Below the pieces are notes generated by a model. It was not told the DNA's origin. It did not search any database and saw nothing but the letters and a program-made list of their open reading frames with translations. DNA of 64,000 nt from Thermodesulfovibrio sp. (lineage in GTDB: Bacteria > Nitrospirota > Thermodesulfovibrionia > Thermodesulfovibrionales > UBA6898), in contig PNOC01000015.1 in assembly GCA_013824615.1 (NCBI GenBank), positions 1 to 64,000 of the forward strand, in the 5' to 3' direction. This document shows positions 1 through 64,000 of the stretch, piece by piece. Numbering within the stretch: the first letter of the stretch is position 1; every line of letters starts with the position of its first letter. The position numbers were made by a program, and so were the translations under genes.

Positions 1-1
1 G

Positions 2-2347
2 ACCATAGCCGACAGCGTAGAAAATGACAAGATTGCCGCCTGGTACAACGCGGCCGGGAAATCGCACCGGGCCATCGTCCTGGCGATACAGCGTCAGCCG
101 GGGACAAACACGATCGAAGTCGTAGACAGCATCAAACGTCAGATTCCGGCTTTTCGCAGTCAGCTCCCCCAGTCCGTGGATCTGAATACCCTGTTTGACC
201 GGACCGTATCGATCCGCGATTCAGTCGAGGATGTGAAGTTCACCCTGGTGCTGACCATCGGCCTGGTCATCCTGGTTATCTTTCTCTTCCTGCGAAACCT
301 TTCGGCCACGGTCATCCCGAGTCTGGCACTGCCTCTGTCGATCATAGGCACCTTTGCAGCCATGTACGGCCTCGGTTTTTCGGTCAATAACATCACGCTC
401 ATGGCCCTCACCCTGTCTGTCGGCTTTGTTGTGGACGACGCAATTGTCATGCTCGAAAATATCGTCCGCCATATGGAGCACGGTGAAAAACCTATGGAAG
501 CCGCCCTGAAGGGCTCTCGTGAGATCGGCTTTACCATTATTTCGATGACCATCTCCCTGGTCGCGGTCTTCATCCCCGTGCTCTTCATGGCCGGCATGCT
601 CGGCCGCATGCTCCACGAGTTTGCGGTAACCATCACCGTAGCAATACTCATATCAGGGGTTGTTTCGCTGACGCTCACCCCGATGCTCTGCAGCCGGTTT
701 CTCAAACCGCAGGCAGAGCAGAAACACGGACGACTTTATAACCTCATGGAGAGCTTTTTTGCCGGCATGCTCCATATCTACGAGATCTCGCTCAAAAAGG
801 TTCTCAACTTCCGCCGCACGACGATTGTCGTGACACTGGTCATGACCGTACTGACCGGCTGGCTCTTCACCAAAATACCTACGGGGCTGCTTCCGTCTGA
901 CGATATCGGCTCTATCTTCTGCTTCACCGAGGGAGCACAGGGTATATCCTTCGAAGATATGAAGCAGCACCAGCAGCAGCTTGCCGCGATCGTCATGCAG
1001 GACCCCAATGTAGAGGCCTTCATGTCCTCGGTCGGCGCAAGCGGTACCCGGGTCGGTTCGAACAGCGGGTTCATGTTCCTTAAGCTCAAGCCGCGGCATG
1101 AGCGCAAGCTGAATGCAGACCAGATCATCCAGCAACTCAGACCCAAGGTCATGTCAGTCCCCGGCATCATGATGTTCATGCAGAATCCCCCTCCCATCCG
1201 CCTGGAGACAACACTCTCCAAAGCCCAGTACCAGTTTGTGCTTCAGAGCCCTGATACCGATGAGCTTTACAAACAGGCCGCAGACTTTGAAACAAAGCTC
1301 CGGGCTTTCCCCATGCTTCAGGACGTTACCAGCGACCTTCAGATGAAGAACCCGCAGGTAAACCTGGATATCGACCGGGACCGCGCCGCCTCCCTGGGCA
1401 TTACAGCCCAGCAGATCGAGGACGCTCTTTACTCAGCCTACGGTGACCGGCAGGTCTCCACGATTTATTCGCCCACAAACCAGTACAGAGTCATCATGAC
1501 TCTCAAGCCCGAATATCAGATGGACCCGGCGGCGCTCGGGATGCTTTATGTCCGCGCAAACACGGGACAGCTGATACCGCTTTCTTCGCTGGCTACCCTT
1601 ACAAAGGGGCTGGGGCCTCTTTCAGTAAATCACCAGGGGCAGATTACAGCAGTGACGGTCTCCTTCAACCTCAAGCCGGGCATTCCGCTGGGCAACGCTG
1701 TCAGCGCGATCGAAAAAGAGGCCAGAAGCCTTCCCTCGGCAATAACCACCGGGTTTCAGGGCACTGCACAGGTCTACCAGGCCTCCACCAAAGGACTGGC
1801 TCTCCTCCTGATTCTGGCCATTGTCGTCATTTATATTGTCCTTGGCATACTCTATGAAAGCTATATCCATCCCCTCACCATCCTCTCTGGTCTACCCTCT
1901 GCCGGCTTCGGGGCCCTCATTACCCTGATGATCTTCGGCAAGGACCTGAATCTTTATGCCTTTGTCGGAATCATCATGCTGGTCGGCATTGTAAAGAAAA
2001 ACGCCATCATGATGATCGACTTTGCTCTGGAAGCCCAGCGCAGAGAGGGCAAATCACCGATGGATGCCATATATGAAGGTGCTGTTGTTCGTTTCAGACC
2101 CATCATGATGACCTCTATGGCCGCCCTCATGGGAACCCTGCCGATAGCTGTTGGATTCGGGGCTGGTGCAGAATCACGGCGGGCCCTCGGCCTTGCGGTC
2201 GTGGGGGGACTTCTGGTATCCCAACTCCTGACACTATTTATTACACCCGTAGTTTATTATTATATGGACAGGCTCCAGGGTCTCGCATTAAAGCTGAAAA
2301 CAGGCGGCCAGATGCAGACGAAGAGTGACGAGAGTGTTAAGATATAA
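2..2347 (+). CDS. RND-family efflux transporter, inner-membrane pump (5' truncated)
   Basis: This is the last 781 residues of a hydrophobe/amphiphile efflux (HAE1) RND pump, which is normally about 1030 residues; the start lies left of the window. Such pumps are proton-driven trimers that export drugs or other amphiphiles through a periplasmic adaptor and a TolC channel. The conserved TM4 segment GFVVDDAIVMLEN, with the paired Asp used for proton relay, is near residue 145 of the fragment. A second set of transmembrane helices lies near residues 540-760. The look is MdtB/MdtC-like, but substrate cannot be read from sequence. A TolC-like gene follows after about 108 bases, and the adaptor is presumably upstream. 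Confidence 0.95.
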   Translation, partial: TIADSVENDKIAAWYNAAGKSHRAIVLAIQRQPGTNTIEVVDSIKRQIPAFRSQLPQSVDLNTLFDRTVSIRDSVEDVKFTLVLTIGLVILVIFLFLRNLSATVIPSLALPLSIIGTFAAMYGLGFSVNNITLMALTLSVGFVVDDAIVMLENIVRHMEHGEKPMEAALKGSREIGFTIISMTISLVAVFIPVLFMAGMLGRMLHEFAVTITVAILISGVVSLTLTPMLCSRFLKPQAEQKHGRLYNLMESFFAGMLHIYEISLKKVLNFRRTTIVVTLVMTVLTGWLFTKIPTGLLPSDDIGSIFCFTEGAQGISFEDMKQHQQQLAAIVMQDPNVEAFMSSVGASGTRVGSNSGFMFLKLKPRHERKLNADQIIQQLRPKVMSVPGIMMFMQNPPPIRLETTLSKAQYQFVLQSPDTDELYKQAADFETKLRAFPMLQDVTSDLQMKNPQVNLDIDRDRAASLGITAQQIEDALYSAYGDRQVSTIYSPTNQYRVIMTLKPEYQMDPAALGMLYVRANTGQLIPLSSLATLTKGLGPLSVNHQGQITAVTVSFNLKPGIPLGNAVSAIEKEARSLPSAITTGFQGTAQVYQASTKGLALLLILAIVVIYIVLGILYESYIHPLTILSGLPSAGFGALITLMIFGKDLNLYAFVGIIMLVGIVKKNAIMMIDFALEAQRREGKSPMDAIYEGAVVRFRPIMMTSMAALMGTLPIAVGFGAGAESRRALGLAVVGGLLVSQLLTLFITPVVYYYMDRLQGLALKLKTGGQMQTKSDESVKI

Positions 2348-2371
2348 CCGCGACGTAGTGGAAAAGTCCCG

Positions 2372-2409
2372 AACCTGTCATCCTCGGGCTTGACCCGGGG
2401 ATTCAGGTT
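2372..2409. repeat. REP-like palindromic repeat / hairpin
   Basis: A 38-base dyad between the RND and TolC-like genes. An outer stem AACCTG/CAGGTT encloses an inner stem ATCCTCGGG/CCCGGGGAT with a 5-base CTTGA loop. The core resembles dispersed intergenic palindromes of the type 'tcatcctcgggcttgacc' known from many proteobacterial genomes. It could be a REP element, an mRNA-stabilising hairpin or a weak terminator; there is no T-run. Confidence 0.6.
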
Positions 2410-2455
2410 TATTAATAATCAATGAGAAAGTGCTCTTAAATTGAGGAGGATGCAA

Positions 2456-3766
2456 ATGAATAAAACTGCGATATGGGTATTGCTCGCTGCGCTGCTTATC
2501 CCTTGCGGGGCAGGAGCAGATGAAATTATAAAAAAAGGGGAATTGCTGACCCTTGAAAGGGCAGTAGCCATAGCTTCGGCGCGGCACCCCAATATCACCG
2601 CAGCCCGCAGTTCTGTTGATGCAGCTCAGAGCAGGGTCGGACAGGCAAGGGCAGGATATTATCCGCAGATCGATCTAACCGCCGGCTACAGCAGGATCAA
2701 GCAGTCCACGTCTTCCAACACGCAAATCGTTGATCCGGACCTGACCACCGGCTCGGCACGCAGTTCCTTCGACCAGTACTCAGGCAGCCTTGCGCTGCGG
2801 CAGACCCTTTTTGATTTCGGCAAAACAAAGGCACAGGTCGATATTCAGGGGTTTAATCTTGAGGCATCGCGGGACGATCTCAGCGGGATCACTGACTTCG
2901 TTGTCTTCAATGTCAAACAGTCATACTTCTCCGTCCTGAAGGCAAAAAGAACCCGGGACGTTGCCGAAGAGACGGTCAGCCAGTTTGTCAAACATCTTGA
3001 CCAGGCAAAGGGGTTCTTCGAGGTAGGCACCAAACCGAAGTTCGATGTGACCAAGGCGGAGGTGGACCTGAGCAATGCCAGGCTGAATCTCATCAAGGCT
3101 GAGAATTCGCGGCGCGTGGCTCTCGCCTCCCTGAACAATGCGCTCGGCCTGCCGGAGGCCCCTGAATACCTCATTGAAGACAACCTGTCATTTCAGAAAT
3201 ATACCATCACCTATGAGGACGCACTCGAAAAAGCCTATAAAAACAGGCCGGACCTGACCGCGCTTCTTTCCAGAAAAGCGGCTGCGGAAAAGGCGGTCAT
3301 TCTTGCGGAAAAGGGTTATTATCCGTTTCTGACGGGCACCGCAGCGTATACCCGCAGCGGTGAGAGTTTCCCTCTCAATAACGGCTGGAATGTCGGTGCC
3401 GCTGTTTCCTTTCCGATTTTTAGCGGCTTTCTGACTAAAAACCAGGTCGAAGAAGCAAAGGCGAACCTTAATACGATCAGGGCGAATGAGGAAACCCTGA
3501 GACAGAACATCCTGCTTGAGGTAAAACAGGCATATCTTGGACTTGCCGAGGCTGAAGAGCGGATAGCGAACGCCGAACTGACCGTCCGGCAGGCAACCGA
3601 AAATCTGGAGATCGCAAACGGCAGGTATGCTGCCGGCGTCGGCAATCCAATTGAGGTGGCTGATGCAGAGGTGTCCCTGAGTAATGCGAAGACCGAACAT
3701 ATCGGGGCACTGTATGACTACCGCGTCAGCCGCGCCAGCATCGAAAAGGCAACCGGACAGAGATAA
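2456..3766 (+). CDS. tolC: TolC-family outer-membrane efflux protein
   Basis: A 436-aa outer-membrane channel of the OEP family, which forms the exit duct for RND pumps. A Sec signal peptide covers about residues 1-21 and ends near CGAGA. Two repeated OEP domains follow, roughly residues 30-225 and 245-430, each with long helical stretches rich in Ala, Glu and Gln. I chose ATG 2456 because GAGGAGG stands 5-6 bases before it; a longer reading from TTG 2441 would overlap this ribosome site. The position after the RND gene suggests a pump partner. The gap to gspC is only 19 bases, so it may also share a transcript with the secretion operon. The symbol marks the family, not proven orthology. Confidence 0.9.
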   Translation: MNKTAIWVLLAALLIPCGAGADEIIKKGELLTLERAVAIASARHPNITAARSSVDAAQSRVGQARAGYYPQIDLTAGYSRIKQSTSSNTQIVDPDLTTGSARSSFDQYSGSLALRQTLFDFGKTKAQVDIQGFNLEASRDDLSGITDFVVFNVKQSYFSVLKAKRTRDVAEETVSQFVKHLDQAKGFFEVGTKPKFDVTKAEVDLSNARLNLIKAENSRRVALASLNNALGLPEAPEYLIEDNLSFQKYTITYEDALEKAYKNRPDLTALLSRKAAAEKAVILAEKGYYPFLTGTAAYTRSGESFPLNNGWNVGAAVSFPIFSGFLTKNQVEEAKANLNTIRANEETLRQNILLEVKQAYLGLAEAEERIANAELTVRQATENLEIANGRYAAGVGNPIEVADAEVSLSNAKTEHIGALYDYRVSRASIEKATGQR

Positions 3767-3785
3767 CGGATAAGGCAACATAGCT

Positions 3786-4658
3786 ATGGAACTCGGCAAT
3801 ATTTTTGAACGTTTCAACAACCAGAAAACATTGCAGGCAGTCACGCTCTGCCTTGGACTGATCCTGGGCCTGGCGGTATTGTTTCTGGTGCGGGACATCG
3901 TATCAATCTCTGTAACTCCTAAGGAAAAAACTGCGAAGACACCTGCCAAACCGGCCGGGGACACAAAACGCAGCCTGTCGGACTATGCCCCTGTGCTTGC
4001 CAGCAACCCCTTTGGTTTTCCAGGCGGTGAGTTGCAATTGCTGTCAGCCGCAGCCGGGCCGTCAGTCTCCCGGACCGACCTCACGCTTATTGGCACGGTA
4101 GCAGGAAGAAGAGATGTCAGTTATGCAATCCTTGCCGACAAGTCCGGACAGCAGGATGTATTCAGGATAGGAGCCCAGGTCTTCGGGCTGGGCAAGCTTG
4201 CAAAAGTTGAAATGACGAGGGTCTTCATAGGGAGTAAGGGCAGCGAGATTGAAGTCAAACTCAAGGACATTACAGACATCCGGGAGATAAAACAGGCAGA
4301 TGTCCCCACCGCAGCCTCCTTCGGCCGGAGGGTGGGAGATTCAACCTACCAGATCGACCAGCAGCGGGTGCAGCAGGCGATAGAAAAACCTGACCAGATC
4401 ATGACCGATGCCAGGTTTGTCCCCCATATCGTCGAGGGAAAACAGCAGGGCTTTATACTCCGGGAAGTAAAACCGGGAGGGATATACAGTAGTCTTGGTC
4501 TGCAGAACGGGGACATACTTCTGAGAATAAATGAGTTCTCCATATCCAACCCCGAAACAGCTTTGCAGGCTTTTACCGCTCTGAGGGGCATCGACCGGGC
4601 CCAGCTCGATGTAATCCGCAACAGTGCAAAAATGACCATGACGTACCAGATACGATAA
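3786..4658 (+). CDS. gspC: Type II secretion protein GspC
   Basis: Inner-membrane clamp protein of the T2SS, which links the inner-membrane platform to the secretin. A short cytoplasmic N-terminus is followed by one membrane helix (about residues 19-38). A homology region of about residues 65-165 has the expected small beta domain that contacts GspD N0. A C-terminal PDZ domain lies at about 215-290, with GGIYSSLGLQNGDILLRIN as its typical core. Length 290 is normal for PDZ-type GspC. It opens the gsp gene set; 73 bases with a promoter-like site separate it from gspD. Confidence 0.92.
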   Translation: MELGNIFERFNNQKTLQAVTLCLGLILGLAVLFLVRDIVSISVTPKEKTAKTPAKPAGDTKRSLSDYAPVLASNPFGFPGGELQLLSAAAGPSVSRTDLTLIGTVAGRRDVSYAILADKSGQQDVFRIGAQVFGLGKLAKVEMTRVFIGSKGSEIEVKLKDITDIREIKQADVPTAASFGRRVGDSTYQIDQQRVQQAIEKPDQIMTDARFVPHIVEGKQQGFILREVKPGGIYSSLGLQNGDILLRINEFSISNPETALQAFTALRGIDRAQLDVIRNSAKMTMTYQIR

Positions 4659-4696
4659 AGCAACCAGACTCAGACGTGCCAGATCTGAAAATATTA

Positions 4697-4725
4697 TTGA
4701 CCTGATGCACTATACTTAATATACT
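4697..4725 (+). promoter_or_regulatory. sigma70-type promoter in front of gspD
   Basis: TTGACC at 4697-4702 and TATACT at 4720-4725 are spaced by exactly 17 bases. The expected transcription start, about 4731-4733, falls on the first ATG of gspD, so this mRNA would be leaderless or would use a later start codon. Confidence 0.6.
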
Positions 4726-4731
4726 AACAAC

Positions 4732-6933
4732 ATGAAAAATATGAACTTTCTCCCCAAAATGTATAGAGGTTTCGTGGTTGGCATGCTGCTTCTGATCGCA
4801 GTTGCCGGAATGCTTTCTCTGCCGCAGCCGGTTGCTGCGGATTCGAAGGTTTCACCTGAAAACAAAAAATCCAATAAGGTCACCTTTAATTTTGTGGACG
4901 TTGACCTTCCGGCGGTTGCAAAATTCATCAGCGAGATAACCGGCAGGAATTTTATTTTTGATGAGCGGGTGAAGGGCAAGATAACGATCATTGCCCCTTC
5001 AAAACTTTCTGCTGACGACGCATACAATCTGTTCACTGCCGTACTTGAAGTCAAAGGGTTTACCGTTGTGCCCGCAGGGGTTGACGCTTTCAAGATCATC
5101 CCCTCGATCGAGGCGAAACAGCGCGGTCTGGAGATCTCGACAGAGGGATCGCTCACCAATGAGGGCTATATCGCCCGCCTCATCTCGCCGAAATATATAT
5201 CTGCTGACGACGCCATGAAGTTCTTTCAGCCGCTCATTTCAAAAGACGGGCATATCGCAGTATTCGGTCCGGGGAACCTCCTGCTGGTTATCGACGCCGG
5301 CCTGAATATCGAGAAAATCCTTTCCCTCATTGAGCTCATAGACAAACCCTCTCTCACAGACATGCCAGAGGTTATCCTCCTGAAATATTCAAGTTCTGAT
5401 TCTGTCACAAAGATCCTGAACGACGGGCTCGGAAGATTAAAAGTGCGGGGAACCCCTGGCCAGCAGATCGGGGTTGACACAGCACTGGCTGTCAGCGATC
5501 AGCGGCTGAATGCAGTCATCCTCTTTGGCGAGCGCACCGGGAGGGAGGCGATGAAGACGCTGATCAGGCTGATTGACGCGCCATCTCCAGAGGCCCAGGG
5601 AAGGATCAATGTATATTTTCTCGAAAATGCGGACGCGACTGAACTGGCAAAGGTGCTTGAGGGAATGATCAGGGGTATGCAGACCGCACGCCAGGGGGTA
5701 CCCGGAGTCGCAGCGGCTGCGGGATCTCCTTTTGAGGCAGCAGGCGGCATAACCATAACACCTGATAAGGCAACGAACTCGATTATCGTGGCCGCCTCTC
5801 CTGCCGACTTCCAGAACCTCGCCCAGATACTGAAGCAGCTTGACAAGAGAAGGAAGCAGGTTTATGTCGAGGCGATGATCATTGAGGCAACGATCGATAA
5901 ATTGCTTGATATCGGGGCAAAGTGGAGGGCCACGGCAAAGCATAATGGCGATCCGGTACTCATCGGCGGAGTTGGCCAGATAGACTCTTCAGCGCTTCAG
6001 TCTGTGATATCAGGGCTTGCCGGTTTCACACTGGGCGGCATGGGGAGCTTCATGAATATCCCACTGACATCGGTTGTCAATGGCCAGCCTACCACATCTA
6101 ATCTCAATGTACCAGGGTTTGCTGCCCTTTTCAGCCTCAGTGAATTCAAGGATTCTATTAATGTACTTTCGACCCCGCAGATTTTGACCTCGGACAACAA
6201 AGAGGCTGAGATCGTGGTGGGAGAGAACGTCCCCTTCATAGGGAAGAGAGAGCGCGACATCACAACGTCCAGTACAGTCCTCAGTTCGGTCGAAAGGAAG
6301 GATGTCGGCATAACCCTGAGGATCACCCCACAGATTACAGAGGGTGATTATATCAAGCTCGATATCTTTCAGGAGATCTCCTCCCTTAAAGAGGATTCTG
6401 AAAATATCCTGACCTCCATCGGACCGACCACGACAAAGCGTTCCACGAAGACCTCGGTAGTCGTCAAAGACAACAATACTGTTGTCATCGGCGGTCTTAT
6501 GCAGGAAAAAGACAATGTGAATGTAACGAAGATTCCTGTGCTGGGCGACATCCCTGTTCTGGGATACCTGTTCAAGCAAAAATCCGTTGGCAAGACAAAG
6601 ACAAACCTTCTTGTCTTCCTCACCCCCCATATTATCAAGGAGGCCTCAAGCCTCGCAACAATAACCGCCAGCAAGCAGCGGGAATTTGCTGTCAGTCAGA
6701 ATCGCTATATTAATGGGGTATTGCTGGTAACCTTCAAACACTGGGTCCCGGAAGATAAAGCACTGATGCTTATAGAATCAAAAGGCGCGTTGATAACAGC
6801 CAAAACCGGCCATCATCAGTCTTTCAGGATTAAACTCAGAGAAAAACAGCCGGTAGAAGAGGCCCTTGCGGAGTTCAGGGCGATTCCTGAAATAGAATCT
6901 GCAGAGCCTGTTTACGACACTGACCTGAAGTAA
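4732..6933 (+). CDS. gspD: Type II secretion secretin GspD with a C-terminal propeptide-like domain
   Basis: Outer-membrane secretin of the T2SS, 733 aa. A signal peptide (hydrophobic core about residues 13-30) leads to N0 (about 45-125), ring domains N1-N3 (about 130-375) and the secretin barrel (about 430-640), with the usual VIGGLM and VPVLGDIPVLGYLF-like segments. After the barrel, residues about 660-731 do not look like the usual S-domain. They read LLVTFKHWVPEDKALMLIES, later VEEALAEFRAIPEIESAEPVY, which matches the pattern of subtilase propeptides. The first ATG has no ribosome site; ATG 4741 or 4759 are possible starts. Six bases separate it from gspE. Confidence 0.95.
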   Translation: MKNMNFLPKMYRGFVVGMLLLIAVAGMLSLPQPVAADSKVSPENKKSNKVTFNFVDVDLPAVAKFISEITGRNFIFDERVKGKITIIAPSKLSADDAYNLFTAVLEVKGFTVVPAGVDAFKIIPSIEAKQRGLEISTEGSLTNEGYIARLISPKYISADDAMKFFQPLISKDGHIAVFGPGNLLLVIDAGLNIEKILSLIELIDKPSLTDMPEVILLKYSSSDSVTKILNDGLGRLKVRGTPGQQIGVDTALAVSDQRLNAVILFGERTGREAMKTLIRLIDAPSPEAQGRINVYFLENADATELAKVLEGMIRGMQTARQGVPGVAAAAGSPFEAAGGITITPDKATNSIIVAASPADFQNLAQILKQLDKRRKQVYVEAMIIEATIDKLLDIGAKWRATAKHNGDPVLIGGVGQIDSSALQSVISGLAGFTLGGMGSFMNIPLTSVVNGQPTTSNLNVPGFAALFSLSEFKDSINVLSTPQILTSDNKEAEIVVGENVPFIGKRERDITTSSTVLSSVERKDVGITLRITPQITEGDYIKLDIFQEISSLKEDSENILTSIGPTTTKRSTKTSVVVKDNNTVVIGGLMQEKDNVNVTKIPVLGDIPVLGYLFKQKSVGKTKTNLLVFLTPHIIKEASSLATITASKQREFAVSQNRYINGVLLVTFKHWVPEDKALMLIESKGALITAKTGHHQSFRIKLREKQPVEEALAEFRAIPEIESAEPVYDTDLK

Positions 6934-6939
6934 TCTCCG

Positions 6940-8475
6940 ATGGAGACCCTCGATACAATAACAGACGAAGATGTTGAACACGCCCTGATAAAAGATATCC
7001 CCCTCGCCTTTGCTAAAGGCAACCTGATCATGCCGCTGAAAAGGAAAGACGGATATCTCAGGGCAGCGGTTGCCGATGATAAAGGAGTACTTGCCCTGCG
7101 TGAACTGTCTGCACATTTTGGCCTGAAGCCCGCCGCAGTGCATACCTCCCCGGGAGTCGTCATCGACGCGGTCAACCGTTTCTATGGCCAGGTCGGCTCG
7201 GCTGAAGAAGTGATGGACAATATTACCGGCGAGGACCTGACCTCGGTGGCAACGGAATTCGAAAAACCGAAGGACATCCTCGAACTGACGGAAGAAGCCC
7301 CGATCATCAGACTGCTGAATGCGATACTGCAGCAGGCGGTGAAGGAGCGGGCAAGTGATATCCATATCGAGCCGTATGAAAAAGAACTGGACATCCGGAT
7401 GCGTGTCGATGGGATGCTGCACCGCGTCCTGACCCCCCCGAAGATCATCCAGGATGCCCTGATCAGCAGGATCAAGATCATGTCGAACCTCGACATTGCT
7501 GAAAAAAGACTGCCCCAGGACGGCCGCATACGGCTGCTGATCGGCGGAAGGGATGTGGATATAAGGGTTTCTATTCTGCCGACCTCGCACGGCGAACGGG
7601 CAGTGCTGAGACTGCTCGACAGGAAGCAGGGCCTGATCGGTCTTTGGGAGGTCGGGCTCGACAAAGAAGACGAAGTCCTCATGGAACAGCTGCTGAAAAG
7701 GACCAGCGGCATCATCCTTGTCACCGGGCCGACCGGAAGCGGCAAGACAACGACCCTGTATGCTGCGCTCAACAGGGTGCATACCGAAGAAAAAAACATC
7801 ATCACGGTCGAGGACCCGGTCGAGTACCAGCTGAAAGGGATTGGGCAGATACATGTCAATCCGAAGATAGGCCTCACCTTTGCCTCAGGCCTCCGGTCGA
7901 TACTGCGCCAGGACCCCGACATCATCATGGTCGGGGAAATACGTGATGTAGAGACAGCTGAGATTGCGATCCAGGCCTCCCTGACCGGGCACCTGGTCCT
8001 GAGCACACTCCACACGAATGACGCGCCCTCGGCCATTATCAGGCTGATCGATATGGGAGTTGAACCTTTTTTGGTTGCTTCCTCCCTGGTAGGAGTCCTG
8101 GCCCAGAGGCTTGTCAGGGTCATCTGCCCTGACTGCAGACAGGCGTATGAACCCTCGGAAATTGAGCGCTCGTATTTTGACAGTACGGTCCTCTCAAAAA
8201 AGACCAGTCCTCTTTTACTCTATAGAGGTGCAGGCTGCGACAAATGCGGGGGCAAGGGATATCTGGGCCGTACCGGCATCTATGAACTCCTCCAGGTCGA
8301 TGATGCAACCCGGCTTTTGATCACCGAACGCCCTGATGCCCAGAAGCTCAAAAGCGCTGCTATAGCCAGAGGCATGCAGACGCTGCGGTCTGACGGCTTT
8401 GAAAAGGTGCTGCTGGGGATTACCACGATCGAGGAAGTCCTCAGGGTCACGCAAAAAGATGTTGTCGAATCCTGA
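6940..8475 (+). CDS. gspE: Type II secretion ATPase GspE
   Basis: Cytoplasmic hexameric ATPase that powers pseudopilus assembly. An N-terminal GspE domain (about 1-110) precedes the catalytic part. Walker A GPTGSGKTTT is near residue 263, followed by the Asp box ITVEDPVEYQ, a Walker B region DPDIIMVGEIRD and the His box TLHTNDA. A zinc-type four-Cys motif (CPDC, then CDKCGGKGY) is near residues 396-435. Length 511 is typical. The gene starts 6 bases after gspD, so translation is probably coupled. Confidence 0.96.
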   Translation: METLDTITDEDVEHALIKDIPLAFAKGNLIMPLKRKDGYLRAAVADDKGVLALRELSAHFGLKPAAVHTSPGVVIDAVNRFYGQVGSAEEVMDNITGEDLTSVATEFEKPKDILELTEEAPIIRLLNAILQQAVKERASDIHIEPYEKELDIRMRVDGMLHRVLTPPKIIQDALISRIKIMSNLDIAEKRLPQDGRIRLLIGGRDVDIRVSILPTSHGERAVLRLLDRKQGLIGLWEVGLDKEDEVLMEQLLKRTSGIILVTGPTGSGKTTTLYAALNRVHTEEKNIITVEDPVEYQLKGIGQIHVNPKIGLTFASGLRSILRQDPDIIMVGEIRDVETAEIAIQASLTGHLVLSTLHTNDAPSAIIRLIDMGVEPFLVASSLVGVLAQRLVRVICPDCRQAYEPSEIERSYFDSTVLSKKTSPLLLYRGAGCDKCGGKGYLGRTGIYELLQVDDATRLLITERPDAQKLKSAAIARGMQTLRSDGFEKVLLGITTIEEVLRVTQKDVVES

Positions 8476-8510
8476 TAACGCCTTCGGCAATGAATCAGGA
8501 CAACTGCTGA

Positions 8511-9683
8511 ATGCCGCTTTTTAACTATACAGGGTATAAGCCTGACGGCTCGGGGACAACCGGCGTCATTGAGGCCGACGGAATTCAGGATGCAGCCTCC
8601 GGCGTAAGGGCCCTCGGCATCTATCCGAAGGATATCAGACCGCATACAGACAAAAGGGAATGGAAGCTTCGCAAGAACGAAGCCGCACTGCTCCCGGTCA
8701 TGACCCGCCAACTCTCGACCCTGCTTTCCGCCGGGGTCCCGCTTCTGGAGGCCCTTAAGTCTCTCTCGGATGAAAGTACCGGCTTCTGGAAGACCATGCT
8801 CATCAATATCCGTGAGAATGTCTCTGGCGGCGCCAGCCTGTCGCGTGCTTTGGAGGCTGAAAAAAAAATCTTTCCTGATTTTTACATCAATATGGTGGCG
8901 GCCGGCGAGCAGAGCGGCAGAATAAGCATTGTACTGGAGAATCTGTCTGCCTTTCTCGAAAAGCAGGAGGCCATGAGATCGAAGATCCGCACAGCCCTGA
9001 TCTACCCGCTATTTATGACTGCGGTAGGCTTTGTGGTACTCTCTTTCCTTTTCACCTTTGTGCTCCCGAAAATCGTCAGGATCTTTGAAAACACCAAAAG
9101 CGCCCTGCCGCTGATTACCAGGGTACTGATTGTAATAAGTACCGTCTTCGTCAACTATTGGTGGCTGCTCCTGGCACTGGCTGTTGCCCTCTACTACGGC
9201 TTCAGAAAGTACCGGAAAACCCACCAGGGAACCCTGGACAGCTTGAAGCTGAAACTTCCGGGCAACCTTCTTCAGAGTCTCTACTATGGCCGCTTCGCGC
9301 GGACAACAGGGTTTCTCCTTGACGGCGGTCTCCCCCTGCTGCGGGCTTTGGAGCTGTCGGCGAAATCGCTTGGGAACAGCATGCTGCAGCACAGGATCAT
9401 CGATGCGGCCAAAATGGTTGCCGAAGGGTCGCGGCTTTCGACCGCCCTGGCGGGGTTCCCCTCGGTGCTGGTGCAGTTGATAGCAACAGGCGAAAAAAGC
9501 GGCACGCTCGCAGAGGTGTTAAGCAGGGCAGCGGACAGTTATGAAGCTGAGTTCGAAAGAAGGGTCCAGAAGGCGCTTTCCCTGCTTGAACCGATGATGA
9601 TCCTGCTGATGGGGGTCATCGTGGGAGCTATAGTTCTGGCGGTCCTTCTGCCGATGTTCCAGCTCAACCAGCTGATAAAATAG
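8511..9683 (+). CDS. gspF: Type II secretion inner-membrane platform protein GspF
   Basis: Polytopic platform protein that contacts GspE and GspL. It has two repeated GspF cytoplasmic helical domains (about residues 60-185 and 260-385) and three membrane helices, near 160-185, 210-235 and the C-terminus (LLMGVIVGAIVLAVLLPMF). Length 390 is standard. ATG 8511 starts PLFNYTGYKPDG, the usual beginning of the family. The next gene downstream is a peptidase rather than gspG. Confidence 0.95.
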   Translation: MPLFNYTGYKPDGSGTTGVIEADGIQDAASGVRALGIYPKDIRPHTDKREWKLRKNEAALLPVMTRQLSTLLSAGVPLLEALKSLSDESTGFWKTMLINIRENVSGGASLSRALEAEKKIFPDFYINMVAAGEQSGRISIVLENLSAFLEKQEAMRSKIRTALIYPLFMTAVGFVVLSFLFTFVLPKIVRIFENTKSALPLITRVLIVISTVFVNYWWLLLALAVALYYGFRKYRKTHQGTLDSLKLKLPGNLLQSLYYGRFARTTGFLLDGGLPLLRALELSAKSLGNSMLQHRIIDAAKMVAEGSRLSTALAGFPSVLVQLIATGEKSGTLAEVLSRAADSYEAEFERRVQKALSLLEPMMILLMGVIVGAIVLAVLLPMFQLNQLIK

Positions 9684-9768
9684 ACAGCCGGAAAAGCCGG
9701 AAAGACTCTGCAATGAGATGATATTTACGCAATTATTAGGTATATACTAAGAAGAATAAAGGACTGAT

Positions 9769-11640
9769 ATGCATCTATTGAAAAACTTTCTTTTTCTGCT
9801 TGTTTCGCTTTTTCTCCTGACGCCCGGGGGCTTCTCTGGCGCAGAGGTCGACCAATCCTCCATCAATCAGGACATCAATGCGCTTTTCGGCAGGAACATG
9901 CTCTACCGCCAGGGGGAGACAGCACCTCAAACTATCTATAAATCCGGCACCCCCATCGCACTCTCTGCAAAGATGTACCCTGAATATCTGACCCCGGAGA
10001 ACAGATTTATTCTGCGGCGGCCGGTGGACAGCAATGACACGGACTTCTACGGGACAGGTGTTATCGTGCTGACATATGACACCCCCGGCGGTCATATCAG
10101 GATACACTATACTGAAGACAACAGGCAGGGCGACGCTGTCTCGGGCTACGACGGCAATCCGGCAACCATCCCCCGTTTTGTTATCGATACCGGCGTGGCG
10201 TTTGAGAACTCATACAGTCATATCCTGGGGTTGGGATACGCGGACCTGCCGGGAGACGGCACCCGGGGAGGCGACAACCGGCTCGACGTCTATCTCCTCC
10301 ATCTGCCCGGCAGTTATGGCTACACCTCATTCGAACAGACACCCTCAGATGCGTACATAGTCTTCGACAGCACCTTCACCGACAAGCCGGCCAATCTTGA
10401 CCCGGCAGGAAGACAGGCCGGAGATATCAAGGTAACAGCAGCCCATGAGCTCTTTCATGCCTTCCACTTCCAGTTGTCGACCGACATCACCAAAAATGGC
10501 TGGTGGATGGAGGCTTCATCCACCTGGATGGAGGACGAGATATACCCTGAAGTCAAAGACTACCTCAACTATGTCGGATCGAGATACGACGACGCCAACG
10601 ATAATGGGAAATGGGACACAGGAGAGACCTATTACACTATCTTAGGTACAAAGGCAGGCACCACCGGCAGGGCTGATAAATGGTTCGACAGGCCTGGTTC
10701 TCCGCTGGATACCTACAACGGCAGTTATGAGTACGGAAGTATCATATGGGTCAAGTATCTCTCCGAAACCCGTGGCATCGACATTATAAAGAATATCTGG
10801 AACCGCACTGGAAATGGCAGTGCGGCCATCAGTGCCATCTCTGCGCAACTTATCTCGCTGAACAGTTCGCTCAACGTGGAACTGAAAAGCTTCAGGCAGA
10901 AGGTCCTGTTGCGGGAGTTCGCGGACAGGGAGTACTATCCTCCGGCGAAACAGGAGGCAAGCTTCAGCACCCTCCCCCAGACGATAACAGGGAGCCTGAG
11001 CCACCTTGCCGCGCGCTACTATGACTTCAAACCGGACACTGCGGCCAAGCCGCTGACCTTTAAATTTACCAACATGAACTCAGGCACCCTGACAGCCCTG
11101 TTGCTTCTGAAAAAAAATGATGGCAGCTTTGACCGGCTGGACATTCTGCCCGACAGCGCGGCCGCTGTCAAATCAGTCGGCGACTTCGGCTCGGGCGGAA
11201 CATACCGCAGGGCAACGCTCATAATCATGAATAACGACCCTGCGTCAGAGAACCAACCCATATCCATTGAGGTGACGAACGAAGAGCAGGTTCCCGCACC
11301 GCCCGCTAACAGCGGCGGGGGTGGCGGTGGCGGCTGCTTCATCGCAACAGCCGCCTATGGCAGTCCCCTGGCCCCTGAAGTTGATACACTCAGGAGATTC
11401 AGAGACGCATATCTGCTCACCAATCCTGCAGGCAGGGCCTTCGTCAGCATCTATTACCGGCTGTCGCCAAATGCCGCGGCCTTCATCAGCAGGCACGAAG
11501 GATTGAGGACTGCAACACGTCTGTCACTCTACCCGGTAGTGTACGGCATACAGCACCCGTATGCTGTTTTATCGGTAATATTTATCTTCGGGACTCCTGC
11601 TTTTGTTACAATTATAAAGAGAAGAAAAAGAAGAAGCTGA
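9769..11640 (+). CDS. Secreted HEXXH metallopeptidase with CFI-box-type C-terminal tail
   Basis: A 623-aa predicted exported zinc peptidase placed between gspF and gspG. A signal peptide covers about residues 1-25. The zinc motif is HELFH at about 226-230; WWMEASSTWMEDE about 18 residues later supplies a Glu that could be the third ligand, as in gluzincins. After beta-rich sequence comes a glycine-run linker (about 515-522), then CFIATAAYGSPLAPEV from Cys about 523, a hydrophobic segment near 590-612 and a basic end KRRKRRS. Motif, membrane helix and basic tail are the layout of C-terminal sorting signals, and this one matches what is called the CFI-box-CTERM type. The ribosome site AAGGA precedes ATG 9769. 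The location suggests a T2SS substrate or processing enzyme; that is inference. Confidence 0.85.
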   Translation: MHLLKNFLFLLVSLFLLTPGGFSGAEVDQSSINQDINALFGRNMLYRQGETAPQTIYKSGTPIALSAKMYPEYLTPENRFILRRPVDSNDTDFYGTGVIVLTYDTPGGHIRIHYTEDNRQGDAVSGYDGNPATIPRFVIDTGVAFENSYSHILGLGYADLPGDGTRGGDNRLDVYLLHLPGSYGYTSFEQTPSDAYIVFDSTFTDKPANLDPAGRQAGDIKVTAAHELFHAFHFQLSTDITKNGWWMEASSTWMEDEIYPEVKDYLNYVGSRYDDANDNGKWDTGETYYTILGTKAGTTGRADKWFDRPGSPLDTYNGSYEYGSIIWVKYLSETRGIDIIKNIWNRTGNGSAAISAISAQLISLNSSLNVELKSFRQKVLLREFADREYYPPAKQEASFSTLPQTITGSLSHLAARYYDFKPDTAAKPLTFKFTNMNSGTLTALLLLKKNDGSFDRLDILPDSAAAVKSVGDFGSGGTYRRATLIIMNNDPASENQPISIEVTNEEQVPAPPANSGGGGGGGCFIATAAYGSPLAPEVDTLRRFRDAYLLTNPAGRAFVSIYYRLSPNAAAFISRHEGLRTATRLSLYPVVYGIQHPYAVLSVIFIFGTPAFVTIIKRRKRRS

Positions 11641-11684
11641 ATATTCTTATCAGCAACATTATCAGCATCACACCGGGAGGTAGT

Positions 11685-12128
11685 ATGTCAGAACATCATA
11701 AGAAGAATGCAGGCTTTACGCTGCTTGAGATCATTGTTGTTGTCTTTATTCTGAGCCTTCTTGCCGCAATCGTAGCCCCGAAGATCATCGGCAGAACAGA
11801 TGACGCCAAGATCGATGCGGCCAAGGTCCAGATCAGGAATATCGAGACCGCCTTAAAGCTCTTCAAAATGGACAGCGGCTTCTACCCTGATACACAGCAG
11901 GGGCTTGAATCCCTGACGGTAAAACCGGAAACCGGAAGGGTCCCCGCCAAATACCGTGAGGGCGGCTATCTTGAGCAGAAAAAAATTCCGCTCGACCCCT
12001 GGGGAAGTCCTTATATCTATGTATCACCGGGTATCCATGGCGACTATGACCTCATCAGCCTCGGGTCAGATGGCAAGGAGGGCGGCAGCGGAAAGGATGC
12101 TGATATCACCAACTGGGACATGCAGTAG
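11685..12128 (+). CDS. gspG: Major pseudopilin GspG
   Basis: Main subunit of the T2SS pseudopilus. The 10-residue leader MSEHHKKNAG ends at the prepilin peptidase site before FTLLEIIVVV, with Glu at mature position 5. The C-terminal calcium-loop region is clear (LDPWGSPYIY ... DLISLGSDGKEGG). Length 147 is normal. A strong ribosome site GGGAGGT lies just upstream. The prepilin peptidase GspO/PilD that must process it is not in this window. Confidence 0.97.
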   Translation: MSEHHKKNAGFTLLEIIVVVFILSLLAAIVAPKIIGRTDDAKIDAAKVQIRNIETALKLFKMDSGFYPDTQQGLESLTVKPETGRVPAKYREGGYLEQKKIPLDPWGSPYIYVSPGIHGDYDLISLGSDGKEGGSGKDADITNWDMQ

Positions 12129-12138
12129 AAGAAGCCGG

Positions 12139-12585
12139 ATGTGGAGCCGGAACTTTGGGTTCACCCTTCTTGAGATAATCCTCGTTGTTTTTATCATCTC
12201 ATTGTTCACGGCTTTCGCGCTGCCCTCGTTTTCAAATCTCGGCTCCGGAGGCCTGAAGAACGACGCAAAGAAATTCGCCTCGCTTCTCAGGTACCTGAAC
12301 GACAGTTCGATCTATACCAAGAAAGACTTTCAGCTCAATTTTAATTTCAGCGACAAAACAGTATCGTGGAACGGCCCTGAGGGTGAAAAATCCCGGGAAC
12401 TGGGAGCAATAACCTCAGTGACCCTCCCGTCAAAAGGCATTGTGCGCGAAGGACAGATAATTGTCTTTTTCGGCCCCTTGGGGATCAGCGAAAATATAGA
12501 AATTACTTTGAGCAAGGGAGAACATGAGGCAAAGATCAGCATGAACTCTCTGAGCGGTCGGGTGAAGATAACAGACAATGAGTAA
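12139..12585 (+). CDS. gspH: Minor pseudopilin GspH
   Basis: A 148-aa prepilin. I start it at ATG 12139, giving the 7-residue leader MWSRNFG before FTLLEIILVV. An upstream in-frame ATG at 11956 would overlap gspG by about 170 bases and is unlikely. AGAAGAAG just before the ATG can serve as ribosome site. The mature part is beta-rich, as in the FimT/GspH head domain. It overlaps gspI by 8 bases. Confidence 0.88.
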   Translation: MWSRNFGFTLLEIILVVFIISLFTAFALPSFSNLGSGGLKNDAKKFASLLRYLNDSSIYTKKDFQLNFNFSDKTVSWNGPEGEKSRELGAITSVTLPSKGIVREGQIIVFFGPLGISENIEITLSKGEHEAKISMNSLSGRVKITDNE

Positions 12586-12979
12586 CGGCTTCGTAAAAAG
12601 TCCGCAGGCGGCGTTGCGCTTAATAACTCGTCACGGCGACCTACCAGATAAAGGCTTCACGCTTCTGGAGATCATGATCGCACTGGCCATTGTCGGCGGG
12701 CTCCTCGTCACGCTGATATACACGCTGAATTATAATCTCGGTATTGCGGAAAGACATGAGTTCGTCACGATCGCTTCCATGCTCGCAAAAAACAGACTTC
12801 TGGAGCTTGAGACCACCCCGGTAAACGCAGAGGGGGATTTCCCTGAACCTCATGCCGGGTATCACTTCACGGCAGAGGTGAAGAAGTATTCCTTTGCCGG
12901 AATATCGCAGTTGTCAGTGACCGTCAGGCAGGACAAGCAGGAAATCCGCTTTTCAAGGCTCGTCGAGGCAAAGAAATGA
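12578..12979 (+). CDS. gspI: Minor pseudopilin GspI with extended leader
   Basis: A 133-aa prepilin with the cleavage site DKG before FTLLEIMIALAIVGG. The leader is 26 residues, far longer than the 6-15 of its siblings. The DNA coding its first 20 or so residues looks like a dispersed intergenic repeat rather than pilin sequence. An in-frame TTG at 12614 would give a shorter leader but has no ribosome site. The ATG overlaps the end of gspH by 8 bases, and the stop overlaps gspJ by 4. Confidence 0.88.
   Translation: MSNGFVKSPQAALRLITRHGDLPDKGFTLLEIMIALAIVGGLLVTLIYTLNYNLGIAERHEFVTIASMLAKNRLLELETTPVNAEGDFPEPHAGYHFTAEVKKYSFAGISQLSVTVRQDKQEIRFSRLVEAKK
12587..12640. repeat. Repeat-like segment inside the gspI leader
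   Basis: The stretch begins GGCTTCGTAAAAAGTCCGC and continues with GGCGTTGCGC and CGTCACGGCG. These blocks recall a dispersed repeat I know from deltaproteobacterial-type genomes. No second copy is visible in this window, so the assignment rests on memory of the pattern. Confidence 0.4.
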
Positions 12980-13656
12980 GCGGACTTTTGTTGAAAAATA
13001 TTCCAAAAAACAAAGGGTTTACTCTCCTGGAGGTACTGCTGTCGCTGCTGCTGCTCACCATCGTGTTAGGCGCCATATACAGCACCTTTTTTCTTGCCCA
13101 GAAGGCCGTTACCGGCATTGACGATTCTCTGCTGAAGCTTCAGGAAGGCAGGTCGTTACTCGATACTCTCAGCAGGGAGATCGACGCAGCTGTATACTTA
13201 CAGAGCAAGAGCAAATCACTATTCAAAATAGAGGATCGGGATATCTACGGCAAGCAGACCTCGCGCCTCACCTTCACCACGCTTTCCCCGCAGAGGCCCG
13301 GATTGTCACGCGTCACCTATCATATAGAAGAACACGATAAAATCCTGGTTCTCTATAAAAAAATGGACAACCCGTATAGAGAGAGTCCCGAGTCCAGGGC
13401 AACGGATTCAACAGCAGGCGGGACAGTCCCGAACCAGTCTGAGAATCTGCCCAAGGAGCTGCCCACGGAGCTGATAGAGGGGCTGGAATCTTTCACTGTC
13501 GAGGTCAAAGAGGGCACGAACTGGGTAAAGACATGGGACACGGCAGAAACGAAAAAAATGCCGCTCGAAATACGCGTCACCCTCGTCTTCAAGACTAAGG
13601 ACAGGCCGGTGACCCTCTACGAAATAATTAAGCCGAAGATAGGCAATGCGATATGA
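12976..13656 (+). CDS. gspJ: Minor pseudopilin GspJ
   Basis: A 226-aa prepilin with a 14-residue leader ending KNKG before FTLLEVLLSLLLLTIVLG. The body is larger than the other minor pseudopilins, as expected for GspJ, which sits at the pilus tip with GspI and GspK. The ATG overlaps the gspI stop (ATGA), and the TGA overlaps the gspK ATG, so gspI-J-K are translationally coupled. Confidence 0.92.
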   Translation: MSGLLLKNIPKNKGFTLLEVLLSLLLLTIVLGAIYSTFFLAQKAVTGIDDSLLKLQEGRSLLDTLSREIDAAVYLQSKSKSLFKIEDRDIYGKQTSRLTFTTLSPQRPGLSRVTYHIEEHDKILVLYKKMDNPYRESPESRATDSTAGGTVPNQSENLPKELPTELIEGLESFTVEVKEGTNWVKTWDTAETKKMPLEIRVTLVFKTKDRPVTLYEIIKPKIGNAI

Positions 13657-14717
13657 GTCTGTGGAGTGAAAAGCGAGACAACAGCACGTGCGCTCATTCT
13701 CGGCCCGATAAAAACGGGCCTGCGAGGCACCGGCGCAACACGCCGCTGAATCCGCTTACATGCCATTGCCTCGCTTTTCATAATCTATCTGATTGTTTTA
13801 TATCCACAGGAGACGGGCAAACGGAAAACCCGAGGAACAATCACGGGATGGCGCTTGTGCTGACGCTGATGGTTGTCACGCTCGTCACGGCAATGGTGGT
13901 CGAGTTTGCTTATGGCGTCTATGTCAGCACCAGCGCGCTCCACAACTGGCAGACCTCTCAGCAGCTCTCGCTTGCCGCACGTTCGGCAACCCAGTTGGGC
14001 AGCCGGCTTATTGTCGAAAAAAAGGCCCTCGAACCGAACTACACCTACCCGGGTGTTTTTGAAACCTCGCAGAAGATCCCGTTCGAGGAGCTTGAAGGAA
14101 CAATCTCGATCCGCATAGAAGACGAAGCTGCGCGGTTTAATATTAATACCCTTGTATATGCCACCGGTGCGGTTGACAGGAATTATGCCTACCCTGCATT
14201 TATAAGGCTGTTGAAAGCACTCGAACTGAAGCCTGATATTGCAGACAGGATCGTTGACTGGATCGATCCTGACAACATACCAAACCTACAGGGTGCAGAG
14301 GATGAGGCGAAAAATGGGTATCTCGACAGCATGGACGAGCTTTTGACTATACCAGGCATCGATAAAGAGACATTTGAGCGCCTGCAGCCGTATGTTACAA
14401 TATACGGGAGCAACGTCATAAATATTAACACTGCCGGTGTTCCGGTCCTCAGGTCGCTTCCGGGGGATATAGACAAGAGTATGGCAGAAAATATTGTGCA
14501 TTACAGAGAGCTGACGCCATTACAAATTCCAACAGATATATTAAAAGTTGCGGGGTTTAAAACTGTGGGTAATACGATGCTGGGAAGATTTAACGTTTAC
14601 AGTAATACCTTCCGTATCATAGCGACCGCTACGTCCGGAGACATAAAAAGGATCATCGAAAGCGTCGTAGCCATTTCGGGAACATCGAGAAGCGTCCTGT
14701 ACTGGAGGGAATACTAG
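13653..14717 (+). CDS. gspK: Minor pseudopilin GspK with a 65-residue leader
   Basis: Tip pseudopilin of the T2SS. The mature part begins at MALVLTLMVVTLVTAMVVEF (residue 66) after NNHG, lacks Glu at position 5 as GspK does, and continues with the large globular domain, including two helix-hairpin-like segments (about 225-245 and 270-290). The 65-residue leader is exceptional. Most of it is coded by a 114-bp inverted-repeat element. No NTG start lies between the repeat and the cleavage site, so ATG 13653, overlapping the gspJ stop, is the only supported start. Confidence 0.9.
   Translation: MSLWSEKRDNSTCAHSRPDKNGPARHRRNTPLNPLTCHCLAFHNLSDCFISTGDGQTENPRNNHGMALVLTLMVVTLVTAMVVEFAYGVYVSTSALHNWQTSQQLSLAARSATQLGSRLIVEKKALEPNYTYPGVFETSQKIPFEELEGTISIRIEDEAARFNINTLVYATGAVDRNYAYPAFIRLLKALELKPDIADRIVDWIDPDNIPNLQGAEDEAKNGYLDSMDELLTIPGIDKETFERLQPYVTIYGSNVININTAGVPVLRSLPGDIDKSMAENIVHYRELTPLQIPTDILKVAGFKTVGNTMLGRFNVYSNTFRIIATATSGDIKRIIESVVAISGTSRSVLYWREY
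13667..13780. repeat. 114-bp MITE-like inverted-repeat element in the gspK leader
   Basis: Terminal inverted repeats of 15 bases, TGAAAAGCGAGACAA at 13667-13681 and TTGCCTCGCTTTTCA at 13766-13780, pair with one mismatch. Inside are two hairpins: GGCCCG/CGGGCC (13702-13720) and CGGCG/CGCCG (13731-13745). The length, 114 bases, is a multiple of 3, so the element is carried in frame. No transposase is encoded and no target-site duplication is obvious. Confidence 0.65.
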
Positions 14718-14721
14718 GAGC

Positions 14722-15810
14722 ATGAGACAGGCTGTTTTATTTGATCTGAGGCAGGACTCACTCTCGATCTACACGCTTGACCGTGATCAGAAGGCAGTTC
14801 TCAACAAAGAGACGATCGCGATATCCGGCCCTATATCTGTCAATATATCTTTTCCTGCTGAAGTCAGTACATCGCTGCAGGAGACCACTGAATGCTACCT
14901 GAGCCTTCCGCTGAGCCTTCTGAACTTCAGGATCATCGAAATGCCGTTCTCTGATATTAAAAAGGTGCGGGAACTTCTGCCCTTTGAACTTGAAGGCCTT
15001 ATCATGTCCGGCGTCTCTTCAGTGATCTTTGACGCCTTTGTTCTGGGTGAGCAGGACGGCAAGCACCGGATATTCGTGGCGTATGTCGCTAAAGATTTAC
15101 TCAGGGATATCCTGGGACAGCTGAAAAAATATAATGCAGACCCCAGGCTTACCTTCTCTCTTGAACTGGCAGATCTGTTGCAGAAGAGCAAGGGCGGGGA
15201 GATAACCGGACTGATGCAGGAGCCCCCGACTCTGACCGAAGCAACGCTTATCGAAACAGCCCTCAGGGAAATGTCCCATCCTTCCTTTAATTTCAGGAGG
15301 GATGAGTTTGCCTATACCGTGGATGACCGCAAACAGAAGAAAATGCTGCGGGTAGCCGCAATCCTGCTGGTCCTTATTGTTGCAGTCTTCCTTGTTGATA
15401 TGTCGGTAGTTGCCCTGTCGGTAAGGAGTGAAAACCGGTCTCTCAGGGACGGACTCCGCAAGACCTATCAAGAGGTTTTCCCCGGCGATAAAAAAATCTC
15501 GGATGAAGTTTACCAGATGAGGGCCCACCTCAAAGAACTGAAAGAAAAGGAGACCTCTTTCATCGGCTCGTCCCCGCTTCTGGTCATGCTCGACCTGTCA
15601 AAGGTTGTCAAACCGGGGATAGCCTTCAGTGAGATGACTGTCGACAGCAACCTGATCGTGATGAAGGGGGAGTGCCCTTCGCTGGGCGACGCGCAGAAGA
15701 TCAAGTCAGATCTGGACCCCTTTTTCCTTGATGTGAATATCTCCGAGACAAAGCCGTCTGCTCAGGGCAAGACCCAGTTTACGATGACCGCAAAAGGAAG
15801 AAAATCGTGA
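14722..15810 (+). CDS. gspL: Type II secretion protein GspL
   Basis: A 362-aa bitopic inner-membrane protein that recruits GspE. The cytoplasmic actin/PilM-like domain covers about residues 1-200. One membrane helix at about 210-235 (VAAILLVLIVAVFLVDMSVV) is followed by a periplasmic coiled segment and a ferredoxin-like domain. TAGGAGC directly before ATG 14722 is the ribosome site. The stop overlaps the GTG of gspM. Confidence 0.88.
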   Translation: MRQAVLFDLRQDSLSIYTLDRDQKAVLNKETIAISGPISVNISFPAEVSTSLQETTECYLSLPLSLLNFRIIEMPFSDIKKVRELLPFELEGLIMSGVSSVIFDAFVLGEQDGKHRIFVAYVAKDLLRDILGQLKKYNADPRLTFSLELADLLQKSKGGEITGLMQEPPTLTEATLIETALREMSHPSFNFRRDEFAYTVDDRKQKKMLRVAAILLVLIVAVFLVDMSVVALSVRSENRSLRDGLRKTYQEVFPGDKKISDEVYQMRAHLKELKEKETSFIGSSPLLVMLDLSKVVKPGIAFSEMTVDSNLIVMKGECPSLGDAQKIKSDLDPFFLDVNISETKPSAQGKTQFTMTAKGRKS

Positions 15811-16508
15811 ATATCAGAGCCGACAAGCGAATCCTCCTGCTGGCAGGTACCGTTGCGGTCATCTGCCTCTGCCTGGTCATGGCCGGAGTGGTGCGGTCCC
15901 TGAAAACAGAAAACAGCATGCTGAAGGCCAAGAAAAAAGAACTTGCCCTGTTGAAGGACGAGACCCTGTCCCTAAAAGGTAAGGTTGATGCATCCGAAGC
16001 GCGCAAGTCGCTCGCAAAAGTCGAAGGGGTTGTGCAGGCAATCGACGAAATCGTCAAATCGCTCGGTGTTGCCCAGAAGGTAAAGTCAGTGAAATCGCTT
16101 GGCGTACGGGACAGACAGTATGCGGTTGAAGAAGAAGCCGAGGTCCAGTTCGAAAAGCTGAGTATGAACGAGATGGTGAATATATTTTTCAGGATCGAGA
16201 ATGCCCCGATGGTCCTGGCCATCAAAAAGACCACGCTCAAGACGTCCTTCGACAGTCCGTCTCTTCTGAATATCTCCTGCATTATCAGCCTGGTGAAGTC
16301 AAAAGCCGAATCCCAATACAAAGCGCAAGTCATACCACAGGCCGCACCACAAGTCGGAGCGCAGACTGTACCTCAGGCTGCACCAAAGGCCGAAGCTCAA
16401 GTCGAAGTTCAAGTCGGATTGGGGGCCAGATCCAGGTCAGGATCCAGGACTGCACCAAAACAGTCCGGCTCAGGAAACAGACGCAGCGCCAAGTCCATAG
16501 AGGATTAA
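15807..16508 (+). CDS. gspM: Type II secretion protein GspM
   Basis: A 233-aa bitopic protein with a short cytoplasmic end, a membrane helix at about residues 8-28, a coiled coil (about 30-75) and a small periplasmic domain to about 172, as in GspM, the partner of GspL. The start is GTG 15807 overlapping the gspL stop. From about residue 173 there is a low-complexity tail of Pro-Gln-Ala units (VIPQAAPQVGAQTVPQAAPK) and then Arg/Ser/Gly-rich sequence, which is unusual for the family. Confidence 0.8.
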   Translation: MNIRADKRILLLAGTVAVICLCLVMAGVVRSLKTENSMLKAKKKELALLKDETLSLKGKVDASEARKSLAKVEGVVQAIDEIVKSLGVAQKVKSVKSLGVRDRQYAVEEEAEVQFEKLSMNEMVNIFFRIENAPMVLAIKKTTLKTSFDSPSLLNISCIISLVKSKAESQYKAQVIPQAAPQVGAQTVPQAAPKAEAQVEVQVGLGARSRSGSRTAPKQSGSGNRRSAKSIED

Positions 16509-16526
16509 TACTCTCATGGTGGCATA

Positions 16527-17309
16527 GTGAAATATATCCTCACAGCTTTTGCGGTCCTTTTCCTTCTCGTCATCGGCACCTGGATAATCGCCATCCCCGA
16601 GACAACCATCCTGACTCTGATCGGGAACGCACTCAGCGACAGCAGGGTGCAGGTTGAATGTGACGGGTTCAGAAAAAGTCTTTTCTTCGGGTTTAATGCA
16701 GAGAAGATCTCTGTCAAGAAAAGTGAGCGGCTCCTGATTGCCGTTGACAGCTTCTCCGGGCAGATAGATTTTTTTTCACTCATAAAACTGAAGCCAATGT
16801 TTAACTTTTCCGGAAATATAGGAAGCGGCAGACTGCAGGGCAGCGCAGAGCTTCTCAGAAAAAGCCGCGAGGTCTCGGTGAGCATAACTGAAGTGGATAT
16901 TGCAGCGATCCCTTTTTTTGAACTCGCCGGCTTACGGGGCGGCGGTCGTATATCCGGGAATATGGTTTTGCAGAATAACAGGGGTGAGATAAGGTTCGAT
17001 CTCAAGGAAATGAAAATCCCCAGCGGCACCTTTGGGAACATCGCGGTCCCTCTGCATTTTTTCGAGAGCGCGCAGGGGGCCATGGAGATAAGCGGCAGCA
17101 AGGCAAAGGTCAACTCTTTTACGATGGAGGGGCCTGGTGTCTACGCCCGCATCAGAGGTGACATCACGGACAGCAGGCTGGCCCTGACCCTGGAGATGAT
17201 GCCCGAGAAAACCTTTGCCGACAGGAACCCGCTTCTGCTGCTATTGGAGAAGTACAAGGTGTCGCCGGGCATGTACCTCATCCCGCTGACGAACCGTCTG
17301 GATTTTTGA
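16527..17309 (+). CDS. gspN: Type II secretion protein GspN
   Basis: A 260-aa protein with one N-terminal membrane helix (about residues 3-24) and an all-beta, AsmA-like periplasmic domain, the pattern of the GspN family found at the end of some T2SS operons. The start is GTG 16527, 18 bases after gspM. The role of GspN is not well defined. A promoter-like site and a different functional block follow. Confidence 0.8.
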   Translation: MKYILTAFAVLFLLVIGTWIIAIPETTILTLIGNALSDSRVQVECDGFRKSLFFGFNAEKISVKKSERLLIAVDSFSGQIDFFSLIKLKPMFNFSGNIGSGRLQGSAELLRKSREVSVSITEVDIAAIPFFELAGLRGGGRISGNMVLQNNRGEIRFDLKEMKIPSGTFGNIAVPLHFFESAQGAMEISGSKAKVNSFTMEGPGVYARIRGDITDSRLALTLEMMPEKTFADRNPLLLLLEKYKVSPGMYLIPLTNRLDF

Positions 17310-17320
17310 TTGTCCTGATG

Positions 17321-17350
17321 TTTACAATTACGCAAACGATGACATAAAAT
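17321..17350 (+). promoter_or_regulatory. sigma70-type promoter before the first Wzm/Wzt operon
   Basis: TTTACA at 17321-17326 and TAAAAT at 17345-17350 with an 18-base spacer, in the 70-base gap between gspN and the ABC permease gene. It would separate the glycan-export genes from the gsp operon. Confidence 0.45.
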
Positions 17351-17379
17351 ATGGTTCAGTCTATGCAAAATCAACCATC

Positions 17380-18207
17380 ATGAGTATGCGCTACCTTACA
17401 GAAATCTCCAAAGCACCATGGACAGTTCTGCAGAATCTCTACCTCTACCGGAACATACTGAACCAGATGGTGCTGCGCGAGGTCAAGGGGAGATTTGCCG
17501 GGTCTGTCGGCGGACTGTTCTGGCACTTTGTTCATCCGATTCTCATGGTCCTCATTTACCTGATCGTATTCGTATATATCTTCAAGCTGCGTGTAGGTTC
17601 GGGAGGGGGTACCGGAGCCTCGGCCGTCTACCTCATGGCGGGAATATTTCCGTGGATCATTCTGGCTGACGGCTTATCCCGCGGGGCCTCCGCCCTGATC
17701 GAAAATGCAAATTTGATTCAGAAGACCTACTTCCCGACCGAGATACTGATAGCCAAGGTAGTCCTCGCACCCTTTATAAATTTCGGCCTGGCCCTCTTTC
17801 TGCTTACGGCATTCAGAATCTTCACCGATGGGCTCTGGGGAATTTTGCTTATTCTGCCCTTTATACTGCTTCTGCAGGTATTCTTTACGATCGGCCTCGC
17901 CTTTATCTGCTCGGCCTTCTCGGTCTTTTTCAGGGATATCCTTCAGGTCGTGCAGATCATTGTCAGTATCTGGGTGTATGCAACCCCTATCTTTTATGAG
18001 ATATCCATGCTGCCTGCGTGGGCTGCAGACCTCATGTATCTCAATCCCCTCTTTCCCTTTATTTCAGTATACCATTCACTCTTCATCAAGGGTACGCTTG
18101 CCCACTGGCATATGCCCGGGCTGGCTTTTCTATGGACGGTCTGCATCTATGTCCTTGGGGCCTTCATATTTACAAAACTCAAGGCTGAGTTCGCTGACTG
18201 GTTATGA
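17380..18207 (+). CDS. wzm: ABC-2 type polysaccharide exporter permease (Wzm-like)
   Basis: A 275-aa membrane protein with six predicted helices and the ABC-2 family pattern: N-terminal amphipathic part with LREVKGRFAGSVGG, then FWHFVHPILMVLIYLIVF. Wzm proteins form the channel that moves undecaprenyl-linked O-polysaccharide or similar glycans across the inner membrane. It overlaps the ATPase gene by 4 bases (ATGA), so the two are made together. A second, diverged pair exists at 49276-51738. Confidence 0.92.
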   Translation: MSMRYLTEISKAPWTVLQNLYLYRNILNQMVLREVKGRFAGSVGGLFWHFVHPILMVLIYLIVFVYIFKLRVGSGGGTGASAVYLMAGIFPWIILADGLSRGASALIENANLIQKTYFPTEILIAKVVLAPFINFGLALFLLTAFRIFTDGLWGILLILPFILLLQVFFTIGLAFICSAFSVFFRDILQVVQIIVSIWVYATPIFYEISMLPAWAADLMYLNPLFPFISVYHSLFIKGTLAHWHMPGLAFLWTVCIYVLGAFIFTKLKAEFADWL

Positions 18208-19367
18208 TTGCAATAGACGTCAGGGATGTCAGGAAGATCTACCGGATATATAAGGCCCCTGCAGACCGGCTGAAGGAGATCGTCCTGAGACGATCTTTTC
18301 ATTCGGAATTTGTGGCGCTGGACACCATGTCCTTTTCGGTTCCACAGGGGTCTACTTTTGGCATTATAGGAGAAAACGGCGCCGGGAAAAGCACCCTGAT
18401 GAAGCTGCTGGCGAAGACGTTAAAGCCGACTTCCGGCAGCGTTACCATGGTCGGCAGGGTAGCGGCTCTGCTCGAACTCGGTGCAGGCTTCAACCCGGAA
18501 CTTACCGGAGACGAGAATATTTACCTGAACGCATATCTTATGGGCCTTACCAAGGATGAGATTGATGAACGGAAACAGCAGATAATCGATTTTTCAGAAC
18601 TCGGAGACTCTATCTTCCGACCGGTCAAGACCTACTCCTCCGGCATGTATGTGCGGCTGGCCTTCTCCATAGCCACGAGTGTAAACCCGGACATACTTAT
18701 CATTGATGAGGCACTTTCGGTCGGAGATCAGCATTTTCAGAAAAAGTGCATCGACCGCATGATCCGCTTCAAAGATGCAGGCAAGACGATCGTCTTCTGC
18801 TCACACAGTCTCTATCACGTGCAGGAGCTCTGTCAGACCACGCTCTGGATAGACCAGGGCAAGACCAGGATGATAGGCAAAACAGGGGCAGTAACCACAC
18901 ATTATCAGAATTTTGTACGGGCCAAGGATGAAATCAAGATCGACAAGGCCGAAGCAAAAACAGACTCGCCGATCATGATAAAGAAAATGACTGTTGTGGA
19001 CAGCCGCGGGCAGGAGATCACAACGATCACTGAATTCCAGGACATCTTCATCAATCTGGAAGTAAGTGCCCTGGAGCCTACCAAAGGTCATCTGGCCTTT
19101 GCCCTGATGCGTAATGATCAGGAGACCTGCTATGCCACGGGTACGCATTTCGATGGCTACCAGCCGATAACCTTTCGTGACGGCATGCATATGCGCATCG
19201 GACTCCCCCATTTCTGCCTCCTCAACGGCCTGTACTTCTTCAGCGTGGCGCTTGCAGACGATACCGGTCTCCATCCTTATCACGTGGCAAGTTCTCCTCA
19301 CATCTCCGTCCTGAACCAGAAACGGGAGCTGGGAATATTTCATATGGAGCACACATGGGAAATATAG
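18204..19367 (+). CDS. wzt: ABC exporter ATPase with C-terminal glycan-recognition domain (Wzt-like)
   Basis: A 387-aa ATPase. Walker A is GENGAGKST (about residue 57), the signature is YSSGMYVRLAFS and Walker B is DILIIDEALSVGD. Residues about 255-380 form a Wzt-C-type beta domain that in known systems binds the finished end of the glycan chain. This makes the substrate an end-capped polysaccharide. The end overlaps the methyltransferase gene by 13 bases, and methyl groups are a common capping signal for Wzt. Confidence 0.92.
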   Translation: MIAIDVRDVRKIYRIYKAPADRLKEIVLRRSFHSEFVALDTMSFSVPQGSTFGIIGENGAGKSTLMKLLAKTLKPTSGSVTMVGRVAALLELGAGFNPELTGDENIYLNAYLMGLTKDEIDERKQQIIDFSELGDSIFRPVKTYSSGMYVRLAFSIATSVNPDILIIDEALSVGDQHFQKKCIDRMIRFKDAGKTIVFCSHSLYHVQELCQTTLWIDQGKTRMIGKTGAVTTHYQNFVRAKDEIKIDKAEAKTDSPIMIKKMTVVDSRGQEITTITEFQDIFINLEVSALEPTKGHLAFALMRNDQETCYATGTHFDGYQPITFRDGMHMRIGLPHFCLLNGLYFFSVALADDTGLHPYHVASSPHISVLNQKRELGIFHMEHTWEI

Positions 19368-20296
19368 AGGACCGGGTTCCCAATTTTTTCGGCAAGATAT
19401 ATCCCACTTATGATCAGAACCTGCTTATCGAAACTCTGGGTATTGCTGAATCGGACAAGGTTCTTGACATAGGGGGCGGACACAACCCCTTCCTGCGCGC
19501 TGACTACATAGTTGACAGTGACATCCTCGACAATTCCCACCGGGGTGGGAATGCCATCCCTGAAGACCGCCGGCAGAAATACCTCCAGGCTGATATCCAC
19601 GATCTTCCCTTCGCGGATAAGTCGATCGACTTTATTTACTGCTCTCATGTGCTGGAACATGTGCAGGACCCTGCAAAAGCATGCCAGGAGCTCATACGTG
19701 TCGGGAAGCGGGGGTTTATCGAGACACCGCGCAAATGGACCGAATTCGTTGCCGGATATCCGTCACATCAATGGCTGGTGGATCTGATAGACGGCACTCT
19801 CGTCTTCGAGCGCAAGCAGTTCGTTGAATCGCCCTATCTCAATGTGCTTATCCATAACGTCTGGAAAAACGCCCGGCTCAGGGATAACGCCTTGAAGCAC
19901 TTTCTTAATGTCTCCTGTGTGCAACTGCATTGGACTGGGTCTTTCTCCTTCAGGGTTATGGAATCCCCGGAAAACAGGTTTGATTATACAGACCCGGCCC
20001 ATGCCGCCCTTGCCCACTTTTTCTTTGCAAAAAATATATTTCTCCTTGATGCCCCGCTTGAGCACGGAATCTTTCATGCAAAAAAGGCTGTTTCGCTGGA
20101 GCCTGACAACGGGAGGTTTTTAATATTGCTTGCGGGATATGCACTTGCCCTCGGAGATGCCGGACTATGGAGGGACACCAATAAAATTCTCTACGCCGGG
20201 AATATTCTGCACCCTGCTGACCGATTGCTGATCCTTGCCGGATTTACACAACCCGTAATGAAAAAGCTTCGTGCTGCGATCGAAAAAAATGGTTAA
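19355..20296 (+). CDS. SAM-dependent methyltransferase (class I)
   Basis: A 313-aa enzyme. SAM-binding motif I is VLDIGGGHNPF (about residues 36-46), and CSHVLEHVQDP (about 98-108) is the usual motif-IV region of methyltransferase family 11. Residues after about 215 form an additional helical, TPR-like region (KKAVSLEPDNGRFLILLAGY). Placed directly after wzt, it may methylate the glycan end. The acceptor is not known. Confidence 0.8.
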   Translation: MGNIEDRVPNFFGKIYPTYDQNLLIETLGIAESDKVLDIGGGHNPFLRADYIVDSDILDNSHRGGNAIPEDRRQKYLQADIHDLPFADKSIDFIYCSHVLEHVQDPAKACQELIRVGKRGFIETPRKWTEFVAGYPSHQWLVDLIDGTLVFERKQFVESPYLNVLIHNVWKNARLRDNALKHFLNVSCVQLHWTGSFSFRVMESPENRFDYTDPAHAALAHFFFAKNIFLLDAPLEHGIFHAKKAVSLEPDNGRFLILLAGYALALGDAGLWRDTNKILYAGNILHPADRLLILAGFTQPVMKKLRAAIEKNG

Positions 20297-21254
20297 AAAA
20301 GAAGCTGAGCCCGGCATTATCCAGCCTCCCAAGACTTTTTTCCTTGAGCTTACCAACCACTGCAACCTGAGGTGCTCAATGTGCAATTTTCACAGTCCCC
20401 AGGTGATCCGACGGCGGGAAAAGGGCTTCATGGATACCGCCTCGGCCCTCAGGCTTCTTGACGAAATCTCAACGTTCACGACTGAAAAGCCCTGGATAGC
20501 ACTGCATGGAGCAGGAGAACCTCTGCTGCATAAGGACATTGTGTCTATTTTGGCGCATGGGGCGTCGTATGATTTCAACATAGGATTTCTGACAAACGCT
20601 GTTCTCCTTGACCGTGCTTTATCAGAAAGGATCCTTGACGCCGGAATCAGCTGGATCGGATTCAGCATTGACGGGACTGACAAAACAAAGTTTGAAAAAT
20701 ACCGGTGTGGTGCGGATTATGATCAGGTAGTGCGCAATGCTCTGCAGTTCATCGACCTGGCACAAAAAAGGGATCGGCCTGTCAGGATCATGGTCAATAT
20801 GACTATGCAGGACGAGATGAAAGAGGATGTCACTGCCTTTGTCCGGTTCTGGTCTGAACGCGTCAGGGAGGTCTGTGTATCCCCCTTCAGACCCATCGGG
20901 ACAAGAGACAATGTTCTGGCGCGGACAGCAGGAACGCTCGAGAGAGTTCCCTGCTATATGCTCTCCACCATGATGGTAGTCTTCTGGAGCGGAGATGTCG
21001 GGTTATGCTGCGAGGATTGGTTCAATGATGGCCAGATGGGAAATGCCTTCACAGAAGGGCTGTCACAGATCTGGACCGGAGAAAAATTCTCGCGCTATCG
21101 CGCTCTGGACAGATTAAAAAAACATGCTGAAATTCCGCTCTGCGCTGATTGCAACTCCTGGTATAATGCTGTCCCGCAGACATATTTTGATGACGCACTC
21201 AATGCCACGGTGACAAAAACTGCCTGGCAGTATTCTTATGTCAGAAAAGAATAA
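20289..21254 (+). CDS. Radical SAM enzyme with SPASM-like C-terminus
   Basis: A 321-aa radical SAM protein. The cluster motif CNLRCSMC (CxxxCxxC) lies near residue 24, with the GGE-like stretch HGAGEPLLHKDI after it. Cys residues near the end (VGLCCEDW, IPLCADCNSW) suggest an auxiliary Fe-S cluster of SPASM/Twitch type. I use ATG 20289, which overlaps the methyltransferase stop by 8 bases; GTG 20271 is also open. The reaction is unknown. Relatives occur in glycan and lipid gene clusters. Confidence 0.82.
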   Translation: MVKKEAEPGIIQPPKTFFLELTNHCNLRCSMCNFHSPQVIRRREKGFMDTASALRLLDEISTFTTEKPWIALHGAGEPLLHKDIVSILAHGASYDFNIGFLTNAVLLDRALSERILDAGISWIGFSIDGTDKTKFEKYRCGADYDQVVRNALQFIDLAQKRDRPVRIMVNMTMQDEMKEDVTAFVRFWSERVREVCVSPFRPIGTRDNVLARTAGTLERVPCYMLSTMMVVFWSGDVGLCCEDWFNDGQMGNAFTEGLSQIWTGEKFSRYRALDRLKKHAEIPLCADCNSWYNAVPQTYFDDALNATVTKTAWQYSYVRKE

Positions 21255-22245
21255 TTTCGTCATAAGGGCTTATCAGCCCGGTGATGAAGATGGAATCAAT
21301 GATATGTTCAATGAGGTCTTTACTCAGCAGAGGGACCTCCGTGCATGGCAGTGGGAGTTTGCAGGCAGCCCCTACGGACCCGGGGTTATAAGCGTCGGCA
21401 TATCTGAAGAGGGAAGACCTGCTTCTCACTTCAGCGGATACCCGGCGATACTCTGCTGCACAGGAACTGAAGCTGGTGGACTTCAGGAGTTCCGAACTCT
21501 TCAGTGCGCCGACAAAATGACCCGGCAGCAGTTTAGGAAATCCGGCCTTATGAGTGGCACTTATGAACATTTCAGACAGCAGGTTGCAGAGAAGCAGATC
21601 CCTTTTTCATATGCCTTTGCCGCTGCCGCGAGTTTCAGGCTCGGCAACAGACTCGGCTATGCCGATATCGGCCCGGTCCATTACCGGAAGCTGGTTATTT
21701 CTCAATTCAGTTTAAGATTCACCGACACTCTGGCGGGCGCAGTCCGGGGCCTGAGCATCCATGAAGTTTCCTCAATCGACCGGGAGTGGTCATCATTTTT
21801 TGACAAGGCCGCCCGTGGCTATGAATGTCTTATCAAGAAAGACGAAGCCTATTTCCGCTGGCGATATCTTGTCCGTCCGAACCGCAGGTATTTTATTCTC
21901 GCCGCAAAAGAATGGGGAAAACTCATAGGATGGGCTGTATTTTTCAGAGAGGGAGACAAGCTTATCTGGGGTGATGCACTGTACTGTGAAGGTAAGAGCT
22001 CAGCGGTGATGAAAACCCTCAAACACCTGCTAGGCCACCCCTATGCGGCCGGTGCGGCCTATATTGAATGCTGGTTTCCCCCCAGACCCGATTGGTGGCA
22101 TGCAACCCTTCGCAGAACCGGATTTTCTGAAGAAGCGGAACCAAATGGCCTGCATCTTGTTGCGCCGACATGGCATGATAAAGACTTCCCTGAACTGCTG
22201 AAACAGAAATTTTATTACACGGTCGGAGACAGTGATTTATTCTAG
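21238..22245 (+). CDS. GNAT-family acetyltransferase
   Basis: A 335-aa protein beginning FVIRAYQPGDEDGINDMF, the usual N-terminal strand and helix of GNAT N-acetyltransferases. The middle and C-terminal region (about 195-325) looks like a second GNAT-like half. Such two-lobed proteins are found in polysaccharide and lipid clusters, but the donor and acceptor cannot be named. It overlaps the radical SAM gene by 17 bases and ends the + strand run; the next genes are convergent. Confidence 0.72.
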   Translation: MSEKNNFVIRAYQPGDEDGINDMFNEVFTQQRDLRAWQWEFAGSPYGPGVISVGISEEGRPASHFSGYPAILCCTGTEAGGLQEFRTLQCADKMTRQQFRKSGLMSGTYEHFRQQVAEKQIPFSYAFAAAASFRLGNRLGYADIGPVHYRKLVISQFSLRFTDTLAGAVRGLSIHEVSSIDREWSSFFDKAARGYECLIKKDEAYFRWRYLVRPNRRYFILAAKEWGKLIGWAVFFREGDKLIWGDALYCEGKSSAVMKTLKHLLGHPYAAGAAYIECWFPPRPDWWHATLRRTGFSEEAEPNGLHLVAPTWHDKDFPELLKQKFYYTVGDSDLF

Positions 22246-22283
22246 CCGCTCAAGCGGACTGCGGATATAAAACTCCAAATATC

Positions 22284-23048
22284 TCAGGTATCGAGTTTCA
22301 GCAGCGGCCCATATCCCGGAACGCTGCAGTTTTCGCAGAGGGTCAGCCCGCTGCGGCCTTTCCCCTCAAGGCTGTTGCGTATTTCTTCAAGCCTTGTGTT
22401 GCGCAAAAAGATATCGACTGCCGAGGCATTCCTGACATTTCCGAAGACAACATCATAATAAAAATCACAGCAGCAGAGATACACGTCCCCGTCCGGATTT
22501 ATTACCATCTGCCGGGAGGGCAGACAGCACCCCTCCGAGGTCTTCGTGGTCTGGTTTACGATGTCTGAAGTTACGGAACCTCCCCGGTTATGGAAAGACC
22601 GCTGCTTGTCAAAATCATAAAACGTGGTCAGGCTGACCCTGCTGTCGCCAAAATATCTTGCCATTTCAAGAAACTCTCCCATGCGTTCCTCCGAGTGAGC
22701 CGATATAAAGAGCTTCCTGAGACCCGCATCGAAAAGGTTACCCAATATCCCCATTTCAAGCAGATCTCCGTTGGTGAACAGGTAACTTTCTGCCTCAGGC
22801 AGCACAATACTGATACGTCTTATGAAGGAGACTATCCTCTTGTCCATCAAAGGCTCATTATTAACAAAGGGGGAGATAAGTCCGGAATATTGTATCGCCT
22901 TCAGGTCAAGGAGTATCTTCTCGAAAACGTCCTCCTCCATGACCTTTCTTTCCCAGGCCCTTTCAAGGCCGAACTTACAGTAGGAACATTTTCGGGTACA
23001 GGTATTTACTGTCTCTATATTGACTTCTTCTATAGCGGCAAGTGGCAT
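22284..23048 (-). CDS. Radical SAM protein with C-terminal Cys cluster
   Basis: A short 254-aa radical SAM protein. The motif CTRKCSYC lies near residue 17. C-terminal cysteines (EGCCLPSRQM, VYLCCCDFYYD and LCENC) look like a SPASM-type auxiliary cluster. It is the last gene of a four-gene minus-strand group with two acyltransferases and a B12-type radical SAM protein. The substrate is unknown. Confidence 0.8.
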   Translation of the reverse strand: MPLAAIEEVNIETVNTCTRKCSYCKFGLERAWERKVMEEDVFEKILLDLKAIQYSGLISPFVNNEPLMDKRIVSFIRRISIVLPEAESYLFTNGDLLEMGILGNLFDAGLRKLFISAHSEERMGEFLEMARYFGDSRVSLTTFYDFDKQRSFHNRGGSVTSDIVNQTTKTSEGCCLPSRQMVINPDGDVYLCCCDFYYDVVFGNVRNASAVDIFLRNTRLEEIRNSLEGKGRSGLTLCENCSVPGYGPLLKLDT

Positions 23049-23103
23049 TCGTACACCCCGGGTTGATATTCATCCCGGTCCAGGACCGGCGTCATTGAGA
23101 ACT

Positions 23104-23994
23104 TCACATCATTCCTTTTGCATAAAACCAGCCGAGCCATGATTCGGGCGAAGACCGTATGACCTCTTCGAGGCCTGCCGCCCACTTCTGCAGGTCTATC
23201 GCACCAGCCTCGGTCGGGAGGGCGGGAAAAGAGAGGCGGTACGGGTCCGCAATACCCTGCACCCTTGAAAAAACGGAAGCAGCAGGCACCTGTGCCTCTT
23301 CTGCAATCCAGCGACACCCCGAAGGCAGCCAGAACTCCTTTCCCAAAAGCGTGATTCTTTCACCCTTTCCGCGGTGGCCAGGCAGATCTATGACCATCAG
23401 GAGAGAATATCCCTGCTTCAGCAGTTCGACGCTTTTCCTCACGGTATTGCCTTCATTGGTAAATATGACCGGTATGCGCCGGGACAGTTCAAGGAAGCTG
23501 TCTATACCTGTCAGCATATGGTCATCAGCACCGGCTGCCCTTGGATCTGACATCATAAAGGCGATCTTGCTCCCAAGTGTCTGCAGCGCCCAGGGGATCA
23601 GAAAATAGTAAGCGGAATGCGCGGTGAGAAGCAGCATCGGCCCCCTGTCCCGCAGCATGCTGTCCAGGAAGGAAATATCCTCCATGCTGATGATTTCCGG
23701 CAGATAGTCCAGTTTTCGCCTGGCGAGCCAGAGGTGCTCGAGCAAAACCCTGGTTTCGATAAGATGGAACCTCCTGATCACCTCCTCTGCATCTCTGCGC
23801 TGAAGGTTAAGCAGGTCTACAAGAGCTTCCACCGCATCATCCGACGTGGAGTCTGGAAACCGGAATGAAGGCCCATTGAGGCCCTTGCCAAGCCTTCCGG
23901 TATGCCGGATTGCGGCATATGCGGCCTCGGGCCGCAGAAGGCTTATCAGAGGCGTCAAAAATTCGGCGTTGAACCGCAGCCCATACTTATTCAA
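23104..23994 (-). CDS. LpxL/HtrB-like acyltransferase, divergent catalytic motif
   Basis: A 296-aa protein of the lysophospholipid/lipid A late acyltransferase family. The segment PMLLLTAHSAYYF stands where the family has the H-x4-D/E motif, but the acid is missing (Phe at that position). Downstream LMVIDLPGHRGKG and KEFWLPSG match the family. I choose TTG 23994, which has GGAGG 5 bases upstream and overlaps the previous gene by 8 bases; TTG 24006 would place the ribosome site inside the gene. It may have altered activity or depend on its neighbour. Confidence 0.72.
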   Translation of the reverse strand: MNKYGLRFNAEFLTPLISLLRPEAAYAAIRHTGRLGKGLNGPSFRFPDSTSDDAVEALVDLLNLQRRDAEEVIRRFHLIETRVLLEHLWLARRKLDYLPEIISMEDISFLDSMLRDRGPMLLLTAHSAYYFLIPWALQTLGSKIAFMMSDPRAAGADDHMLTGIDSFLELSRRIPVIFTNEGNTVRKSVELLKQGYSLLMVIDLPGHRGKGERITLLGKEFWLPSGCRWIAEEAQVPAASVFSRVQGIADPYRLSFPALPTEAGAIDLQKWAAGLEEVIRSSPESWLGWFYAKGMM

Positions 23995-24904
23995 AAAAAC
24001 CTCCAAGGCTTATCAGTGTCAGCAATTGTTCCGGTCGTGCAGTAATGAACTCCTCAAGGCGCAAGGCATAAACCTGCAGAATATCTTCAGCAGAAAGAAG
24101 ACTGGGCATGTCTCTGTACTCAACCAGCCTCTTTAACTTGCCGTCTCTGATATCTATATAGGGGGAGGCTGTCATGATCGGCAGACCTCTTTGCATAAAC
24201 ATCTCGACAATCCTGTTTGGGAAGGCGGCCCTCCTGTTCAGAAAACCCACTTCCATTCTTTTCTCTGTGATGAATGACCTCGGAAGGTCCAGTGCCGCGT
24301 AAATGATAACTTTCTCTGATGAAGATATCGATTTCCTCAGTCTGCGGGCAAACTCCGGGGTATTCGTATAGAGATATTTTCCTCCTTTGAAGTGTCTTTC
24401 ACTCAGGCCCATATTCATGTTGAAAATCCATCTGAATGGGGTCTCAATAGTTGCGGGGTCGACGCCATGAGCAATGGGTCGGACCCGGTAGCCCAACTCG
24501 GCAGTCGCAGTTATGACTTCATAGAAACTTCCCGTGTGGGAGTACAGCACCAGTACCGGCCCCTTGTCATAATTGGCCGATAGCGCCTCAAGACCGTCAA
24601 AGGCATTGAAATACCGTACTGTCTTTCGTCCGAGAAAAGGATAGATATAGGTATCTGACTCGCGAAAGGCACAAATCAGATTATAAGCAGTGGCCAGCTT
24701 GCCGGCGTCCTGCCCTTTCAGGAAAGGGTATGTTTCGCAGGCTTTTCTTACCTCTTTAAAATACATGACGGTTTTCGGGCCGTCAGGACATATCTTTGCA
24801 ACATCTTCGAGTTTCTGAAAAGACCCTGTAGATGCTCTCAGGGAAAAAAGAGGGAGTTTCAGGAAATAATAAACAAGTTGTCTCCAGTATTCAGAAGCAG
24901 CCAT
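23987..24904 (-). CDS. LpxL/HtrB-like acyltransferase
   Basis: A 305-aa member of the same family as the next gene. The catalytic region reads VLVLYSHTGSFYEVI: the His is present, and the acidic residue is at +6 rather than +5. Later parts (VIIYAALDLPRSF, VGFLNRRAAFPNRIVEMFM) follow the family plan of substrate-loop and second half. It probably transfers an acyl chain onto a membrane lipid or lipid-linked sugar. The two genes look like an ancient duplication, but sequence identity is low. Confidence 0.75.
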   Translation of the reverse strand: MAASEYWRQLVYYFLKLPLFSLRASTGSFQKLEDVAKICPDGPKTVMYFKEVRKACETYPFLKGQDAGKLATAYNLICAFRESDTYIYPFLGRKTVRYFNAFDGLEALSANYDKGPVLVLYSHTGSFYEVITATAELGYRVRPIAHGVDPATIETPFRWIFNMNMGLSERHFKGGKYLYTNTPEFARRLRKSISSSEKVIIYAALDLPRSFITEKRMEVGFLNRRAAFPNRIVEMFMQRGLPIMTASPYIDIRDGKLKRLVEYRDMPSLLSAEDILQVYALRLEEFITARPEQLLTLISLGGFFE

Positions 24905-24933
24905 CTGTAACCCCAGCGCTCACCAGGCCCCTT

Positions 24934-26301
24934 TTACTCAGACCGGATAAAGGACCTCAAACGCGCGTATATCTTCGCAATATTATGTGTAGCAAAGTCC
25001 TCACGGAATTTATTTGCGGTTTCAAGGACATACTGGGCCGGAAGATCAGGCGTGTCAAGGGATGGGGCACAAAAATCCCAGCGGTCATCCCGGGGGTGCT
25101 GAACGATATTATTGTCATAAGCGAGTTGAGCCAGTTCAGTGCCCGGAAGGGGTTGATAGATAAAAGGCAGGGCTGCGTCAGGCTGGATTTCCTCGTTCAG
25201 CGCGATGGTCTTCGCTACGGTTTCCTTTGTTTCGTAGGGCAGACCAAACATATTAAATGTCATGGTCATCAACCCGTACTTCTTCAAAAGTTTCATTCCT
25301 TTCACGATAGTGCTGTTCGACATATTTCTCTTGAGATACTTGACCCGGTACTCCTCATCGCCATTTTCAATGCCAAAGAGAAACAGTTTAAGGCCGCTTT
25401 CGGCAAGAGCAGCCACAGTCGGCTCGTCTATCAGATCAATTCTGCTCATGACGATATAAGGCAGCCCGATTTCACGGCTATACACAGGACAGAACTTCAG
25501 GACCCATTCCTTGCTCAGGGTAAAGGTCTCGTCCAGGAATTCATAATACTGCGGCTGGTAGGTCTGCGAAAGAGCCTTAAGATCGCTGATGACGCGTTCG
25601 GGACTGTAGCGTCGTACGAAGCGTGAAGGTCCTTTGTAAAAATCCAACAGAGCGCTGTTGCTGCAATAGGTGCATCTATAGGGACAACCCCTGCCGGAAA
25701 TCACCGGAAGGGAAAAAATACCTCCGGGCTGCAGAACTCCCAGATGTTTCTGCTTAAGGTTTCCGTCAGCGTTAAATATAGCGAAGTCAATATAGGGATA
25801 ATCCTCGAGCTTTTCAGCAAGCCACCTTTTCGAAAGGGCTTCCTTTGAAAGTTCCTGTCCCCGGAATATCATACCGTCAATAGAAGGATAAACGCCGGGG
25901 GAGGCAGCAGCGGCAAAGCGGGATAGTTCAAGCAGAGGTTGTTCACCCTCCCCAATACATACGGCATCCACCGCCGGGTGGGACATAACGTCCCCCGGGT
26001 CCAAAATAGCATGGTAGCCCCCCACAACAATCAGCCCATTGAAATCCTTTCTCAAAAGAGTAATCACTTCCCTGATCTTATGCCAATTAAAAGTCATTAC
26101 TGAGAAGGCGGCGATGGAGGGCTGTTTTGTCAGGATCTCTGCAGCAATATCAGCAGGCTTGTCAGAATGGCCTGATTTTTCGATATACACAACAAGATCG
26201 GTGCCGATATTGTTCTGTTTTAAAAACGAAGATATACACCCGATACCAAAGTTTATTTCGTGGTCAAAGGTGTGAAAGCAAAATACTATTTTGGTATCCA
26301 T
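24934..26301 (-). CDS. B12-binding-domain radical SAM protein
   Basis: A 455-aa protein with an N-terminal Rossmann-like cobalamin-binding domain (about residues 1-150, with GGYHAILDP near 95) and a radical SAM domain with GRGCPYRCTYCSNSAL (about 206-221). Family members carry out methylations, ring rearrangements and other C-H chemistry on lipids, hopanoids and natural products. It starts the group with two acyltransferases and a second radical SAM protein, which suggests a lipid substrate. Ribosome site GGAAGG precedes ATG 26301. Confidence 0.85.
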   Translation of the reverse strand: MDTKIVFCFHTFDHEINFGIGCISSFLKQNNIGTDLVVYIEKSGHSDKPADIAAEILTKQPSIAAFSVMTFNWHKIREVITLLRKDFNGLIVVGGYHAILDPGDVMSHPAVDAVCIGEGEQPLLELSRFAAAASPGVYPSIDGMIFRGQELSKEALSKRWLAEKLEDYPYIDFAIFNADGNLKQKHLGVLQPGGIFSLPVISGRGCPYRCTYCSNSALLDFYKGPSRFVRRYSPERVISDLKALSQTYQPQYYEFLDETFTLSKEWVLKFCPVYSREIGLPYIVMSRIDLIDEPTVAALAESGLKLFLFGIENGDEEYRVKYLKRNMSNSTIVKGMKLLKKYGLMTMTFNMFGLPYETKETVAKTIALNEEIQPDAALPFIYQPLPGTELAQLAYDNNIVQHPRDDRWDFCAPSLDTPDLPAQYVLETANKFREDFATHNIAKIYARLRSFIRSE

Positions 26302-26346
26302 AAACCTTCCTTGTGAGCAGGCATGTTTTCTGATATATATACAAAT

Positions 26347-26370
26347 GGGGGGGGGTATTTCTCCCCCCCC
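26347..26370 (-). terminator. G9/C8 hairpin between ppiC-like and radical SAM genes
   Basis: Nine G (26347-26355), a 7-base loop TATTTCT and eight C (26363-26370) make a near-perfect homopolymer hairpin in a 91-base gap. There is no T-run, but the stem would be very stable, so termination or processing after the chaperone gene is plausible. Homopolymer tracts of this length are also prone to slippage. Confidence 0.45.
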
Positions 26371-26392
26371 ACTAGTATATCACTGTGCTACG

Positions 26393-27337
26393 CTATTTTC
26401 TGGCAGGATTAATATCCATCACGCGTGAGCCGGGAGGCGGTCCGGTTTGCTTGTCAGGCTTTGGCGGTGCAGGGTCAGTAAATACGACCTTAGCAGCGGC
26501 CATGGCATTTTTGATTATCTCTTCTGTCTTGAGCTTCTTCATCTCCTCGAAGACCTTTTCCCGGGACTTTTCCTTGACCGCAGCAAAAAGTTCAACTCCA
26601 GCCACTTTTTTCTCTTCAACCAGAATTATGTGATATCCGAACTTGGACTCCACAATGTCGCTTATTTCTCCGGGCTTCATCGAGAATGCCTTCGCGTCGA
26701 ACTGAGGGACCATCTTTCCCTTTGGAAAAAATCCAAGATCGCCGCCTTTGGACTTTGAACCAGTGTCGTCTGATACGGCAGCAGCAAGCTTGCCAAAATC
26801 CTCACCGGCCCTGACCCTGGCAAGAAGGCTCTCTGCCTTTGCCTTTGATGTTGCCCGTCCTACAATCATTTCCGCCTCTGACGAGCCCTTGTCAAACTTC
26901 ACAAGTATATGCCTGGCCTTGACCATCTCAGGAACCTTAAAGAGCTCCTGATGGGCCTTATAGTACTGCTCGGCATCCTTGTCAGAAACGACTATCTTGG
27001 CCACCTCTGCCTTGATGTATTCCTGGGTCAGGATCTCATTCGTTATATTTTCGATCTGGGCCTTTATGGCCGCATTCTGATCAAGCTTATTCTGCCTGGC
27101 AATTTCGGAGATTACGCTCACCTGCACCAGTCTTTCAAGGACCGTCCTTTTGTTATGAGGGTTGTCGGCCAAAAATTTCTGACGCTCCGGAGGAAAAGCT
27201 TTTATCAGAGTCTCAAAGGTCGAACTGGTAATCTCCCTATTATTGAATTTTGCGAGAACCCTATCCTCTGCATGAATTGTGTTCCCCTGCAGAAAAAAAA
27301 CCAGTACTGCCATCACCGCTATAATTCGAAAACTCAT
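26393..27337 (-). CDS. Periplasmic parvulin-type peptidyl-prolyl isomerase / SurA-like chaperone
   Basis: A 314-aa protein with a signal peptide (about residues 1-22) ending near IHA. An N-terminal helical chaperone part (25-130) precedes one parvulin domain (about 135-245) that starts VKARHILVKF and contains GGDLGFFPKGKMVPQF and FGYHIILVEEK. It helps fold exported or outer-membrane proteins. ATG 27337 is preferred, with AGAGG upstream; TTG 27340 is also possible. It lies downstream of two large secreted proteins and a secretin, which fits a folding role. Confidence 0.9.
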   Translation of the reverse strand: MSFRIIAVMAVLVFFLQGNTIHAEDRVLAKFNNREITSSTFETLIKAFPPERQKFLADNPHNKRTVLERLVQVSVISEIARQNKLDQNAAIKAQIENITNEILTQEYIKAEVAKIVVSDKDAEQYYKAHQELFKVPEMVKARHILVKFDKGSSEAEMIVGRATSKAKAESLLARVRAGEDFGKLAAAVSDDTGSKSKGGDLGFFPKGKMVPQFDAKAFSMKPGEISDIVESKFGYHIILVEEKKVAGVELFAAVKEKSREKVFEEMKKLKTEEIIKNAMAAAKVVFTDPAPPKPDKQTGPPPGSRVMDINPARK

Positions 27338-27401
27338 CAAATGCTACCTCTTTCTTTCAGTAATAGTGATCAGTAATTCCCTTGTGCAGCTTAACCGCTT
27401 T

Positions 27402-29162
27402 CTAGTGATTACTGGTATTTAAATAAAATGTGGCTGTTTTCGTTGCATGTTGATTTTTTATCGCAACATAGTATGTTTTAGCCTGTACCGGATTGACCGG
27501 CACGGATTCAGAAGTCTGAAGCGATAATAGCGCAAAGATAGGAACCGTGTTAATTGTTCTCTTATAAAGCCGGTTATAGTAATAGTTATTCTGGGCGTAA
27601 AGAACTGCAGCACTCAAGTTGGTGCCAATATCTGCAATCGAACCCTCCTGCACCAGGATATCGCAATCGGCCAGCTGATCGAGGGATGCAATCTCCACCT
27701 TCAACACTGCTGTGGCTCCTGTAATCGCGGGGGTTACGCTGTAGTATCTCAGCTCTCCCGGCCTGATAGTCTCGGTATACTGGATAGGCGTGCTGTTATT
27801 AACCAGACATTTTGGGTTTGCGGTGCTGGATCCACCATTTGAGGTACAGGCCGGAGCACTCACCGTGCCGGTCGGCTGAAGGTCAAAGTTTGCCATGACG
27901 CTTTTATTAGCATTCATGGTCAATGAGCAGGTCGAGGCACCCGTGCAATTACCTGACCAGCCCGAAAAGACGGAGCCGGCTGCGGCTGTTGCGGTGAGCA
28001 GGTTTGTTGCAGATGCTGAGTTGTAGGTCTCGGTGCAGTCTGAGCCGCAGTTTATGCCGGTCCCGGTGACGGTGCCGGAGCCGCTGCCGCCCTTGGCAAC
28101 AGTCAGCACATTGCTGGTAGTACCTATAAGATTAAAGGTTGCTGTAGCTGTTGCGGACGTAGCCAGCGCGTTGAGACTCACCGTGCAGGTCGTTGTCTGC
28201 CCTGTACAGGCACCGCTCCAGCCGTTAAATATGGATGTTGCATCGGCAGCTGCCGTCAGAGTTACTGAAGTAGATGACCCATATGTCTCGGTACAGTCTG
28301 AGCCACAGGAAATTCCTGTCCCGGTTACTGTCCCTGTCCCGTTCCCACTCTTTGTAACGCTCAGAATGTATGATACTGCCGGGGTCGATGAAACCTGAAT
28401 GTCATTGACAGCCCGGTCGCCCTGCAGGTTCGTAACGGAACCGACCGTTTTGGATGTGTTCGCAGTCAGATTTTGCAAGGTCACCGTATAATCGAGTCCT
28501 GCCTCCAGACCAGAAAACATGTAGTTCAGAAACCCGTTGGAAATGTCATTTGTGTTCGAGGTCAGCTCGCCTTTAACCGTGCCATTGGGGTTCTTGATAG
28601 TCAGCTTAACCGCATAACTCGAGGTTGCTGTCAGTCCGTTCATTGTACCGTAAATGCTGAAGGTCTCTGCGAAGTTTCCTTCAAAGGTGTCTCCGCCAGC
28701 CACTCCAAGGTTGATGTTGCGGGTAATGATATCGTTGACAATTATTGGAATAGTGACCGATAAAGCATGCGGTGCAAAGGTAAAGCCATCCATCAGGGGG
28801 AAAATTTCATATTTACCGTCAGGAAGATTATTAAACGAAAAGTTCCTGAACCGGTCTGCTACGGTGTATTTTGCGATACCCTTATACGCCCCCAGATCCT
28901 TCAGGTAAATTATTGTATTGGGGACATCGACGGTTCCAGTTATAGTTCCTGCATTGGTTGTTACCTGCGCTGCTTCCAGGCTAATGCTGCCATCAGGATT
29001 AAAGTAAAGTCCGCTGCCGCTCAACCGCCACGCAGAGCCATTAATATTGATATCGGTAGCCCCTGCTGTTGCAAGTGGGAGCAGCATAACACTCAGGACC
29101 AGAAACATCGTTACTTCCGACAGCAACCTCAGACCTCTTTTGCTATGAACCATCTTCATCAT
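27402..29162 (-). CDS. Large secreted protein with two InlB-like repeats and PPC-like C-terminus
   Basis: A 586-aa exported protein. ATG 29162 is chosen because GGAGG lies 6 bases upstream. A signal peptide runs to about residue 36. Residues 40-260 look like carboxypeptidase-regulatory or Ig-like beta domains. Two divergent InlB B-type repeats follow (about 267-345 and 350-425), each with GTGTVTGTG or GSGTVTGTG, CGSDCTETY, and WSGxCTG. Each repeat carries four Cys, suggesting disulfides. The last 115 residues begin ETIRPGELRYYSVTP, like a pre-peptidase C-terminal (PPC) domain. Surface adhesion or structure is likely; no enzyme motif is visible. Confidence 0.8.
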   Translation of the reverse strand: MMKMVHSKRGLRLLSEVTMFLVLSVMLLPLATAGATDININGSAWRLSGSGLYFNPDGSISLEAAQVTTNAGTITGTVDVPNTIIYLKDLGAYKGIAKYTVADRFRNFSFNNLPDGKYEIFPLMDGFTFAPHALSVTIPIIVNDIITRNINLGVAGGDTFEGNFAETFSIYGTMNGLTATSSYAVKLTIKNPNGTVKGELTSNTNDISNGFLNYMFSGLEAGLDYTVTLQNLTANTSKTVGSVTNLQGDRAVNDIQVSSTPAVSYILSVTKSGNGTGTVTGTGISCGSDCTETYGSSTSVTLTAAADATSIFNGWSGACTGQTTTCTVSLNALATSATATATFNLIGTTSNVLTVAKGGSGSGTVTGTGINCGSDCTETYNSASATNLLTATAAAGSVFSGWSGNCTGASTCSLTMNANKSVMANFDLQPTGTVSAPACTSNGGSSTANPKCLVNNSTPIQYTETIRPGELRYYSVTPAITGATAVLKVEIASLDQLADCDILVQEGSIADIGTNLSAAVLYAQNNYYYNRLYKRTINTVPIFALLSLQTSESVPVNPVQAKTYYVAIKNQHATKTATFYLNTSNH

Positions 29163-29458
29163 CACATGCCTCCATGTACGTCGTAAACATTACATACCCG
29201 GGAATGGGTCGTATAACCAATAGCCTGTCTCATACCACGCACTCAGCCTGAACATTCTCTTTAATTATAACATACAACCCCTTGATTATAATAATTAAGT
29301 TAAGTTAACCGTTCTATATCCCGTCTTTCACTTAATAAATGTAGCAAGATCTGTGACATGTGATGATTAATAATAGTTAATTCAATCGGGAATGGCGGTT
29401 CAGTTTATTGAGATTCTGCGGCAAGGGTCAGCGCCAATATCAATCCTCATCAATCCTC
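29163..29458 (-). other. Long untranslated leader of the InlB-repeat gene
   Basis: About 290 bases lie between the promoter at 29459-29487 and the start at 29162. The stretch is AT-rich in the middle and has short TTAAC/TTAAG direct repeats and a second TATAAT-like hexamer near 29265-29270. I see no riboswitch consensus and no open frame. The length suggests post-transcriptional control, but no structure is convincing by eye. Confidence 0.4.
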
Positions 29459-29487
29459 GTATTATGCAAACTGACATTTAATGTCAA
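29459..29487 (-). promoter_or_regulatory. Near-consensus sigma70 promoter of the InlB-repeat gene
   Basis: On the minus strand TTGACA (29487-29482) and TAATAC (29464-29459) are separated by 17 bases. It lies just after the terminator of the 472-aa gene, giving the 586-aa gene its own transcript. Confidence 0.7.
29472..29486. promoter_or_regulatory. Palindromic operator candidate over the -35 box
   Basis: TGACATTTAATGTCA is a perfect dyad (7-base arms around a centre base) covering the -35 hexamer. A related TGAC/GTCA dyad lies at about 29502-29515. Binding there would block polymerase. The regulator is not identifiable. Confidence 0.45.
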
Positions 29488-29515
29488 GAGGATAAAAGAG
29501 CTGACTAATTTTGTC

Positions 29516-29545
29516 AAAAAAAAGGGAGGCTTTCGCCTCCCTTTT
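29516..29545 (-). terminator. Rho-independent terminator of the 472-aa gene
   Basis: On the minus strand, stem GGGAGGC/GCCTCCC with a GAAA tetraloop is followed by eight T. It begins 28 bases after the stop of the 472-aa secreted protein. Confidence 0.92.
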
Positions 29546-29573
29546 CCACAACAGAATAGACAGCTAAATTACT

Positions 29574-30992
29574 TTAGTTGATAGTATCTGCAGTAATATC
29601 GCTGGTGTACTGCATCGGTGTTGCTGCGTTCCAGGACTTGTAGTCAAAGAGCTGCAGGCCAAGTGAAGGCCAGCCTCTTGTGATCCAGGTGGTAACGCCA
29701 TCGGTAGCAGAAATCTCGTGAAGATCGGTATAAGGAGTTGAAGCCTTATTGAGATCCATCTGCACCCAACCAATGCCATACTGCAGAGCAGTGTTGAAGG
29801 TGTCGTTCATAACTTCAGACGTAAGAATCTCGCTGGTTACGCCGCCGCTGATTCCCATAGGAATAACGTTAACTTCAAAAGGCATAACTCTGTCTGAACC
29901 CTGAGGGCAAGGTGAGAATGAGCACCTAGAAATCTCAGACTGCTCATCATCTGTCCAGGCCGTAAAGGTAACCCTGTCATCAGCAAAGATGCTGTTAGCA
30001 CAAGTACGTGCTATCTGGTCAAGTCTCTTGGTGGGCAGTGTTACTACATACTCTGTGTCGAGATCTGCTCCGACCAGGTATGTTCCGAAAAGCATATTCT
30101 TCGTGAGAGCATACTGAACGCCATCCAGTCCGTCGCCGGAATCTGCAAGGGTCGGATTCTCTACTGCAGTTGAATACGTAATACCGGAATTAACAAAATC
30201 TGCAAGTGCTGTTGCATTGTAGCCGTATATAGCGGTATAAGCCGGTGTTCCTGCATCGATCAGCAGTGCATTACCGAAAAGAACGTTGCCCACATCACCC
30301 TTTAAACGCTCAGCATCCAAAGTGGATGTCCACTCACAGGTAGAAGGCTCAGCAGCCAACCTGTTTTCGCCGATTATCTCGAAATATCCTTCCAGTGTGT
30401 TGGAAGCGGTAATCTCGGGAACAATGTTACGATCGCCGAACTTGAAGTCAACGCAACCCCACTCTGCAAGGCTCTTGCTGCCGTCTGTCCCTTCAAAGAT
30501 GAGGGTATCGTTGTCGCCGGAGCAGATCCTGGCGCCGCCGGTAACCGGGTTCTTCTCTACCCATGCAGAGAACATATCGTTCACGGAAAGGCAGATATCA
30601 AAGTCCAGAAGCTCAAGGCTGCTGTTAGGGCAGGATACGCCTGCAACATCTTCAGCCTCACGGAATCTGAGTCTTACTCTGTGGCCGTAGACGCTGTCAG
30701 TGTTCACTACGGTAAACCAGGTTGCATAACCGTCGCGAGCATTGAAGTAGTTGTAGATAAGTGTGTCACCAAGTCCACCCGGATTCACATAAACGTCTAA
30801 TGCATCCGACAGACCCTGTGAAGTTGCACCTATTGTATTAAAAAAATCACTTACTACTGTTGCTGAGTTAGTCCCCGGAAGAGTCGGGCCATTGTTTGAT
30901 CTCATTCCATCAATCTGGCCGGCAAATGCCGTCGCAAATCCAAGAACAAGGAACAAGGCCATTGTAAAACCTATTAAGCCTTTTTTTGTCAT
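29574..30992 (-). CDS. Secreted protein of unknown family, eight cysteines, probably abundant
   Basis: A 472-aa protein with a clear signal peptide MTKKGLIGFTMALFLVLGFA ending near AFA. I do not recognise the family. The mature part is rich in Asp, Asn, Thr and Gly, with beta-strand patterns and eight Cys, which could make four disulfides. There is no membrane anchor, sorting tail or enzyme motif. A very strong ribosome site (AAGGAGG), an own promoter and a textbook terminator suggest a highly expressed single-gene transcript, for example a surface-layer or filament protein. That role is inference. Confidence 0.85.
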   Translation of the reverse strand: MTKKGLIGFTMALFLVLGFATAFAGQIDGMRSNNGPTLPGTNSATVVSDFFNTIGATSQGLSDALDVYVNPGGLGDTLIYNYFNARDGYATWFTVVNTDSVYGHRVRLRFREAEDVAGVSCPNSSLELLDFDICLSVNDMFSAWVEKNPVTGGARICSGDNDTLIFEGTDGSKSLAEWGCVDFKFGDRNIVPEITASNTLEGYFEIIGENRLAAEPSTCEWTSTLDAERLKGDVGNVLFGNALLIDAGTPAYTAIYGYNATALADFVNSGITYSTAVENPTLADSGDGLDGVQYALTKNMLFGTYLVGADLDTEYVVTLPTKRLDQIARTCANSIFADDRVTFTAWTDDEQSEISRCSFSPCPQGSDRVMPFEVNVIPMGISGGVTSEILTSEVMNDTFNTALQYGIGWVQMDLNKASTPYTDLHEISATDGVTTWITRGWPSLGLQLFDYKSWNAATPMQYTSDITADTIN

Positions 30993-31162
30993 TTCTTTCC
31001 TCCTTTTAAATGTTTCTCTCTATGAGAGATCTTTTAATTCTCTTATCTTAAAATATTGCTTCACAAACTCTTATTGGTTGCTTCTACCACCTCCTCAATA
31101 TTGAATTTTACCTCACATAAAACTTTGTTATGTACAAATTATCCTTTATTTTCCTGTTGCAG
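30993..31162 (-). other. Untranslated leader of the 472-aa gene
   Basis: About 160 bases between the predicted transcription start and ATG 30992. It holds a small hairpin CTCTC/GAGAG at about 31015-31029 close to the ribosome site, and a purine-rich GAGGAGGTGG tract near 31087-31097 that is not followed by an open frame. No riboswitch class is recognised. Confidence 0.4.
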
Positions 31163-31192
31163 ATATTACCAGATATCCGGTTTATTTTTCAA
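31163..31192 (-). promoter_or_regulatory. Extended -10 promoter of the 472-aa gene
   Basis: On the minus strand TTGAAA (31192-31187), an 18-base spacer and TAATAT (31168-31163) with TGG directly before the -10, which is an extended -10 (TGnTAATAT). A similar TATATGGTAATAT block is found before the S74-domain gene at 62592-62604. Confidence 0.6.
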
Positions 31193-31242
31193 TTTTATGC
31201 CTTTGGATAAGACTAGTGAATTTTCTACCAATTGGCATAAAA
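31193..31242. promoter_or_regulatory. Inverted repeat next to the -35 box
   Basis: TTTTATGCC (31193-31201) and GGCATAAAA (31234-31242) are a perfect 9-base inverted repeat with 32 bases between. The first arm abuts the -35 hexamer, and CCAATTGG adjoins the distal arm. It is a candidate activator or repressor site, possibly looped. Confidence 0.4.
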
Positions 31243-31305
31243 CCCTCTCAGTCCCACCTCCTCCTCGTGTCCGCTTCATAAACTATTATCAGATCCGCCT
31301 GGTCC

Positions 31306-31761
31306 TTATAATTTTTTTGGCACATGATACCATATGCCGTCAATTTTAGTCCATTTTTCGATCATCTCATTTTCTCTGGACCGCATCTCAAGCCGCTGTG
31401 GCTTATTGGGAGCAGACAGACCTTCAATCTTTGTATCGAGCCAAACCGTAACCTTTGCAGAGTCACCATCCACATCGACCTTTTTAAGGTCTGCCTTGAG
31501 CCATTTAACATTAGCCTTGATACCCCGTATATAGTCAATCCTGCTGACCATCTTGCGATAAAGGGGATATTCAAAATCATAGCTTTTATCATACTCTTCC
31601 TTAATGTTATAGCTCCAGTACTCCTGCACCCGTCCTCTGATGACCTCCTCGTCAGTGACATTCCTGATAGCATCTTTTTTAACACATCCTACCAAAATTA
31701 TCAAGCATAAAATAGTCGTTGTTATGCTCAGCAACCTGCTTAAAATCATTACCTTTTTCAA
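31306..31761 (-). CDS. Small lipoprotein with NTF2-like domain
   Basis: A 151-aa protein with a lipobox LIILVGC (Cys at about residue 26), so it is a membrane-anchored lipoprotein. The mature part reads as an NTF2/SnoaL-like cone fold (EYWSYNIKEEYDKSYDFEYP ... WTKIDGIWYHVP). TTG 31761 has GGAG about 9 bases upstream; ATG 31749 is an alternative. It lies 228 bases after the second secretin, so a pilotin-like or accessory role can be considered, but no direct evidence supports it. Confidence 0.75.
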   Translation of the reverse strand: MKKVMILSRLLSITTTILCLIILVGCVKKDAIRNVTDEEVIRGRVQEYWSYNIKEEYDKSYDFEYPLYRKMVSRIDYIRGIKANVKWLKADLKKVDVDGDSAKVTVWLDTKIEGLSAPNKPQRLEMRSRENEMIEKWTKIDGIWYHVPKKL

Positions 31762-31957
31762 TTAGATCAACTCCACGATATATATACTCTGCGTTAATGT
31801 TATGCAAAAAACAGGCCAGTGATATTCTTATCCTCATATATGGAATTAATGCCTGTTTCCATATATTTTTCAGGCTGTTACCTGCTTTTGCGCCAATCCC
31901 GATGTGTTCATCTTTATACAGAGAGTGTATTTTATTTACTACACTATTGATGCTTTC

Positions 31958-31983
31958 CTGGATGCATTCCGTAATGCATCCAG
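31958..31983 (-). terminator. Perfect 11-bp stem-loop after the second secretin
   Basis: CTGGATGCATT and AATGCATCCAG pair perfectly around a 4-base loop CCGT, 7 bases past the secretin stop. No T-run follows, so it is a 3'-end stabiliser or a weak terminator rather than a classical one. Confidence 0.5.
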
Positions 31984-31989
31984 CCAAAT

Positions 31990-34194
31990 TTACTTCCCCG
32001 GCTTTCCGGTACCGGACTTCTCACGGATAACCTCATTCCGCCTGATATCAATATCCTTGAGACCCTGAAGCCTCTTTATGTAGCCGGAGGTGACCTCTCG
32101 CGCGTCGACTTCGTGCCTGATGACATGCGGCGTCAGCAGGATAATCAGCTCGGTCCTGTCACTGGTATCTGTAGTGCTGCCAAAGAGATATCCCAGGACC
32201 GGTATCTTACTGAGCAGCGGCAACCCTGACCTGCCCTTGGTGATCTTCTCTTTTATAAGGCCGCCAATAACAATCGTCTGCCCGTCCAGTGCTACCAGGT
32301 TGGTTGTCGCCTCACGCTTGCTTATAACGATCTGGTCTGACCCGAACAGGGACTGTGTCGAAAAATCAGATACTTCCTGGGTAACCTCAAGGGCTATAAG
32401 CCCGCTGTCATTTACCTGTGGCTTGACCTTGAGGATCGTACCGGTATCTTTGTACTGGATCGTACTCGTAATAGAAGGCTGTATGCCGGACTGAGCAGTG
32501 GTTGTCGTGGTCGAGGTCGCAATCGGCACCTGGTCTCCGACCTGTATCCTCGCCTCGCGATTGTCTGACACCAGTATATGCGGTGAGGAGAGTATCTTCA
32601 CCCTGTTCTGGCCGGCAAGTGACTGCAGCTTGAGCTTTATATTGCCTGCCGCATCAAGCGCGGTAAAGGTAAAATTGGGTGATGCGATAGGTGTCGTCAG
32701 ATTGAAGGTGCCGTCAAGATTGACATCTTTTTTGAAAGGGTTGAGACCCTTCAGGGTAAGGTCATTCTCTATTGACCATTGCATGCCGAAATTCATCGTG
32801 TCATTGAGCGTCACTTCCGCGATAAGGGCCTCGATCATTACCTGCCGCGGTACAATGTCAATCTTCAGGAGCGTGTCATAGATGATCAGATAATCATCAG
32901 GAGTCGACAGCACAACGAGTGAATTCGTAATCTCGTCGGGGATGATCTTGGTACTCTCGGAGATCAGGATATCCCCCGCTGCATTCGGTTGAGCGGATAT
33001 CACCTGGGGCTGTGTCGAAGGCTGTGCTGCCGGCTGGCCGGCCGGCTGTGCCGGAGAACCGGGCCGCTGCTGGGTTGCGGGTCTTGCTGCCTGTGCCGTA
33101 GGCCGTGCACCCAGGAAGATCTGCTGGAGTATCGCCGCAAGATCTTTGGCCTTGCTGTTCTGAACAGGGTAGACAAACACCTGCGGCGTGACCTGCTTAA
33201 GCTGTTCACTGTCAAAAATCTCCACCAGCTGAAGCAGTCTTTTCACATTGGCATCAGTATCAACAATGATAATATAGTTGCTTTTGGGAACATCGATGAT
33301 GACGGCACTTTTCGAAAGAAAAGGAGTAAGAACTCTTGTCAGCTCACCAGACTGGCTGTACAGCACAGGGACTACCTGCACCAGAGCCTTCCCTGTAATC
33401 TTGACCTTATCCGCCTCCCGGCCGATAAACACCGGAGCAGGTTCCTTCGACAGGTCTGCAATCGGAATAATCCGGTATAGTCCGCCCTCCTCAACAATTC
33501 CAATGCCGTTCAGCCTGAGGATAACCTCCATGAGGGGCATCACGTCGTCCTTTGCAACCGGGGCCACCGACCGGAAATTCACGCGTCCTTTAATATTCGG
33601 GTCAACAATATAGTTGACCTTCAGCACGTCGCCGAATATTGTCTGGATTACAGAAAAGACATCGGCATCATCAAAGTTAAAGCTGACATCTCCGCCTTTT
33701 ACTCCGGTCCTCCTTACTGCAGCAGCTTGAGGGCGGCCCGACACAGGCTGCAACTTTGGCGGCGTGACCGTTGTTGTAACAGCTGCCGGAACAAAAAAAT
33801 TATCCGCAGGAGCCTTTGCTACCGGTGCAATGGCCGCGGGACCAGGCGTTGGCGTTGGAGTCTTTGAATACGTTGCCTCTGCGGTGGGAACAAAATAATT
33901 CACCGGCACCGACAGGGCAGCGTCCGGGGACAGCGCAGACTCTGACTGAAGGTTTGTGGCCGGTTGACTGTAGGGTTCAGCAACAGCCGGCGTTGTTGGC
34001 GCATCGGTTGTCGTCGGGGGTTGCGACGTCCGAGCTGCCGGACCTTGCGCAGCAGTGGCTGCCCTTCTTTTTTGTTTGGGTGACATATTTTCTGCACCCG
34101 GAATATTGAAAAATGCATTTGAGATGCTTGCATCGTGAAGGAACAGACTGAATATGCAGGCTAGCGCAATCAGCACCGCCGGATTTTTTTGCAT
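31990..34194 (-). CDS. Second GspD/PilQ-type secretin
   Basis: A 734-aa outer-membrane secretin, clearly diverged from the GspD at 4732-6933. A signal peptide (about 1-27) is followed by a Pro/Thr/Ala-rich linker (about 40-165). Then come N0 (DVSFNFDDADVFSVIQTIFG, from about 170), N1 and N2 (about 245-375), a Pro/Gln-rich insert (about 385-425) and the secretin barrel (about 455-680), with TIVIGGLIKEK and LSKIPVLGYLFGS. It lacks the propeptide-like end of the first GspD. No ATPase or pilin genes stand next to it. Its own promoter is at 34233-34261. It may serve another secretion or pilus system, or form a second pore for the T2SS. Confidence 0.93.
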   Translation of the reverse strand: MQKNPAVLIALACIFSLFLHDASISNAFFNIPGAENMSPKQKRRAATAAQGPAARTSQPPTTTDAPTTPAVAEPYSQPATNLQSESALSPDAALSVPVNYFVPTAEATYSKTPTPTPGPAAIAPVAKAPADNFFVPAAVTTTVTPPKLQPVSGRPQAAAVRRTGVKGGDVSFNFDDADVFSVIQTIFGDVLKVNYIVDPNIKGRVNFRSVAPVAKDDVMPLMEVILRLNGIGIVEEGGLYRIIPIADLSKEPAPVFIGREADKVKITGKALVQVVPVLYSQSGELTRVLTPFLSKSAVIIDVPKSNYIIIVDTDANVKRLLQLVEIFDSEQLKQVTPQVFVYPVQNSKAKDLAAILQQIFLGARPTAQAARPATQQRPGSPAQPAGQPAAQPSTQPQVISAQPNAAGDILISESTKIIPDEITNSLVVLSTPDDYLIIYDTLLKIDIVPRQVMIEALIAEVTLNDTMNFGMQWSIENDLTLKGLNPFKKDVNLDGTFNLTTPIASPNFTFTALDAAGNIKLKLQSLAGQNRVKILSSPHILVSDNREARIQVGDQVPIATSTTTTTAQSGIQPSITSTIQYKDTGTILKVKPQVNDSGLIALEVTQEVSDFSTQSLFGSDQIVISKREATTNLVALDGQTIVIGGLIKEKITKGRSGLPLLSKIPVLGYLFGSTTDTSDRTELIILLTPHVIRHEVDAREVTSGYIKRLQGLKDIDIRRNEVIREKSGTGKPGK

Positions 34195-34232
34195 GTAAAA
34201 TACCTCAAATACTTATTTTATAAGCCTAAATT

Positions 34233-34261
34233 AAGATAATGTATTTAGGGTGTGATGTCAA
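34233..34261 (-). promoter_or_regulatory. sigma70 promoter of the second secretin
   Basis: On the minus strand TTGACA (34261-34256), exactly 17 bases, TATCTT (34238-34233). The transcription start would be about 34226, leaving a short leader of about 30 bases before ATG 34194. Confidence 0.75.
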
Positions 34262-34335
34262 GAAAAGCTGAAAGATACTGCAAAGCACAGTCAGGCCCAT
34301 AAACATGAGATGCGCGTCTCACGAATACCCTTATG

Positions 34336-34361
34336 GGTTTCACATCTTTATGGGTGAAACC
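34336..34361. terminator. Inverted repeat after the glycan cluster
   Basis: GGTTTCAC (34336-34343) and GTGAAACC (34354-34361) pair with a 10-base loop; TTATGGGT occurs twice beside it. It lies between the sulfotransferase stop and the secretin promoter and may end the long cluster transcript, though no T-run is present. Confidence 0.35.
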
Positions 34362-34423
34362 GCAGATGGAACCGGAATACGCATAGCACCCGTCGCCATG
34401 TCTTTAGAAAAATTCAGTGTTCC

Positions 34424-35152
34424 TCAAATATAGCCGCAATACTCAAGGTCACTCTTTATAATCATACGATACTCTTCAGGAAGAGACACCGACTCTGTTT
34501 TTGAAACATCAAGCCTGTCTTGCCGATATTCAGGCGGAATCAACAGATTATTAACACCTTGCAGCATCTTGTCTTCAAACGGAATTTCCAAAAAACTGCA
34601 GATATCAACTAACGTAGTCTGAGGATGAATCAATAAATCTTCAAATCTGATGCAAATATTATTAAAATGACGGGTCTTGAAAAATCGGTATATAGAAACG
34701 GAATACAGCCATCTTTCACATGCTGTCTGGTAAGTCATTCCGGTTCTCTGCACCTTTGAATTGACGCAAGTTCTGCCATCCCGCAGTATAAATATTACTT
34801 TTTTATCCCCTAAGTAGCTGTTAAAGAACTGGTCAGGAATATCTATTGTTGCTTGTGGGTTCTCCCTGTTATGGTCCTCCAGTCCAAACAGCTGTTCTGA
34901 TGTAATTTTGTTACCCCATTTTACATCCGGATTTCTGCCGGCTTCGATTTCACATGCAGCGATAAAGGCCCGGACACGCTCATCGAATATACTTGTCTGT
35001 TGAGCATTAAGCTCTTTTCCCATCAGATATGCAACAGAAAACATTTCAAAGGCAACAGTCAACCTGCTGTGGTAATCAAGCAAACCGGCAAGGAGACTTG
35101 TCCCGCCGCGACCAGCTCCCAGGATTAGAAACTCAAAGTTGTTACCTGCCAT
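34424..35152 (-). CDS. Sulfotransferase family protein
   Basis: A 242-aa PAPS-dependent sulfotransferase. The 5'-phosphosulfate loop is GAGRGGTSLLAGLL near residue 12, and the 3'-phosphate motif is ILRDGRTCVNS near 125. It would transfer sulfate from PAPS to a hydroxyl of the glycan. It is the last gene of the large cluster. CysC (51814-52416) can supply the PAPS and a second sulfotransferase domain is in the 1452-aa protein. Ribosome site AAGGGAAAT precedes the ATG. Confidence 0.85.
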   Translation of the reverse strand: MAGNNFEFLILGAGRGGTSLLAGLLDYHSRLTVAFEMFSVAYLMGKELNAQQTSIFDERVRAFIAACEIEAGRNPDVKWGNKITSEQLFGLEDHNRENPQATIDIPDQFFNSYLGDKKVIFILRDGRTCVNSKVQRTGMTYQTACERWLYSVSIYRFFKTRHFNNICIRFEDLLIHPQTTLVDICSFLEIPFEDKMLQGVNNLLIPPEYRQDRLDVSKTESVSLPEEYRMIIKSDLEYCGYI

Positions 35153-35294
35153 AATTTCCCTTCTTCTTTCCTTATTGTTGTCTGATAGCGTCCATCCCGA
35201 TTAAACTTGTCTCAATTGCGTTCAGACCGTTATATGAAAGTATAATCGTATTTCTTTGATAAAACAAAGGTCCGTAGCAGCGAGGCCCTGAAGA

Positions 35295-36305
35295 TCAGAA
35301 GAAGCGGCTAAACAGATACCGGATTTTTCTATATTTCCTCTGCAGCCAGAGATTCAGAGAGGGGGGAATGAGGACAGCAATACTCAGGGACAATCTGCGC
35401 AAGGTCCTGTCGAAAGAGGAGGCGCGGGGCCGAAAATCATTAAACAGAAGCGCTTTTTTGAACGCAACCCGTTTCTGTCCCCCGGCACTCAGGAGGTAGA
35501 TGTCATACAGTTCTGCCATCGCCGCAAGACGCTTCAGCAAAAGGCGGCTGTCATAGCCTCGTTCCTGCGAAAGCCTCTGCAGGTGGTCCCTGATAAACTG
35601 TATAATGGCCAGCTCTCTCCTAAGCTTATCAGGGGCAAGCAGATTCCCCCCCGACAGGTTACCGCCGTGCAGCCGGTAATATCCCAGGGATTTCGGTATC
35701 AGCGAGGCTTCCCGCATATAAAGAGGAAGAAGATAATGCAGGTGGATGTCTGCTGCTATCCTGAAATCTTCAGGCAGAGGCATCATGTTCTTCAGGCAGT
35801 CTTTTTTTATGGCCATGCCGGAGGTCGGAGAATACCAGGGAAGGTCCCCCCCCAGATAGGACTCGAGATAGCTGCCTTTGCCGGGCTCAGGGTATACGTA
35901 CCTGTCGAGAAGCCGGCGGCTGTTGTCAACTACATCCATATAGTGGTAGACAAAGTCCATTGCAGGAGATCGCCCAAACTCCATCGCCACCTCCTGCAGC
36001 TTTGAAGGGCTCCAGTAATCGTCCGAATCGAGGAAGGCGATTACTTCTCCCCTTGCAGCCTCGACCCCGACATTAAAAGCAGACGCCTGCCCCCCGTTGG
36101 CTTTATATATATACGAAATTCTGTCCCCGTATTTCCTGACCCGCTCAGCAGTATCGTCAGTCGAACCGTCATCAACAACAATAATCTCAAACTGTTCAGG
36201 AGAAAAGCTCTGGAAAAGCACACTGTCAATCGCCTCTTCTATATAGACCCCATAGTTATAGGTATTGATAAGGACCGAAAAAAAGGGCTGAGGGACGGAC
36301 GGCAC
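35295..36305 (-). CDS. Glycosyltransferase family 2
   Basis: A 336-aa GT-A fold glycosyltransferase. FSVLINTYNYG opens the nucleotide-binding fold; VVDDGSTDDT and AFLDSDDYW (DxD-type metal site) follow. C-terminal residues 285-336 are basic and hydrophobic, suggesting membrane association. The start is GTG 36305, which overlaps the stop of the preceding gene by 1 base. Sugar specificity is unknown. Confidence 0.9.
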   Translation of the reverse strand: MPSVPQPFFSVLINTYNYGVYIEEAIDSVLFQSFSPEQFEIIVVDDGSTDDTAERVRKYGDRISYIYKANGGQASAFNVGVEAARGEVIAFLDSDDYWSPSKLQEVAMEFGRSPAMDFVYHYMDVVDNSRRLLDRYVYPEPGKGSYLESYLGGDLPWYSPTSGMAIKKDCLKNMMPLPEDFRIAADIHLHYLLPLYMREASLIPKSLGYYRLHGGNLSGGNLLAPDKLRRELAIIQFIRDHLQRLSQERGYDSRLLLKRLAAMAELYDIYLLSAGGQKRVAFKKALLFNDFRPRASSFDRTLRRLSLSIAVLIPPSLNLWLQRKYRKIRYLFSRFF

Positions 36306-37258
36306 TATGATGCAGCCCTGCCTGATCCCAGGAGTCCCCTGAAAAGGCCCATCTTCTGGGACAGATAACGACGGACCGTTTTTACATCTTTTTCGTCCCG
36401 TGGCGCAACCGTAGCCCTTACCAGGGCAATGCAGGCCGATGCTATCTGAAGAAAAGTAATAACCAGGCCCCGCGCAGTCCCGATATTTCGCTGATAAAAG
36501 ACGAGCATGCTCCGGTCAAATACTTCCGACCTGCTGTCCAGAGGAGATGCAGATCCATAATGGATAACCCCGGCTGCAGGGTGATACCAGATCTGGTGCC
36601 CGAATTTCCTTGCGCGATAGCACCAGTCCTGTTCTTCAAAGTACATGAAATAGTCTTCCGAGAAATCACCGATTGACTCCAACGCTGCCTGGCGTATCAG
36701 CATACAACAGCCATGCAGAAAATCGACCTCAAGCGTCTGGTCTTCGTGCCAACAGAGCCGGGGGAACAGTCGGTGCAGAATATCATTACTGATAAACCTC
36801 TCAGTCCCTGAGAGGTAAAGCAGTGCCCCTGCAACCGTGGGAAAGCAGAAGCCCTTGTTCTGCAGCGTGCCGTCGGCATTGAATATCTTGGGGCCGACTG
36901 CAGCTGCACGCGGATGATCGTCCATAAATCTTAGCAGCGTTTCAAGCGAAGCCTGCTGCAAAAAAGCATCACTATTAAGCAGAAGAATATATTTGCCCCG
37001 CGCAACCCGTATGGCCTGATTGTTCGCCCGCGCAAACCCCAGATTCTCCGAATTTTTCAGGACCGTTATCCGTGCATCCTGCAAGGCTTCAACAGCCTCC
37101 GAACTGCCATCGGAAGAGGCATTGTCCACAATGATAATTTCGCAGCTCAGACCGCAACAATTCTCAAAAACAGCAGCAAGGCACTTCAGGAGCAGGTCCT
37201 TTGTGTTGAAGGATATGATGATGATCGAGAGGGTTATCATCTCAGTCAAGTGAGACAT
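36305..37258 (-). CDS. Glycosyltransferase family 2, rhamnosyltransferase-like
   Basis: A 317-aa GT2 enzyme of the WbbL-like group: IIIISFNTKDLLLKC, VDNASSDGSS, LLNSDAF as DxD, and DWCYRARKFGHQIWYHP. Its best-known relatives add rhamnose, but the sugar cannot be fixed from sequence. A C-terminal hydrophobic stretch is present (about 265-290). I choose ATG 37258, with GAGGAAGGGG upstream, rather than the far upstream start that would overlap the methyltransferase gene. Confidence 0.88.
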   Translation of the reverse strand: MSHLTEMITLSIIIISFNTKDLLLKCLAAVFENCCGLSCEIIIVDNASSDGSSEAVEALQDARITVLKNSENLGFARANNQAIRVARGKYILLLNSDAFLQQASLETLLRFMDDHPRAAAVGPKIFNADGTLQNKGFCFPTVAGALLYLSGTERFISNDILHRLFPRLCWHEDQTLEVDFLHGCCMLIRQAALESIGDFSEDYFMYFEEQDWCYRARKFGHQIWYHPAAGVIHYGSASPLDSRSEVFDRSMLVFYQRNIGTARGLVITFLQIASACIALVRATVAPRDEKDVKTVRRYLSQKMGLFRGLLGSGRAAS

Positions 37259-37314
37259 TGGCTTAAACCCCTTCCTCAACCAGGAAGTGGAGAAAGGAGA
37301 ATGCGACTGCCACC

Positions 37315-38349
37315 TTACACTGAGCTCCCTTTTCTGGTTTTGGAAAGCACAATAATACATTCAATGCCATTCTCATGAATACACTCAAGCAGAAATTGAT
37401 TATCCAGATAACTTCGGGCATCAGCAACGAAACCCTCGAGGCCTTTTCGGTCCCAAACATGGAAGTGAATTCGAAGGTCAGCTGTCTCCAATTTTTTTGC
37501 CCTGGTCATGATTTCCTCCTGCCTATGGTTGTTTTCTACAAATTCAATCCATTCGGCATAATGCATCAGACGGGAAACAGCAGGACTCTCCTTGTCATCG
37601 CGAACGAGATGCTCAAACGATGTAAGAGGCCGTGTCTTATCAAAAGTGTAATCCTTGTTGGGCACAGCATAGTAAATTATTCCGCCCGGCCTCAGTTTAG
37701 ACAAATGCGTCCTGAGGGTTCCCAAGGGGTTTTGACAGTGTTCCAGAAAATGATTTGCAATGATAAAGTCAATAGATTCATCCTCAATGGCAGACAAATA
37801 TTCCCCATCGTCAAGGATGTCTATTGGAACGCTTTTCAGTTCAGGGAACCTTAAATTGTTCTCTTCAGCAGATAATATATCAACATATCGCACTATGGTG
37901 TTTTCCTCAACCTGGAGAGGAGCATGATGAGCGCCAATCTCTATGCCATTTCCCCGAATGTATTTCCTGCTAAACTCATGTCTTGTCTTAATCCATTGGG
38001 GGGTATCCGACAACTCGGACACATTATTCTGTATAATATATGTATCGGCAGCAGTGCATTTCGTATATACCCTCACATTGCTGTCTAAAGGATATCCTTC
38101 TGCTATCTCGTCAATTTCAGCGTCGGCAACTCGCTGTATATCTTCGCCCCGAAATCCGGCTTTCTGGAAAATTTCAGGTGAAATGACCCAACGCTTCTTC
38201 GCATCCTCAATATAATAAACCCTGCCGCCATCAGTACCTTCTATCCCGGTAAGCAGCTTACCTTCAAATCTGCCCGGCCCCTTAGTCCGGATGAACGATT
38301 TGCAGCTATCAATAATATTTTTCCAGAGCGATGTTATTTTAATCTTCAT
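37315..38349 (-). CDS. Methyltransferase with N-terminal KRWI-type domain
   Basis: A 344-aa protein. Residues about 25-90 form a small domain with GGRVYYIEDAKKRWVISPEI and later GYPLDSN, of the type found in repeats that read 'vYLIengkKRWIps'. From about 120 a class I methyltransferase follows: RGNGIEIGAHHAPL, then ANHFLEHCQNPLGTL. The same domain pair is at the C-terminal half of the 827-aa protein (40517-43000), so the two are paralogues. ATG 38349 is chosen over GTG 38373 because of GGTGGA just before it. The acceptor is presumably the cluster's glycan. Confidence 0.8.
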   Translation of the reverse strand: MKIKITSLWKNIIDSCKSFIRTKGPGRFEGKLLTGIEGTDGGRVYYIEDAKKRWVISPEIFQKAGFRGEDIQRVADAEIDEIAEGYPLDSNVRVYTKCTAADTYIIQNNVSELSDTPQWIKTRHEFSRKYIRGNGIEIGAHHAPLQVEENTIVRYVDILSAEENNLRFPELKSVPIDILDDGEYLSAIEDESIDFIIANHFLEHCQNPLGTLRTHLSKLRPGGIIYYAVPNKDYTFDKTRPLTSFEHLVRDDKESPAVSRLMHYAEWIEFVENNHRQEEIMTRAKKLETADLRIHFHVWDRKGLEGFVADARSYLDNQFLLECIHENGIECIIVLSKTRKGSSV

Positions 38350-38510
38350 TTCCACCAATAGTGCCCTCAGCACTCACCATGAGCATGCAGTCGCACGCCC
38401 ATGCATGTCGTCGTTGCATTGCATAATCGTCCCAATATACTGCCCAAAGTTGAATCACAGACAAATTTCCGCTGGAGCTGCCGTCAACAGACACGCGAGA
38501 AAACAACCCG

Positions 38511-40520
38511 TTAATTGCCGTCCAAAGCATATGTTGGAATTCTTGATATTATCGATCTGAGTCTGTCGTGCATTGCAATCCTGTTTATATAGCCTGTGAA
38601 CATAATTTTCACTATTATTTGAGTCCTTTCTTCATTCGGCTGGAGGGTTCCGAAGTCGATCACGGTGCCATGCCATTTCCACTCAGTATTATCGTAAGGA
38701 GACAGCGGAGTCGTTGTATCGATATTCGACAGCAAATTCTCGTATTTAAACCAGTCAGGCCTGCTCGGAGCATATCCGAACGGGTCAAGGCTATTGACTT
38801 GCCCCGGCGCAGAACTGGAAAACACCTCGCTCCAAAGCTTGTTCCAGGTTGCGTGATATCTGATTCCTGCGGATTCCGGGGGGGCATATGTTGCGGCAAA
38901 CATGCCGCCATTTCTGTCATTATACATCCCGACCCAATTATTTTTATTAGCCCTGTTGGAATCATCAATGTACCATGCCCGGGAGAATTCATACTCACCG
39001 TCATCCCAATACTGATGAACATCTTTCTGGTTCGGCTCACCCTGCGTCATCCATGCCCCATCCTGAAAAACATAGATAAACCGGAGCGGTTGATCATGCC
39101 TGTTTCTGATTTTTATAGTCATGGGAACATAATTTTCGCTGTATGTCATATCATGCTGCACGGTAATGTCCGCAGGGGGAAGAATTCCGCTCCCCTTGTT
39201 GATACTGGACGTCAACGGATTATATCCATCGCCGGCATTGTACTGATGTCTTAAAAAAGCTTTCTGTCTCTCCTCGAGAAGACCGTGATGCACTGTCCAG
39301 TTCAGGCCGTATGCCCTCACCCAAGATGAAAAAGAATCATCGTAGGAAATAATCAGATCATCAGGAATACAGAAATAGTCGAACATATCATAGAAATTAT
39401 AGGTAAAGAAATGTTCATAAAATCCCCCTTCCATAATTGCCCTGTCCCCAAAGGTCATGGAAATATCAGTTACATTGCTTCGATAGATTTTTCTGTCCCA
39501 ATGATCGGGGGTCAGATCCAACCATGCAAAATACTCTATACCGTTTCCCGCTGAAACGGTAAATACCCTGAACGCAAGGTCCTGAGCCGTCGAACCGCTT
39601 TCTTGCCACAAGTGGCCGCCGGGATAAGGATCTCCAGAAGACACCCAGGCAGTGACCGAGTCATCCATTGATGATTCAGGAGATTCCAGTACTATGTAGT
39701 ACTGGGTCCCCTTCGAGGACTTTACCGGCGTAAATTCAAATCTGTGCCAATTGTTATTATCCAACTGCGAAGCATTCACTCTCACCACAGCCAGGTCTGC
39801 GATTTCGGAATTCAGATCATCTTTCAGGTGAAAGATAATTTCTTTTGTATTGGCCCGACCATACGTCCCGAACATAACATCAACCATCTGTATCAGGCCG
39901 TTCATAACAAAACTCTGAATGACCTGATTGCCGGATATAATATTCCCCGCTGTCAAATTCATCTGAGGTTGATCAATGACACATTCAGCGGGAACAGTAA
40001 TTCCCAGCGCTACATTCTCTATCGTAACGGCACCATTAACTATCGTAAGAGAGTCGATAGTTGTAGACTGGTTGTTGCTCGTAAAATTGCAATCGTAGCC
40101 ACCCTTCAACGTGACCGGGATATCCCGACTGAGCAGCAGGCTCTCGGCAAGGTCCCTGGCACGGACTTCTATTATTTCATTTTCAAGCGCTTCATCATAG
40201 GCATTTTGAAAAACGGGAAAGTACACAGGAGTCGTTCTCATTATCATGACAGGCTGCGGTGAACATTCCGACACGCTAAGGCCGGCCCCGGCCGCCTGAC
40301 TGCCCGAAGCCAATCCTCCGGATTTTGAAACAGGGAGAAAAACCGTGCCGGAATTGCCATTCAGAACGTTTTCCGTGTCCAAAACGGTTCCTTTACCCGC
40401 CATAACAGCTGCATCTGCAGAAAACGAAAAAGTGACAATCAGGAAACATAACACCGGGAATACAAGTCCCGGTTGCACACCCGTTGCAAAAATCCGGCAA
40501 TCCCTGCCAAATCTGCTCAT
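38511..40520 (-). CDS. Secreted protein with GGYDC motif and a module shared with a methyltransferase
   Basis: A 669-aa exported protein with a signal peptide of about 38 residues ending at ADA. Residues about 130-180 hold VTLKGGYDCNFTSNNQ, a surface-protein motif also present in the right-edge gene. Residues about 190-320 resemble a beta module in the adjacent 827-aa protein (IQSFVMNGLIQMVDVMFG there matches VQSFFTTGAICQIDIMFE). The C-terminal 340 residues are beta-rich and aromatic-rich without a recognised catalytic motif. The ATG overlaps the stop of the methyltransferase gene by 4 bases. It may bind or modify the exported glycan; the function is not known. Confidence 0.75.
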   Translation of the reverse strand: MSRFGRDCRIFATGVQPGLVFPVLCFLIVTFSFSADAAVMAGKGTVLDTENVLNGNSGTVFLPVSKSGGLASGSQAAGAGLSVSECSPQPVMIMRTTPVYFPVFQNAYDEALENEIIEVRARDLAESLLLSRDIPVTLKGGYDCNFTSNNQSTTIDSLTIVNGAVTIENVALGITVPAECVIDQPQMNLTAGNIISGNQVIQSFVMNGLIQMVDVMFGTYGRANTKEIIFHLKDDLNSEIADLAVVRVNASQLDNNNWHRFEFTPVKSSKGTQYYIVLESPESSMDDSVTAWVSSGDPYPGGHLWQESGSTAQDLAFRVFTVSAGNGIEYFAWLDLTPDHWDRKIYRSNVTDISMTFGDRAIMEGGFYEHFFTYNFYDMFDYFCIPDDLIISYDDSFSSWVRAYGLNWTVHHGLLEERQKAFLRHQYNAGDGYNPLTSSINKGSGILPPADITVQHDMTYSENYVPMTIKIRNRHDQPLRFIYVFQDGAWMTQGEPNQKDVHQYWDDGEYEFSRAWYIDDSNRANKNNWVGMYNDRNGGMFAATYAPPESAGIRYHATWNKLWSEVFSSSAPGQVNSLDPFGYAPSRPDWFKYENLLSNIDTTTPLSPYDNTEWKWHGTVIDFGTLQPNEERTQIIVKIMFTGYINRIAMHDRLRSIISRIPTYALDGN

Positions 40521-43000
40521 CGGAGCAATACTCCATCAAGGACCTGCAGCGCCCTGGCCAGGTCAGTCCTGAGCTTTCCAATCTCCTGAAGGATCTGATT
40601 CTGCGGGGCATCAGTTCCGGCAGCAACCGAATCAGCATCGACCCGGTAGACACAGATGATTTCGTTCGTCGTCCTTCTCCCCGGATCAGAGCTATAAGGG
40701 TCGGCCGCAGATTCAAAGCTGACCGTCCGCTTCCCGAAAGCAGCCGCAGCCATGATCACTTGCCTGAAAAGTGTCTCATTGAAGGCATGCCAGTGCAGAT
40801 CGTTTTCAGGTGCTTTTGCGCATTCGTGAGTTTTTCGGGCTATCTCAAGTTTCTCCAGCTCTTTCGCAAAACCATCATCGATCCAGCCCATAACAAATGA
40901 GTAGATATGTTCCCTCGATTCAAAGCTGTCGTCGTTCCTCCTGAGCAGATAATCCAGCAGAAGGTGTGCGAAAGACGGAAAGAGCCTCCCCTTGTCGGGA
41001 CAGCAATCCGCATCCGGAACGGAAAGGACAACGGTACCGCCATCCTTTACATAGCTATGCCACTCAAGCAGCGCTCCGATGGGATCTGAAAGGTGTTCCA
41101 GCACATGGTGAGCTATAAGAAAATCAGCCTTTTCAGGGAATCTTTCACGAAAGACATCCAGAGAATAGACCTTATTGATACCCGATATTTCTACCTTAAA
41201 AAGTTCAGCCAATTCCCTTTCGCTGCGCTTATCGTAGTATTCGCATTCCACCCCCGGGGGAAGAGGATGCGGGGAGACTCCAGCCCCAATCTCAATTCCC
41301 GTGCCGCGAAGATAAGGAGATGCTACATCATGCCGAATATTTGATGCTGCAGCAATAGGCTCGCCGGTTGGAACCGCATTGAGCGTTTCTGCACCCACGG
41401 TGCGAATCTGATTCCACTTAAAACCACATTTCTCGAACACGGACGGGGAAGTTATCCATCTTTTCTGGCCCTTTTCAATTAAATATACTTTCCCTTCGTT
41501 AGAACCATCTTTTCCTCTGACTAAGGCCCCTTCAAATATCCTGCAAGATGCTTTTTCCCTGGCAAGGTATTCTTGATACTGCAGGTATGATCTAGTCGGA
41601 CCAAACACCTTAAACACAATATCTCTGTCCATTCTCTTTCCGTTAACCAGCAACTCGCCATCAGCAAAGCATTTAAGATCAGAGGCTTTCACCGTAACCG
41701 GGCTGCCGCTAACAGCGCGAAGTGATTCTATAATTATATAGAACCACCCTGTTGACGACTGCAGGGGTTTGAATTTAATTTCGCACCATTCGTTCCCCGC
41801 CAGGTCAGCACCCTTTATCTCCTCAAAAACAAGGTCAGCATCGGAGCAGAGGTCATCCTTCAGCCTGATGCTGACATCACCGGAAGTTTCCCGTCCAAAC
41901 ACTTCAAACATTATATCGATCTGACAAATTGCTCCCGTGGTAAAAAAAGACTGCACAACCTTCACCTGCCCCCGTATTTCATCGAGACAGGAGTGACAAT
42001 TGTATTGGCAGATGATTGGACGGGGTCTCGTAAACGATTCATCGATAAAATCCAGCCCTGCTTCCGGGGCCGGGAGTTCCTTTTGAGGCAAGGGAGCCTC
42101 AGCAAGGAATACGGCTCCGAAGGTTGGTTCTCTGTATCCAAGGTCATCAACCTCGACTTGCTTGAGCACAAAATCCTTTTCTGTGAATGTTTCGTCCTCC
42201 GGCGTATTGTTGAAATCCGTCGAAATTGAGCTATCCTTAGCAATATGAGAAAAACAGCGCACATGTTTAAAATATTTCTTTAGCACATAATCCCATTGCG
42301 TGGGAGCCCAGATATTCAGGTGCTGAAAAATACCCATATTATTTTTTTTATCAGCATCAGACACGATTGAGGGCACAACGATAAACAGCTTACCCGTGGG
42401 TTTCAGCACCCTGCATAATCCATACAAGAAGGCCGGCACGTTTTCAATATGCTCCAGCACATTGGATGAAAAAACAAAATCAAAGTAATTGCTGTCAAAT
42501 CCGGTGATATTCTCCAAATCCATCTGTTTGTAAGCAAGATTGTTCATTCTGAAAAAACGAGCGCTGAACGCTACTGCAGCAGGACTCAATTCTATGCCAA
42601 TGACATTGCAATTTCCCTGACTGGAGAGATATGCAGTCCCATATCCGCTACCGGAGCCGGCATCGAGTATACTGGATCCATTTTCAATGAAGGGCAGAGA
42701 CAGATAATAAAGAGAAAGATGGGCGTAAAAACAGTTATTCGGAAAAAGATGGGTTATCCTTTCGCCATATTCCATGATGTCTTTCGCTGTGTCCTTATTC
42801 TTGCGATATTCGGCAAGCAGTTTTTCTTTCCTGAAATCAACGAAAGCCGCCGGCCTTCTCCTTTTCATTCCATGCAAAGACAGGAGTTGTCCGAGGTAAT
42901 GTATCGGTCTTGGCAGTTTCATTTTATATAGTATCTTTCTGAATATACGTATGTTTTGATCTGATTTTAGCATATATCCATTTCGAATGAACCACTTCAT
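40517..43000 (-). CDS. Double methyltransferase with central beta module and KRWI-type domain
   Basis: An 827-aa fusion. Methyltransferase 1 has ILDAGSGSGYGTAYL near residue 112 and NVLEHIENVP. A beta-sandwich-like module follows at about 340-470. A KRWI-type domain is at about 490-560 (KVYLIEKGQKRWITSPSVFE). Methyltransferase 2 starts RGTGIEIGAGVSPHPL near 565, with AHHVLEHLSDPIGAL. A short coiled coil ends the protein. Two different methylations, or catalysis plus glycan binding and length control as in WbdD-type capping enzymes, are possible. The start is uncertain: ATG 43000 or ATG 42922. Confidence 0.8.
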   Translation of the reverse strand: MKWFIRNGYMLKSDQNIRIFRKILYKMKLPRPIHYLGQLLSLHGMKRRRPAAFVDFRKEKLLAEYRKNKDTAKDIMEYGERITHLFPNNCFYAHLSLYYLSLPFIENGSSILDAGSGSGYGTAYLSSQGNCNVIGIELSPAAVAFSARFFRMNNLAYKQMDLENITGFDSNYFDFVFSSNVLEHIENVPAFLYGLCRVLKPTGKLFIVVPSIVSDADKKNNMGIFQHLNIWAPTQWDYVLKKYFKHVRCFSHIAKDSSISTDFNNTPEDETFTEKDFVLKQVEVDDLGYREPTFGAVFLAEAPLPQKELPAPEAGLDFIDESFTRPRPIICQYNCHSCLDEIRGQVKVVQSFFTTGAICQIDIMFEVFGRETSGDVSIRLKDDLCSDADLVFEEIKGADLAGNEWCEIKFKPLQSSTGWFYIIIESLRAVSGSPVTVKASDLKCFADGELLVNGKRMDRDIVFKVFGPTRSYLQYQEYLAREKASCRIFEGALVRGKDGSNEGKVYLIEKGQKRWITSPSVFEKCGFKWNQIRTVGAETLNAVPTGEPIAAASNIRHDVASPYLRGTGIEIGAGVSPHPLPPGVECEYYDKRSERELAELFKVEISGINKVYSLDVFRERFPEKADFLIAHHVLEHLSDPIGALLEWHSYVKDGGTVVLSVPDADCCPDKGRLFPSFAHLLLDYLLRRNDDSFESREHIYSFVMGWIDDGFAKELEKLEIARKTHECAKAPENDLHWHAFNETLFRQVIMAAAAFGKRTVSFESAADPYSSDPGRRTTNEIICVYRVDADSVAAGTDAPQNQILQEIGKLRTDLARALQVLDGVLLR

Positions 43001-43069
43001 TTGTGACGAGCTTTTTACCTGGAGCCAGGAATAGTACCTTTTCCCGGTTTTCTCCTGTGCGGCAAAATG

Positions 43070-44824
43070 CTACCTCTTTGCTGACCCAGGAAAAGCCGTT
43101 GCAAACCAGTAGCACATGATAAACAGCGTCCATACCTGCAGATGGGCATCGTTTTCTTTTCTGTAATAGCTTTCAATAAATTTCCTTGCATATCTCAGAT
43201 TAATTACTTCGGTCAGGGATGATGTATTCAGTGTTTCCAAAACGTCCATTACCAGAGGCTTGAATGTCTTCATCATCCCCTGAACCGGCACGGTAAAACC
43301 CATCTTGGGCCTTTTGATTATCACCTCCGGTATGCGGGATTTCAATGCAGTCTTCAGCAGCCATTTTTGAGTGCCCTCTGAGGCTATTTTATAATCCTGG
43401 GGCAGTGAGGCTGCAAACTCAAACAACTTCTTGTCAAGAAACGGAAAGCGGCCTTCGAGCGAATGGGCCATGAGAATTTTATCGGCTTTCATCATAAGGT
43501 TCTCGGGCACCCATGTTTTCATATCATAGGCCAACATACCGTTTAACAGAGGATAATCCTCAAAATATTTCTTGAACCTGGGTGTGTGGTCCGGCATAAA
43601 GCCATTGTTCAGGAAATCATTGGAATTTGGAAAATACCAACTTCGCCTCATGAATTCATCAAACCTCTTGCTGTAGGGCACCCCTGCCTCCACGAGATGC
43701 CTGTATTGCAGATAGCCCCCAAAAAGTTCGTCCCCACCTTCTCCTGACAGAACGACGGTAACATGTTTTTTTATCTCTCTCGCGAGAATATACAAAGGAA
43801 AACAGGCAGGATCTGCAATCGGTTCATCAAGCGCCCTGACGACGGAGTCAACACTATTCATCAATTCTTCCGGTGTCGTGATGATCTCAATATGTTCAAG
43901 ACCATATTCCCTGGCAACTGCACGTGAAAATTCGAATTCGTTAATATCGGGGAACCCGATATTGAATGTCTTAAGATGTGCCCCGCAGGAATGGATCAGG
44001 CAGGCTATTGCGCTCGAATCAATGCCGCCGCTCAACAGAACACCTATGGGGACCTCACCCATGAGCTGAGATTTGACTGCGGAGAGCAGCAGGTCGGACA
44101 GTTCTTGCTGTACCTCTTTGAGTGCAGGGCGCGGATAGGGATCGGTATAGGAAACGTCCCAGTATCTGAACTGTGCCGATCTGCCGCGTTTAATCTCCAG
44201 ATATGTGCCTGATTCCAATTTCCTGATCTTACCAAAAAAGGTGAACGGGGCCTGAACATACCTGAAGGTGAGATAATCCTGAATGCCGGCAGCATCCAGA
44301 GAAAGATCAACCCCCGGAAGACCGAGTATCCCTTTCAGTTCTGACGAAAAAATTATCTGCTCGGCATCCTCATAGACATACAGCGGCTTTATCCCAAAGC
44401 AGTCCCTGGCCAGGTAAATGACATCAGTCCGGTCATCCCATAAGCAGAAGGCAAACATACCATTGAGCTCTTTTAAAAAAGCAGTCCCATACTCCTCGTA
44501 GCCCCTCAATATCACTTCCGTATCAGTATTTGTATGAAACTGATAGCCCCTGTTCTTCAGATCATCCCGAAGTGCGGTATAGTTATATATCTCTCCGTTA
44601 TAAACAAGTCCAATGCTCCTGTCTTCATTGTAGATAGGCTGATGGCCACCCGAAATATCAACAATCGAGAGCCTGCGATGGATGCATCCGTGATTTTTCC
44701 CTATATGTTCTCCGTGGTCGTCAGGACCTCGATGAATCAGCAGGGGGCCCAAGGCCGCAAGGCAGGCCTTTATCCTTGCCTGAGGCAACGCCTGCTTTCC
44801 GATAATGCCTGCTATTCCACACAT
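43070..44824 (-). CDS. asnB: Glutamine-hydrolysing asparagine synthase family protein
   Basis: A 584-aa AsnB-type amidotransferase. ATG 44824 is chosen because it places the nucleophile Cys at position 2 (MCGIAGIIG). The glutaminase domain covers about 1-200. The synthetase domain has the pyrophosphate loop LLSGGIDSSAIA near 265. In polysaccharide clusters such proteins often amidate uronic acids or make modified amino acids rather than free asparagine. Whether this one serves the glycan is inference from its place between two glycan genes. Confidence 0.92.
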   Translation of the reverse strand: MCGIAGIIGKQALPQARIKACLAALGPLLIHRGPDDHGEHIGKNHGCIHRRLSIVDISGGHQPIYNEDRSIGLVYNGEIYNYTALRDDLKNRGYQFHTNTDTEVILRGYEEYGTAFLKELNGMFAFCLWDDRTDVIYLARDCFGIKPLYVYEDAEQIIFSSELKGILGLPGVDLSLDAAGIQDYLTFRYVQAPFTFFGKIRKLESGTYLEIKRGRSAQFRYWDVSYTDPYPRPALKEVQQELSDLLLSAVKSQLMGEVPIGVLLSGGIDSSAIACLIHSCGAHLKTFNIGFPDINEFEFSRAVAREYGLEHIEIITTPEELMNSVDSVVRALDEPIADPACFPLYILAREIKKHVTVVLSGEGGDELFGGYLQYRHLVEAGVPYSKRFDEFMRRSWYFPNSNDFLNNGFMPDHTPRFKKYFEDYPLLNGMLAYDMKTWVPENLMMKADKILMAHSLEGRFPFLDKKLFEFAASLPQDYKIASEGTQKWLLKTALKSRIPEVIIKRPKMGFTVPVQGMMKTFKPLVMDVLETLNTSSLTEVINLRYARKFIESYYRKENDAHLQVWTLFIMCYWFATAFPGSAKR

Positions 44825-44924
44825 ACTACATATTCCGCGGAACACTTTCCGCACACCCTCTCCAAATGGTGGGGAGAAACATCACCACGCGCTATCCTCA
44901 AAACTATTGTCCTGCTTATTGGCA

Positions 44925-47900
44925 TCATAGCACCTCTGCTATAGTATCATCCCATGCCTTAAGGTAGCGGTCGTTATTAAAAATATCCATCGCCGTTTTT
45001 CTTCCCTCCAGGCCTATTTTCCTGCATTGCTCCGGGTTCTTCAGAAGATACCGGAGATATTCCCTCAACTCATACGCATCGTTTGAATAAAAACCGTTCA
45101 CCCCGTTCCTGATGAACATATCAACATCGTGATTGTTCATGCTCACCGTAACCAATCCGCACAGCATAGCCTCACCGCGCGAGCGGGGCATGGGCGAACG
45201 AAGCGTCGGATTAAAGTAAATGGAATATTGACGGATTTCATCCACATAATTCCTGAACTTGGCATATGCGTAAGCGTTCGAATTCTTTGCATACAGGACG
45301 TTGGGCTCCGGAACATGCAGCATTGTCGGAGCATACTCTCCGGGAAATTCGTCAAACACCTCTCTATATTGAAAATACCCGTTGTAGTGAGGACGATTAA
45401 GCATGGCTTTCTCAAGCATTGCAAGAATGCCTCTCTCGTACCGGGCGGGATAAAACTCAGCCGGATCAAAGCCGTGCCAGATAACTTTTGATTTTCTGAA
45501 ATCCCACTCCCGCTGGGCCTGAAAAGAATTGGCAATCACCAGTACATCGCACATAAAATCTACCAGCTTCACCCTCTCTTTCTCGATCACCTGCATAAGA
45601 TCAGGTTCCCGGTAGTGAATATTGTATTGCCCATGGAACTGAGGAGTCCCGTGACATACGGCAACCATCGGGAGCTTCACATTCTTGCGAAACCACTTGA
45701 GGGTCTCACCCCACCCCCACGCAGGAGCTATGATGCCATTCGTGTTTTCCGGTGCAAGAACATTTTCATCAAAATGGACTATCGCCAGATCGTAATCTTT
45801 AATCCGGACCTCACGAATATCCTGCATCTGAGCATTTGGCGGCAAAGGTCTCTTGTCATACTCCCAGTAGTCAGTAATGCCGGTGCCCGTCCCGGTCGCC
45901 AAGGTAAATTCGTGCGGCAATTTATAGAGTTCGTACTGGTGAGCACAGTGCCACCTATGGGTCAATATTTTGAGCCGCCGGTGCCTCCCGATATTAAATG
46001 GCGCTGGAATAAAGCGCTGGAAGAGATGATCAAGGTAGAGCCGGTCATCATTCTTCGCATGACCGAACTGGTCAACCCAATCACAGATTTTCTGATAGGT
46101 GTCAAGAGTCCACTGACGCGCTGCCAGCAAAAGCTCCGGATGCTTTTCATATAATTTCCTGAAGTTCCTGAGGGAACGGAGCGGCTTGGTCCTCTCATCT
46201 GCCGAAGAAGGATGAGAAATATGAACGCTGAATGCTTCAGAGGTGAATTTTATCCTCGCCCCCTGTTTATACAGACGATATCCCATTTCGACATCTTCCC
46301 AGCCGAAACCAGACCTCTCATCTTCCGAATAAGAAAAAGAATCATCAAAAAGGTCGCCGCTGATAACCTCTTTGCGTATGGAAATATTTCTGGTTATACA
46401 GTTAAGGAAGCTCCGATGATTTATGGGATCCTGCAGCCGGGAATCCTTCAGCATCCTTTCAGTATCTTTTTCATAGGCCTGTAAAACAGCAAGCGGATCC
46501 TGCCCATTGGTCTCAAGATTAAGAGGTCCGATAACAATATCACCGTCGCCATATGCGTGAGCTTCCGCATGGGCGTACAGAAAGTCTTCATTCACAATGC
46601 AGTCTGCATCGATGATTACAACAATGTCGCCCTCCGCATGCCTAATGCCTATATTGCGCGACCCGCAGTTCCCAATATTAGTTGGATTGTCGATTAGTTT
46701 AACGTCAAGGCGCTGCCCCGCTTCTGCAGAGCTGTTCAACGTTGTCATAAAGTCCCGGACGACCCTGACCGAGTTATCTCGCGTCCTATCGTTGACCAGT
46801 ACGATTTCGCAGTTCCCGGGGTAGTTCTGAGCTGCCAGGGCCTTAAGAAAAAAAGCGATCTCCTTCTCCTTGTTATACAAAACGCTTACAATGCTGAACC
46901 GGGGAAGTTTGCCGGGAAGATATCTCTTTTTTTTCATTGAAGCAGTCGCTGTTCGATGGCGCGTGATAATTTCCTCATAGGTCCGCAAGACCTCAGGAAT
47001 TACATTCTTGATAGAGAAACGACGAACGAACTGCTCCTGGGCCGTTTCCCCGATTTTTCTTCTGAGAGAAGGATTATCAATGAGCAGCGACAAGGCGTCG
47101 TACCATTCCTGTTTTGATGCTGCCAGGAATCCATCAACACCATCGGTTATACATGCCTTATACGAAGCGGCCGGTGAAGCAACCGTCGGGATTTTAACAA
47201 GTGCCGCCTCGAATATTTTAAGTTCGCTTTTTGAATCCGTAAAAGGATTGTTCAATTCCAGAGGAGCAATATTGATGTCCATTGCAGCTTTATACGTAAT
47301 ATAATCAAGGTGAGACATCAGGGACTTCACGACAACACGATCGCCAAATCCAGAAAACCTCTCCTCAAGGTCAAGCTCACCTACCAGATGGAACTCGACG
47401 GACGGGAAATCCGTCAGGATCTCGTATAAGGCATCCGCAACCTCTTCAAAGTCTTTATTGTGCGTGCGAGTACCACTAAAATAGCCTATTTTTACATTTT
47501 CTGAATATTCTTTGCTCCGCAAAAGCTGCTCCGAGAGATCGAGCTGTGCATTATTAATTGTATTCGCTATAACAAAGGCATCCTTCCCCAGCTCGGCTGC
47601 ATAACGACTGATTGTTTCAGTGGAACAGGTTACTGCATCGCACTGTATCAAGGTCGCTTTCCATCGCGGGATTACCTCAATAAAATTCTTCCGTACACTT
47701 GCGGACATGCACTGAAGACCATCAAAATACTTCATACATTCAGGAATAAATATGAGATCATCAACGTCAAAAACAATGGGAATGTTTTTTTCTCTGATCT
47801 TTTCCATGATAGTACCAACTTTGTCCGAAAAGGGCACACGAAAAACGATCAACAGGTCGGAATCCATAACAGGCTCCAGACTGCCGATAGTTTCGTGAAA

Positions 47901-49283
47901 AACAACACATTCAATCCCCAGTTGCGTTAACTCCTCGATAAGGTTATAGACCCGGTATCGTTTAGACTGCTGGTCAAATGTTGTCGTCATGAAAGAAATT
48001 TTTCTTATTCTTGAGGGCTTCCCATCCCTGGCAGCATAATATTCAACAGCAGCCTCATTCAAGCCGGTTTCATCTGCCTGCGAAATCCCGACAAGACGTT
48101 TTTTGGCAGAAACCAACCTTGATATCAGAGATCGGACAGAGCGTCCCCGCTTACTGTACAGAGGCAGTATCTGATCATCGACAGCCCGCAAGAGTGTTTT
48201 AGCCATTTTCCAGGTTGCGCTGTCCTCTATTGTCTTTAGCCTCGCAATCTCCTGGTTTTTCTCCATTAATTGCGAATTCAGGATTGTTAGCTGTCCATTA
48301 TATTTTTGAATTTCCTGGTTTATTTCAAAGACTTGAGCGTTCAACGTCTCAGCGTGCCTCTCTTTCATGGCAAGCCGGTAATTGAGACCGGATATCTTCT
48401 GATTGGCGTCCCATAGCGAATACACATCGTCTTCGAAGAAAGAAGCATATGCTGAGAAGCTCTCATAGAGAGCATCAACGCGTGCATATACTCTTGCATC
48501 AGGCCGGACACCCGATTGTGACAGCTCCAACAAGTGTCCATATAATTCGATAACGAAAGAGGGGGCATTAATTTTTTCAAGATCTTCTACTGTTGACATG
48601 CTATGACAAAGATCCGGACGCACAAATGTTTTGATCGCGTCATTGACCTCCCGGCCACAGTTTGGCCAAACAATATCCAATATTTCTGCGCATTTATCAA
48701 GTTCATATCCGCTGTCTGCAAAAAGCTTCTCATAGGAGATAAAGGCTGTCTTTACATTGCGAATCGAACGGAGGGCCTGAATATTATAATTAAACCAGAT
48801 ACCCAGACTTTTCTCGACAGAGAAGGCATTTCTCTTTTCAAGAGACCTCGCGACATCAAGAGGGTTCCTGATGACAAAAATACAGCAGACTTCGATATCC
48901 AGATCGGCAAGAACTTTCTCCCACAGCGGGAAAAGCAACATGGAGCGGGGATCTTTCCACGCCCACAAGGCATGGTTCTGAAAATTTCCGATGATCAGCT
49001 TTATGAGCTGCTCTTTCAGAAGTACTATCTCCGGCGATGCCTGCCAGTTATCCGGCAAAGGCAGGACTGTGTCCCAGCCTGTCTTGAATTTTCTCATGAG
49101 ACTTTCGGTCAGTTCAAAAATGTCATTTCTTTCCCAGAAGCCTTCAGGGTTGATACCGGGCACCGGCGGCATGAGGATACTCTCCTCCCCCAGATAGGCG
49201 CCACAGAGATTTACCAGGCGTGTCACAGCAGACGTTCCGCTCCGGTGCATGCCCAGTATGCAAATGGCCTTTGATTTAGACAT
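44925..49283 (-). CDS. Sulfotransferase-coiled coil-glycosyltransferase chimera
   Basis: A 1452-aa protein with at least four catalytic-type domains. Residues 1-260 are a sulfotransferase (ILGMHRSGTSAVTRL, later FVIRNPLDVARSL). A coiled coil covers about 290-365. A GT-B glycosyltransferase follows at about 410-785 (IPIVFDVDDLIFIP, SELKIFEAALVKIP). A GT2 domain at about 815-1090 contains FSIVSVLYNKEKEIAFFLK, LVNDRTRDNS, IIDADC and GWEDVEMGYRL. The last part, 1120-1452, is a second GT-B-like region ending SRGEAMLCGLVTVSMNNHDV. ATG 49283 overlaps the wzt stop by 8 bases. It probably builds and sulfates part of the repeat or cap. Confidence 0.85.
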   Translation of the reverse strand: MSKSKAICILGMHRSGTSAVTRLVNLCGAYLGEESILMPPVPGINPEGFWERNDIFELTESLMRKFKTGWDTVLPLPDNWQASPEIVLLKEQLIKLIIGNFQNHALWAWKDPRSMLLFPLWEKVLADLDIEVCCIFVIRNPLDVARSLEKRNAFSVEKSLGIWFNYNIQALRSIRNVKTAFISYEKLFADSGYELDKCAEILDIVWPNCGREVNDAIKTFVRPDLCHSMSTVEDLEKINAPSFVIELYGHLLELSQSGVRPDARVYARVDALYESFSAYASFFEDDVYSLWDANQKISGLNYRLAMKERHAETLNAQVFEINQEIQKYNGQLTILNSQLMEKNQEIARLKTIEDSATWKMAKTLLRAVDDQILPLYSKRGRSVRSLISRLVSAKKRLVGISQADETGLNEAAVEYYAARDGKPSRIRKISFMTTTFDQQSKRYRVYNLIEELTQLGIECVVFHETIGSLEPVMDSDLLIVFRVPFSDKVGTIMEKIREKNIPIVFDVDDLIFIPECMKYFDGLQCMSASVRKNFIEVIPRWKATLIQCDAVTCSTETISRYAAELGKDAFVIANTINNAQLDLSEQLLRSKEYSENVKIGYFSGTRTHNKDFEEVADALYEILTDFPSVEFHLVGELDLEERFSGFGDRVVVKSLMSHLDYITYKAAMDINIAPLELNNPFTDSKSELKIFEAALVKIPTVASPAASYKACITDGVDGFLAASKQEWYDALSLLIDNPSLRRKIGETAQEQFVRRFSIKNVIPEVLRTYEEIITRHRTATASMKKKRYLPGKLPRFSIVSVLYNKEKEIAFFLKALAAQNYPGNCEIVLVNDRTRDNSVRVVRDFMTTLNSSAEAGQRLDVKLIDNPTNIGNCGSRNIGIRHAEGDIVVIIDADCIVNEDFLYAHAEAHAYGDGDIVIGPLNLETNGQDPLAVLQAYEKDTERMLKDSRLQDPINHRSFLNCITRNISIRKEVISGDLFDDSFSYSEDERSGFGWEDVEMGYRLYKQGARIKFTSEAFSVHISHPSSADERTKPLRSLRNFRKLYEKHPELLLAARQWTLDTYQKICDWVDQFGHAKNDDRLYLDHLFQRFIPAPFNIGRHRRLKILTHRWHCAHQYELYKLPHEFTLATGTGTGITDYWEYDKRPLPPNAQMQDIREVRIKDYDLAIVHFDENVLAPENTNGIIAPAWGWGETLKWFRKNVKLPMVAVCHGTPQFHGQYNIHYREPDLMQVIEKERVKLVDFMCDVLVIANSFQAQREWDFRKSKVIWHGFDPAEFYPARYERGILAMLEKAMLNRPHYNGYFQYREVFDEFPGEYAPTMLHVPEPNVLYAKNSNAYAYAKFRNYVDEIRQYSIYFNPTLRSPMPRSRGEAMLCGLVTVSMNNHDVDMFIRNGVNGFYSNDAYELREYLRYLLKNPEQCRKIGLEGRKTAMDIFNNDRYLKAWDDTIAEVL

Positions 49284-50706
49284 CGGTTGCCGTTTCACGG
49301 GCATTGACGGCTGTTATCTCAGGTCCTGTGCTATTCACAGAAAAATCAATGATGCCGGTTGCCACGAAGTTCTCTGCCCGCTGGACTCTAAACATGCATA
49401 TATCGACAATTCTATGCAAAAACACCTCAGCACTGTCAATGACACCCATTACGCCGGAATTTAAAAAATAAACACCAGGAAGAAAAGAACACTTGAATCT
49501 GAATTGCAAACGCAACCTGGCTCCACGGTCGATGCTTGGGACTCCTTTATGGGGCTCGTGCGACGACATCCCGCCGAGTCCAAGACCGGTGGTTGTCTTA
49601 AAAAGGATTCCGAATCTAACCTTCTGAGCGGCCTCCTCGAAATGAACCTCAAAGGAATACAGGTACTCGTCGCCATGGACCAAAACATTTACAACGTCGC
49701 CGCCGTTTGTTGTAATTTGGGGACAACATATGGTCACCCCCCTTGACTCATAGGCAATAGTGCTTTGGGGGAGCAGCTTCGGGTCATAATAAGCCTGACC
49801 GTCCTGTCCGGACTGGACCGTTTCAGTCGCATTCTGAGGTGTTATGGACATGCCATTCCGGGAAATATCTCCACCGAGGGTATCTAATAACCCCCGGATT
49901 TTATCCTGCGGACCGTATATCAGTCTATGATAAAGAGACACAACGTGCTTTGGAGTCCCTCTCAGATGCATCTTCCCATGGTCAAATAACAGTGCAGTTT
50001 TGCATAACTCCACCACCATCGATGCTGAGTGAGATACAAACAAAATAGTTCGATTATCCTCCTGCATGCGATGGAGCCGGGAAAAACATTTCCGCTGAAA
50101 CGCCTCGTCGCCAACTGCCAGCGCCTCATCAATAATAAGAATATCCGGATCCACGTGAATTGCCGAAGCAAAGGCAAGCCGGACATACATGCCGCTTGAA
50201 TAGGTCTTCACCGGTTGATCAATAAAGCCGCCGATGTCCGCAAATTCAGCAATAGCGTCAAACCTCTCGGCCACCTCTTCGTTTGTCAACCCCAGCAAAG
50301 CCCCGTTCATATACACATTCTGTTTCCCGGTAAATTCGGGATTGAATCCAGACCCGAGTTCCAGCAAGGCTGATATTCGCCCGCGAACACTGACTGCACC
50401 CTCTGTTGGCTGCAATATTCCGCATATGATCTGCAGAAGTGTGGACTTTCCGCTTCCGTTTCTGCCAATAATCCCCACCGTTTCCCCTTTTGCAATCTCG
50501 AAGGAAATATCCTGCAGTGCCCAGAAATCGCGATGATATTTCTTGCGAAAAGGATTGAGAGCTTCTCTCAGGCGGTCCTTGGGAGTGTCATAAAGACGGT
50601 ATTTCTTGCTAACGTTTTTTACGGAAATCGCTATTTCGGGAATTAATCGTGAATCCGCGGATGGAACTCCGGGACTGGAGGCCGGCGTCTGGGAATTAGT
50701 ATTCAT
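49276..50706 (-). CDS. wzt: ABC exporter ATPase with C-terminal glycan-recognition domain (second Wzt-like)
   Basis: A 476-aa ATPase with Walker A GRNGSGKSTLLQ, signature YSSGMYVRLAFA and Walker B ILIIDEALAVGDEAF. Residues about 310-465 are a Wzt-C-type beta domain, longer than in the first copy (18204-19367). The N-terminal extension of about 25 residues is Pro/Ser-rich. It is transcribed with the 1452-aa chimera, and 207 bases separate it from its permease. Confidence 0.93.
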   Translation of the reverse strand: MNTNSQTPASSPGVPSADSRLIPEIAISVKNVSKKYRLYDTPKDRLREALNPFRKKYHRDFWALQDISFEIAKGETVGIIGRNGSGKSTLLQIICGILQPTEGAVSVRGRISALLELGSGFNPEFTGKQNVYMNGALLGLTNEEVAERFDAIAEFADIGGFIDQPVKTYSSGMYVRLAFASAIHVDPDILIIDEALAVGDEAFQRKCFSRLHRMQEDNRTILFVSHSASMVVELCKTALLFDHGKMHLRGTPKHVVSLYHRLIYGPQDKIRGLLDTLGGDISRNGMSITPQNATETVQSGQDGQAYYDPKLLPQSTIAYESRGVTICCPQITTNGGDVVNVLVHGDEYLYSFEVHFEEAAQKVRFGILFKTTTGLGLGGMSSHEPHKGVPSIDRGARLRLQFRFKCSFLPGVYFLNSGVMGVIDSAEVFLHRIVDICMFRVQRAENFVATGIIDFSVNSTGPEITAVNARETATDV

Positions 50707-50913
50707 ATGGATATATCACTTATGTATTAGTTCCTGGTGCCCGCTGTTCATAGGGTCTTACGATCCATGCGGCAGCTTTTCCACGGATGCACTTCTCTGC
50801 CGGCGCTTGAATCTCACTTATATATGTTACCTTACGGGAGGGAGTCAGTTCACTTCCCCTGCATCCAATTCCCCATGATCTTTCATGGTTATCGAGTCGC
50901 ACATTCCCCTGTA

Positions 50914-51738
50914 TCATAATGCATCTGCAAAATGGGGCCGGAGTCTTAGAAATATTATGGCGCCGAGAACGAATACAAAGCCTGTCACCCCCCAATAGTA
51001 GAGCATCATCTGCCAATGGTACCAAAAGGGAACAGCATAGAGAAAGGATTCACGATATCCCTGTACAATATAGAACATCGGATTCAGCTTTACGAATATT
51101 TGATATTTCTCGGGCATAATCGCAAGATCCCAGAATATCGGAGTACCCCAGAAGCCGATCTGCATGATCACCCCCACTATCTGGGCAGTGTCCCTCGCAA
51201 AAACATTGATTGAAGACGTAATCCACCCCACCCCCAGAGCAAGAATACTCATGGCAATAAAATAATAAAATGCCTGGAACCAATAGAAACTGAACGGCAG
51301 TCCCTGCAGGATAATCAGCAGAACGAGGAGCACAAGAAAAATAACATGAGTAACAAAAGAGCCCACCAGTTTTGTAACCGGAAGGATACTGAGAGGGAAT
51401 ACGATCTTCTTAACCAGATGGGGATTGCTGATGATAGAAGCCGTCGCACCATTCACGACCTCAACAAACGTGTTCCATATGCACATGCCGGCAGTTAACC
51501 ACACGACAAAGGGAATATTTCCTCTCGGAACTGTCTTAAACCCAAAGCTGAAGACAAACCAGAGGATAAAGATCATGATCAGGGGATTTACAAAGGTCCA
51601 GAAAAAACCGAGCAGCGAACCTATATGCTGGCTCGAAATATCACGCTTGGCCATTTCGACTATCAACGACCTTCGATGATACACAATGGCAATAAATCCG
51701 AGGAATCCGTTAAACAACAGATGAATTTTACTGAGCAT
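50914..51738 (-). CDS. wzm: ABC-2 type polysaccharide exporter permease (second Wzm-like)
   Basis: A 274-aa six-helix permease with MAKRDISSQHIGSLLGFFWT and FVNPLIMIFILWFVFSFGF, the usual opening of the Wzm/TagG family. It pairs with the ATPase downstream. The gap to that ATPase (50707-50913) has no gene; it holds a 6-bp stem CCATGA/TCATGG at 50873-50888 and nothing else I can name. Confidence 0.92.
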   Translation of the reverse strand: MLSKIHLLFNGFLGFIAIVYHRRSLIVEMAKRDISSQHIGSLLGFFWTFVNPLIMIFILWFVFSFGFKTVPRGNIPFVVWLTAGMCIWNTFVEVVNGATASIISNPHLVKKIVFPLSILPVTKLVGSFVTHVIFLVLLVLLIILQGLPFSFYWFQAFYYFIAMSILALGVGWITSSINVFARDTAQIVGVIMQIGFWGTPIFWDLAIMPEKYQIFVKLNPMFYIVQGYRESFLYAVPFWYHWQMMLYYWGVTGFVFVLGAIIFLRLRPHFADAL

Positions 51739-51813
51739 GTCGCGCCAGAACTCTGTCCACTGGAGAAGAATGCCACCGCCCGGGGATTAATATACCCAGG
51801 GAAGGTAATCTGC

Positions 51814-52416
51814 TCATGTCAGCAGAAACCCTTTGCCTTCGATAAACCTCATGATAGCTTTGACCGAGTCCTCCAATGACAGCTTTTCAGTGTCCACAAT
51901 CAGCTCGGGGGACTCAGGTTCTTCATAGGGGGCTGAGATGCCGGTATAATTTTTTATGATGCCAGCCCTCGCCTTCTTGTACTGGCCTTTGGGGTCGCGT
52001 TTTTCACATTCCTCAAGACCGCATTTTACATAGATTTCAGCGAAATTGTCATTGCTGAATATCTTTCGAACGGCCGAGCGGTCCTCCCGAAATGGTGATA
52101 TAAAGGCCGCCAGGACTACGAGACCTGCATCGACCATCAGCCTTGCAACTTCCGCAATGCGGCGCATATTCTCTTTTCTGTCCTCAGCACTGAAGCCGAG
52201 ATTGGCATTCAGGCCATGCCGTACATTGTCGCCATCAAGGACGTATACCCTGATGCCTCTATCAAACAGTTCCTTTTCGACGGCATGGGCTATGGTTGAC
52301 TTGCCTGAGGCAGAGAGGCCGGTAAACCAGAAAAGGCCGCTCTGATGAGCATTCCTGGCGTTCCTGTCGCTTCTTGTTACCTCACCCTGATGCCACACTA
52401 CATGCGTATCCAACAA
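51814..52416 (-). CDS. cysC: Adenylylsulfate (APS) kinase
   Basis: A 200-aa kinase that converts APS and ATP to PAPS. The P-loop GLSASGKSTIAHAVE lies near residue 34, with DGDNVRHGLNANLGFS and FISPFREDR following; all are family hallmarks. The start is TTG 52416 with AGAGG 7 bases upstream. No ATP sulfurylase or PAPS reductase genes are nearby, so the product most likely feeds the two sulfotransferases of this cluster rather than assimilation. Confidence 0.95.
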   Translation of the reverse strand: MLDTHVVWHQGEVTRSDRNARNAHQSGLFWFTGLSASGKSTIAHAVEKELFDRGIRVYVLDGDNVRHGLNANLGFSAEDRKENMRRIAEVARLMVDAGLVVLAAFISPFREDRSAVRKIFSNDNFAEIYVKCGLEECEKRDPKGQYKKARAGIIKNYTGISAPYEEPESPELIVDTEKLSLEDSVKAIMRFIEGKGFLLT

Positions 52417-52552
52417 AATAACCTCTGGTTTTGCAGATTTTCAAAACAATGGCTATATTTTAACGTTAGCACAGTCAATTTACAAGAGCCGGAGACACCA
52501 TGCAACGGGCATCCGCTGCGCATTTTATCCTTACTGTATCCGCGGAAGCCGG

Positions 52553-54097
52553 TCAGTCCGGTTTCTTCTTCAGCAGTCGATAATTCGAGGGAAGACCATC
52601 ATACGTGACCTGTTGAAATTCCTTTTCAAAATACTCCCACAACAGCCGATGGGTGTTCTTGAAGCGCAGATCATCTCGACCATCGAGCGCAATATCACCA
52701 AGAATAACCCACCTTGTGTTTTGAGTCTTTAATGCATCGATCATCCCGCGTTGCAGTTCGTGCGGCTTCAAAAACAGGAAATAAGTCTCTTTGAGAGGGG
52801 CCTTTCTGTCCAGGAGCGCGTAAAACATCGGCCAGTGAGGGGCAATCAGAAGTTGCTCTCCCGGCTTTACAAGTTCTCTGTGTATCTTTTCGACTGTTGC
52901 AATCACCCCCGCGGCTTGGGGGTCCATCAATATCTTATCTCCGCGAACTTCATAAGCAATAAACTTATCGGGCTGCTGAGCAGCATAAAAGTAATAAGGG
53001 CTTATTAACCCAACGGAGAGCAATGACAGCATCGACAGAAGGATAGCAACTCCTGTTACTGCATAACGCTTGCGCTGCAGCAGCGGGAGAGCGAGGACAC
53101 TCAACAGAAAAGGATGTATGCCCTGTGCAAGATGAGGGATGTCCGCCCGCGAAAAGGCCATATGCATATACGGAATCCCCACGAGAACGGAAACAACAAA
53201 AACAGCAGCATGTCTTAATTTCCGGGCATCCGCAGCAATCATATACATTAAAGCACCGGCAAAATAGACCGGCATTGCTAAAAAAAAGACTCCTGACATA
53301 GTCTGCCGTATTGCACTGACAAGACTTCCACGATTAAAATCTGCCAGCCAGGGCCAGGGAACCGGCAGCGGGATGTTGGTACCCCCCAGATTAAAGAGAA
53401 ACATTATACTTTCCCAATAAGCTCGCGCGAAGCCAGGGACGAACATTATCATGAGAACGACCGGAAGGAAACCAAGGACCATACCGCAAACCCAGTACAA
53501 TAATTTCTTCGGCAAATGGTCCTCTGCCAACTTAAACCGGAGGAAAACTATAATCGCCAGGAAAGCGGTAAAAGAATACAGACCATGGTTTTTGCCAAAA
53601 AAGGCCGCCAGGCCAACAAGAACGCCGCTGATGAAATACCGCCGCAGGGTAGGCTGTTCATACAACAGCACGGCCATGCATACAAGGATCATGGATATGC
53701 TGTGCTCAAATATCTTATGGCGGGGAAACATCCATAATAGCAGCGGCACCGCTCCCAGGAGCAGGAGCAGGCGTGACTTGATGACCCGCGACAACGCGAG
53801 CAAGCCGCAGGCCAGGCCGAGAAACTGAAATATGGCACCGGACATTCTGAATGAAAGAATGCCGTTGCCGAATACTTTCATCCACAATGCCGTCCAGAAA
53901 TATCTGCCCGGATCATATGAATTGAAATCTCTGATCGGGATATCACCCAGCCCGGTTCGCAAGGCACCGTACCAAAGGAAGCCTTCGTCAGCCAAATTAA
54001 TGCCGACATTACCCTGAAGGAGGAAGGTAAAACCAACCATGCAAAATGCAAGGAGAATTATTATCTGAAGTTCTCTGATATTCTGATCAGCTGACAT
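52553..54097 (-). CDS. Polytopic membrane protein, GT39/ArnT-like glycosyltransferase
   Basis: A 514-aa protein with about ten membrane helices and a soluble C-terminal domain (about 395-514). The first periplasmic loop contains NLADEGFLWYG and the acidic DFNSYDPGRYF, as in GT-C enzymes that use lipid-phosphate sugars. ATG 54097 has GGGGAGG upstream; an earlier in-frame start at 54166 is less likely. It would act on the periplasmic side, modifying glycan or lipid. Confidence 0.7.
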   Translation of the reverse strand: MSADQNIRELQIIILLAFCMVGFTFLLQGNVGINLADEGFLWYGALRTGLGDIPIRDFNSYDPGRYFWTALWMKVFGNGILSFRMSGAIFQFLGLACGLLALSRVIKSRLLLLLGAVPLLLWMFPRHKIFEHSISMILVCMAVLLYEQPTLRRYFISGVLVGLAAFFGKNHGLYSFTAFLAIIVFLRFKLAEDHLPKKLLYWVCGMVLGFLPVVLMIMFVPGFARAYWESIMFLFNLGGTNIPLPVPWPWLADFNRGSLVSAIRQTMSGVFFLAMPVYFAGALMYMIAADARKLRHAAVFVVSVLVGIPYMHMAFSRADIPHLAQGIHPFLLSVLALPLLQRKRYAVTGVAILLSMLSLLSVGLISPYYFYAAQQPDKFIAYEVRGDKILMDPQAAGVIATVEKIHRELVKPGEQLLIAPHWPMFYALLDRKAPLKETYFLFLKPHELQRGMIDALKTQNTRWVILGDIALDGRDDLRFKNTHRLLWEYFEKEFQQVTYDGLPSNYRLLKKKPD

Positions 54098-54172
54098 GGT
54101 CAAGCCTCCCCTTGCAGTCACGACACGCTTACCGTTATTGCCCAATAATAACATGATGAGCGCCAAAAAATT

Positions 54173-56425
54173 TTACACACTGCTGTATTGTTCTTTTCTA
54201 AAGCGAGTTCGAGCAAGCAGCACTATATAAACCGCAGCTGCCAATAGAAACAATATTTGGGGAATAAAGGACCAATACACATAAGGACAGTATTCGATTG
54301 TAACCCAGTGAGCACCAGCAGGGACATTAACTCCCAGAAAAAAATCATTAACCAGGGCCGTCGTCGCAGGCCCCATATCCGTTTTTGCCTTCCATAAAGG
54401 GTGGTACTGTTGACTAATGAAAAGAGTAGTTGACCCGGGATAATCAGTAACTTGATACTTCTGATAGTCATCGGCCTTTTCAAGGCGCCGCGCTTCTAGC
54501 GACGGCTGTTCATAGACAGGGCCACGCAGGAAAACCCTGGCTTCATCAATTCCAGAGTTTACCGTCAGCTGCGCGAATAAAACAGGTTCCCGGACAGGTT
54601 TGTACATATGCAGTCCGCTTTGCTGGCCTATCAGCCGCAAGCCGGCATCCTGGATCGCTCCGGGGGAGAGGACAACGCCGATTCCGGAATAGCTGAAGGC
54701 TTCTTTCTCCGTCACGCGATCCCCCGCAATAAAACGCGAATGTCGTCCATACACCCGCGTTTCTCCGCCCAGACCTTTTATATACTGCTGATAGTTTCTG
54801 GAGGACAGAGAATTATATGTATGAATACTCTGCAAGCCGAGCAGGGACTCCATGTTAGGCGGAAGGAGGGGAGTCTGTCCTGCAAATGCATAGCGAGATC
54901 CTTCCGGCAATGCATCTTTTACAGCCATTGTAAGACTTGAAGCTGTTGAAATCTTATCCAATGGGCGAAAGAGAAGAAGGGGTTTGCCATACGCCAGCGC
55001 GGTTATAACCACTAAGATACATAACAGCGGTTGGCTTCTTGTAATAATAAAAACTGCGGCACCAATGAGTACAATCAACGCAACAGAAATACGGAAGATG
55101 GAGAGCTGATCATGATTGCTGAGCCCATAATTCATCATCAGCGCCCCTATAAGGAAGGTCGCAAGAATAACCGCCGGTTTTGTTGATGCGTTCAGGCGAT
55201 GGACCGAAACTATCTCATCGATCGTATAGGCAATTGCAATGAAACATGGTATGAGGCCAATACCCAGCGTCTGCATTCTTGAAAGGCTGAAGCCAAAATA
55301 GTGGACGAGCACCAAATATGCCGCCGGCCACAGAGTCGTCACGAAACAAAAAAAGACAAACGCCTGCCAACCCCAGATCTTTCTTTTCAGGCTGACTCCG
55401 AAGGAAAGCAGAAACAGCATACAAAACACAGGGGTAAGACTTATTCCCTCATAACGAAAAGGATATTCTTCAGAAATAGGATTACCCGGGAGATACGGGT
55501 CAAAAAAAAGTTTAACAAAGTTGCCGAAATCAGAAAGACTATTGATACTCGGCAGCACTTTCACAAAATAAGAGTCCCCTACATTTAAACGGGCTGAATT
55601 TTTTGCCGCGATATAGATATCAAGATATGCCGGGAGCGAGGCTATCATACCCATCAGAACGGCCAACCCCAGCCACGACACCACCACTAATTTCCTGCGG
55701 AGTTCCCAGCGGTTTCCTGCAATAATGGTCACTGAGAATATGGCAAGAAAATAGCAGGACAATACGACCGATTGGGGATTACCGGTCGCAAACAGACTAT
55801 ATGCGGAAAAAACCAGCCCCACCCAATTCCAGGCAGATGGCGTTCGTACAAAACGGGCAACCAGCCATAATACCGCAAGGGTCCAGCAGAATGTCGATAA
55901 AAAAACCCCGAATGAAATCCAGTAGAACATCAGTGGACTTGTGGAAAAGCCTGCCGCGGCGGTAAAACATGCAATAGGATTGAGACCCATCTCCCGAAGA
56001 AAGAGAAAAAAGAATGTGCCGCTCAGAAATATAAGCAGAAGTGCATACGCCGTATGAAACGCAAAAGGATTCGCCGTAATATGCAAAAGCAGGTTGGACA
56101 GCAGATAGGCCTGGCCCAGTGCACCCTGAAACATCGGTCGTCCCAGTTCTCCCCGTGGAGACCATGACGATATCCACTTTTTATGCATGCCTTGCATATG
56201 CTGATACGTCTCGGGAATGAACTGGTAGTTATAGTCGCTGAACTTACGGTTCGATATACTGGAATCCTTATCCATTCCCTGTATGCCGAGTTCAACATCG
56301 TTATTAAAGGGGGATATTACATGACCACGAAGCACCGGGGGAAGTAAAACCAAAGCAACAAGCAGGCAGTACAAGGCGAAGGCAGATTTATAAGAAAGAT
56401 TGATTAAACGTGTACTGCGCTGCAT
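54173..56425 (-). CDS. YfhO-like polytopic membrane protein
   Basis: A 750-aa protein with about 12-13 membrane helices, an N-terminal loop PPVLRGHVISPFNND, and a C-terminal beta-rich extracytoplasmic domain ending in a last helix. This matches the YfhO family, which is linked to glycosylation of cell-surface polymers through lipid-linked sugars. It stands directly before the GT39-like gene, 75 bases away, so the two may act together. Confidence 0.78.
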   Translation of the reverse strand: MQRSTRLINLSYKSAFALYCLLVALVLLPPVLRGHVISPFNNDVELGIQGMDKDSSISNRKFSDYNYQFIPETYQHMQGMHKKWISSWSPRGELGRPMFQGALGQAYLLSNLLLHITANPFAFHTAYALLLIFLSGTFFFLFLREMGLNPIACFTAAAGFSTSPLMFYWISFGVFLSTFCWTLAVLWLVARFVRTPSAWNWVGLVFSAYSLFATGNPQSVVLSCYFLAIFSVTIIAGNRWELRRKLVVVSWLGLAVLMGMIASLPAYLDIYIAAKNSARLNVGDSYFVKVLPSINSLSDFGNFVKLFFDPYLPGNPISEEYPFRYEGISLTPVFCMLFLLSFGVSLKRKIWGWQAFVFFCFVTTLWPAAYLVLVHYFGFSLSRMQTLGIGLIPCFIAIAYTIDEIVSVHRLNASTKPAVILATFLIGALMMNYGLSNHDQLSIFRISVALIVLIGAAVFIITRSQPLLCILVVITALAYGKPLLLFRPLDKISTASSLTMAVKDALPEGSRYAFAGQTPLLPPNMESLLGLQSIHTYNSLSSRNYQQYIKGLGGETRVYGRHSRFIAGDRVTEKEAFSYSGIGVVLSPGAIQDAGLRLIGQQSGLHMYKPVREPVLFAQLTVNSGIDEARVFLRGPVYEQPSLEARRLEKADDYQKYQVTDYPGSTTLFISQQYHPLWKAKTDMGPATTALVNDFFLGVNVPAGAHWVTIEYCPYVYWSFIPQILFLLAAAVYIVLLARTRFRKEQYSSV

Positions 56426-56449
56426 ATATGTTAACGTTTTAAAACCTAA

Positions 56450-57583
56450 TTACCTGAAAAAGCTGACCACATGTTTTCCTACCTCTGCCCACCTGTCACC
56501 CATGCCCACCCATAGCGGTAATCTTACAAGGCGCTCGCTGACACTGTCAGTAATAGTCATTTGCCCGGAGACGCGGCCATGCTTCAGCCCCATCGGGGAA
56601 CTGTGCAGCGGCACATAGTGGAAAACGGCATTTACGCCTTTTGTCTTAAGATGCTCAATAAAGTCCGTCCGCGACGCCAGGCCTGGAAGAAGCAAATAAT
56701 ACATGTGGGCATTATGGGAACATTCTGCCGGAACGCAAGGACGATGCAGGCATCCTTCCTGTTCAAGCAATTCAAAACAGTCATGGTACAAATTCCATAT
56801 ATCCAGCCTCATTCTCGTTATGTTTCCTGCCTCCTCCATCTGTGCCCATAGAAACGCAGCCGTCAGTTCGCTCGGCAGATACGATGAGCCAACACCCACC
56901 CATGTATACTTGTCAATTTCTCCCCGAAAATACTTACTGCGGTCGGTTCCTTTTTCCCAAATGATTTCAGCTCGTTCAATCCATGACTTATCATTGATCA
57001 GCAAGGCCCCACCTTCCCCGGACATTATGTTTTTTGTTTCGTGAAAACTCAATGCCGCCATATGTCCTATACTGCCAAGAGGCTTCCCCTTATAACGACA
57101 CAATATACCCTGCGCTGCGTCTTCAATAACAAACAAATTGTGTTTGCCGGCGATTGCCATAATCGTGTCCATTTCGCATGATACACCTGCATAATGCACG
57201 GGAACGATAGCCTTTGTTTTGCCGGTAATAGCCGCCTCGATTTTATTTTCGTCAATATTCAGTGTATCTGGGCGAATATCTACAAAGACTGGAACGGCGC
57301 CGCGAAGCACAAAGGCATTCGCCGTAGAAACAAATGTATAGGAAGGCATAATGACTTCATCCCCCGGCTGAATTCCGATGAGCATCGCAGCCATTTCAAG
57401 AGCAGCAGTGCAGGAATGGGTCAGCAATGCCTTGGAACAGCCGATACGATCCTCCAGCCATGATTGACATTTCCCAGTGAACGGTCCGCCTCCGGACAAT
57501 TGGAGATTATTATGAGCCACACTGATATTATTCAGCTCTCTTCCTGTCATGTAGGGTTTATTGAAGGGGATATACACTATCAT
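56450..57583 (-). CDS. DegT/RffA-type sugar aminotransferase
   Basis: A 377-aa PLP-dependent aminotransferase. SGGGPFTGKCQSWLE and THSCTAALEMAAMLIG match RffA/WecE, which makes dTDP-4-amino-4,6-dideoxygalactose. The PLP lysine lies in SFHETKNIMSGEGGAL near residue 180. With the NeuD-type acetyltransferase at 58507-59169 it could supply an N-acetylated 4-amino-6-deoxysugar. Exact product specificity cannot be read. Confidence 0.88.
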   Translation of the reverse strand: MIVYIPFNKPYMTGRELNNISVAHNNLQLSGGGPFTGKCQSWLEDRIGCSKALLTHSCTAALEMAAMLIGIQPGDEVIMPSYTFVSTANAFVLRGAVPVFVDIRPDTLNIDENKIEAAITGKTKAIVPVHYAGVSCEMDTIMAIAGKHNLFVIEDAAQGILCRYKGKPLGSIGHMAALSFHETKNIMSGEGGALLINDKSWIERAEIIWEKGTDRSKYFRGEIDKYTWVGVGSSYLPSELTAAFLWAQMEEAGNITRMRLDIWNLYHDCFELLEQEGCLHRPCVPAECSHNAHMYYLLLPGLASRTDFIEHLKTKGVNAVFHYVPLHSSPMGLKHGRVSGQMTITDSVSERLVRLPLWVGMGDRWAEVGKHVVSFFR

Positions 57584-57598
57584 CTTTGCTGAAAATTA

Positions 57599-58504
57599 TC
57601 AGTCATGATCAAGAACCGCCAGCCCAAATCCGCTTCTCCCATAGCCATTACCGTTGTAAAGCATATATCTTTGCCCATTGTGGTCAAAAATATTCGGATA
57701 ACAAATCATTTCACTGTCCCAACCACTTTGAGATACATCAATCCCGACTAATTCGTCCTTTCGATTCCAGTTGATGCCGTCTTTTGATTCAGCGTAACCA
57801 ATTCGGTAAAACAATCCCCGGTATGAATACCACATTTTATATACGTGACCATCCTTTATTACACAGGGTCGGGCCAATGCATATTCGGCATCATTGTTAA
57901 AATTCAATGAGATATCCCCGTCTCTCCGCCAATCAATGCCATCATTAGAATCAGCATACTTAATAACATACGCCATATCTTTTCGGTCTTTCCCCCATGA
58001 TAGATTCGAGCCATACCACATCCTAAATATATCGTTATCCTGCATAACAAAACAGTACGAAAGGGAAAAAGGATCGATAGAAGATCTGTCCATAATAGGT
58101 GCATTCCTTATCTTCTCATACTTTCCTGCTGGCTCATTATATACTGCCATTCCGATACTGTTGCGCCATGGAACTAGGACCGATAGATTCCATCCCAAGT
58201 AATATAGATACTGAACTCCTTTTACCCTGATAATGTTACAAAGCGAAGTACCGGAATCATCAAATGTGCCCAAATCCCCAGGACCCAATACAGGCTCTTC
58301 TGATATGCTCACGATTTTAAATGGTGATTTCAAGTCGATGTCAATATACCCGATACTTGAGACATTAGTCTTGTCCCTGCAGCTGAAATAGATTCTGTAT
58401 GCATCGCCTGCTATATGCACTGCAACAGGATTAGACGCATGTGTTTGCATCCACAAGTAATTATTCGCCGGCTCAAAAATATGCCCGAGTTTTCTCCACT
58501 TCAC
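57599..58504 (-). CDS. Five-bladed beta-propeller protein, GH43/GH130-like
   Basis: A 301-aa protein made of repeated blades: AYRIYFSCRDK, FRMWYGSNLSW, VYKMWYSYRG, and RYMLYNGNGYG. The pattern resembles GH43/GH32/GH130 propellers. No signal peptide is visible, so it is probably cytoplasmic. The start is GTG 58504, 2 bases after the stop of the acetyltransferase. A hydrolase, a phosphorylase or a non-catalytic role are all possible. Similar proteins are common in O-antigen-type clusters. Confidence 0.72.
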   Translation of the reverse strand: MKWRKLGHIFEPANNYLWMQTHASNPVAVHIAGDAYRIYFSCRDKTNVSSIGYIDIDLKSPFKIVSISEEPVLGPGDLGTFDDSGTSLCNIIRVKGVQYLYYLGWNLSVLVPWRNSIGMAVYNEPAGKYEKIRNAPIMDRSSIDPFSLSYCFVMQDNDIFRMWYGSNLSWGKDRKDMAYVIKYADSNDGIDWRRDGDISLNFNNDAEYALARPCVIKDGHVYKMWYSYRGLFYRIGYAESKDGINWNRKDELVGIDVSQSGWDSEMICYPNIFDHNGQRYMLYNGNGYGRSGFGLAVLDHD

Positions 58505-58506
58505 AA

Positions 58507-59169
58507 CTATACCCGCCTTAATCGGTCGCTTGGCACACGCGAAAGTGCGGAGGGCTCAGCCATGTAAACACCCTTTTCCTGTGTATCCTGAAGAATAAGT
58601 GCCCCCGCGCCAATGACGCATTCTCTGCCAATTGTAATATGGTCGCGCAAGGTAGCATTAACACCAAGGAAACAATACGCTTCTACTGCCACACCACCTG
58701 AAATAACGACATGAGATGATACAAAGCAGTGATCCCCAAGCCGTGAATGATGGCCTATATGGTTGCCGCTCCAGAGAGTGACATTATTGCCAATCTTCAC
58801 AAACGGCTGTATAGTGTTATCCTCCAAAATAAAGCAATTATCGCCGACCTCAACATTATCAAATATCGTCGCCTTAGAACTGACATAACTCGTCAGACCA
58901 TAACCCTTCGCCTTTGCTTCTGCGTATTTTTGCGCCCGCACTCTGTTCACCTTTGCATAACTGAGCGCAATAAACATTTTATACTCTTGCGGAGGGTACG
59001 CCTCTTCGATATCCTCAAAGTCATGGACCGGAAGTCCCTGAAAGGGACCAGCAGTATTGAAAGCCTTATCGACCGTGAAAGCAACAACTTCATGCGCGGT
59101 GTCATGCAGAAAATAGTAATGAGCCAATTCTGCGATCTGTCCGGTGCCGAAGATTATAATCCTGGACAT
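58507..59169 (-). CDS. NeuD/PglD-type sugar O- or N-acetyltransferase
   Basis: A 220-aa enzyme with an N-terminal Rossmann-like domain (IIIFGTGQIAELAHYYF) and a left-handed beta-helix of hexapeptide repeats (about 95-200, including GHHSRLGDHCFVSSHVVISG). This is the fold of PglD and NeuD. An acetyl group from acetyl-CoA would go to an amino- or sialic-type sugar. It is next to the RffA-type aminotransferase group, which fits N-acetylation of a 4-amino sugar. Confidence 0.85.
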   Translation of the reverse strand: MSRIIIFGTGQIAELAHYYFLHDTAHEVVAFTVDKAFNTAGPFQGLPVHDFEDIEEAYPPQEYKMFIALSYAKVNRVRAQKYAEAKAKGYGLTSYVSSKATIFDNVEVGDNCFILEDNTIQPFVKIGNNVTLWSGNHIGHHSRLGDHCFVSSHVVISGGVAVEAYCFLGVNATLRDHITIGRECVIGAGALILQDTQEKGVYMAEPSALSRVPSDRLRRV

Positions 59170-59173
59170 GCGC

Positions 59174-59803
59174 TCAGTCCTTTTTCACCAGGATCGTGAA
59201 TTCATACAGGTCATAATCATGGAGCAGTGTTACTTTTTTTGATAGATTCTTCTTGCAGAAATCAAAAAACCCGCACGGGTCCGCATAATAGAGATCAGCC
59301 CGCATCAAATGTCTGTCTGAATAACTCGTAAGACAATTAAATGCCATGCCTCTTTTGCTGGCACTGTTCATGCGGAGAAGAGTTTCGATAATATACTCGC
59401 GCCATTCTTCATCTGCACAGTCCTGCTTGACATTGAAAATTCCACTCGCAACCGTATAGTCGGCTACCGCAAAGGCACTCTGATCCTTCACCTGAATAAA
59501 AGAGCAATTGTCGTTGTTCTGATAAAGACTTTTAGCCTGCTCTATCATCGCCCCAGAAAGGTCATATCCACAATAAAGAAACTTATTGGAAATATTTTTT
59601 TTCATAAAATCAAATAATTTTCCATATCCGCAGCCAACATCATTGAGGCCGAACTCCCTATCATCATCGATAATTTTCAGCACCTGTTCAAACCTCAGCA
59701 ATTGCGACTCTTCATTCCTCCAGTCGACACCATTAGGTGTTGGACCATGCCGCTCAATTTTTGCCGAATAGTAATTATTAATACTGGCGAGTAAGTTATT
59801 CAT
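59174..59803 (-). CDS. SAM-dependent methyltransferase
   Basis: A 209-aa class I methyltransferase. LNDVGCGYGKLFDFM (about residues 51-65) is the SAM loop, and CGYDLSGAMIEQAK is motif II. ATG 59803 is chosen because AGGAATAA lies upstream and it overlaps the stop of the glycosyltransferase by 8 bases. Substrate unknown. Confidence 0.8.
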   Translation of the reverse strand: MNNLLASINNYYSAKIERHGPTPNGVDWRNEESQLLRFEQVLKIIDDDREFGLNDVGCGYGKLFDFMKKNISNKFLYCGYDLSGAMIEQAKSLYQNNDNCSFIQVKDQSAFAVADYTVASGIFNVKQDCADEEWREYIIETLLRMNSASKRGMAFNCLTSYSDRHLMRADLYYADPCGFFDFCKKNLSKKVTLLHDYDLYEFTILVKKD

Positions 59804-60728
59804 GAGAATTATTCCTGAAATAGTGTCGCTTAACAATAGTATACGGCCTGTCCTTCACTTCTGAAAATATCTTGGATAAATAAATACCCAGTAGTCCGAT
59901 ACTGAATATGATCATGCCGCCAACAAGCCAGATTGAGGCAATTATTGACGTCCAACCTGCTAAAAAACCGAGTGCCAGTTTCCGGTAAACAAGATAGACT
60001 ATATAAACAGAAGATAGCGCAGAAATTACACTACCTAAATAGAAAATGTAAATTAGGGGCCGGTTTGTAAATGATGTAATCGAATTGATAAGGACAGCAA
60101 GTTTCTTGGAAAGAGTATAGGTTGTTCTGCTATTACTTATCTTTTCTATAAGTACTGCCTTCTGGCTGAACCCGGCTGAAGCCCAAACACCGGCGAGAAA
60201 GAGCTCCTGCTCCCTAAACTTAATTAATGCGTCCACATAGTCTCTTTTCATCAGCCTTGCTGTCAGGATATTCTCAGGAATTTTTATATACGAAAACCAA
60301 TTGAACATCTTATAAAATAAACTGCCGCTAATCCTCTCAATCCAATTCCCTCTCCTTGATTTCTGCTGGCCGTAGACAACGTCAGTATCTTCGGAGGATT
60401 GAATCTCCTTCCAAAACACCTCAAGAATCTCAGGTGGTTCTTCCAAATCGGAATCAATCAGAAAAACAAACTCTCCACGGGCATGGGAAAGCCCTGTCAT
60501 CATCGCCTTGTGATGGCCAAAATTTCTTGAAAGATCAACTATCTGAGTTCTGGCATCCTGAGCAAAGATTCCCAACGCAATATCCAAAGAATTGTCTGGC
60601 GAGCCGTCATTAACGAGGATGATTTCGTAATCAGAAGTTATTCTATTTGCAATTTCCGATATCCGATCGTAAAACTCCCTGAGATGTGGAGCAGATTGAT
60701 ATAACGTTGCTACAACAGATAGTTTCAC
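59796..60728 (-). CDS. GtrB/DPM1-like glycosyltransferase family 2
   Basis: A 310-aa GT2 enzyme with two C-terminal membrane helices (about 225-245 and 260-285), the GtrB layout of enzymes that charge undecaprenyl phosphate with a sugar. LSVVATLYQSAPHLREF, ILVNDGSPDNS and FLIDSDLEEPP are present. GTG 60728 begins 2 bases after the WbqC stop with AAAAAGG upstream; the earlier TTG 60749 overlaps wbqC and is less likely. It may provide lipid-linked sugar for the GT39- and YfhO-like proteins. Confidence 0.85.
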   Translation of the reverse strand: MKLSVVATLYQSAPHLREFYDRISEIANRITSDYEIILVNDGSPDNSLDIALGIFAQDARTQIVDLSRNFGHHKAMMTGLSHARGEFVFLIDSDLEEPPEILEVFWKEIQSSEDTDVVYGQQKSRRGNWIERISGSLFYKMFNWFSYIKIPENILTARLMKRDYVDALIKFREQELFLAGVWASAGFSQKAVLIEKISNSRTTYTLSKKLAVLINSITSFTNRPLIYIFYLGSVISALSSVYIVYLVYRKLALGFLAGWTSIIASIWLVGGMIIFSIGLLGIYLSKIFSEVKDRPYTIVKRHYFRNNSHE

Positions 60729-60730
60729 CT

Positions 60731-61450
60731 TTAGACCTTTTTCAAACAAGAAATTGTTTTCATATACTGCACAGCATTAGACCCCTCGTTGAAGAGGAGA
60801 TCGACAATACTGACTTCATGTCTGAAGGGCGGATAGAGCTGCTGATATTCAGGATATCCTGAATAATCCATCCATACCAGCCTGATATCCTCTTTTTCGA
60901 AAAGCTCCTCATCAATATATCCTCTCGCTGCAGGACCTGAAACATAAGTACCGGCTCCTGCCTGCTTGCAAATATCTATCAGACGATCTGTTTTCCCTTC
61001 GATAAGCGTATAATCGCTTGACCAGGTTATCTTTGTATCTATACCGAGGCATTCGTTTATTGCGGTGATAAACCTATAATTAATAAGGCTCAGATATGCC
61101 TCCTGACTTCCAAGGAATAAATCCTCAAAAAGTGCAGCATAATCCTTGAAAAAATTTGCTTTTGAATAATTATGGCATATCGCTTTCCAGTGCTTTTCTC
61201 GCCAGCTATTAGCTGAAACTTTTGTTTCGCTGATCTTCTGGAAGTATTTACCCTTTACTTCAACAGGAATAGTAAGCCACAGCGGACCAGTGGGTGTTTT
61301 TATTATATTTCTGTTTCGCCAGTCCCTTCTCGTATATTGCATGTCGTCGTATAGTATAAACTCATCCACCATATTGATCAAATCAAAGTAACCCTTCCAG
61401 GGGATATAGCAGGATTGCAGGATGGCGACAGTCTTTGTCTGTTCTTTCAT
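60731..61450 (-). CDS. wbqC: WbqC-like protein
   Basis: A 239-aa member of the WbqC family, opening AILQSCYIPWKGYFDLINMV and with FILYDDMQYTRRDWRNRN. These proteins are typical of O-antigen and flagellin-glycan clusters and are thought to join an amino acid or similar group to sugars, though chemistry is not settled. It is the first gene after the terminator at 61491-61532, and I see no promoter in the 40 bases before it. Confidence 0.9.
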   Translation of the reverse strand: MKEQTKTVAILQSCYIPWKGYFDLINMVDEFILYDDMQYTRRDWRNRNIIKTPTGPLWLTIPVEVKGKYFQKISETKVSANSWREKHWKAICHNYSKANFFKDYAALFEDLFLGSQEAYLSLINYRFITAINECLGIDTKITWSSDYTLIEGKTDRLIDICKQAGAGTYVSGPAARGYIDEELFEKEDIRLVWMDYSGYPEYQQLYPPFRHEVSIVDLLFNEGSNAVQYMKTISCLKKV

Positions 61451-61490
61451 GGCATGTTATGCGTCAGGCAGAAAGGATACTATTGGAATA

Positions 61491-61532
61491 AAAAAAGGTT
61501 TGCTATTCGTGGAAACGAATAGCAAACCTTTT
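61491..61532 (-). terminator. Strong rho-independent terminator after the S74-domain gene
   Basis: A perfect 17-bp stem, AAAGGTTTGCTATTCGT (61494-61510) with ACGAATAGCAAACCTTT (61515-61531), has a 4-base loop. On the minus strand the T-run continues through TTTTTTTATTCC. It separates the S74 gene from the glycan cluster. Confidence 0.92.
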
Positions 61533-61559
61533 AGATAAAACTTTAAGTCTAAGGGAAAT

Positions 61560-62432
61560 TTACTTGACAGATGACTTCTCAAGCATATCGACCTTTGCAG
61601 CCAAGGTCTCAATTGTCTTGTTCTGCTCCTGAACAACCTTTGTAAGAACAGCAATGATTTCCGTAACCATAACTCCCTTGCGATCCTTTGTCGCGATCTG
61701 TGCAGGGACATCCTCAGCAATAAAACCCATATGTTTTGTGTCGGGGTCAGTGAGATACGTAAAGGAAACAGGTGCAAGATCAGCAACCATCTTCATTGCA
61801 GACGCTGCAGATACAGCCTCGATATTGTCTTTATACGTCCGGCTTGAAACATTGGAAAGCCCGGTGTATGAGATAGTGCCGTTTACATGGAGCGCTGATG
61901 CAGGAGCCGTTGTGCCAATACCTACATTGCCGTTTGATGCAACGGTCATTTTCGTGCTAGAACCAACCTGGAAATTAATTGGCCTGACGGTCATGCCAGT
62001 TCCACTAGCAAATGAATTAATCGAAAAACCATTTGCGCCGCCAGCTCTTACCACAAGCGCTTCGTAGTTCGCAGGATCTGACACAAAGTCGGTATTAAAC
62101 ACTGTCAATTGAGCCTTTATTCCAGCGCTGAACCCAGTACCCTTAGGAATAACCTGGAATGCAGGTGCCGCATTTAGTCCTGACGTAATAGGATAAAAAG
62201 CCGCTGTAGGAAAATTATCAAGCGCTGCAGCATTCTGCATAGAGATATCTCTCGTTCCAGCAGTTCCGCCGGTACCACCAAGAACTGCCTCTCCAAGGTC
62301 AGTAACCTTGAACACATCTGAAGTCCCACCGCTATTTTTTACGATCAGCTTCGAACTTCCAAGAGCCAGTGCCGCCCCCGCAAAACTCATTATCATCACT
62401 ACTGACAACATTGCTACCATCATTTTCTTCAT
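61560..62432 (-). CDS. Secreted fibre-like protein with C-terminal S74 intramolecular chaperone domain
   Basis: A 290-aa protein. ATG 62432, preceded by GGAAAGGAG, begins a clear signal peptide MKKMMVAMLSVVMIMSFAGA. The middle is Gly/Ala/Thr-rich and has fibre-like motifs (NGNVGIGTTAPASALHVNG). The last 95 residues are a peptidase S74 domain: SSRTYKDNIEAV holds the Ser and Lys of the self-cleavage site, followed by HMGFIAEDVP and a coiled-coil end. S74 domains drive trimerisation and then cut themselves off, best known from phage tail spikes. Here it looks like a cellular surface fibre. Confidence 0.88.
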   Translation of the reverse strand: MKKMMVAMLSVVMIMSFAGAALALGSSKLIVKNSGGTSDVFKVTDLGEAVLGGTGGTAGTRDISMQNAAALDNFPTAAFYPITSGLNAAPAFQVIPKGTGFSAGIKAQLTVFNTDFVSDPANYEALVVRAGGANGFSINSFASGTGMTVRPINFQVGSSTKMTVASNGNVGIGTTAPASALHVNGTISYTGLSNVSSRTYKDNIEAVSAASAMKMVADLAPVSFTYLTDPDTKHMGFIAEDVPAQIATKDRKGVMVTEIIAVLTKVVQEQNKTIETLAAKVDMLEKSSVK

Positions 62433-62934
62433 TTTTTTCTCCTTTCCATAATTGGAAAATACGTTTTTAAAGATATCACATCCCAAAAAAACTTTGGTCC
62501 CCTGTTCTGAGATACCTCCTCTCGGCAATAAATATAATTTTTTTAGAGACAACGCCTCTATATTTTTGGTAAAGTCGCATCCAACAGAAATATATTACCA
62601 TATAAAATCAAGCAGTCACATAAGTCAGGAACTTATTGGGCTGTAAGTTTTTCGGATATTTCTGTAGGTTTTGCCCTACAAAAACATACTATTCACAAGA
62701 ACCAGACCCAAAAAGCAGCAATCTACCAGCTATCACTGCCTGTTACTCTTATTTAATATTATACTAAACCCCATAGTGTTTTACTATTATTTTTTATTAA
62801 TCAAATGCTCATGTCAGCATATATCACGCCGGGACATGACCAAAGCTACCCCCACCTGCTAATACTACGTTATACCACAATCAGCAACCGACTGTCTATC
62901 GGAAATGCCTGCCCACTCCCTTCACGGGACTTTA
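62433..62934 (-). other. 502-base intergenic region upstream of the S74-domain gene
   Basis: AT-rich and without a credible gene. It contains a candidate extended -10 promoter (62592-62619), a 6-bp stem-loop TGTAGG/CCTACA at 62663-62680 and a GAGAGGAGGTATCTC dyad near 62508-62523. The last 120 bases next to the right-edge gene hold nothing I can name. Confidence 0.5.
62592..62619 (-). promoter_or_regulatory. Candidate extended -10 promoter of the S74-domain gene
   Basis: On the minus strand GTGACT (62619-62614), a 16-base spacer and TAATAT (62597-62592) with TGG before the -10. The -10 block is very similar to that before the 472-aa gene. The -35 is poor, so the extended -10 would matter most. 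The leader would be about 150 bases. Confidence 0.4.
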
Positions 62935-63999
62935 TCACTGAATAATAAACCTGTCCATTGAAACTGAGCCGTTCCCGGAGATGGTGATAAGGCCGTTCAG
63001 CACGGTGTAAAGTCTGTTGCCCGAATATTCACAATCGTACCCACCCGCCAGCGTTACAGGCCTGTCTTCGGTAAATGAAAAAGGCCCTGACTGGGGTATT
63101 GCCTGGACCGAAATAGTCTCCCCGTCGTTCACCACCAGGGAGTAGGCTTCAAGAAGAGAACTGGCCGTAGCGTTCAATAGCTGGAGCCTGGCGATAGTAT
63201 TCGCGCAGGCGGACAATGAAACCGTCACATCATGAGAGACTGAATCGGCCCCGCCATTTACTGTCAGGGTAACGGTATATGTGCCTGTCCCGGCTGCCTG
63301 ATAGGTATGAAATGGATTCCTGGCTGAACTGGTGCCTCCATCGCCAAAGTCCCATGCCCAGGAAGTTGCATTTGCTGACGTATCGGTAAAAGAGACATTG
63401 TGCGGTACGATTCCTGATGTAAGCGGTGAAAAAGTAAACTCGGCAACCGGCGGCAGATTGGCAGCCTGAGTAATGGTAAAGGTCTGACCTGCTATAGTCA
63501 GTGTGCCTGTGCGTTCAGATACTGTGGGGTTGGAATCCACGGAATAGTTGACCGTGCCATTCCCTTTGCCTGAAGAACCGGCTGTCACATGCAGCCACGA
63601 CGCATTATTGCTGACCGCTGTCCAGTCGCAGCAGCGGCCATTGATGACACTCATGGAGCCGGAATAGCCGGAATAGGCAACGGATTGGGCATAACTGCTC
63701 AGGGCTATCGTATCGCATACTGCCGGAACTGTCCAGCCGATGTCCTTAAACAGGCAGAGGGTAACCGGCCCGGGACTGTGGCGGGCAGTATGGGACGGTA
63801 TGGCATATACCATAAGGGCATTTTCAGAATTGTTATAGGTGTTGTAATCCAGGTGCGCATAACTCGAACCGGAACTCCAGGTTGCGGGGGCGTAGAGCCT
63901 GGCAGGCCCCTGGCCATTGGCAGTATTCGCTGCATTCGCGTTCGGGCCGTCGAAGTAGATACTTCCACCGGTTAGTTGTGCTGCAAGTCCCGCAGAGGG
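62935..63999 (-). CDS. Secreted protein with peptidase-like region, BACON and PKD domains (5' truncated)
   Basis: The C-terminal 354 residues of a larger protein that continues past the right edge; the frame is open to the end. The first part (GGSIYFDGPNANAANTANGQ and ARHSPGPVTLCLFKDIGWT) resembles the end of secreted zinc-peptidase-like proteins. A BACON-type domain follows (about 90-165, CCDWTAVSNNASWLHVTAGS), then a PKD domain (about 168-250, WAWDFGDGGTSSARNPFHTY). The end carries VTLAGGYDCEYSGNRLYTV, the same motif as in the 669-aa secreted protein. A surface or extracellular enzyme is likely. Confidence 0.8.
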   Translation of the reverse strand, partial: PSAGLAAQLTGGSIYFDGPNANAANTANGQGPARLYAPATWSSGSSYAHLDYNTYNNSENALMVYAIPSHTARHSPGPVTLCLFKDIGWTVPAVCDTIALSSYAQSVAYSGYSGSMSVINGRCCDWTAVSNNASWLHVTAGSSGKGNGTVNYSVDSNPTVSERTGTLTIAGQTFTITQAANLPPVAEFTFSPLTSGIVPHNVSFTDTSANATSWAWDFGDGGTSSARNPFHTYQAAGTGTYTVTLTVNGGADSVSHDVTVSLSACANTIARLQLLNATASSLLEAYSLVVNDGETISVQAIPQSGPFSFTEDRPVTLAGGYDCEYSGNRLYTVLNGLITISGNGSVSMDRFIIQ

Positions 64000-64000
64000 A

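What the first reader, a model, noticed from the sequence alone, without database searches (positions are those of the whole stretch)
6700..6933. Subtilase-propeptide-like domain fused to the C-terminus of GspD
After the secretin barrel, residues about 660-731 show LLVTFKHWVPEDKALMLIES, a central beta segment and VEEALAEFRAIPEIESAEPVY. This is the pattern of propeptide/inhibitor domains of subtilisin-like proteases. GspD normally ends in an S-domain for its pilotin. A propeptide-like fold at this outer-membrane position could dock a secreted protease or replace pilotin binding.
Basis: partly seen in the sequence, partly recalled or inferred. Interest (0 to 1): 0.68.

Follow-up and report, generated by a model that had tools for sequence, protein, structure and literature searches.

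The report
Secretin carrying a subtilase propeptide domain
The outer-membrane pore protein (GspD) of a protein-secretion machine in one class of Nitrospirota bacteria ends in a domain that is homologous to the inhibitory propeptide of subtilisin-like proteases, and such proteases are often encoded inside or beside the same machine's gene cluster, so the pore may bind or restrain its own protease cargo.

Summary
GspD residues ~658-733 are a genuine subtilase-propeptide domain: PF22148 above its cut-off (29.6 bits; 23 of 24 relatives match, best 1e-17), profile-profile probability 99.9 (E 3e-32) to real subtilase propeptides, predicted βαβ-βαβ fold, and top structural matches that are subtilisin propeptides (1spb_P, Z 9.8). 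The last GspD residue aligns with the last residue of the BPN' propeptide.

The domain sits in 72 of 120 sampled genomes of the window's class. It was not found in other classes of the phylum or in 140 genomes of a second phylum. The data fit one origin.

Subtilases with the same propeptide family lie in or beside the gsp cluster in two families. In one genome such a subtilase shares a reading frame with GspG.

Most likely mechanism (inferred): a periplasmic ring of up to 15 propeptide-like domains binds, and probably inhibits, T2SS-bound subtilases. The helix-capping Glu of propeptides is kept in all 64 tails of the main set (two further tails lost it).

Against this: five near-complete genomes keep the tail but have no subtilase, and four of them keep the Glu. 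A purely structural replacement of the distal S-domain remains a strong rival. Binding is untested.

The parts
4732..6933 (+). gspD, T2SS secretin, 733 aa
   Evidence: TIGR02517 519.8 bits over residues 52-645; Secretin, Secretin_N and N0 Pfam domains
6652..6702 (+). helix (residues ~641-657) joining barrel and tail; at the place of the first S-domain helix
   Evidence: AlphaFold2 model helix 7-23 and helix 169-186 in the longer construct
6703..6930 (+). [quoted passage not shown]
   Evidence: PF22148 above cut-off; AF2 E25-34 H40-49 E53-58 E63-67 H74-82 E87-94; best Foldseek and VIA hits are subtilisin propeptides; hhalign to subtilase propeptides E 3.4e-32
6904..6906 (+). codon of Glu725: identical in 64/64 GspD tails and all subtilase propeptides compared; by the motif alignment equivalent to helix-capping Glu69 of the BPN' propeptide
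   Evidence: column 90; capping role from PMC6993865
6916..6930 (+). C-terminal pentapeptide DTDLK after the last strand; last residue aligns with Tyr77, the last residue of the BPN' propeptide
   Evidence: structural alignment model 27..99 to 1spb_P 7..77; 5 residues after the conserved Tyr in many lineages
3786..4658 (+). gspC
   Evidence: position next to gspD; homologues precede gspD in the related loci
6940..8475 (+). gspE
   Evidence: homologues
8511..9683 (+). gspF
   Evidence: homologues
9769..11640 (+). MXAN_6640-family putative metalloprotease with CFI-box-CTERM, in the slot where relatives L105 and L106 carry a subtilase with CFI-box-CTERM
   Evidence: NF045524 167.9 bits, NF041770 101.4 bits; slot comparison; CFI-box of the subtilases
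11685..17309 (+). gspG to gspN (pseudopilins and assembly-platform genes)
   Evidence: homologues

Best explanation
A subtilase propeptide was fused once, in an ancestor within the window's class (Nitrospirota), to the C-terminus of GspD, replacing the distal part of the S-domain (shown by homology, fold and distribution). GspD is a 15-mer in characterised systems and its C-terminus lies on the periplasmic side of the barrel, so each channel would carry a periplasmic collar of up to 15 propeptide-fold domains (inferred; a SPOR domain following the tail in one family supports the periplasm). The collar keeps the propeptide features that grip a subtilase: the capping Glu and a chain end at the propeptide's own C-terminal position. 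I infer that it binds mature or maturing subtilases that the same T2SS exports, holding them inhibited beside the portal and so shielding the envelope and the channel, and perhaps concentrating them for export. Shown: homology, fold, distribution, gene linkage and a shared reading frame of subtilase and GspG. Inferred: binding, inhibition, stoichiometry, benefit.
For: Homology and fold. One origin: GspD tails fall on one side of a branch in FastTree (64 tails, 0 others, support 0.82), and holding them as one clade is not rejected (p-AU 0.74, higher likelihood). Restricted to the class. Gene linkage: propeptide-type subtilases directly after gspN (L008, L010/L103, L011, L101, L102, L104), upstream of gspC (L008, L011, L101, L102) or between gspF and gspG (L105, L106). 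A subtilase with CFI-box tail continues in frame into GspG in L106. C-terminal sorting signals: CFI-box in seven subtilases and in the operon metalloprotease of the window; Cys-TM-Arg tails like MYXO-CTERM in many others, a signal class tied to T2SS export in Myxococcus (PMC11980579). Glu of AEPNY 64/64 in the tails (PMC6993865). Chain end at the propeptide's C-terminal position. Purifying selection on the tail, dN/dS about 0.2 in unsaturated pairs. Stand-alone propeptide-like inhibitors are a known way of regulating subtilases (PMC6993865).
Against: Five genomes at least 99% complete (G014, G015, G080, G086, G094) have the tail but no S8 protease at E<=10, and the four other than G086 keep the Glu. 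Among T2SS-bearing genomes the tail is only weakly associated with propeptide-type subtilases (53/72 against 9/18, p 0.085). The tails have their own conserved residues (columns 45, 46, 63, 80, 85) absent from subtilase propeptides, which points to a changed partner or packing. In the window the Asp71-equivalent is Val. Some tails are followed by up to ~300 more residues, so a free C-terminus is not essential. Gene linkage is found in only two families, and the window's own subtilase lies on another contig. On the outside of the barrel the collar is not in the path through the channel.
Confidence: 0.45

Rival explanations
1. [quoted passage not shown] It now packs against the barrel or a neighbouring subunit, or binds an unknown pilotin-like or peptidoglycan-linked partner, and no longer binds proteases.
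For: Tail kept without any subtilase in five near-complete genomes. GspD-specific conserved residues. No PulS/OutS or AspS pilotin in 61 genomes. SPOR domain added after the tail in one family. The S-domain can vary or be lost with partial assembly in ExeD (PMC6532946).
Against: Does not explain why the helix-capping Glu is kept in 64/64 tails, nor the subtilases in the gsp cluster. The two tails seen without the Glu, G086 and G038, are in genomes with no propeptide-type subtilase found, a hint only. Genus g2 (G054, G119) lacks the tail and still has GspD.
Confidence: 0.35
2. Export receptor rather than inhibitor: the domain recognises subtilase cargo as a targeting step for secretion, without need for inhibition.
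For: The same linkage and sorting-signal evidence; 15-fold display near the portal (PMC6532946).
Against: The C-terminus lies outside the barrel, not at the periplasmic entrance where N-domains and GspC contact cargo (established knowledge of T2SS). The window's cluster carries a metalloprotease as cargo candidate, which is not an S8 protease.
Confidence: 0.12
3. Evolutionary leftover: an accidental read-in of a neighbouring subtilase gene's 5' end, now without function.
For: Subtilases are neighbours of gsp genes in several lineages, giving the raw material; the tail is absent in g2.
Against: Kept across many families and 72 genomes with dN/dS about 0.2 and invariant residues.
Confidence: 0.04

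Closest known systems
N-terminal propeptides of S8 subtilases, PF22148 Fervidolysin_NPro-like (fervidolysin 1R6V) and the BPN' prosegment (1SPB)
   Different: C-terminal to a secretin, not N-terminal to a protease; never cleaved off a protease in cis; own conserved residues (columns 45, 46, 63, 80, 85)
Stand-alone propeptide-like inhibitors of subtilases (POIA1, yeast proteinase B inhibitor, TgMIC5, Plasmodium SUB1-ProM)
   Same: Propeptide fold outside a protease precursor; POIA1 (1v5i_B) is a structural match at Z 8.7 and 25% identity; the SUB1-ProM gene lies next to subtilase genes and keeps the capping Glu (PMC6993865)
   Different: Those are soluble proteins with proven inhibition; this one is part of a multimeric outer-membrane channel and untested
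S-domain of T2SS secretins (PulD, EpsD, ExeD)
   Same: Same position, directly after the secretin domain; the first helix appears retained
   Different: S-domains are short and helical or disordered and may bind pilotins; here a folded alpha/beta domain, and neither known T2SS pilotin family in the class sample
SPOR-bearing secretin LspD of Legionella
   Same: A secretin with an extra accessory domain facing the periplasm; relatives here also carry SPOR
   Different: LspD has SPOR at its N-terminus (PMC9239104); here SPOR follows the propeptide-like tail at the C-terminus, in one family only

Membership tests
Subtilase propeptide domain (PF22148, I9-like fold) | Profile match above the curated cut-off | tested here: met
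   29.6 bits against 21; 23/24 homologous tails match
[quoted passage not shown]
   AF2 model; ten highest-Z rows all subtilase propeptides or the propeptide-like inhibitor POIA1
Subtilase propeptide domain (PF22148, I9-like fold) | Helix-capping pair (Glu69/Asp71 of BPN') | tested here: inconclusive
   Glu present in the window and 64/64 tails; Asp/Asn position is Asn 78% or Asp 9% in tails but Val in the window; two further tails (G086, G038) lack the Glu
Subtilase propeptide proper (cis chaperone of its protease) | Lies N-terminal to an S8 catalytic domain | tested here: not met
   The domain follows a secretin and ends the protein
Stand-alone or trans-acting subtilase inhibitor (I9 type) | Inhibits a subtilase | not testable with these tools
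   No binding or activity data
GspD, type II secretion secretin | Equivalog profile TIGR02517 and gsp operon context | tested here: met
   519.8 bits against 351.35; complete gsp cluster
Pilotin-dependent secretin with S-domain | C-terminal ~60-residue S-domain with helix alpha-12 | tested here: not met
   Residues 658-733 form an alpha/beta propeptide-like domain; only the first helix region remains
Pilotin-dependent secretin with S-domain | Cognate PulS/OutS or AspS pilotin in the genome | tested here: not met
   PF09691 and PF16549: 0 of 61 genomes each, own genome included; other pilotin types not tested

The most novel reading that the evidence does not exclude
A large part of a bacterial class has built a protease-cargo inhibitor into its secretion channel: the GspD ring displays about 15 propeptide copies that capture and silence subtilases exported by the same T2SS until they leave the cell, a cargo-cognate safety collar not described for any secretin.
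Probability: 0.38. Interest if true: 0.85.

Novelty: new variant of a known kind. Interest (0 to 1): 0.66.

Why it matters
How T2SS channels recognise folded cargo and avoid damage by the proteases they export is poorly understood. A secretin carrying a domain whose known partners are subtilases gives a directly testable case of cargo recognition or cargo inhibition at the channel itself. It also shows a kind of secretin C-terminus different from the pilotin-type and pilotin-independent S-domains, and a route by which a propeptide becomes part of a machine. Full-text searches for secretin with propeptide and subtilisin/subtilase found no paper; the library holds only open-access papers.

Tried and rejected
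Single-sequence phmmer of the tail against PDB gave only chance hits to repeat proteins (WD40, Pumilio), and a tail profile against PDB sequences found nothing significant: the link to solved structures rests on fold comparison and on Pfam. The idea that the tail depends strictly on a co-resident subtilase was rejected: five near-complete genomes have the tail and no S8 protease. A co-occurrence claim was weakened: p 4e-8 over all genomes falls to 0.085 among genomes with a GspD-type secretin. Chance, frameshift or assembly error was rejected by 72 genomes with the same architecture. The tail in other phyla: none in the sister classes or in 140 genomes of the phylum of L028, nor in the ten listed plasmid-borne secretins (55 of 819 records cover 80% of the query and were not inspected); phyla beyond these were not surveyed. 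The stand-alone propeptide-like protein of G054 was considered as a detached GspD tail, but in the tree it groups with the neighbouring subtilase's propeptide. AF2 of barrel plus tail gave a poor barrel (mean pLDDT 61) but the same confident tail; it says nothing about packing against the ring. In one search a few GspD tails were sorted into the wrong set; the split was redone, whose numbers are used.

Full report
Check of the observation. gspD lies at 4732-6933 (+) in a complete type II secretion cluster: gspC 3786, gspD, gspE 6940, gspF 8511, a metalloprotease 9769, gspG 11685, then gspH-gspN to 17309. The genome is a Nitrospirota one: most near relatives are labelled Nitrospirae/Nitrospiraceae or Thermodesulfovibrionia/Thermodesulfovibrionales. 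The GspD equivalog profile ends at residue 645. What follows matches Pfam PF22148, Fervidolysin N-terminal prodomain, above its curated cut-off (26.3 bits in the whole protein, 29.6 alone, cut-off 21).

Strength of the homology. In 23 of 24 homologous GspD tails PF22148 is found, best E 1.1e-17. A profile built only from GspD tails finds the propeptide of a real subtilase of the same genome (G000:C11, 57.3 bits) and propeptides of subtilases lying beside T2SS clusters. Profile-profile comparison of 24 tails with 16 subtilase propeptides gives probability 99.9, E 3.4e-32, 80 columns. AlphaFold2 predicts E-H-E-E-H-E with a core pLDDT near 90, and the same in a longer construct. Foldseek's first hits are mostly subtilisin propeptides, including pro-subtilisin E, the BPN' prosegment and, lower, fervidolysin (no hit reaches E 0.001). 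The ten highest rows of VIA-align are all subtilase propeptides or the propeptide-like inhibitor POIA1; 1spb_P has Z 9.8, rmsd 2.0 over 68 residues, with model 27-99 on chain 7-77, so the last residue of GspD falls on the last residue of the propeptide.

Distribution and origin. In 120 genomes of the class, 72 have a GspD with the tail (tallied). A profile of barrel end plus tail, run on 198 genomes of the phylum, reaches the tail only in the window's class; in the other classes listed it stops at about positions 174-200 of 264. It does so too in 140 genomes of the phylum of L028 (at most 227). The second secretin of the window (31990-34194, -) has no such tail. With 64 tails and 30 subtilase-type propeptides, the tails form one side of a branch in FastTree. 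IQ-TREE's quick tree needed two changes, but the tree with all tails held together had a higher likelihood and was not rejected. One fusion event is the simplest reading; 76 columns do not allow more. Genus g2 of the window's own family (G054, G119) has a GspD without the domain, ending KEPGEPDLKVKDQ or similar, probably a loss.

The protease connection. Subtilases with a propeptide of the same family are encoded directly after gspN, in places overlapping it in stop-to-stop frames (L008, L010/L103, L011, L101, L102, L104), upstream of gspC (L008, L011, L101, L102), or between gspF and gspG (L105, L106), the slot that holds an MXAN_6640-family metalloprotease in the window. Those with a family code come from two families of the sample (f10 and f8), with different positions, so the association probably arose more than once. 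In L106 (G062) one open frame runs through propeptide, subtilase, fibronectin domain, CFI-box-CTERM and on into a complete GspG with its prepilin motif; whether it is made as one protein is unknown. The CFI-box domain is found in seven of ten subtilases scanned and in the window's operon metalloprotease. Many other subtilases end in Gly-rich-Cys, a hydrophobic stretch and arginines or lysines, the layout of MYXO-CTERM, whose proteins reach the surface through the T2SS in Myxococcus (PMC11980579); the formal MYXO-CTERM score of the window genome's subtilase is just below cut-off (14.0 against 15.85). That these subtilases are T2SS cargo is therefore likely but inferred.

Residues. In propeptide-subtilase complexes a Glu and an Asp near the propeptide's end (Glu69, Asp71 in BPN') cap two helices of the protease, and the last residues lie in the active-site cleft (PMC6993865). 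By the AEPNY motif the Glu corresponds to column 90, which is Glu in all 64 tails and all subtilase propeptides compared; the Asp position is mostly Asn in both sets, but Val in the window. Two further tails, in G086 (no subtilase) and G038 (no propeptide-type subtilase found), have lost the Glu; this fits a link to subtilases but the number is too small for a test. Many tails stop exactly five residues after the conserved Tyr, as the BPN' propeptide does; others carry short or long extensions. Tails also have their own conserved residues (columns 45, 46, 63, 80, 85) not shared with the propeptides. dN/dS of the tail is about 0.2 in the unsaturated pairs, so it is under purifying selection.

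Topology. In solved secretins only the top rim is in the membrane and the rest lies in the periplasm; [quoted passage not shown] PMC9239104). In one family the tail is followed by a linker and a SPOR domain (PF05036 above cut-off in L017 and L024), which, as a peptidoglycan-binding module, places this end in the periplasm. The domain therefore most likely stands as a collar around the barrel, beneath the outer membrane, not in the channel and not on the cell surface.

Mechanism. The best-supported reading is a trans-acting propeptide: the collar binds mature or maturing subtilases bound for export by the same T2SS and keeps them inhibited near the portal. Trans-acting propeptide-like inhibitors are known in eukaryotes (PMC6993865). 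The main objection is that five near-complete genomes have the tail and no subtilase at all, four of them with the Glu retained. Also, among genomes with a GspD-type secretin the association of tail and propeptide-type subtilase is weak (53/72 against 9/18, p 0.085). The structural rival, replacement of the distal S-domain by a stable module that no longer meets proteases, explains these genomes and the GspD-specific residues, and agrees with the absence of PulS/OutS and AspS pilotins. I put the protease-binding readings (inhibitor 0.45, receptor 0.12) somewhat above the structural one (0.35).

Novelty. GspD and subtilase propeptides are both well known; their fusion was not found in the literature searched. 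It is a new variant of a known kind, spread through a class rather than a curiosity of one genome.

Noticed in passing
L106:5531-8323 (genome G062): One open frame encodes propeptide, subtilase, FN3, CFI-box-CTERM and a complete GspG pseudopilin with prepilin motif: a possible protease-pseudopilin polyprotein, or translation restart at the internal Met.
   Followed up: partly
L038:2991-5597 (own genome, contig C11): The propeptide-type subtilase of the window's genome has a metallo-beta-lactamase-fold hydrolase domain (NF001911-like) inserted between its catalytic Asp and His motifs; real insertion or assembly chimera not decided.
   Followed up: no
L017, L019, L023, L024, L025 (GspD genes): GspD carries a second C-terminal addition after the propeptide-like domain, a long linker and a SPOR-like domain (PF05036 above cut-off in L017 and L024; the other three judged by similar sequence).
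   Followed up: partly
L109:529-960 (genome G054): A stand-alone, apparently secreted propeptide-like protein (PF22148, 65.8 bits) lies just upstream of a subtilase with its own propeptide, in a genome whose GspD lacks the tail.
   Followed up: partly
window 9769-11640: MXAN_6640-family metalloprotease with CFI-box-CTERM inside the gsp cluster; L105 and L106 have a CFI-box subtilase in the same slot, so the slot seems to hold interchangeable proteases with one sorting domain.
   Followed up: partly
window 31990-34194 (-): A second secretin of 734 aa with a long Pro/Thr-rich N-terminal region and no propeptide-like tail.
   Followed up: no
L121 (G086) and L126 (G038): Tails in which the otherwise invariant Glu is Lys (SVKPNY) or Thr (SATPNY); G086 has no subtilase and G038 no propeptide-type subtilase found.
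   Followed up: partly

Follow-up and report, generated by a model that had tools for sequence, protein, structure and literature searches.

The window, a stretch of 64,000 nucleotides of contig PNOC01000015.1 from Thermodesulfovibrio sp., carries on its minus strand two overlapping genes whose products, P0001 and P0002, share a module of about 130 residues (Table 1). The earlier note had described open reading frames for a secreted protein and a cytoplasmic methyltransferase here, and both were found on that strand where it had placed them. The methyltransferase label is correct, P0002 having two such domains separated by the module and by a stretch that we call the KRWI region; its tail beyond the second methyltransferase domain is short, and no kinase family was among its Pfam matches up to E 1, which a divergent kinase could have escaped. 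No segment of P0002 exceeds the hydrophobicity cut-off that was applied, and the protein would therefore be cytoplasmic, so that the claimed location stands as a prediction. P0001 has a hydrophobic segment at residues 23-41 by hydropathy, and a signal-like N-terminal stretch is also found in both of its orthologues, in the genomes G300 and G225. Since the stop of P0002 and the start of P0001 share the bases ATGA, the two proteins are likely to be translated jointly, by what would be translational coupling.

Table 1. Features of the P0001/P0002 locus and the surrounding gene run, in window positions.
Feature	Position	Strand	Remarks
P0001	38511..40520	minus	669-aa predicted secreted protein: signal peptide, N-terminal repeat-type region, module, conserved C-terminal domain
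Signal peptide of P0001	40410..40520	minus	residues 1-37, by eye: hydrophobic stretch, then ADAA
'GGYDC' region of P0001	39993..40283	minus	residues ~80-176; recurrent in own genome
Module copy in P0001	39546..39974	minus	residues 183-325
C-terminal domain of P0001	38514..39545	minus	residues 326-669; ~345-aa predicted secreted domain
ATGA overlap, P0002 stop/P0001 start	40517..40520	minus	four bases, read from sequence
P0002	40517..43000	minus	827 aa: methyltransferase 1, module, KRWI region, methyltransferase 2; predicted cytoplasmic
Methyltransferase domain 1 of P0002	42380..42667	minus	residues 112-207; Methyltransf_11, E 4.8e-27 with the whole protein, 1e-21 with this half
Module copy in P0002	41591..42019	minus	residues 328-470
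'KRWI/SP..F' region of P0002	41336..41548	minus	~60 aa; also in ORF 37315-38373 and a G225 methyltransferase
Methyltransferase domain 2 of P0002	40520..41344	minus	Methyltransf_23, E 1.3e-9
Sulfotransferase	34424..35152	minus
Methyltransferase, 352 aa	37315..38373	minus	KRWI region present, shared module absent
Asparagine-synthase-like amidotransferase	43070..44854	minus	also adjacent or close to the P0001 orthologues of G300 and G225
Multi-domain glycosyltransferase, 1459 aa	44925..49304	minus	relatives in both other clusters (G300, G225)
Wzt-type ATPase	49276..50706	minus	C-terminal Wzt_C carbohydrate-binding domain
ABC-2 permease (Wzm-type)	50914..51738	minus
APS kinase	51814..52416	minus	sulfate donor supply

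The polysaccharide cluster and the secreted protein

The gene pair lies in a cluster that forms a single minus-strand run with Wzm/Wzt-type export in this Nitrospirota genome, and that also holds two family-2 glycosyltransferases besides the second methyltransferase. The gene content of this run points to a methylated, and probably also amidated and sulfated, surface polysaccharide that leaves the cell by the ABC route. The asparagine-synthase-like amidotransferase is present in all three clusters compared and perhaps amidates a sugar acid of the polysaccharide, and the 1459-aa protein combines several glycosyltransferase regions with an N-terminus that is only weakly sulfotransferase-like (E 0.07). 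At the end of the run lies a protein with a Peptidase_S74 domain, an endosialidase-type intramolecular chaperone (61560-62552, minus strand; E 1.8e-8). A second Wzt-type frame on the plus strand (18204-19367) has a weaker Wzt_C domain (36 bits), and the window probably contains two ABC polysaccharide exporters.

The C-terminal domain of P0001 is about 50% identical in the two orthologues (loci L035, 10052-11116, and L036, 9636-10709), and strong matches to it occur in 3/230 genomes of the class, namely this one, G300 and G225. In the latter two it is clustered with an asparagine-synthase-like protein, a large glycosyltransferase and methyltransferases. It has no Pfam or PDB relative; PKD_4 was not taken, its match falling short of the cut-off (E 0.019 in the strongest of the three members), nor were weak matches in G263 and G374, both inside what we read from the sequence as a PurL-like protein. 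Its structural model is poor (pLDDT mostly about 25-45) and no fold was assigned; our guess is that it would act on the exported polysaccharide. The plasmid collection held no match to the module or to the C-terminal domain, and nothing was found for viral contigs. The N-terminal 'GGYDC' region has 19 matches in its own genome (P0001, the P0002 module and 17 further places) and is scattered over the genomes of relatives as well.

A region of the form G+VY.IE..KRW+.SP..F.K.GF precedes methyltransferase domains in three proteins (41336-41548 and 38074-38286, both on the minus strand, and L036 6118-6330). Its only Pfam resemblance, to EccB of type VII secretion, is weak (E 0.0053) and below the cut-off.

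Kinship and turnover of the module

The earlier note had claimed a match of more than 100 residues between P0001 and P0002, with FHLKDDLNSE in one and IRLKDDLCSD in the other. Both motifs are present, and the match was borne out by BLASTP, by shuffling and by leave-one-out profiles. When the whole proteins were compared by BLASTP, residues 199-320 of P0001 aligned with residues 347-466 of P0002 with 41/122 identities (34%; 75.1 bits, E 5e-18), and the module stretch was the sole significant match between them. The module pair scored 177 by Smith-Waterman, whereas the highest of 300 shuffles scored 44. With E-values scaled to 20,000 sequences, the leave-one-out profiles recovered P0002 at 2.8e-28, from a profile of the other three cluster modules, and P0001 at 9.8e-39. 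A search of the genome with the P0001 module returned itself and P0002 only (P0002 at E 8.6e-16). Judged by these alignments, the module in the two proteins is a case of true, non-trivial homology, and the sequences back the view that one homologous module would lie on both sides of the membrane.

Strong matches to the module occur in 4/230 genomes of the class: two copies in this genome, two in G300 (contig JAJZPM010000012.1, Nitrospirae bacterium isolate SKS1.bin124), a near relative of the same family, and one each in G201 and G308, which belong to the same genus; a match in a fifth genome of the class, G040, was weak and not kept. A scan of contigs with strict peptide patterns found the G300 contig only. 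In a draw of 395 genomes of the phylum five matched, including weak matches in G040 and G048 that were dropped (E 0.005-0.009 over only 34-58 profile positions); a match in G235 (E 6e-4) was also set aside, its frame having stops and overlapping another gene frame. Related modules may well occur in other phyla.

The segment N-terminal to the conserved C-terminal domain holds one module in P0001, two in tandem in the G300 orthologue and another segment in the G225 orthologue, where no module was detected though the C-terminal domain is 50% identical; an impression of a CBM4/9-type domain at the N-terminus of the G225 protein drew nothing from Pfam or PDB. The tandem modules of G300 (L052 6001-6855, plus strand) are identical at 217/225 bases over one stretch while their ends differ, which on this sequence pattern is recent gene conversion or intragenic duplication. 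In G225, a relative of the second half of P0002 (45% identity over 352 aa, KRWI region included) is free-standing and lacks the shared module. In G201 and G308 the module lies near the C-terminus of a membrane protein, flanked by two hydrophobic segments, and a profile built without these copies detected it there (E 8.7e-10 and 1.1e-7); we read the host as a distant GT-C-like membrane protein, Pfam giving no match for the G201 protein. Given this doubling, absence and occurrence in membrane proteins among relatives, the module can be regarded as a mobile accessory unit, discrete, non-catalytic, repeatable, and gained and lost on hosts of putative carbohydrate-related activity. Its hosts appear to be exported or membrane proteins, with a single cytoplasmic enzyme among them.

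With the secreted modules of G300 the P0001 module shares 48-49% identity, with that of P0002 34%. In a tree of six short sequences with a very long outgroup branch formed by the GT-C copies, which is thin evidence, the P0002 module falls outside the secreted modules (bootstrap 80, FastTree support 0.88); the P0002 copy would therefore not be a recent duplicate of the P0001 copy, and the two may have diverged before the secreted modules split from each other. This age bears on the question of whether P0002 is an artefact of fusion, or a decaying fusion, whose module would be without function, having come in through recombination with the adjacent gene. The domain arrangement of P0002 was found in one genome only among those searched, a candidate donor gene adjoins it and its second half stands alone in G225, all of which would fit such an event; yet the copies are old and have no similarity at the DNA level beyond 10 bases, the frame is open across 827 codons, and the core and loop residues have been retained, so that we consider this origin very unlikely.

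Predicted fold and candidate binding site

When five modules were compared with Pfam-A up to E 10, no carbohydrate-binding module (CBM) was matched, the only matches being AceK_kinase (0.056) and DUF6386 (0.051). There is no NCBIfam family for the module, and PHROGs gave matches of E 0.0017 or weaker, to one member each, with no family named. The best PDB sequence match (E 0.07) was not taken, and kinship to Wzt_C was rejected, with an hhalign probability of 0.2% against three Wzt C-terminal regions and no PF14524 match.

The model of the P0002 module has seven strands, with a mean pLDDT of 52.5 and core blocks at 55-81; that of P0001 has a mean of 35.1, with 47-68 across most of the module and the same strand order. 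The agreement of the two models is not independent, because their alignments hold each other's rows. The top structural match of both is a baseplate domain of phage phi812 (Z 9.1 and 9.0), followed by the CBM BT0996-C (7zvo; Z 8.9, rmsd 3.0, 104 aligned, and Z 8.3, 3.1, 106) and a porphyran-binding CBM (8xmz; Z 7.9 and 7.7), in a ranking by VIA-align that re-orders Foldseek's list only and at Z values of 7-9 that, by the tool's own note, are near the generic range for common arrangements and are reached by unrelated models. The lower matches include CBM4, CBM32 and CBM35, but also virus coat proteins, Eph receptors and APC/C, and the first Foldseek rows were BcsB at low TM-score. The module fold is thus likely, on these models, to be a jelly roll, and its predicted likeness to CBMs suggests sugar binding. 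The "beta" part of the earlier description agrees with the predicted strands, in models that are both of low confidence. Its "binding" part is plausible, because the predicted fold resembles jelly-roll sugar-binding modules and the hosts are polysaccharide proteins, although the models are weak and such a fold is widespread. The structure comparison that the note had proposed gave overlapping neighbours, in models that are not independent, and the sequences a shared polar segment; neither of the outcomes that the note had named as counting against it, differing structures or a generic fold lacking common surface residues, was seen.

This polar segment, GR...LKDDLxSxxDL, is common to the four cluster modules and absent from the GT-C module. 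The four have 27 invariant columns, of which nine remain once the GT-C module is added, those lost including GR and most of LKDDLxSxxDL. Between P0001 and P0002, 14/32 hydrophobic strand positions, 10/27 polar strand positions and 17/67 loop positions are identical, strand 8 having been assigned by us and facing guessed from residue type. Polar residues beyond the fold core are therefore shared, as a common site would need, and descent alone could explain this.

A jelly roll of this kind might instead mediate protein-protein contacts or oligomerisation, bringing the polysaccharide machinery together, and bind no sugar. Jelly rolls that do not bind sugar rank as high in the structural comparison, and the charge of the conserved KDDLxSxxDL loop would be compatible with a site for metal or protein binding. 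The two copies, however, would work in different compartments, which makes the same partner protein unlikely, and G300 has tandem copies, a habit of glycan-binding modules; we consider this role rather improbable. The carbohydrate-binding domains of Wzt dimerise by strand exchange (PMC9445017), and as they both dimerise and bind sugar, the jelly-roll fold is capable of both.

A proposed docking role in polysaccharide export

We favour the reading that the module serves an ABC-exported surface-polysaccharide cluster as a non-catalytic docking part with a jelly-roll fold, probably one that binds sugar, and put the probability of such docking, probably to glycan, in both hosts at roughly 0.5. In P0002, where the module separates the two methyltransferases, it would retain the growing lipid-linked polysaccharide close to their cytoplasmic active sites; in P0001 it would tether the secreted C-terminal domain to the polymer once exported.

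The weakest link of this proposal is recognition of one and the same chemical feature by both copies, which we put forward tentatively. The adjoining genes and the conserved GR...LKDDLxSxxDL loop make a common glycan possible, while a tight pairing is harder to reconcile with a module that both protein families can do without and with copies that are not recent duplicates. The alternative would be a history of shuffling from a common ancestor in which each module became adapted to its own ligand (other sugars, or chain ends), so that kinship would be uninformative as to a shared glycan. The identity of only 34%, the closer likeness of the P0001 module to those of G300, the position of the P0002 module in the tree and the replaceability of the module in both families are consistent with such shuffling; that a module so rare should occur twice in overlapping genes here, with its polar loop retained in both copies, is less readily explained by it. 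We regard shuffling of this kind as possible, at odds well short of even. Extending the docking reading, a new jelly-roll module without a Pfam entry might let matched readers find one polysaccharide by its address, the same chain feature being read through P0002 before and P0001 after ABC export with Wzt_C between, which we find doubtful.

A partial precedent for P0002, by analogy, may be ORF6-O7, the terminator of Klebsiella pneumoniae O7, described as having a methyltransferase, a kinase and a predicted CBM whose role is not pursued there (PMC11231755). Both proteins would be cytoplasmic O-polysaccharide methyltransferases of ABC-export clusters with a sugar-binding-like beta domain, but P0002 has two methyltransferase domains and no Pfam kinase, and its module recurs in a secreted neighbour. 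The O7 authors state that CBMs had not been found in other terminators (PMC11231755). WbdD of E. coli O9a is a methyltransferase that modifies the polysaccharide ahead of its recognition by the CBM of Wzt; it contains a kinase and a coiled-coil region but, unlike P0002, no such module (PMC3482155). The C-terminal domain of Wzt is a jelly roll, and the Aquifex version recognises a methylated chain end (PMC9445017). The modelled P0002 module would resemble Wzt_C (PF14524) as a jelly-roll module in the cytoplasm and in the same pathway, but the P0002/P0001 module has no sequence kinship to it and the cluster has a Wzt_C domain of its own (49276-50706). The predicted strand arrangement and the attached, repeatable accessory use are as in CBM4, 6, 32, 35, 36 and 61 and in the carbohydrate-binding domains of BcsB and AlgX; unlike the named jelly-roll CBM families, the module has no CBM match in Pfam up to E 10, and its Z-scores are generic.

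Literature searches, which covered mostly non-subscription papers, listed no description of a module like this one from methyltransferases or from both sides of the membrane, nor of such clusters in this lineage. Of the proteins in these pathways, the exporter Wzt has an established sugar-binding domain, and one terminator enzyme is suspected of having one. Neither the module nor the P0001 C-terminal domain has an entry in Pfam, and the analysis marks both as families. A module kept in a cytoplasmic polysaccharide-modifying enzyme as well as in its secreted partner would help to show how a cell keeps tailoring enzymes on one of many glycans, and the shared module would serve as a ready probe for its glycan.
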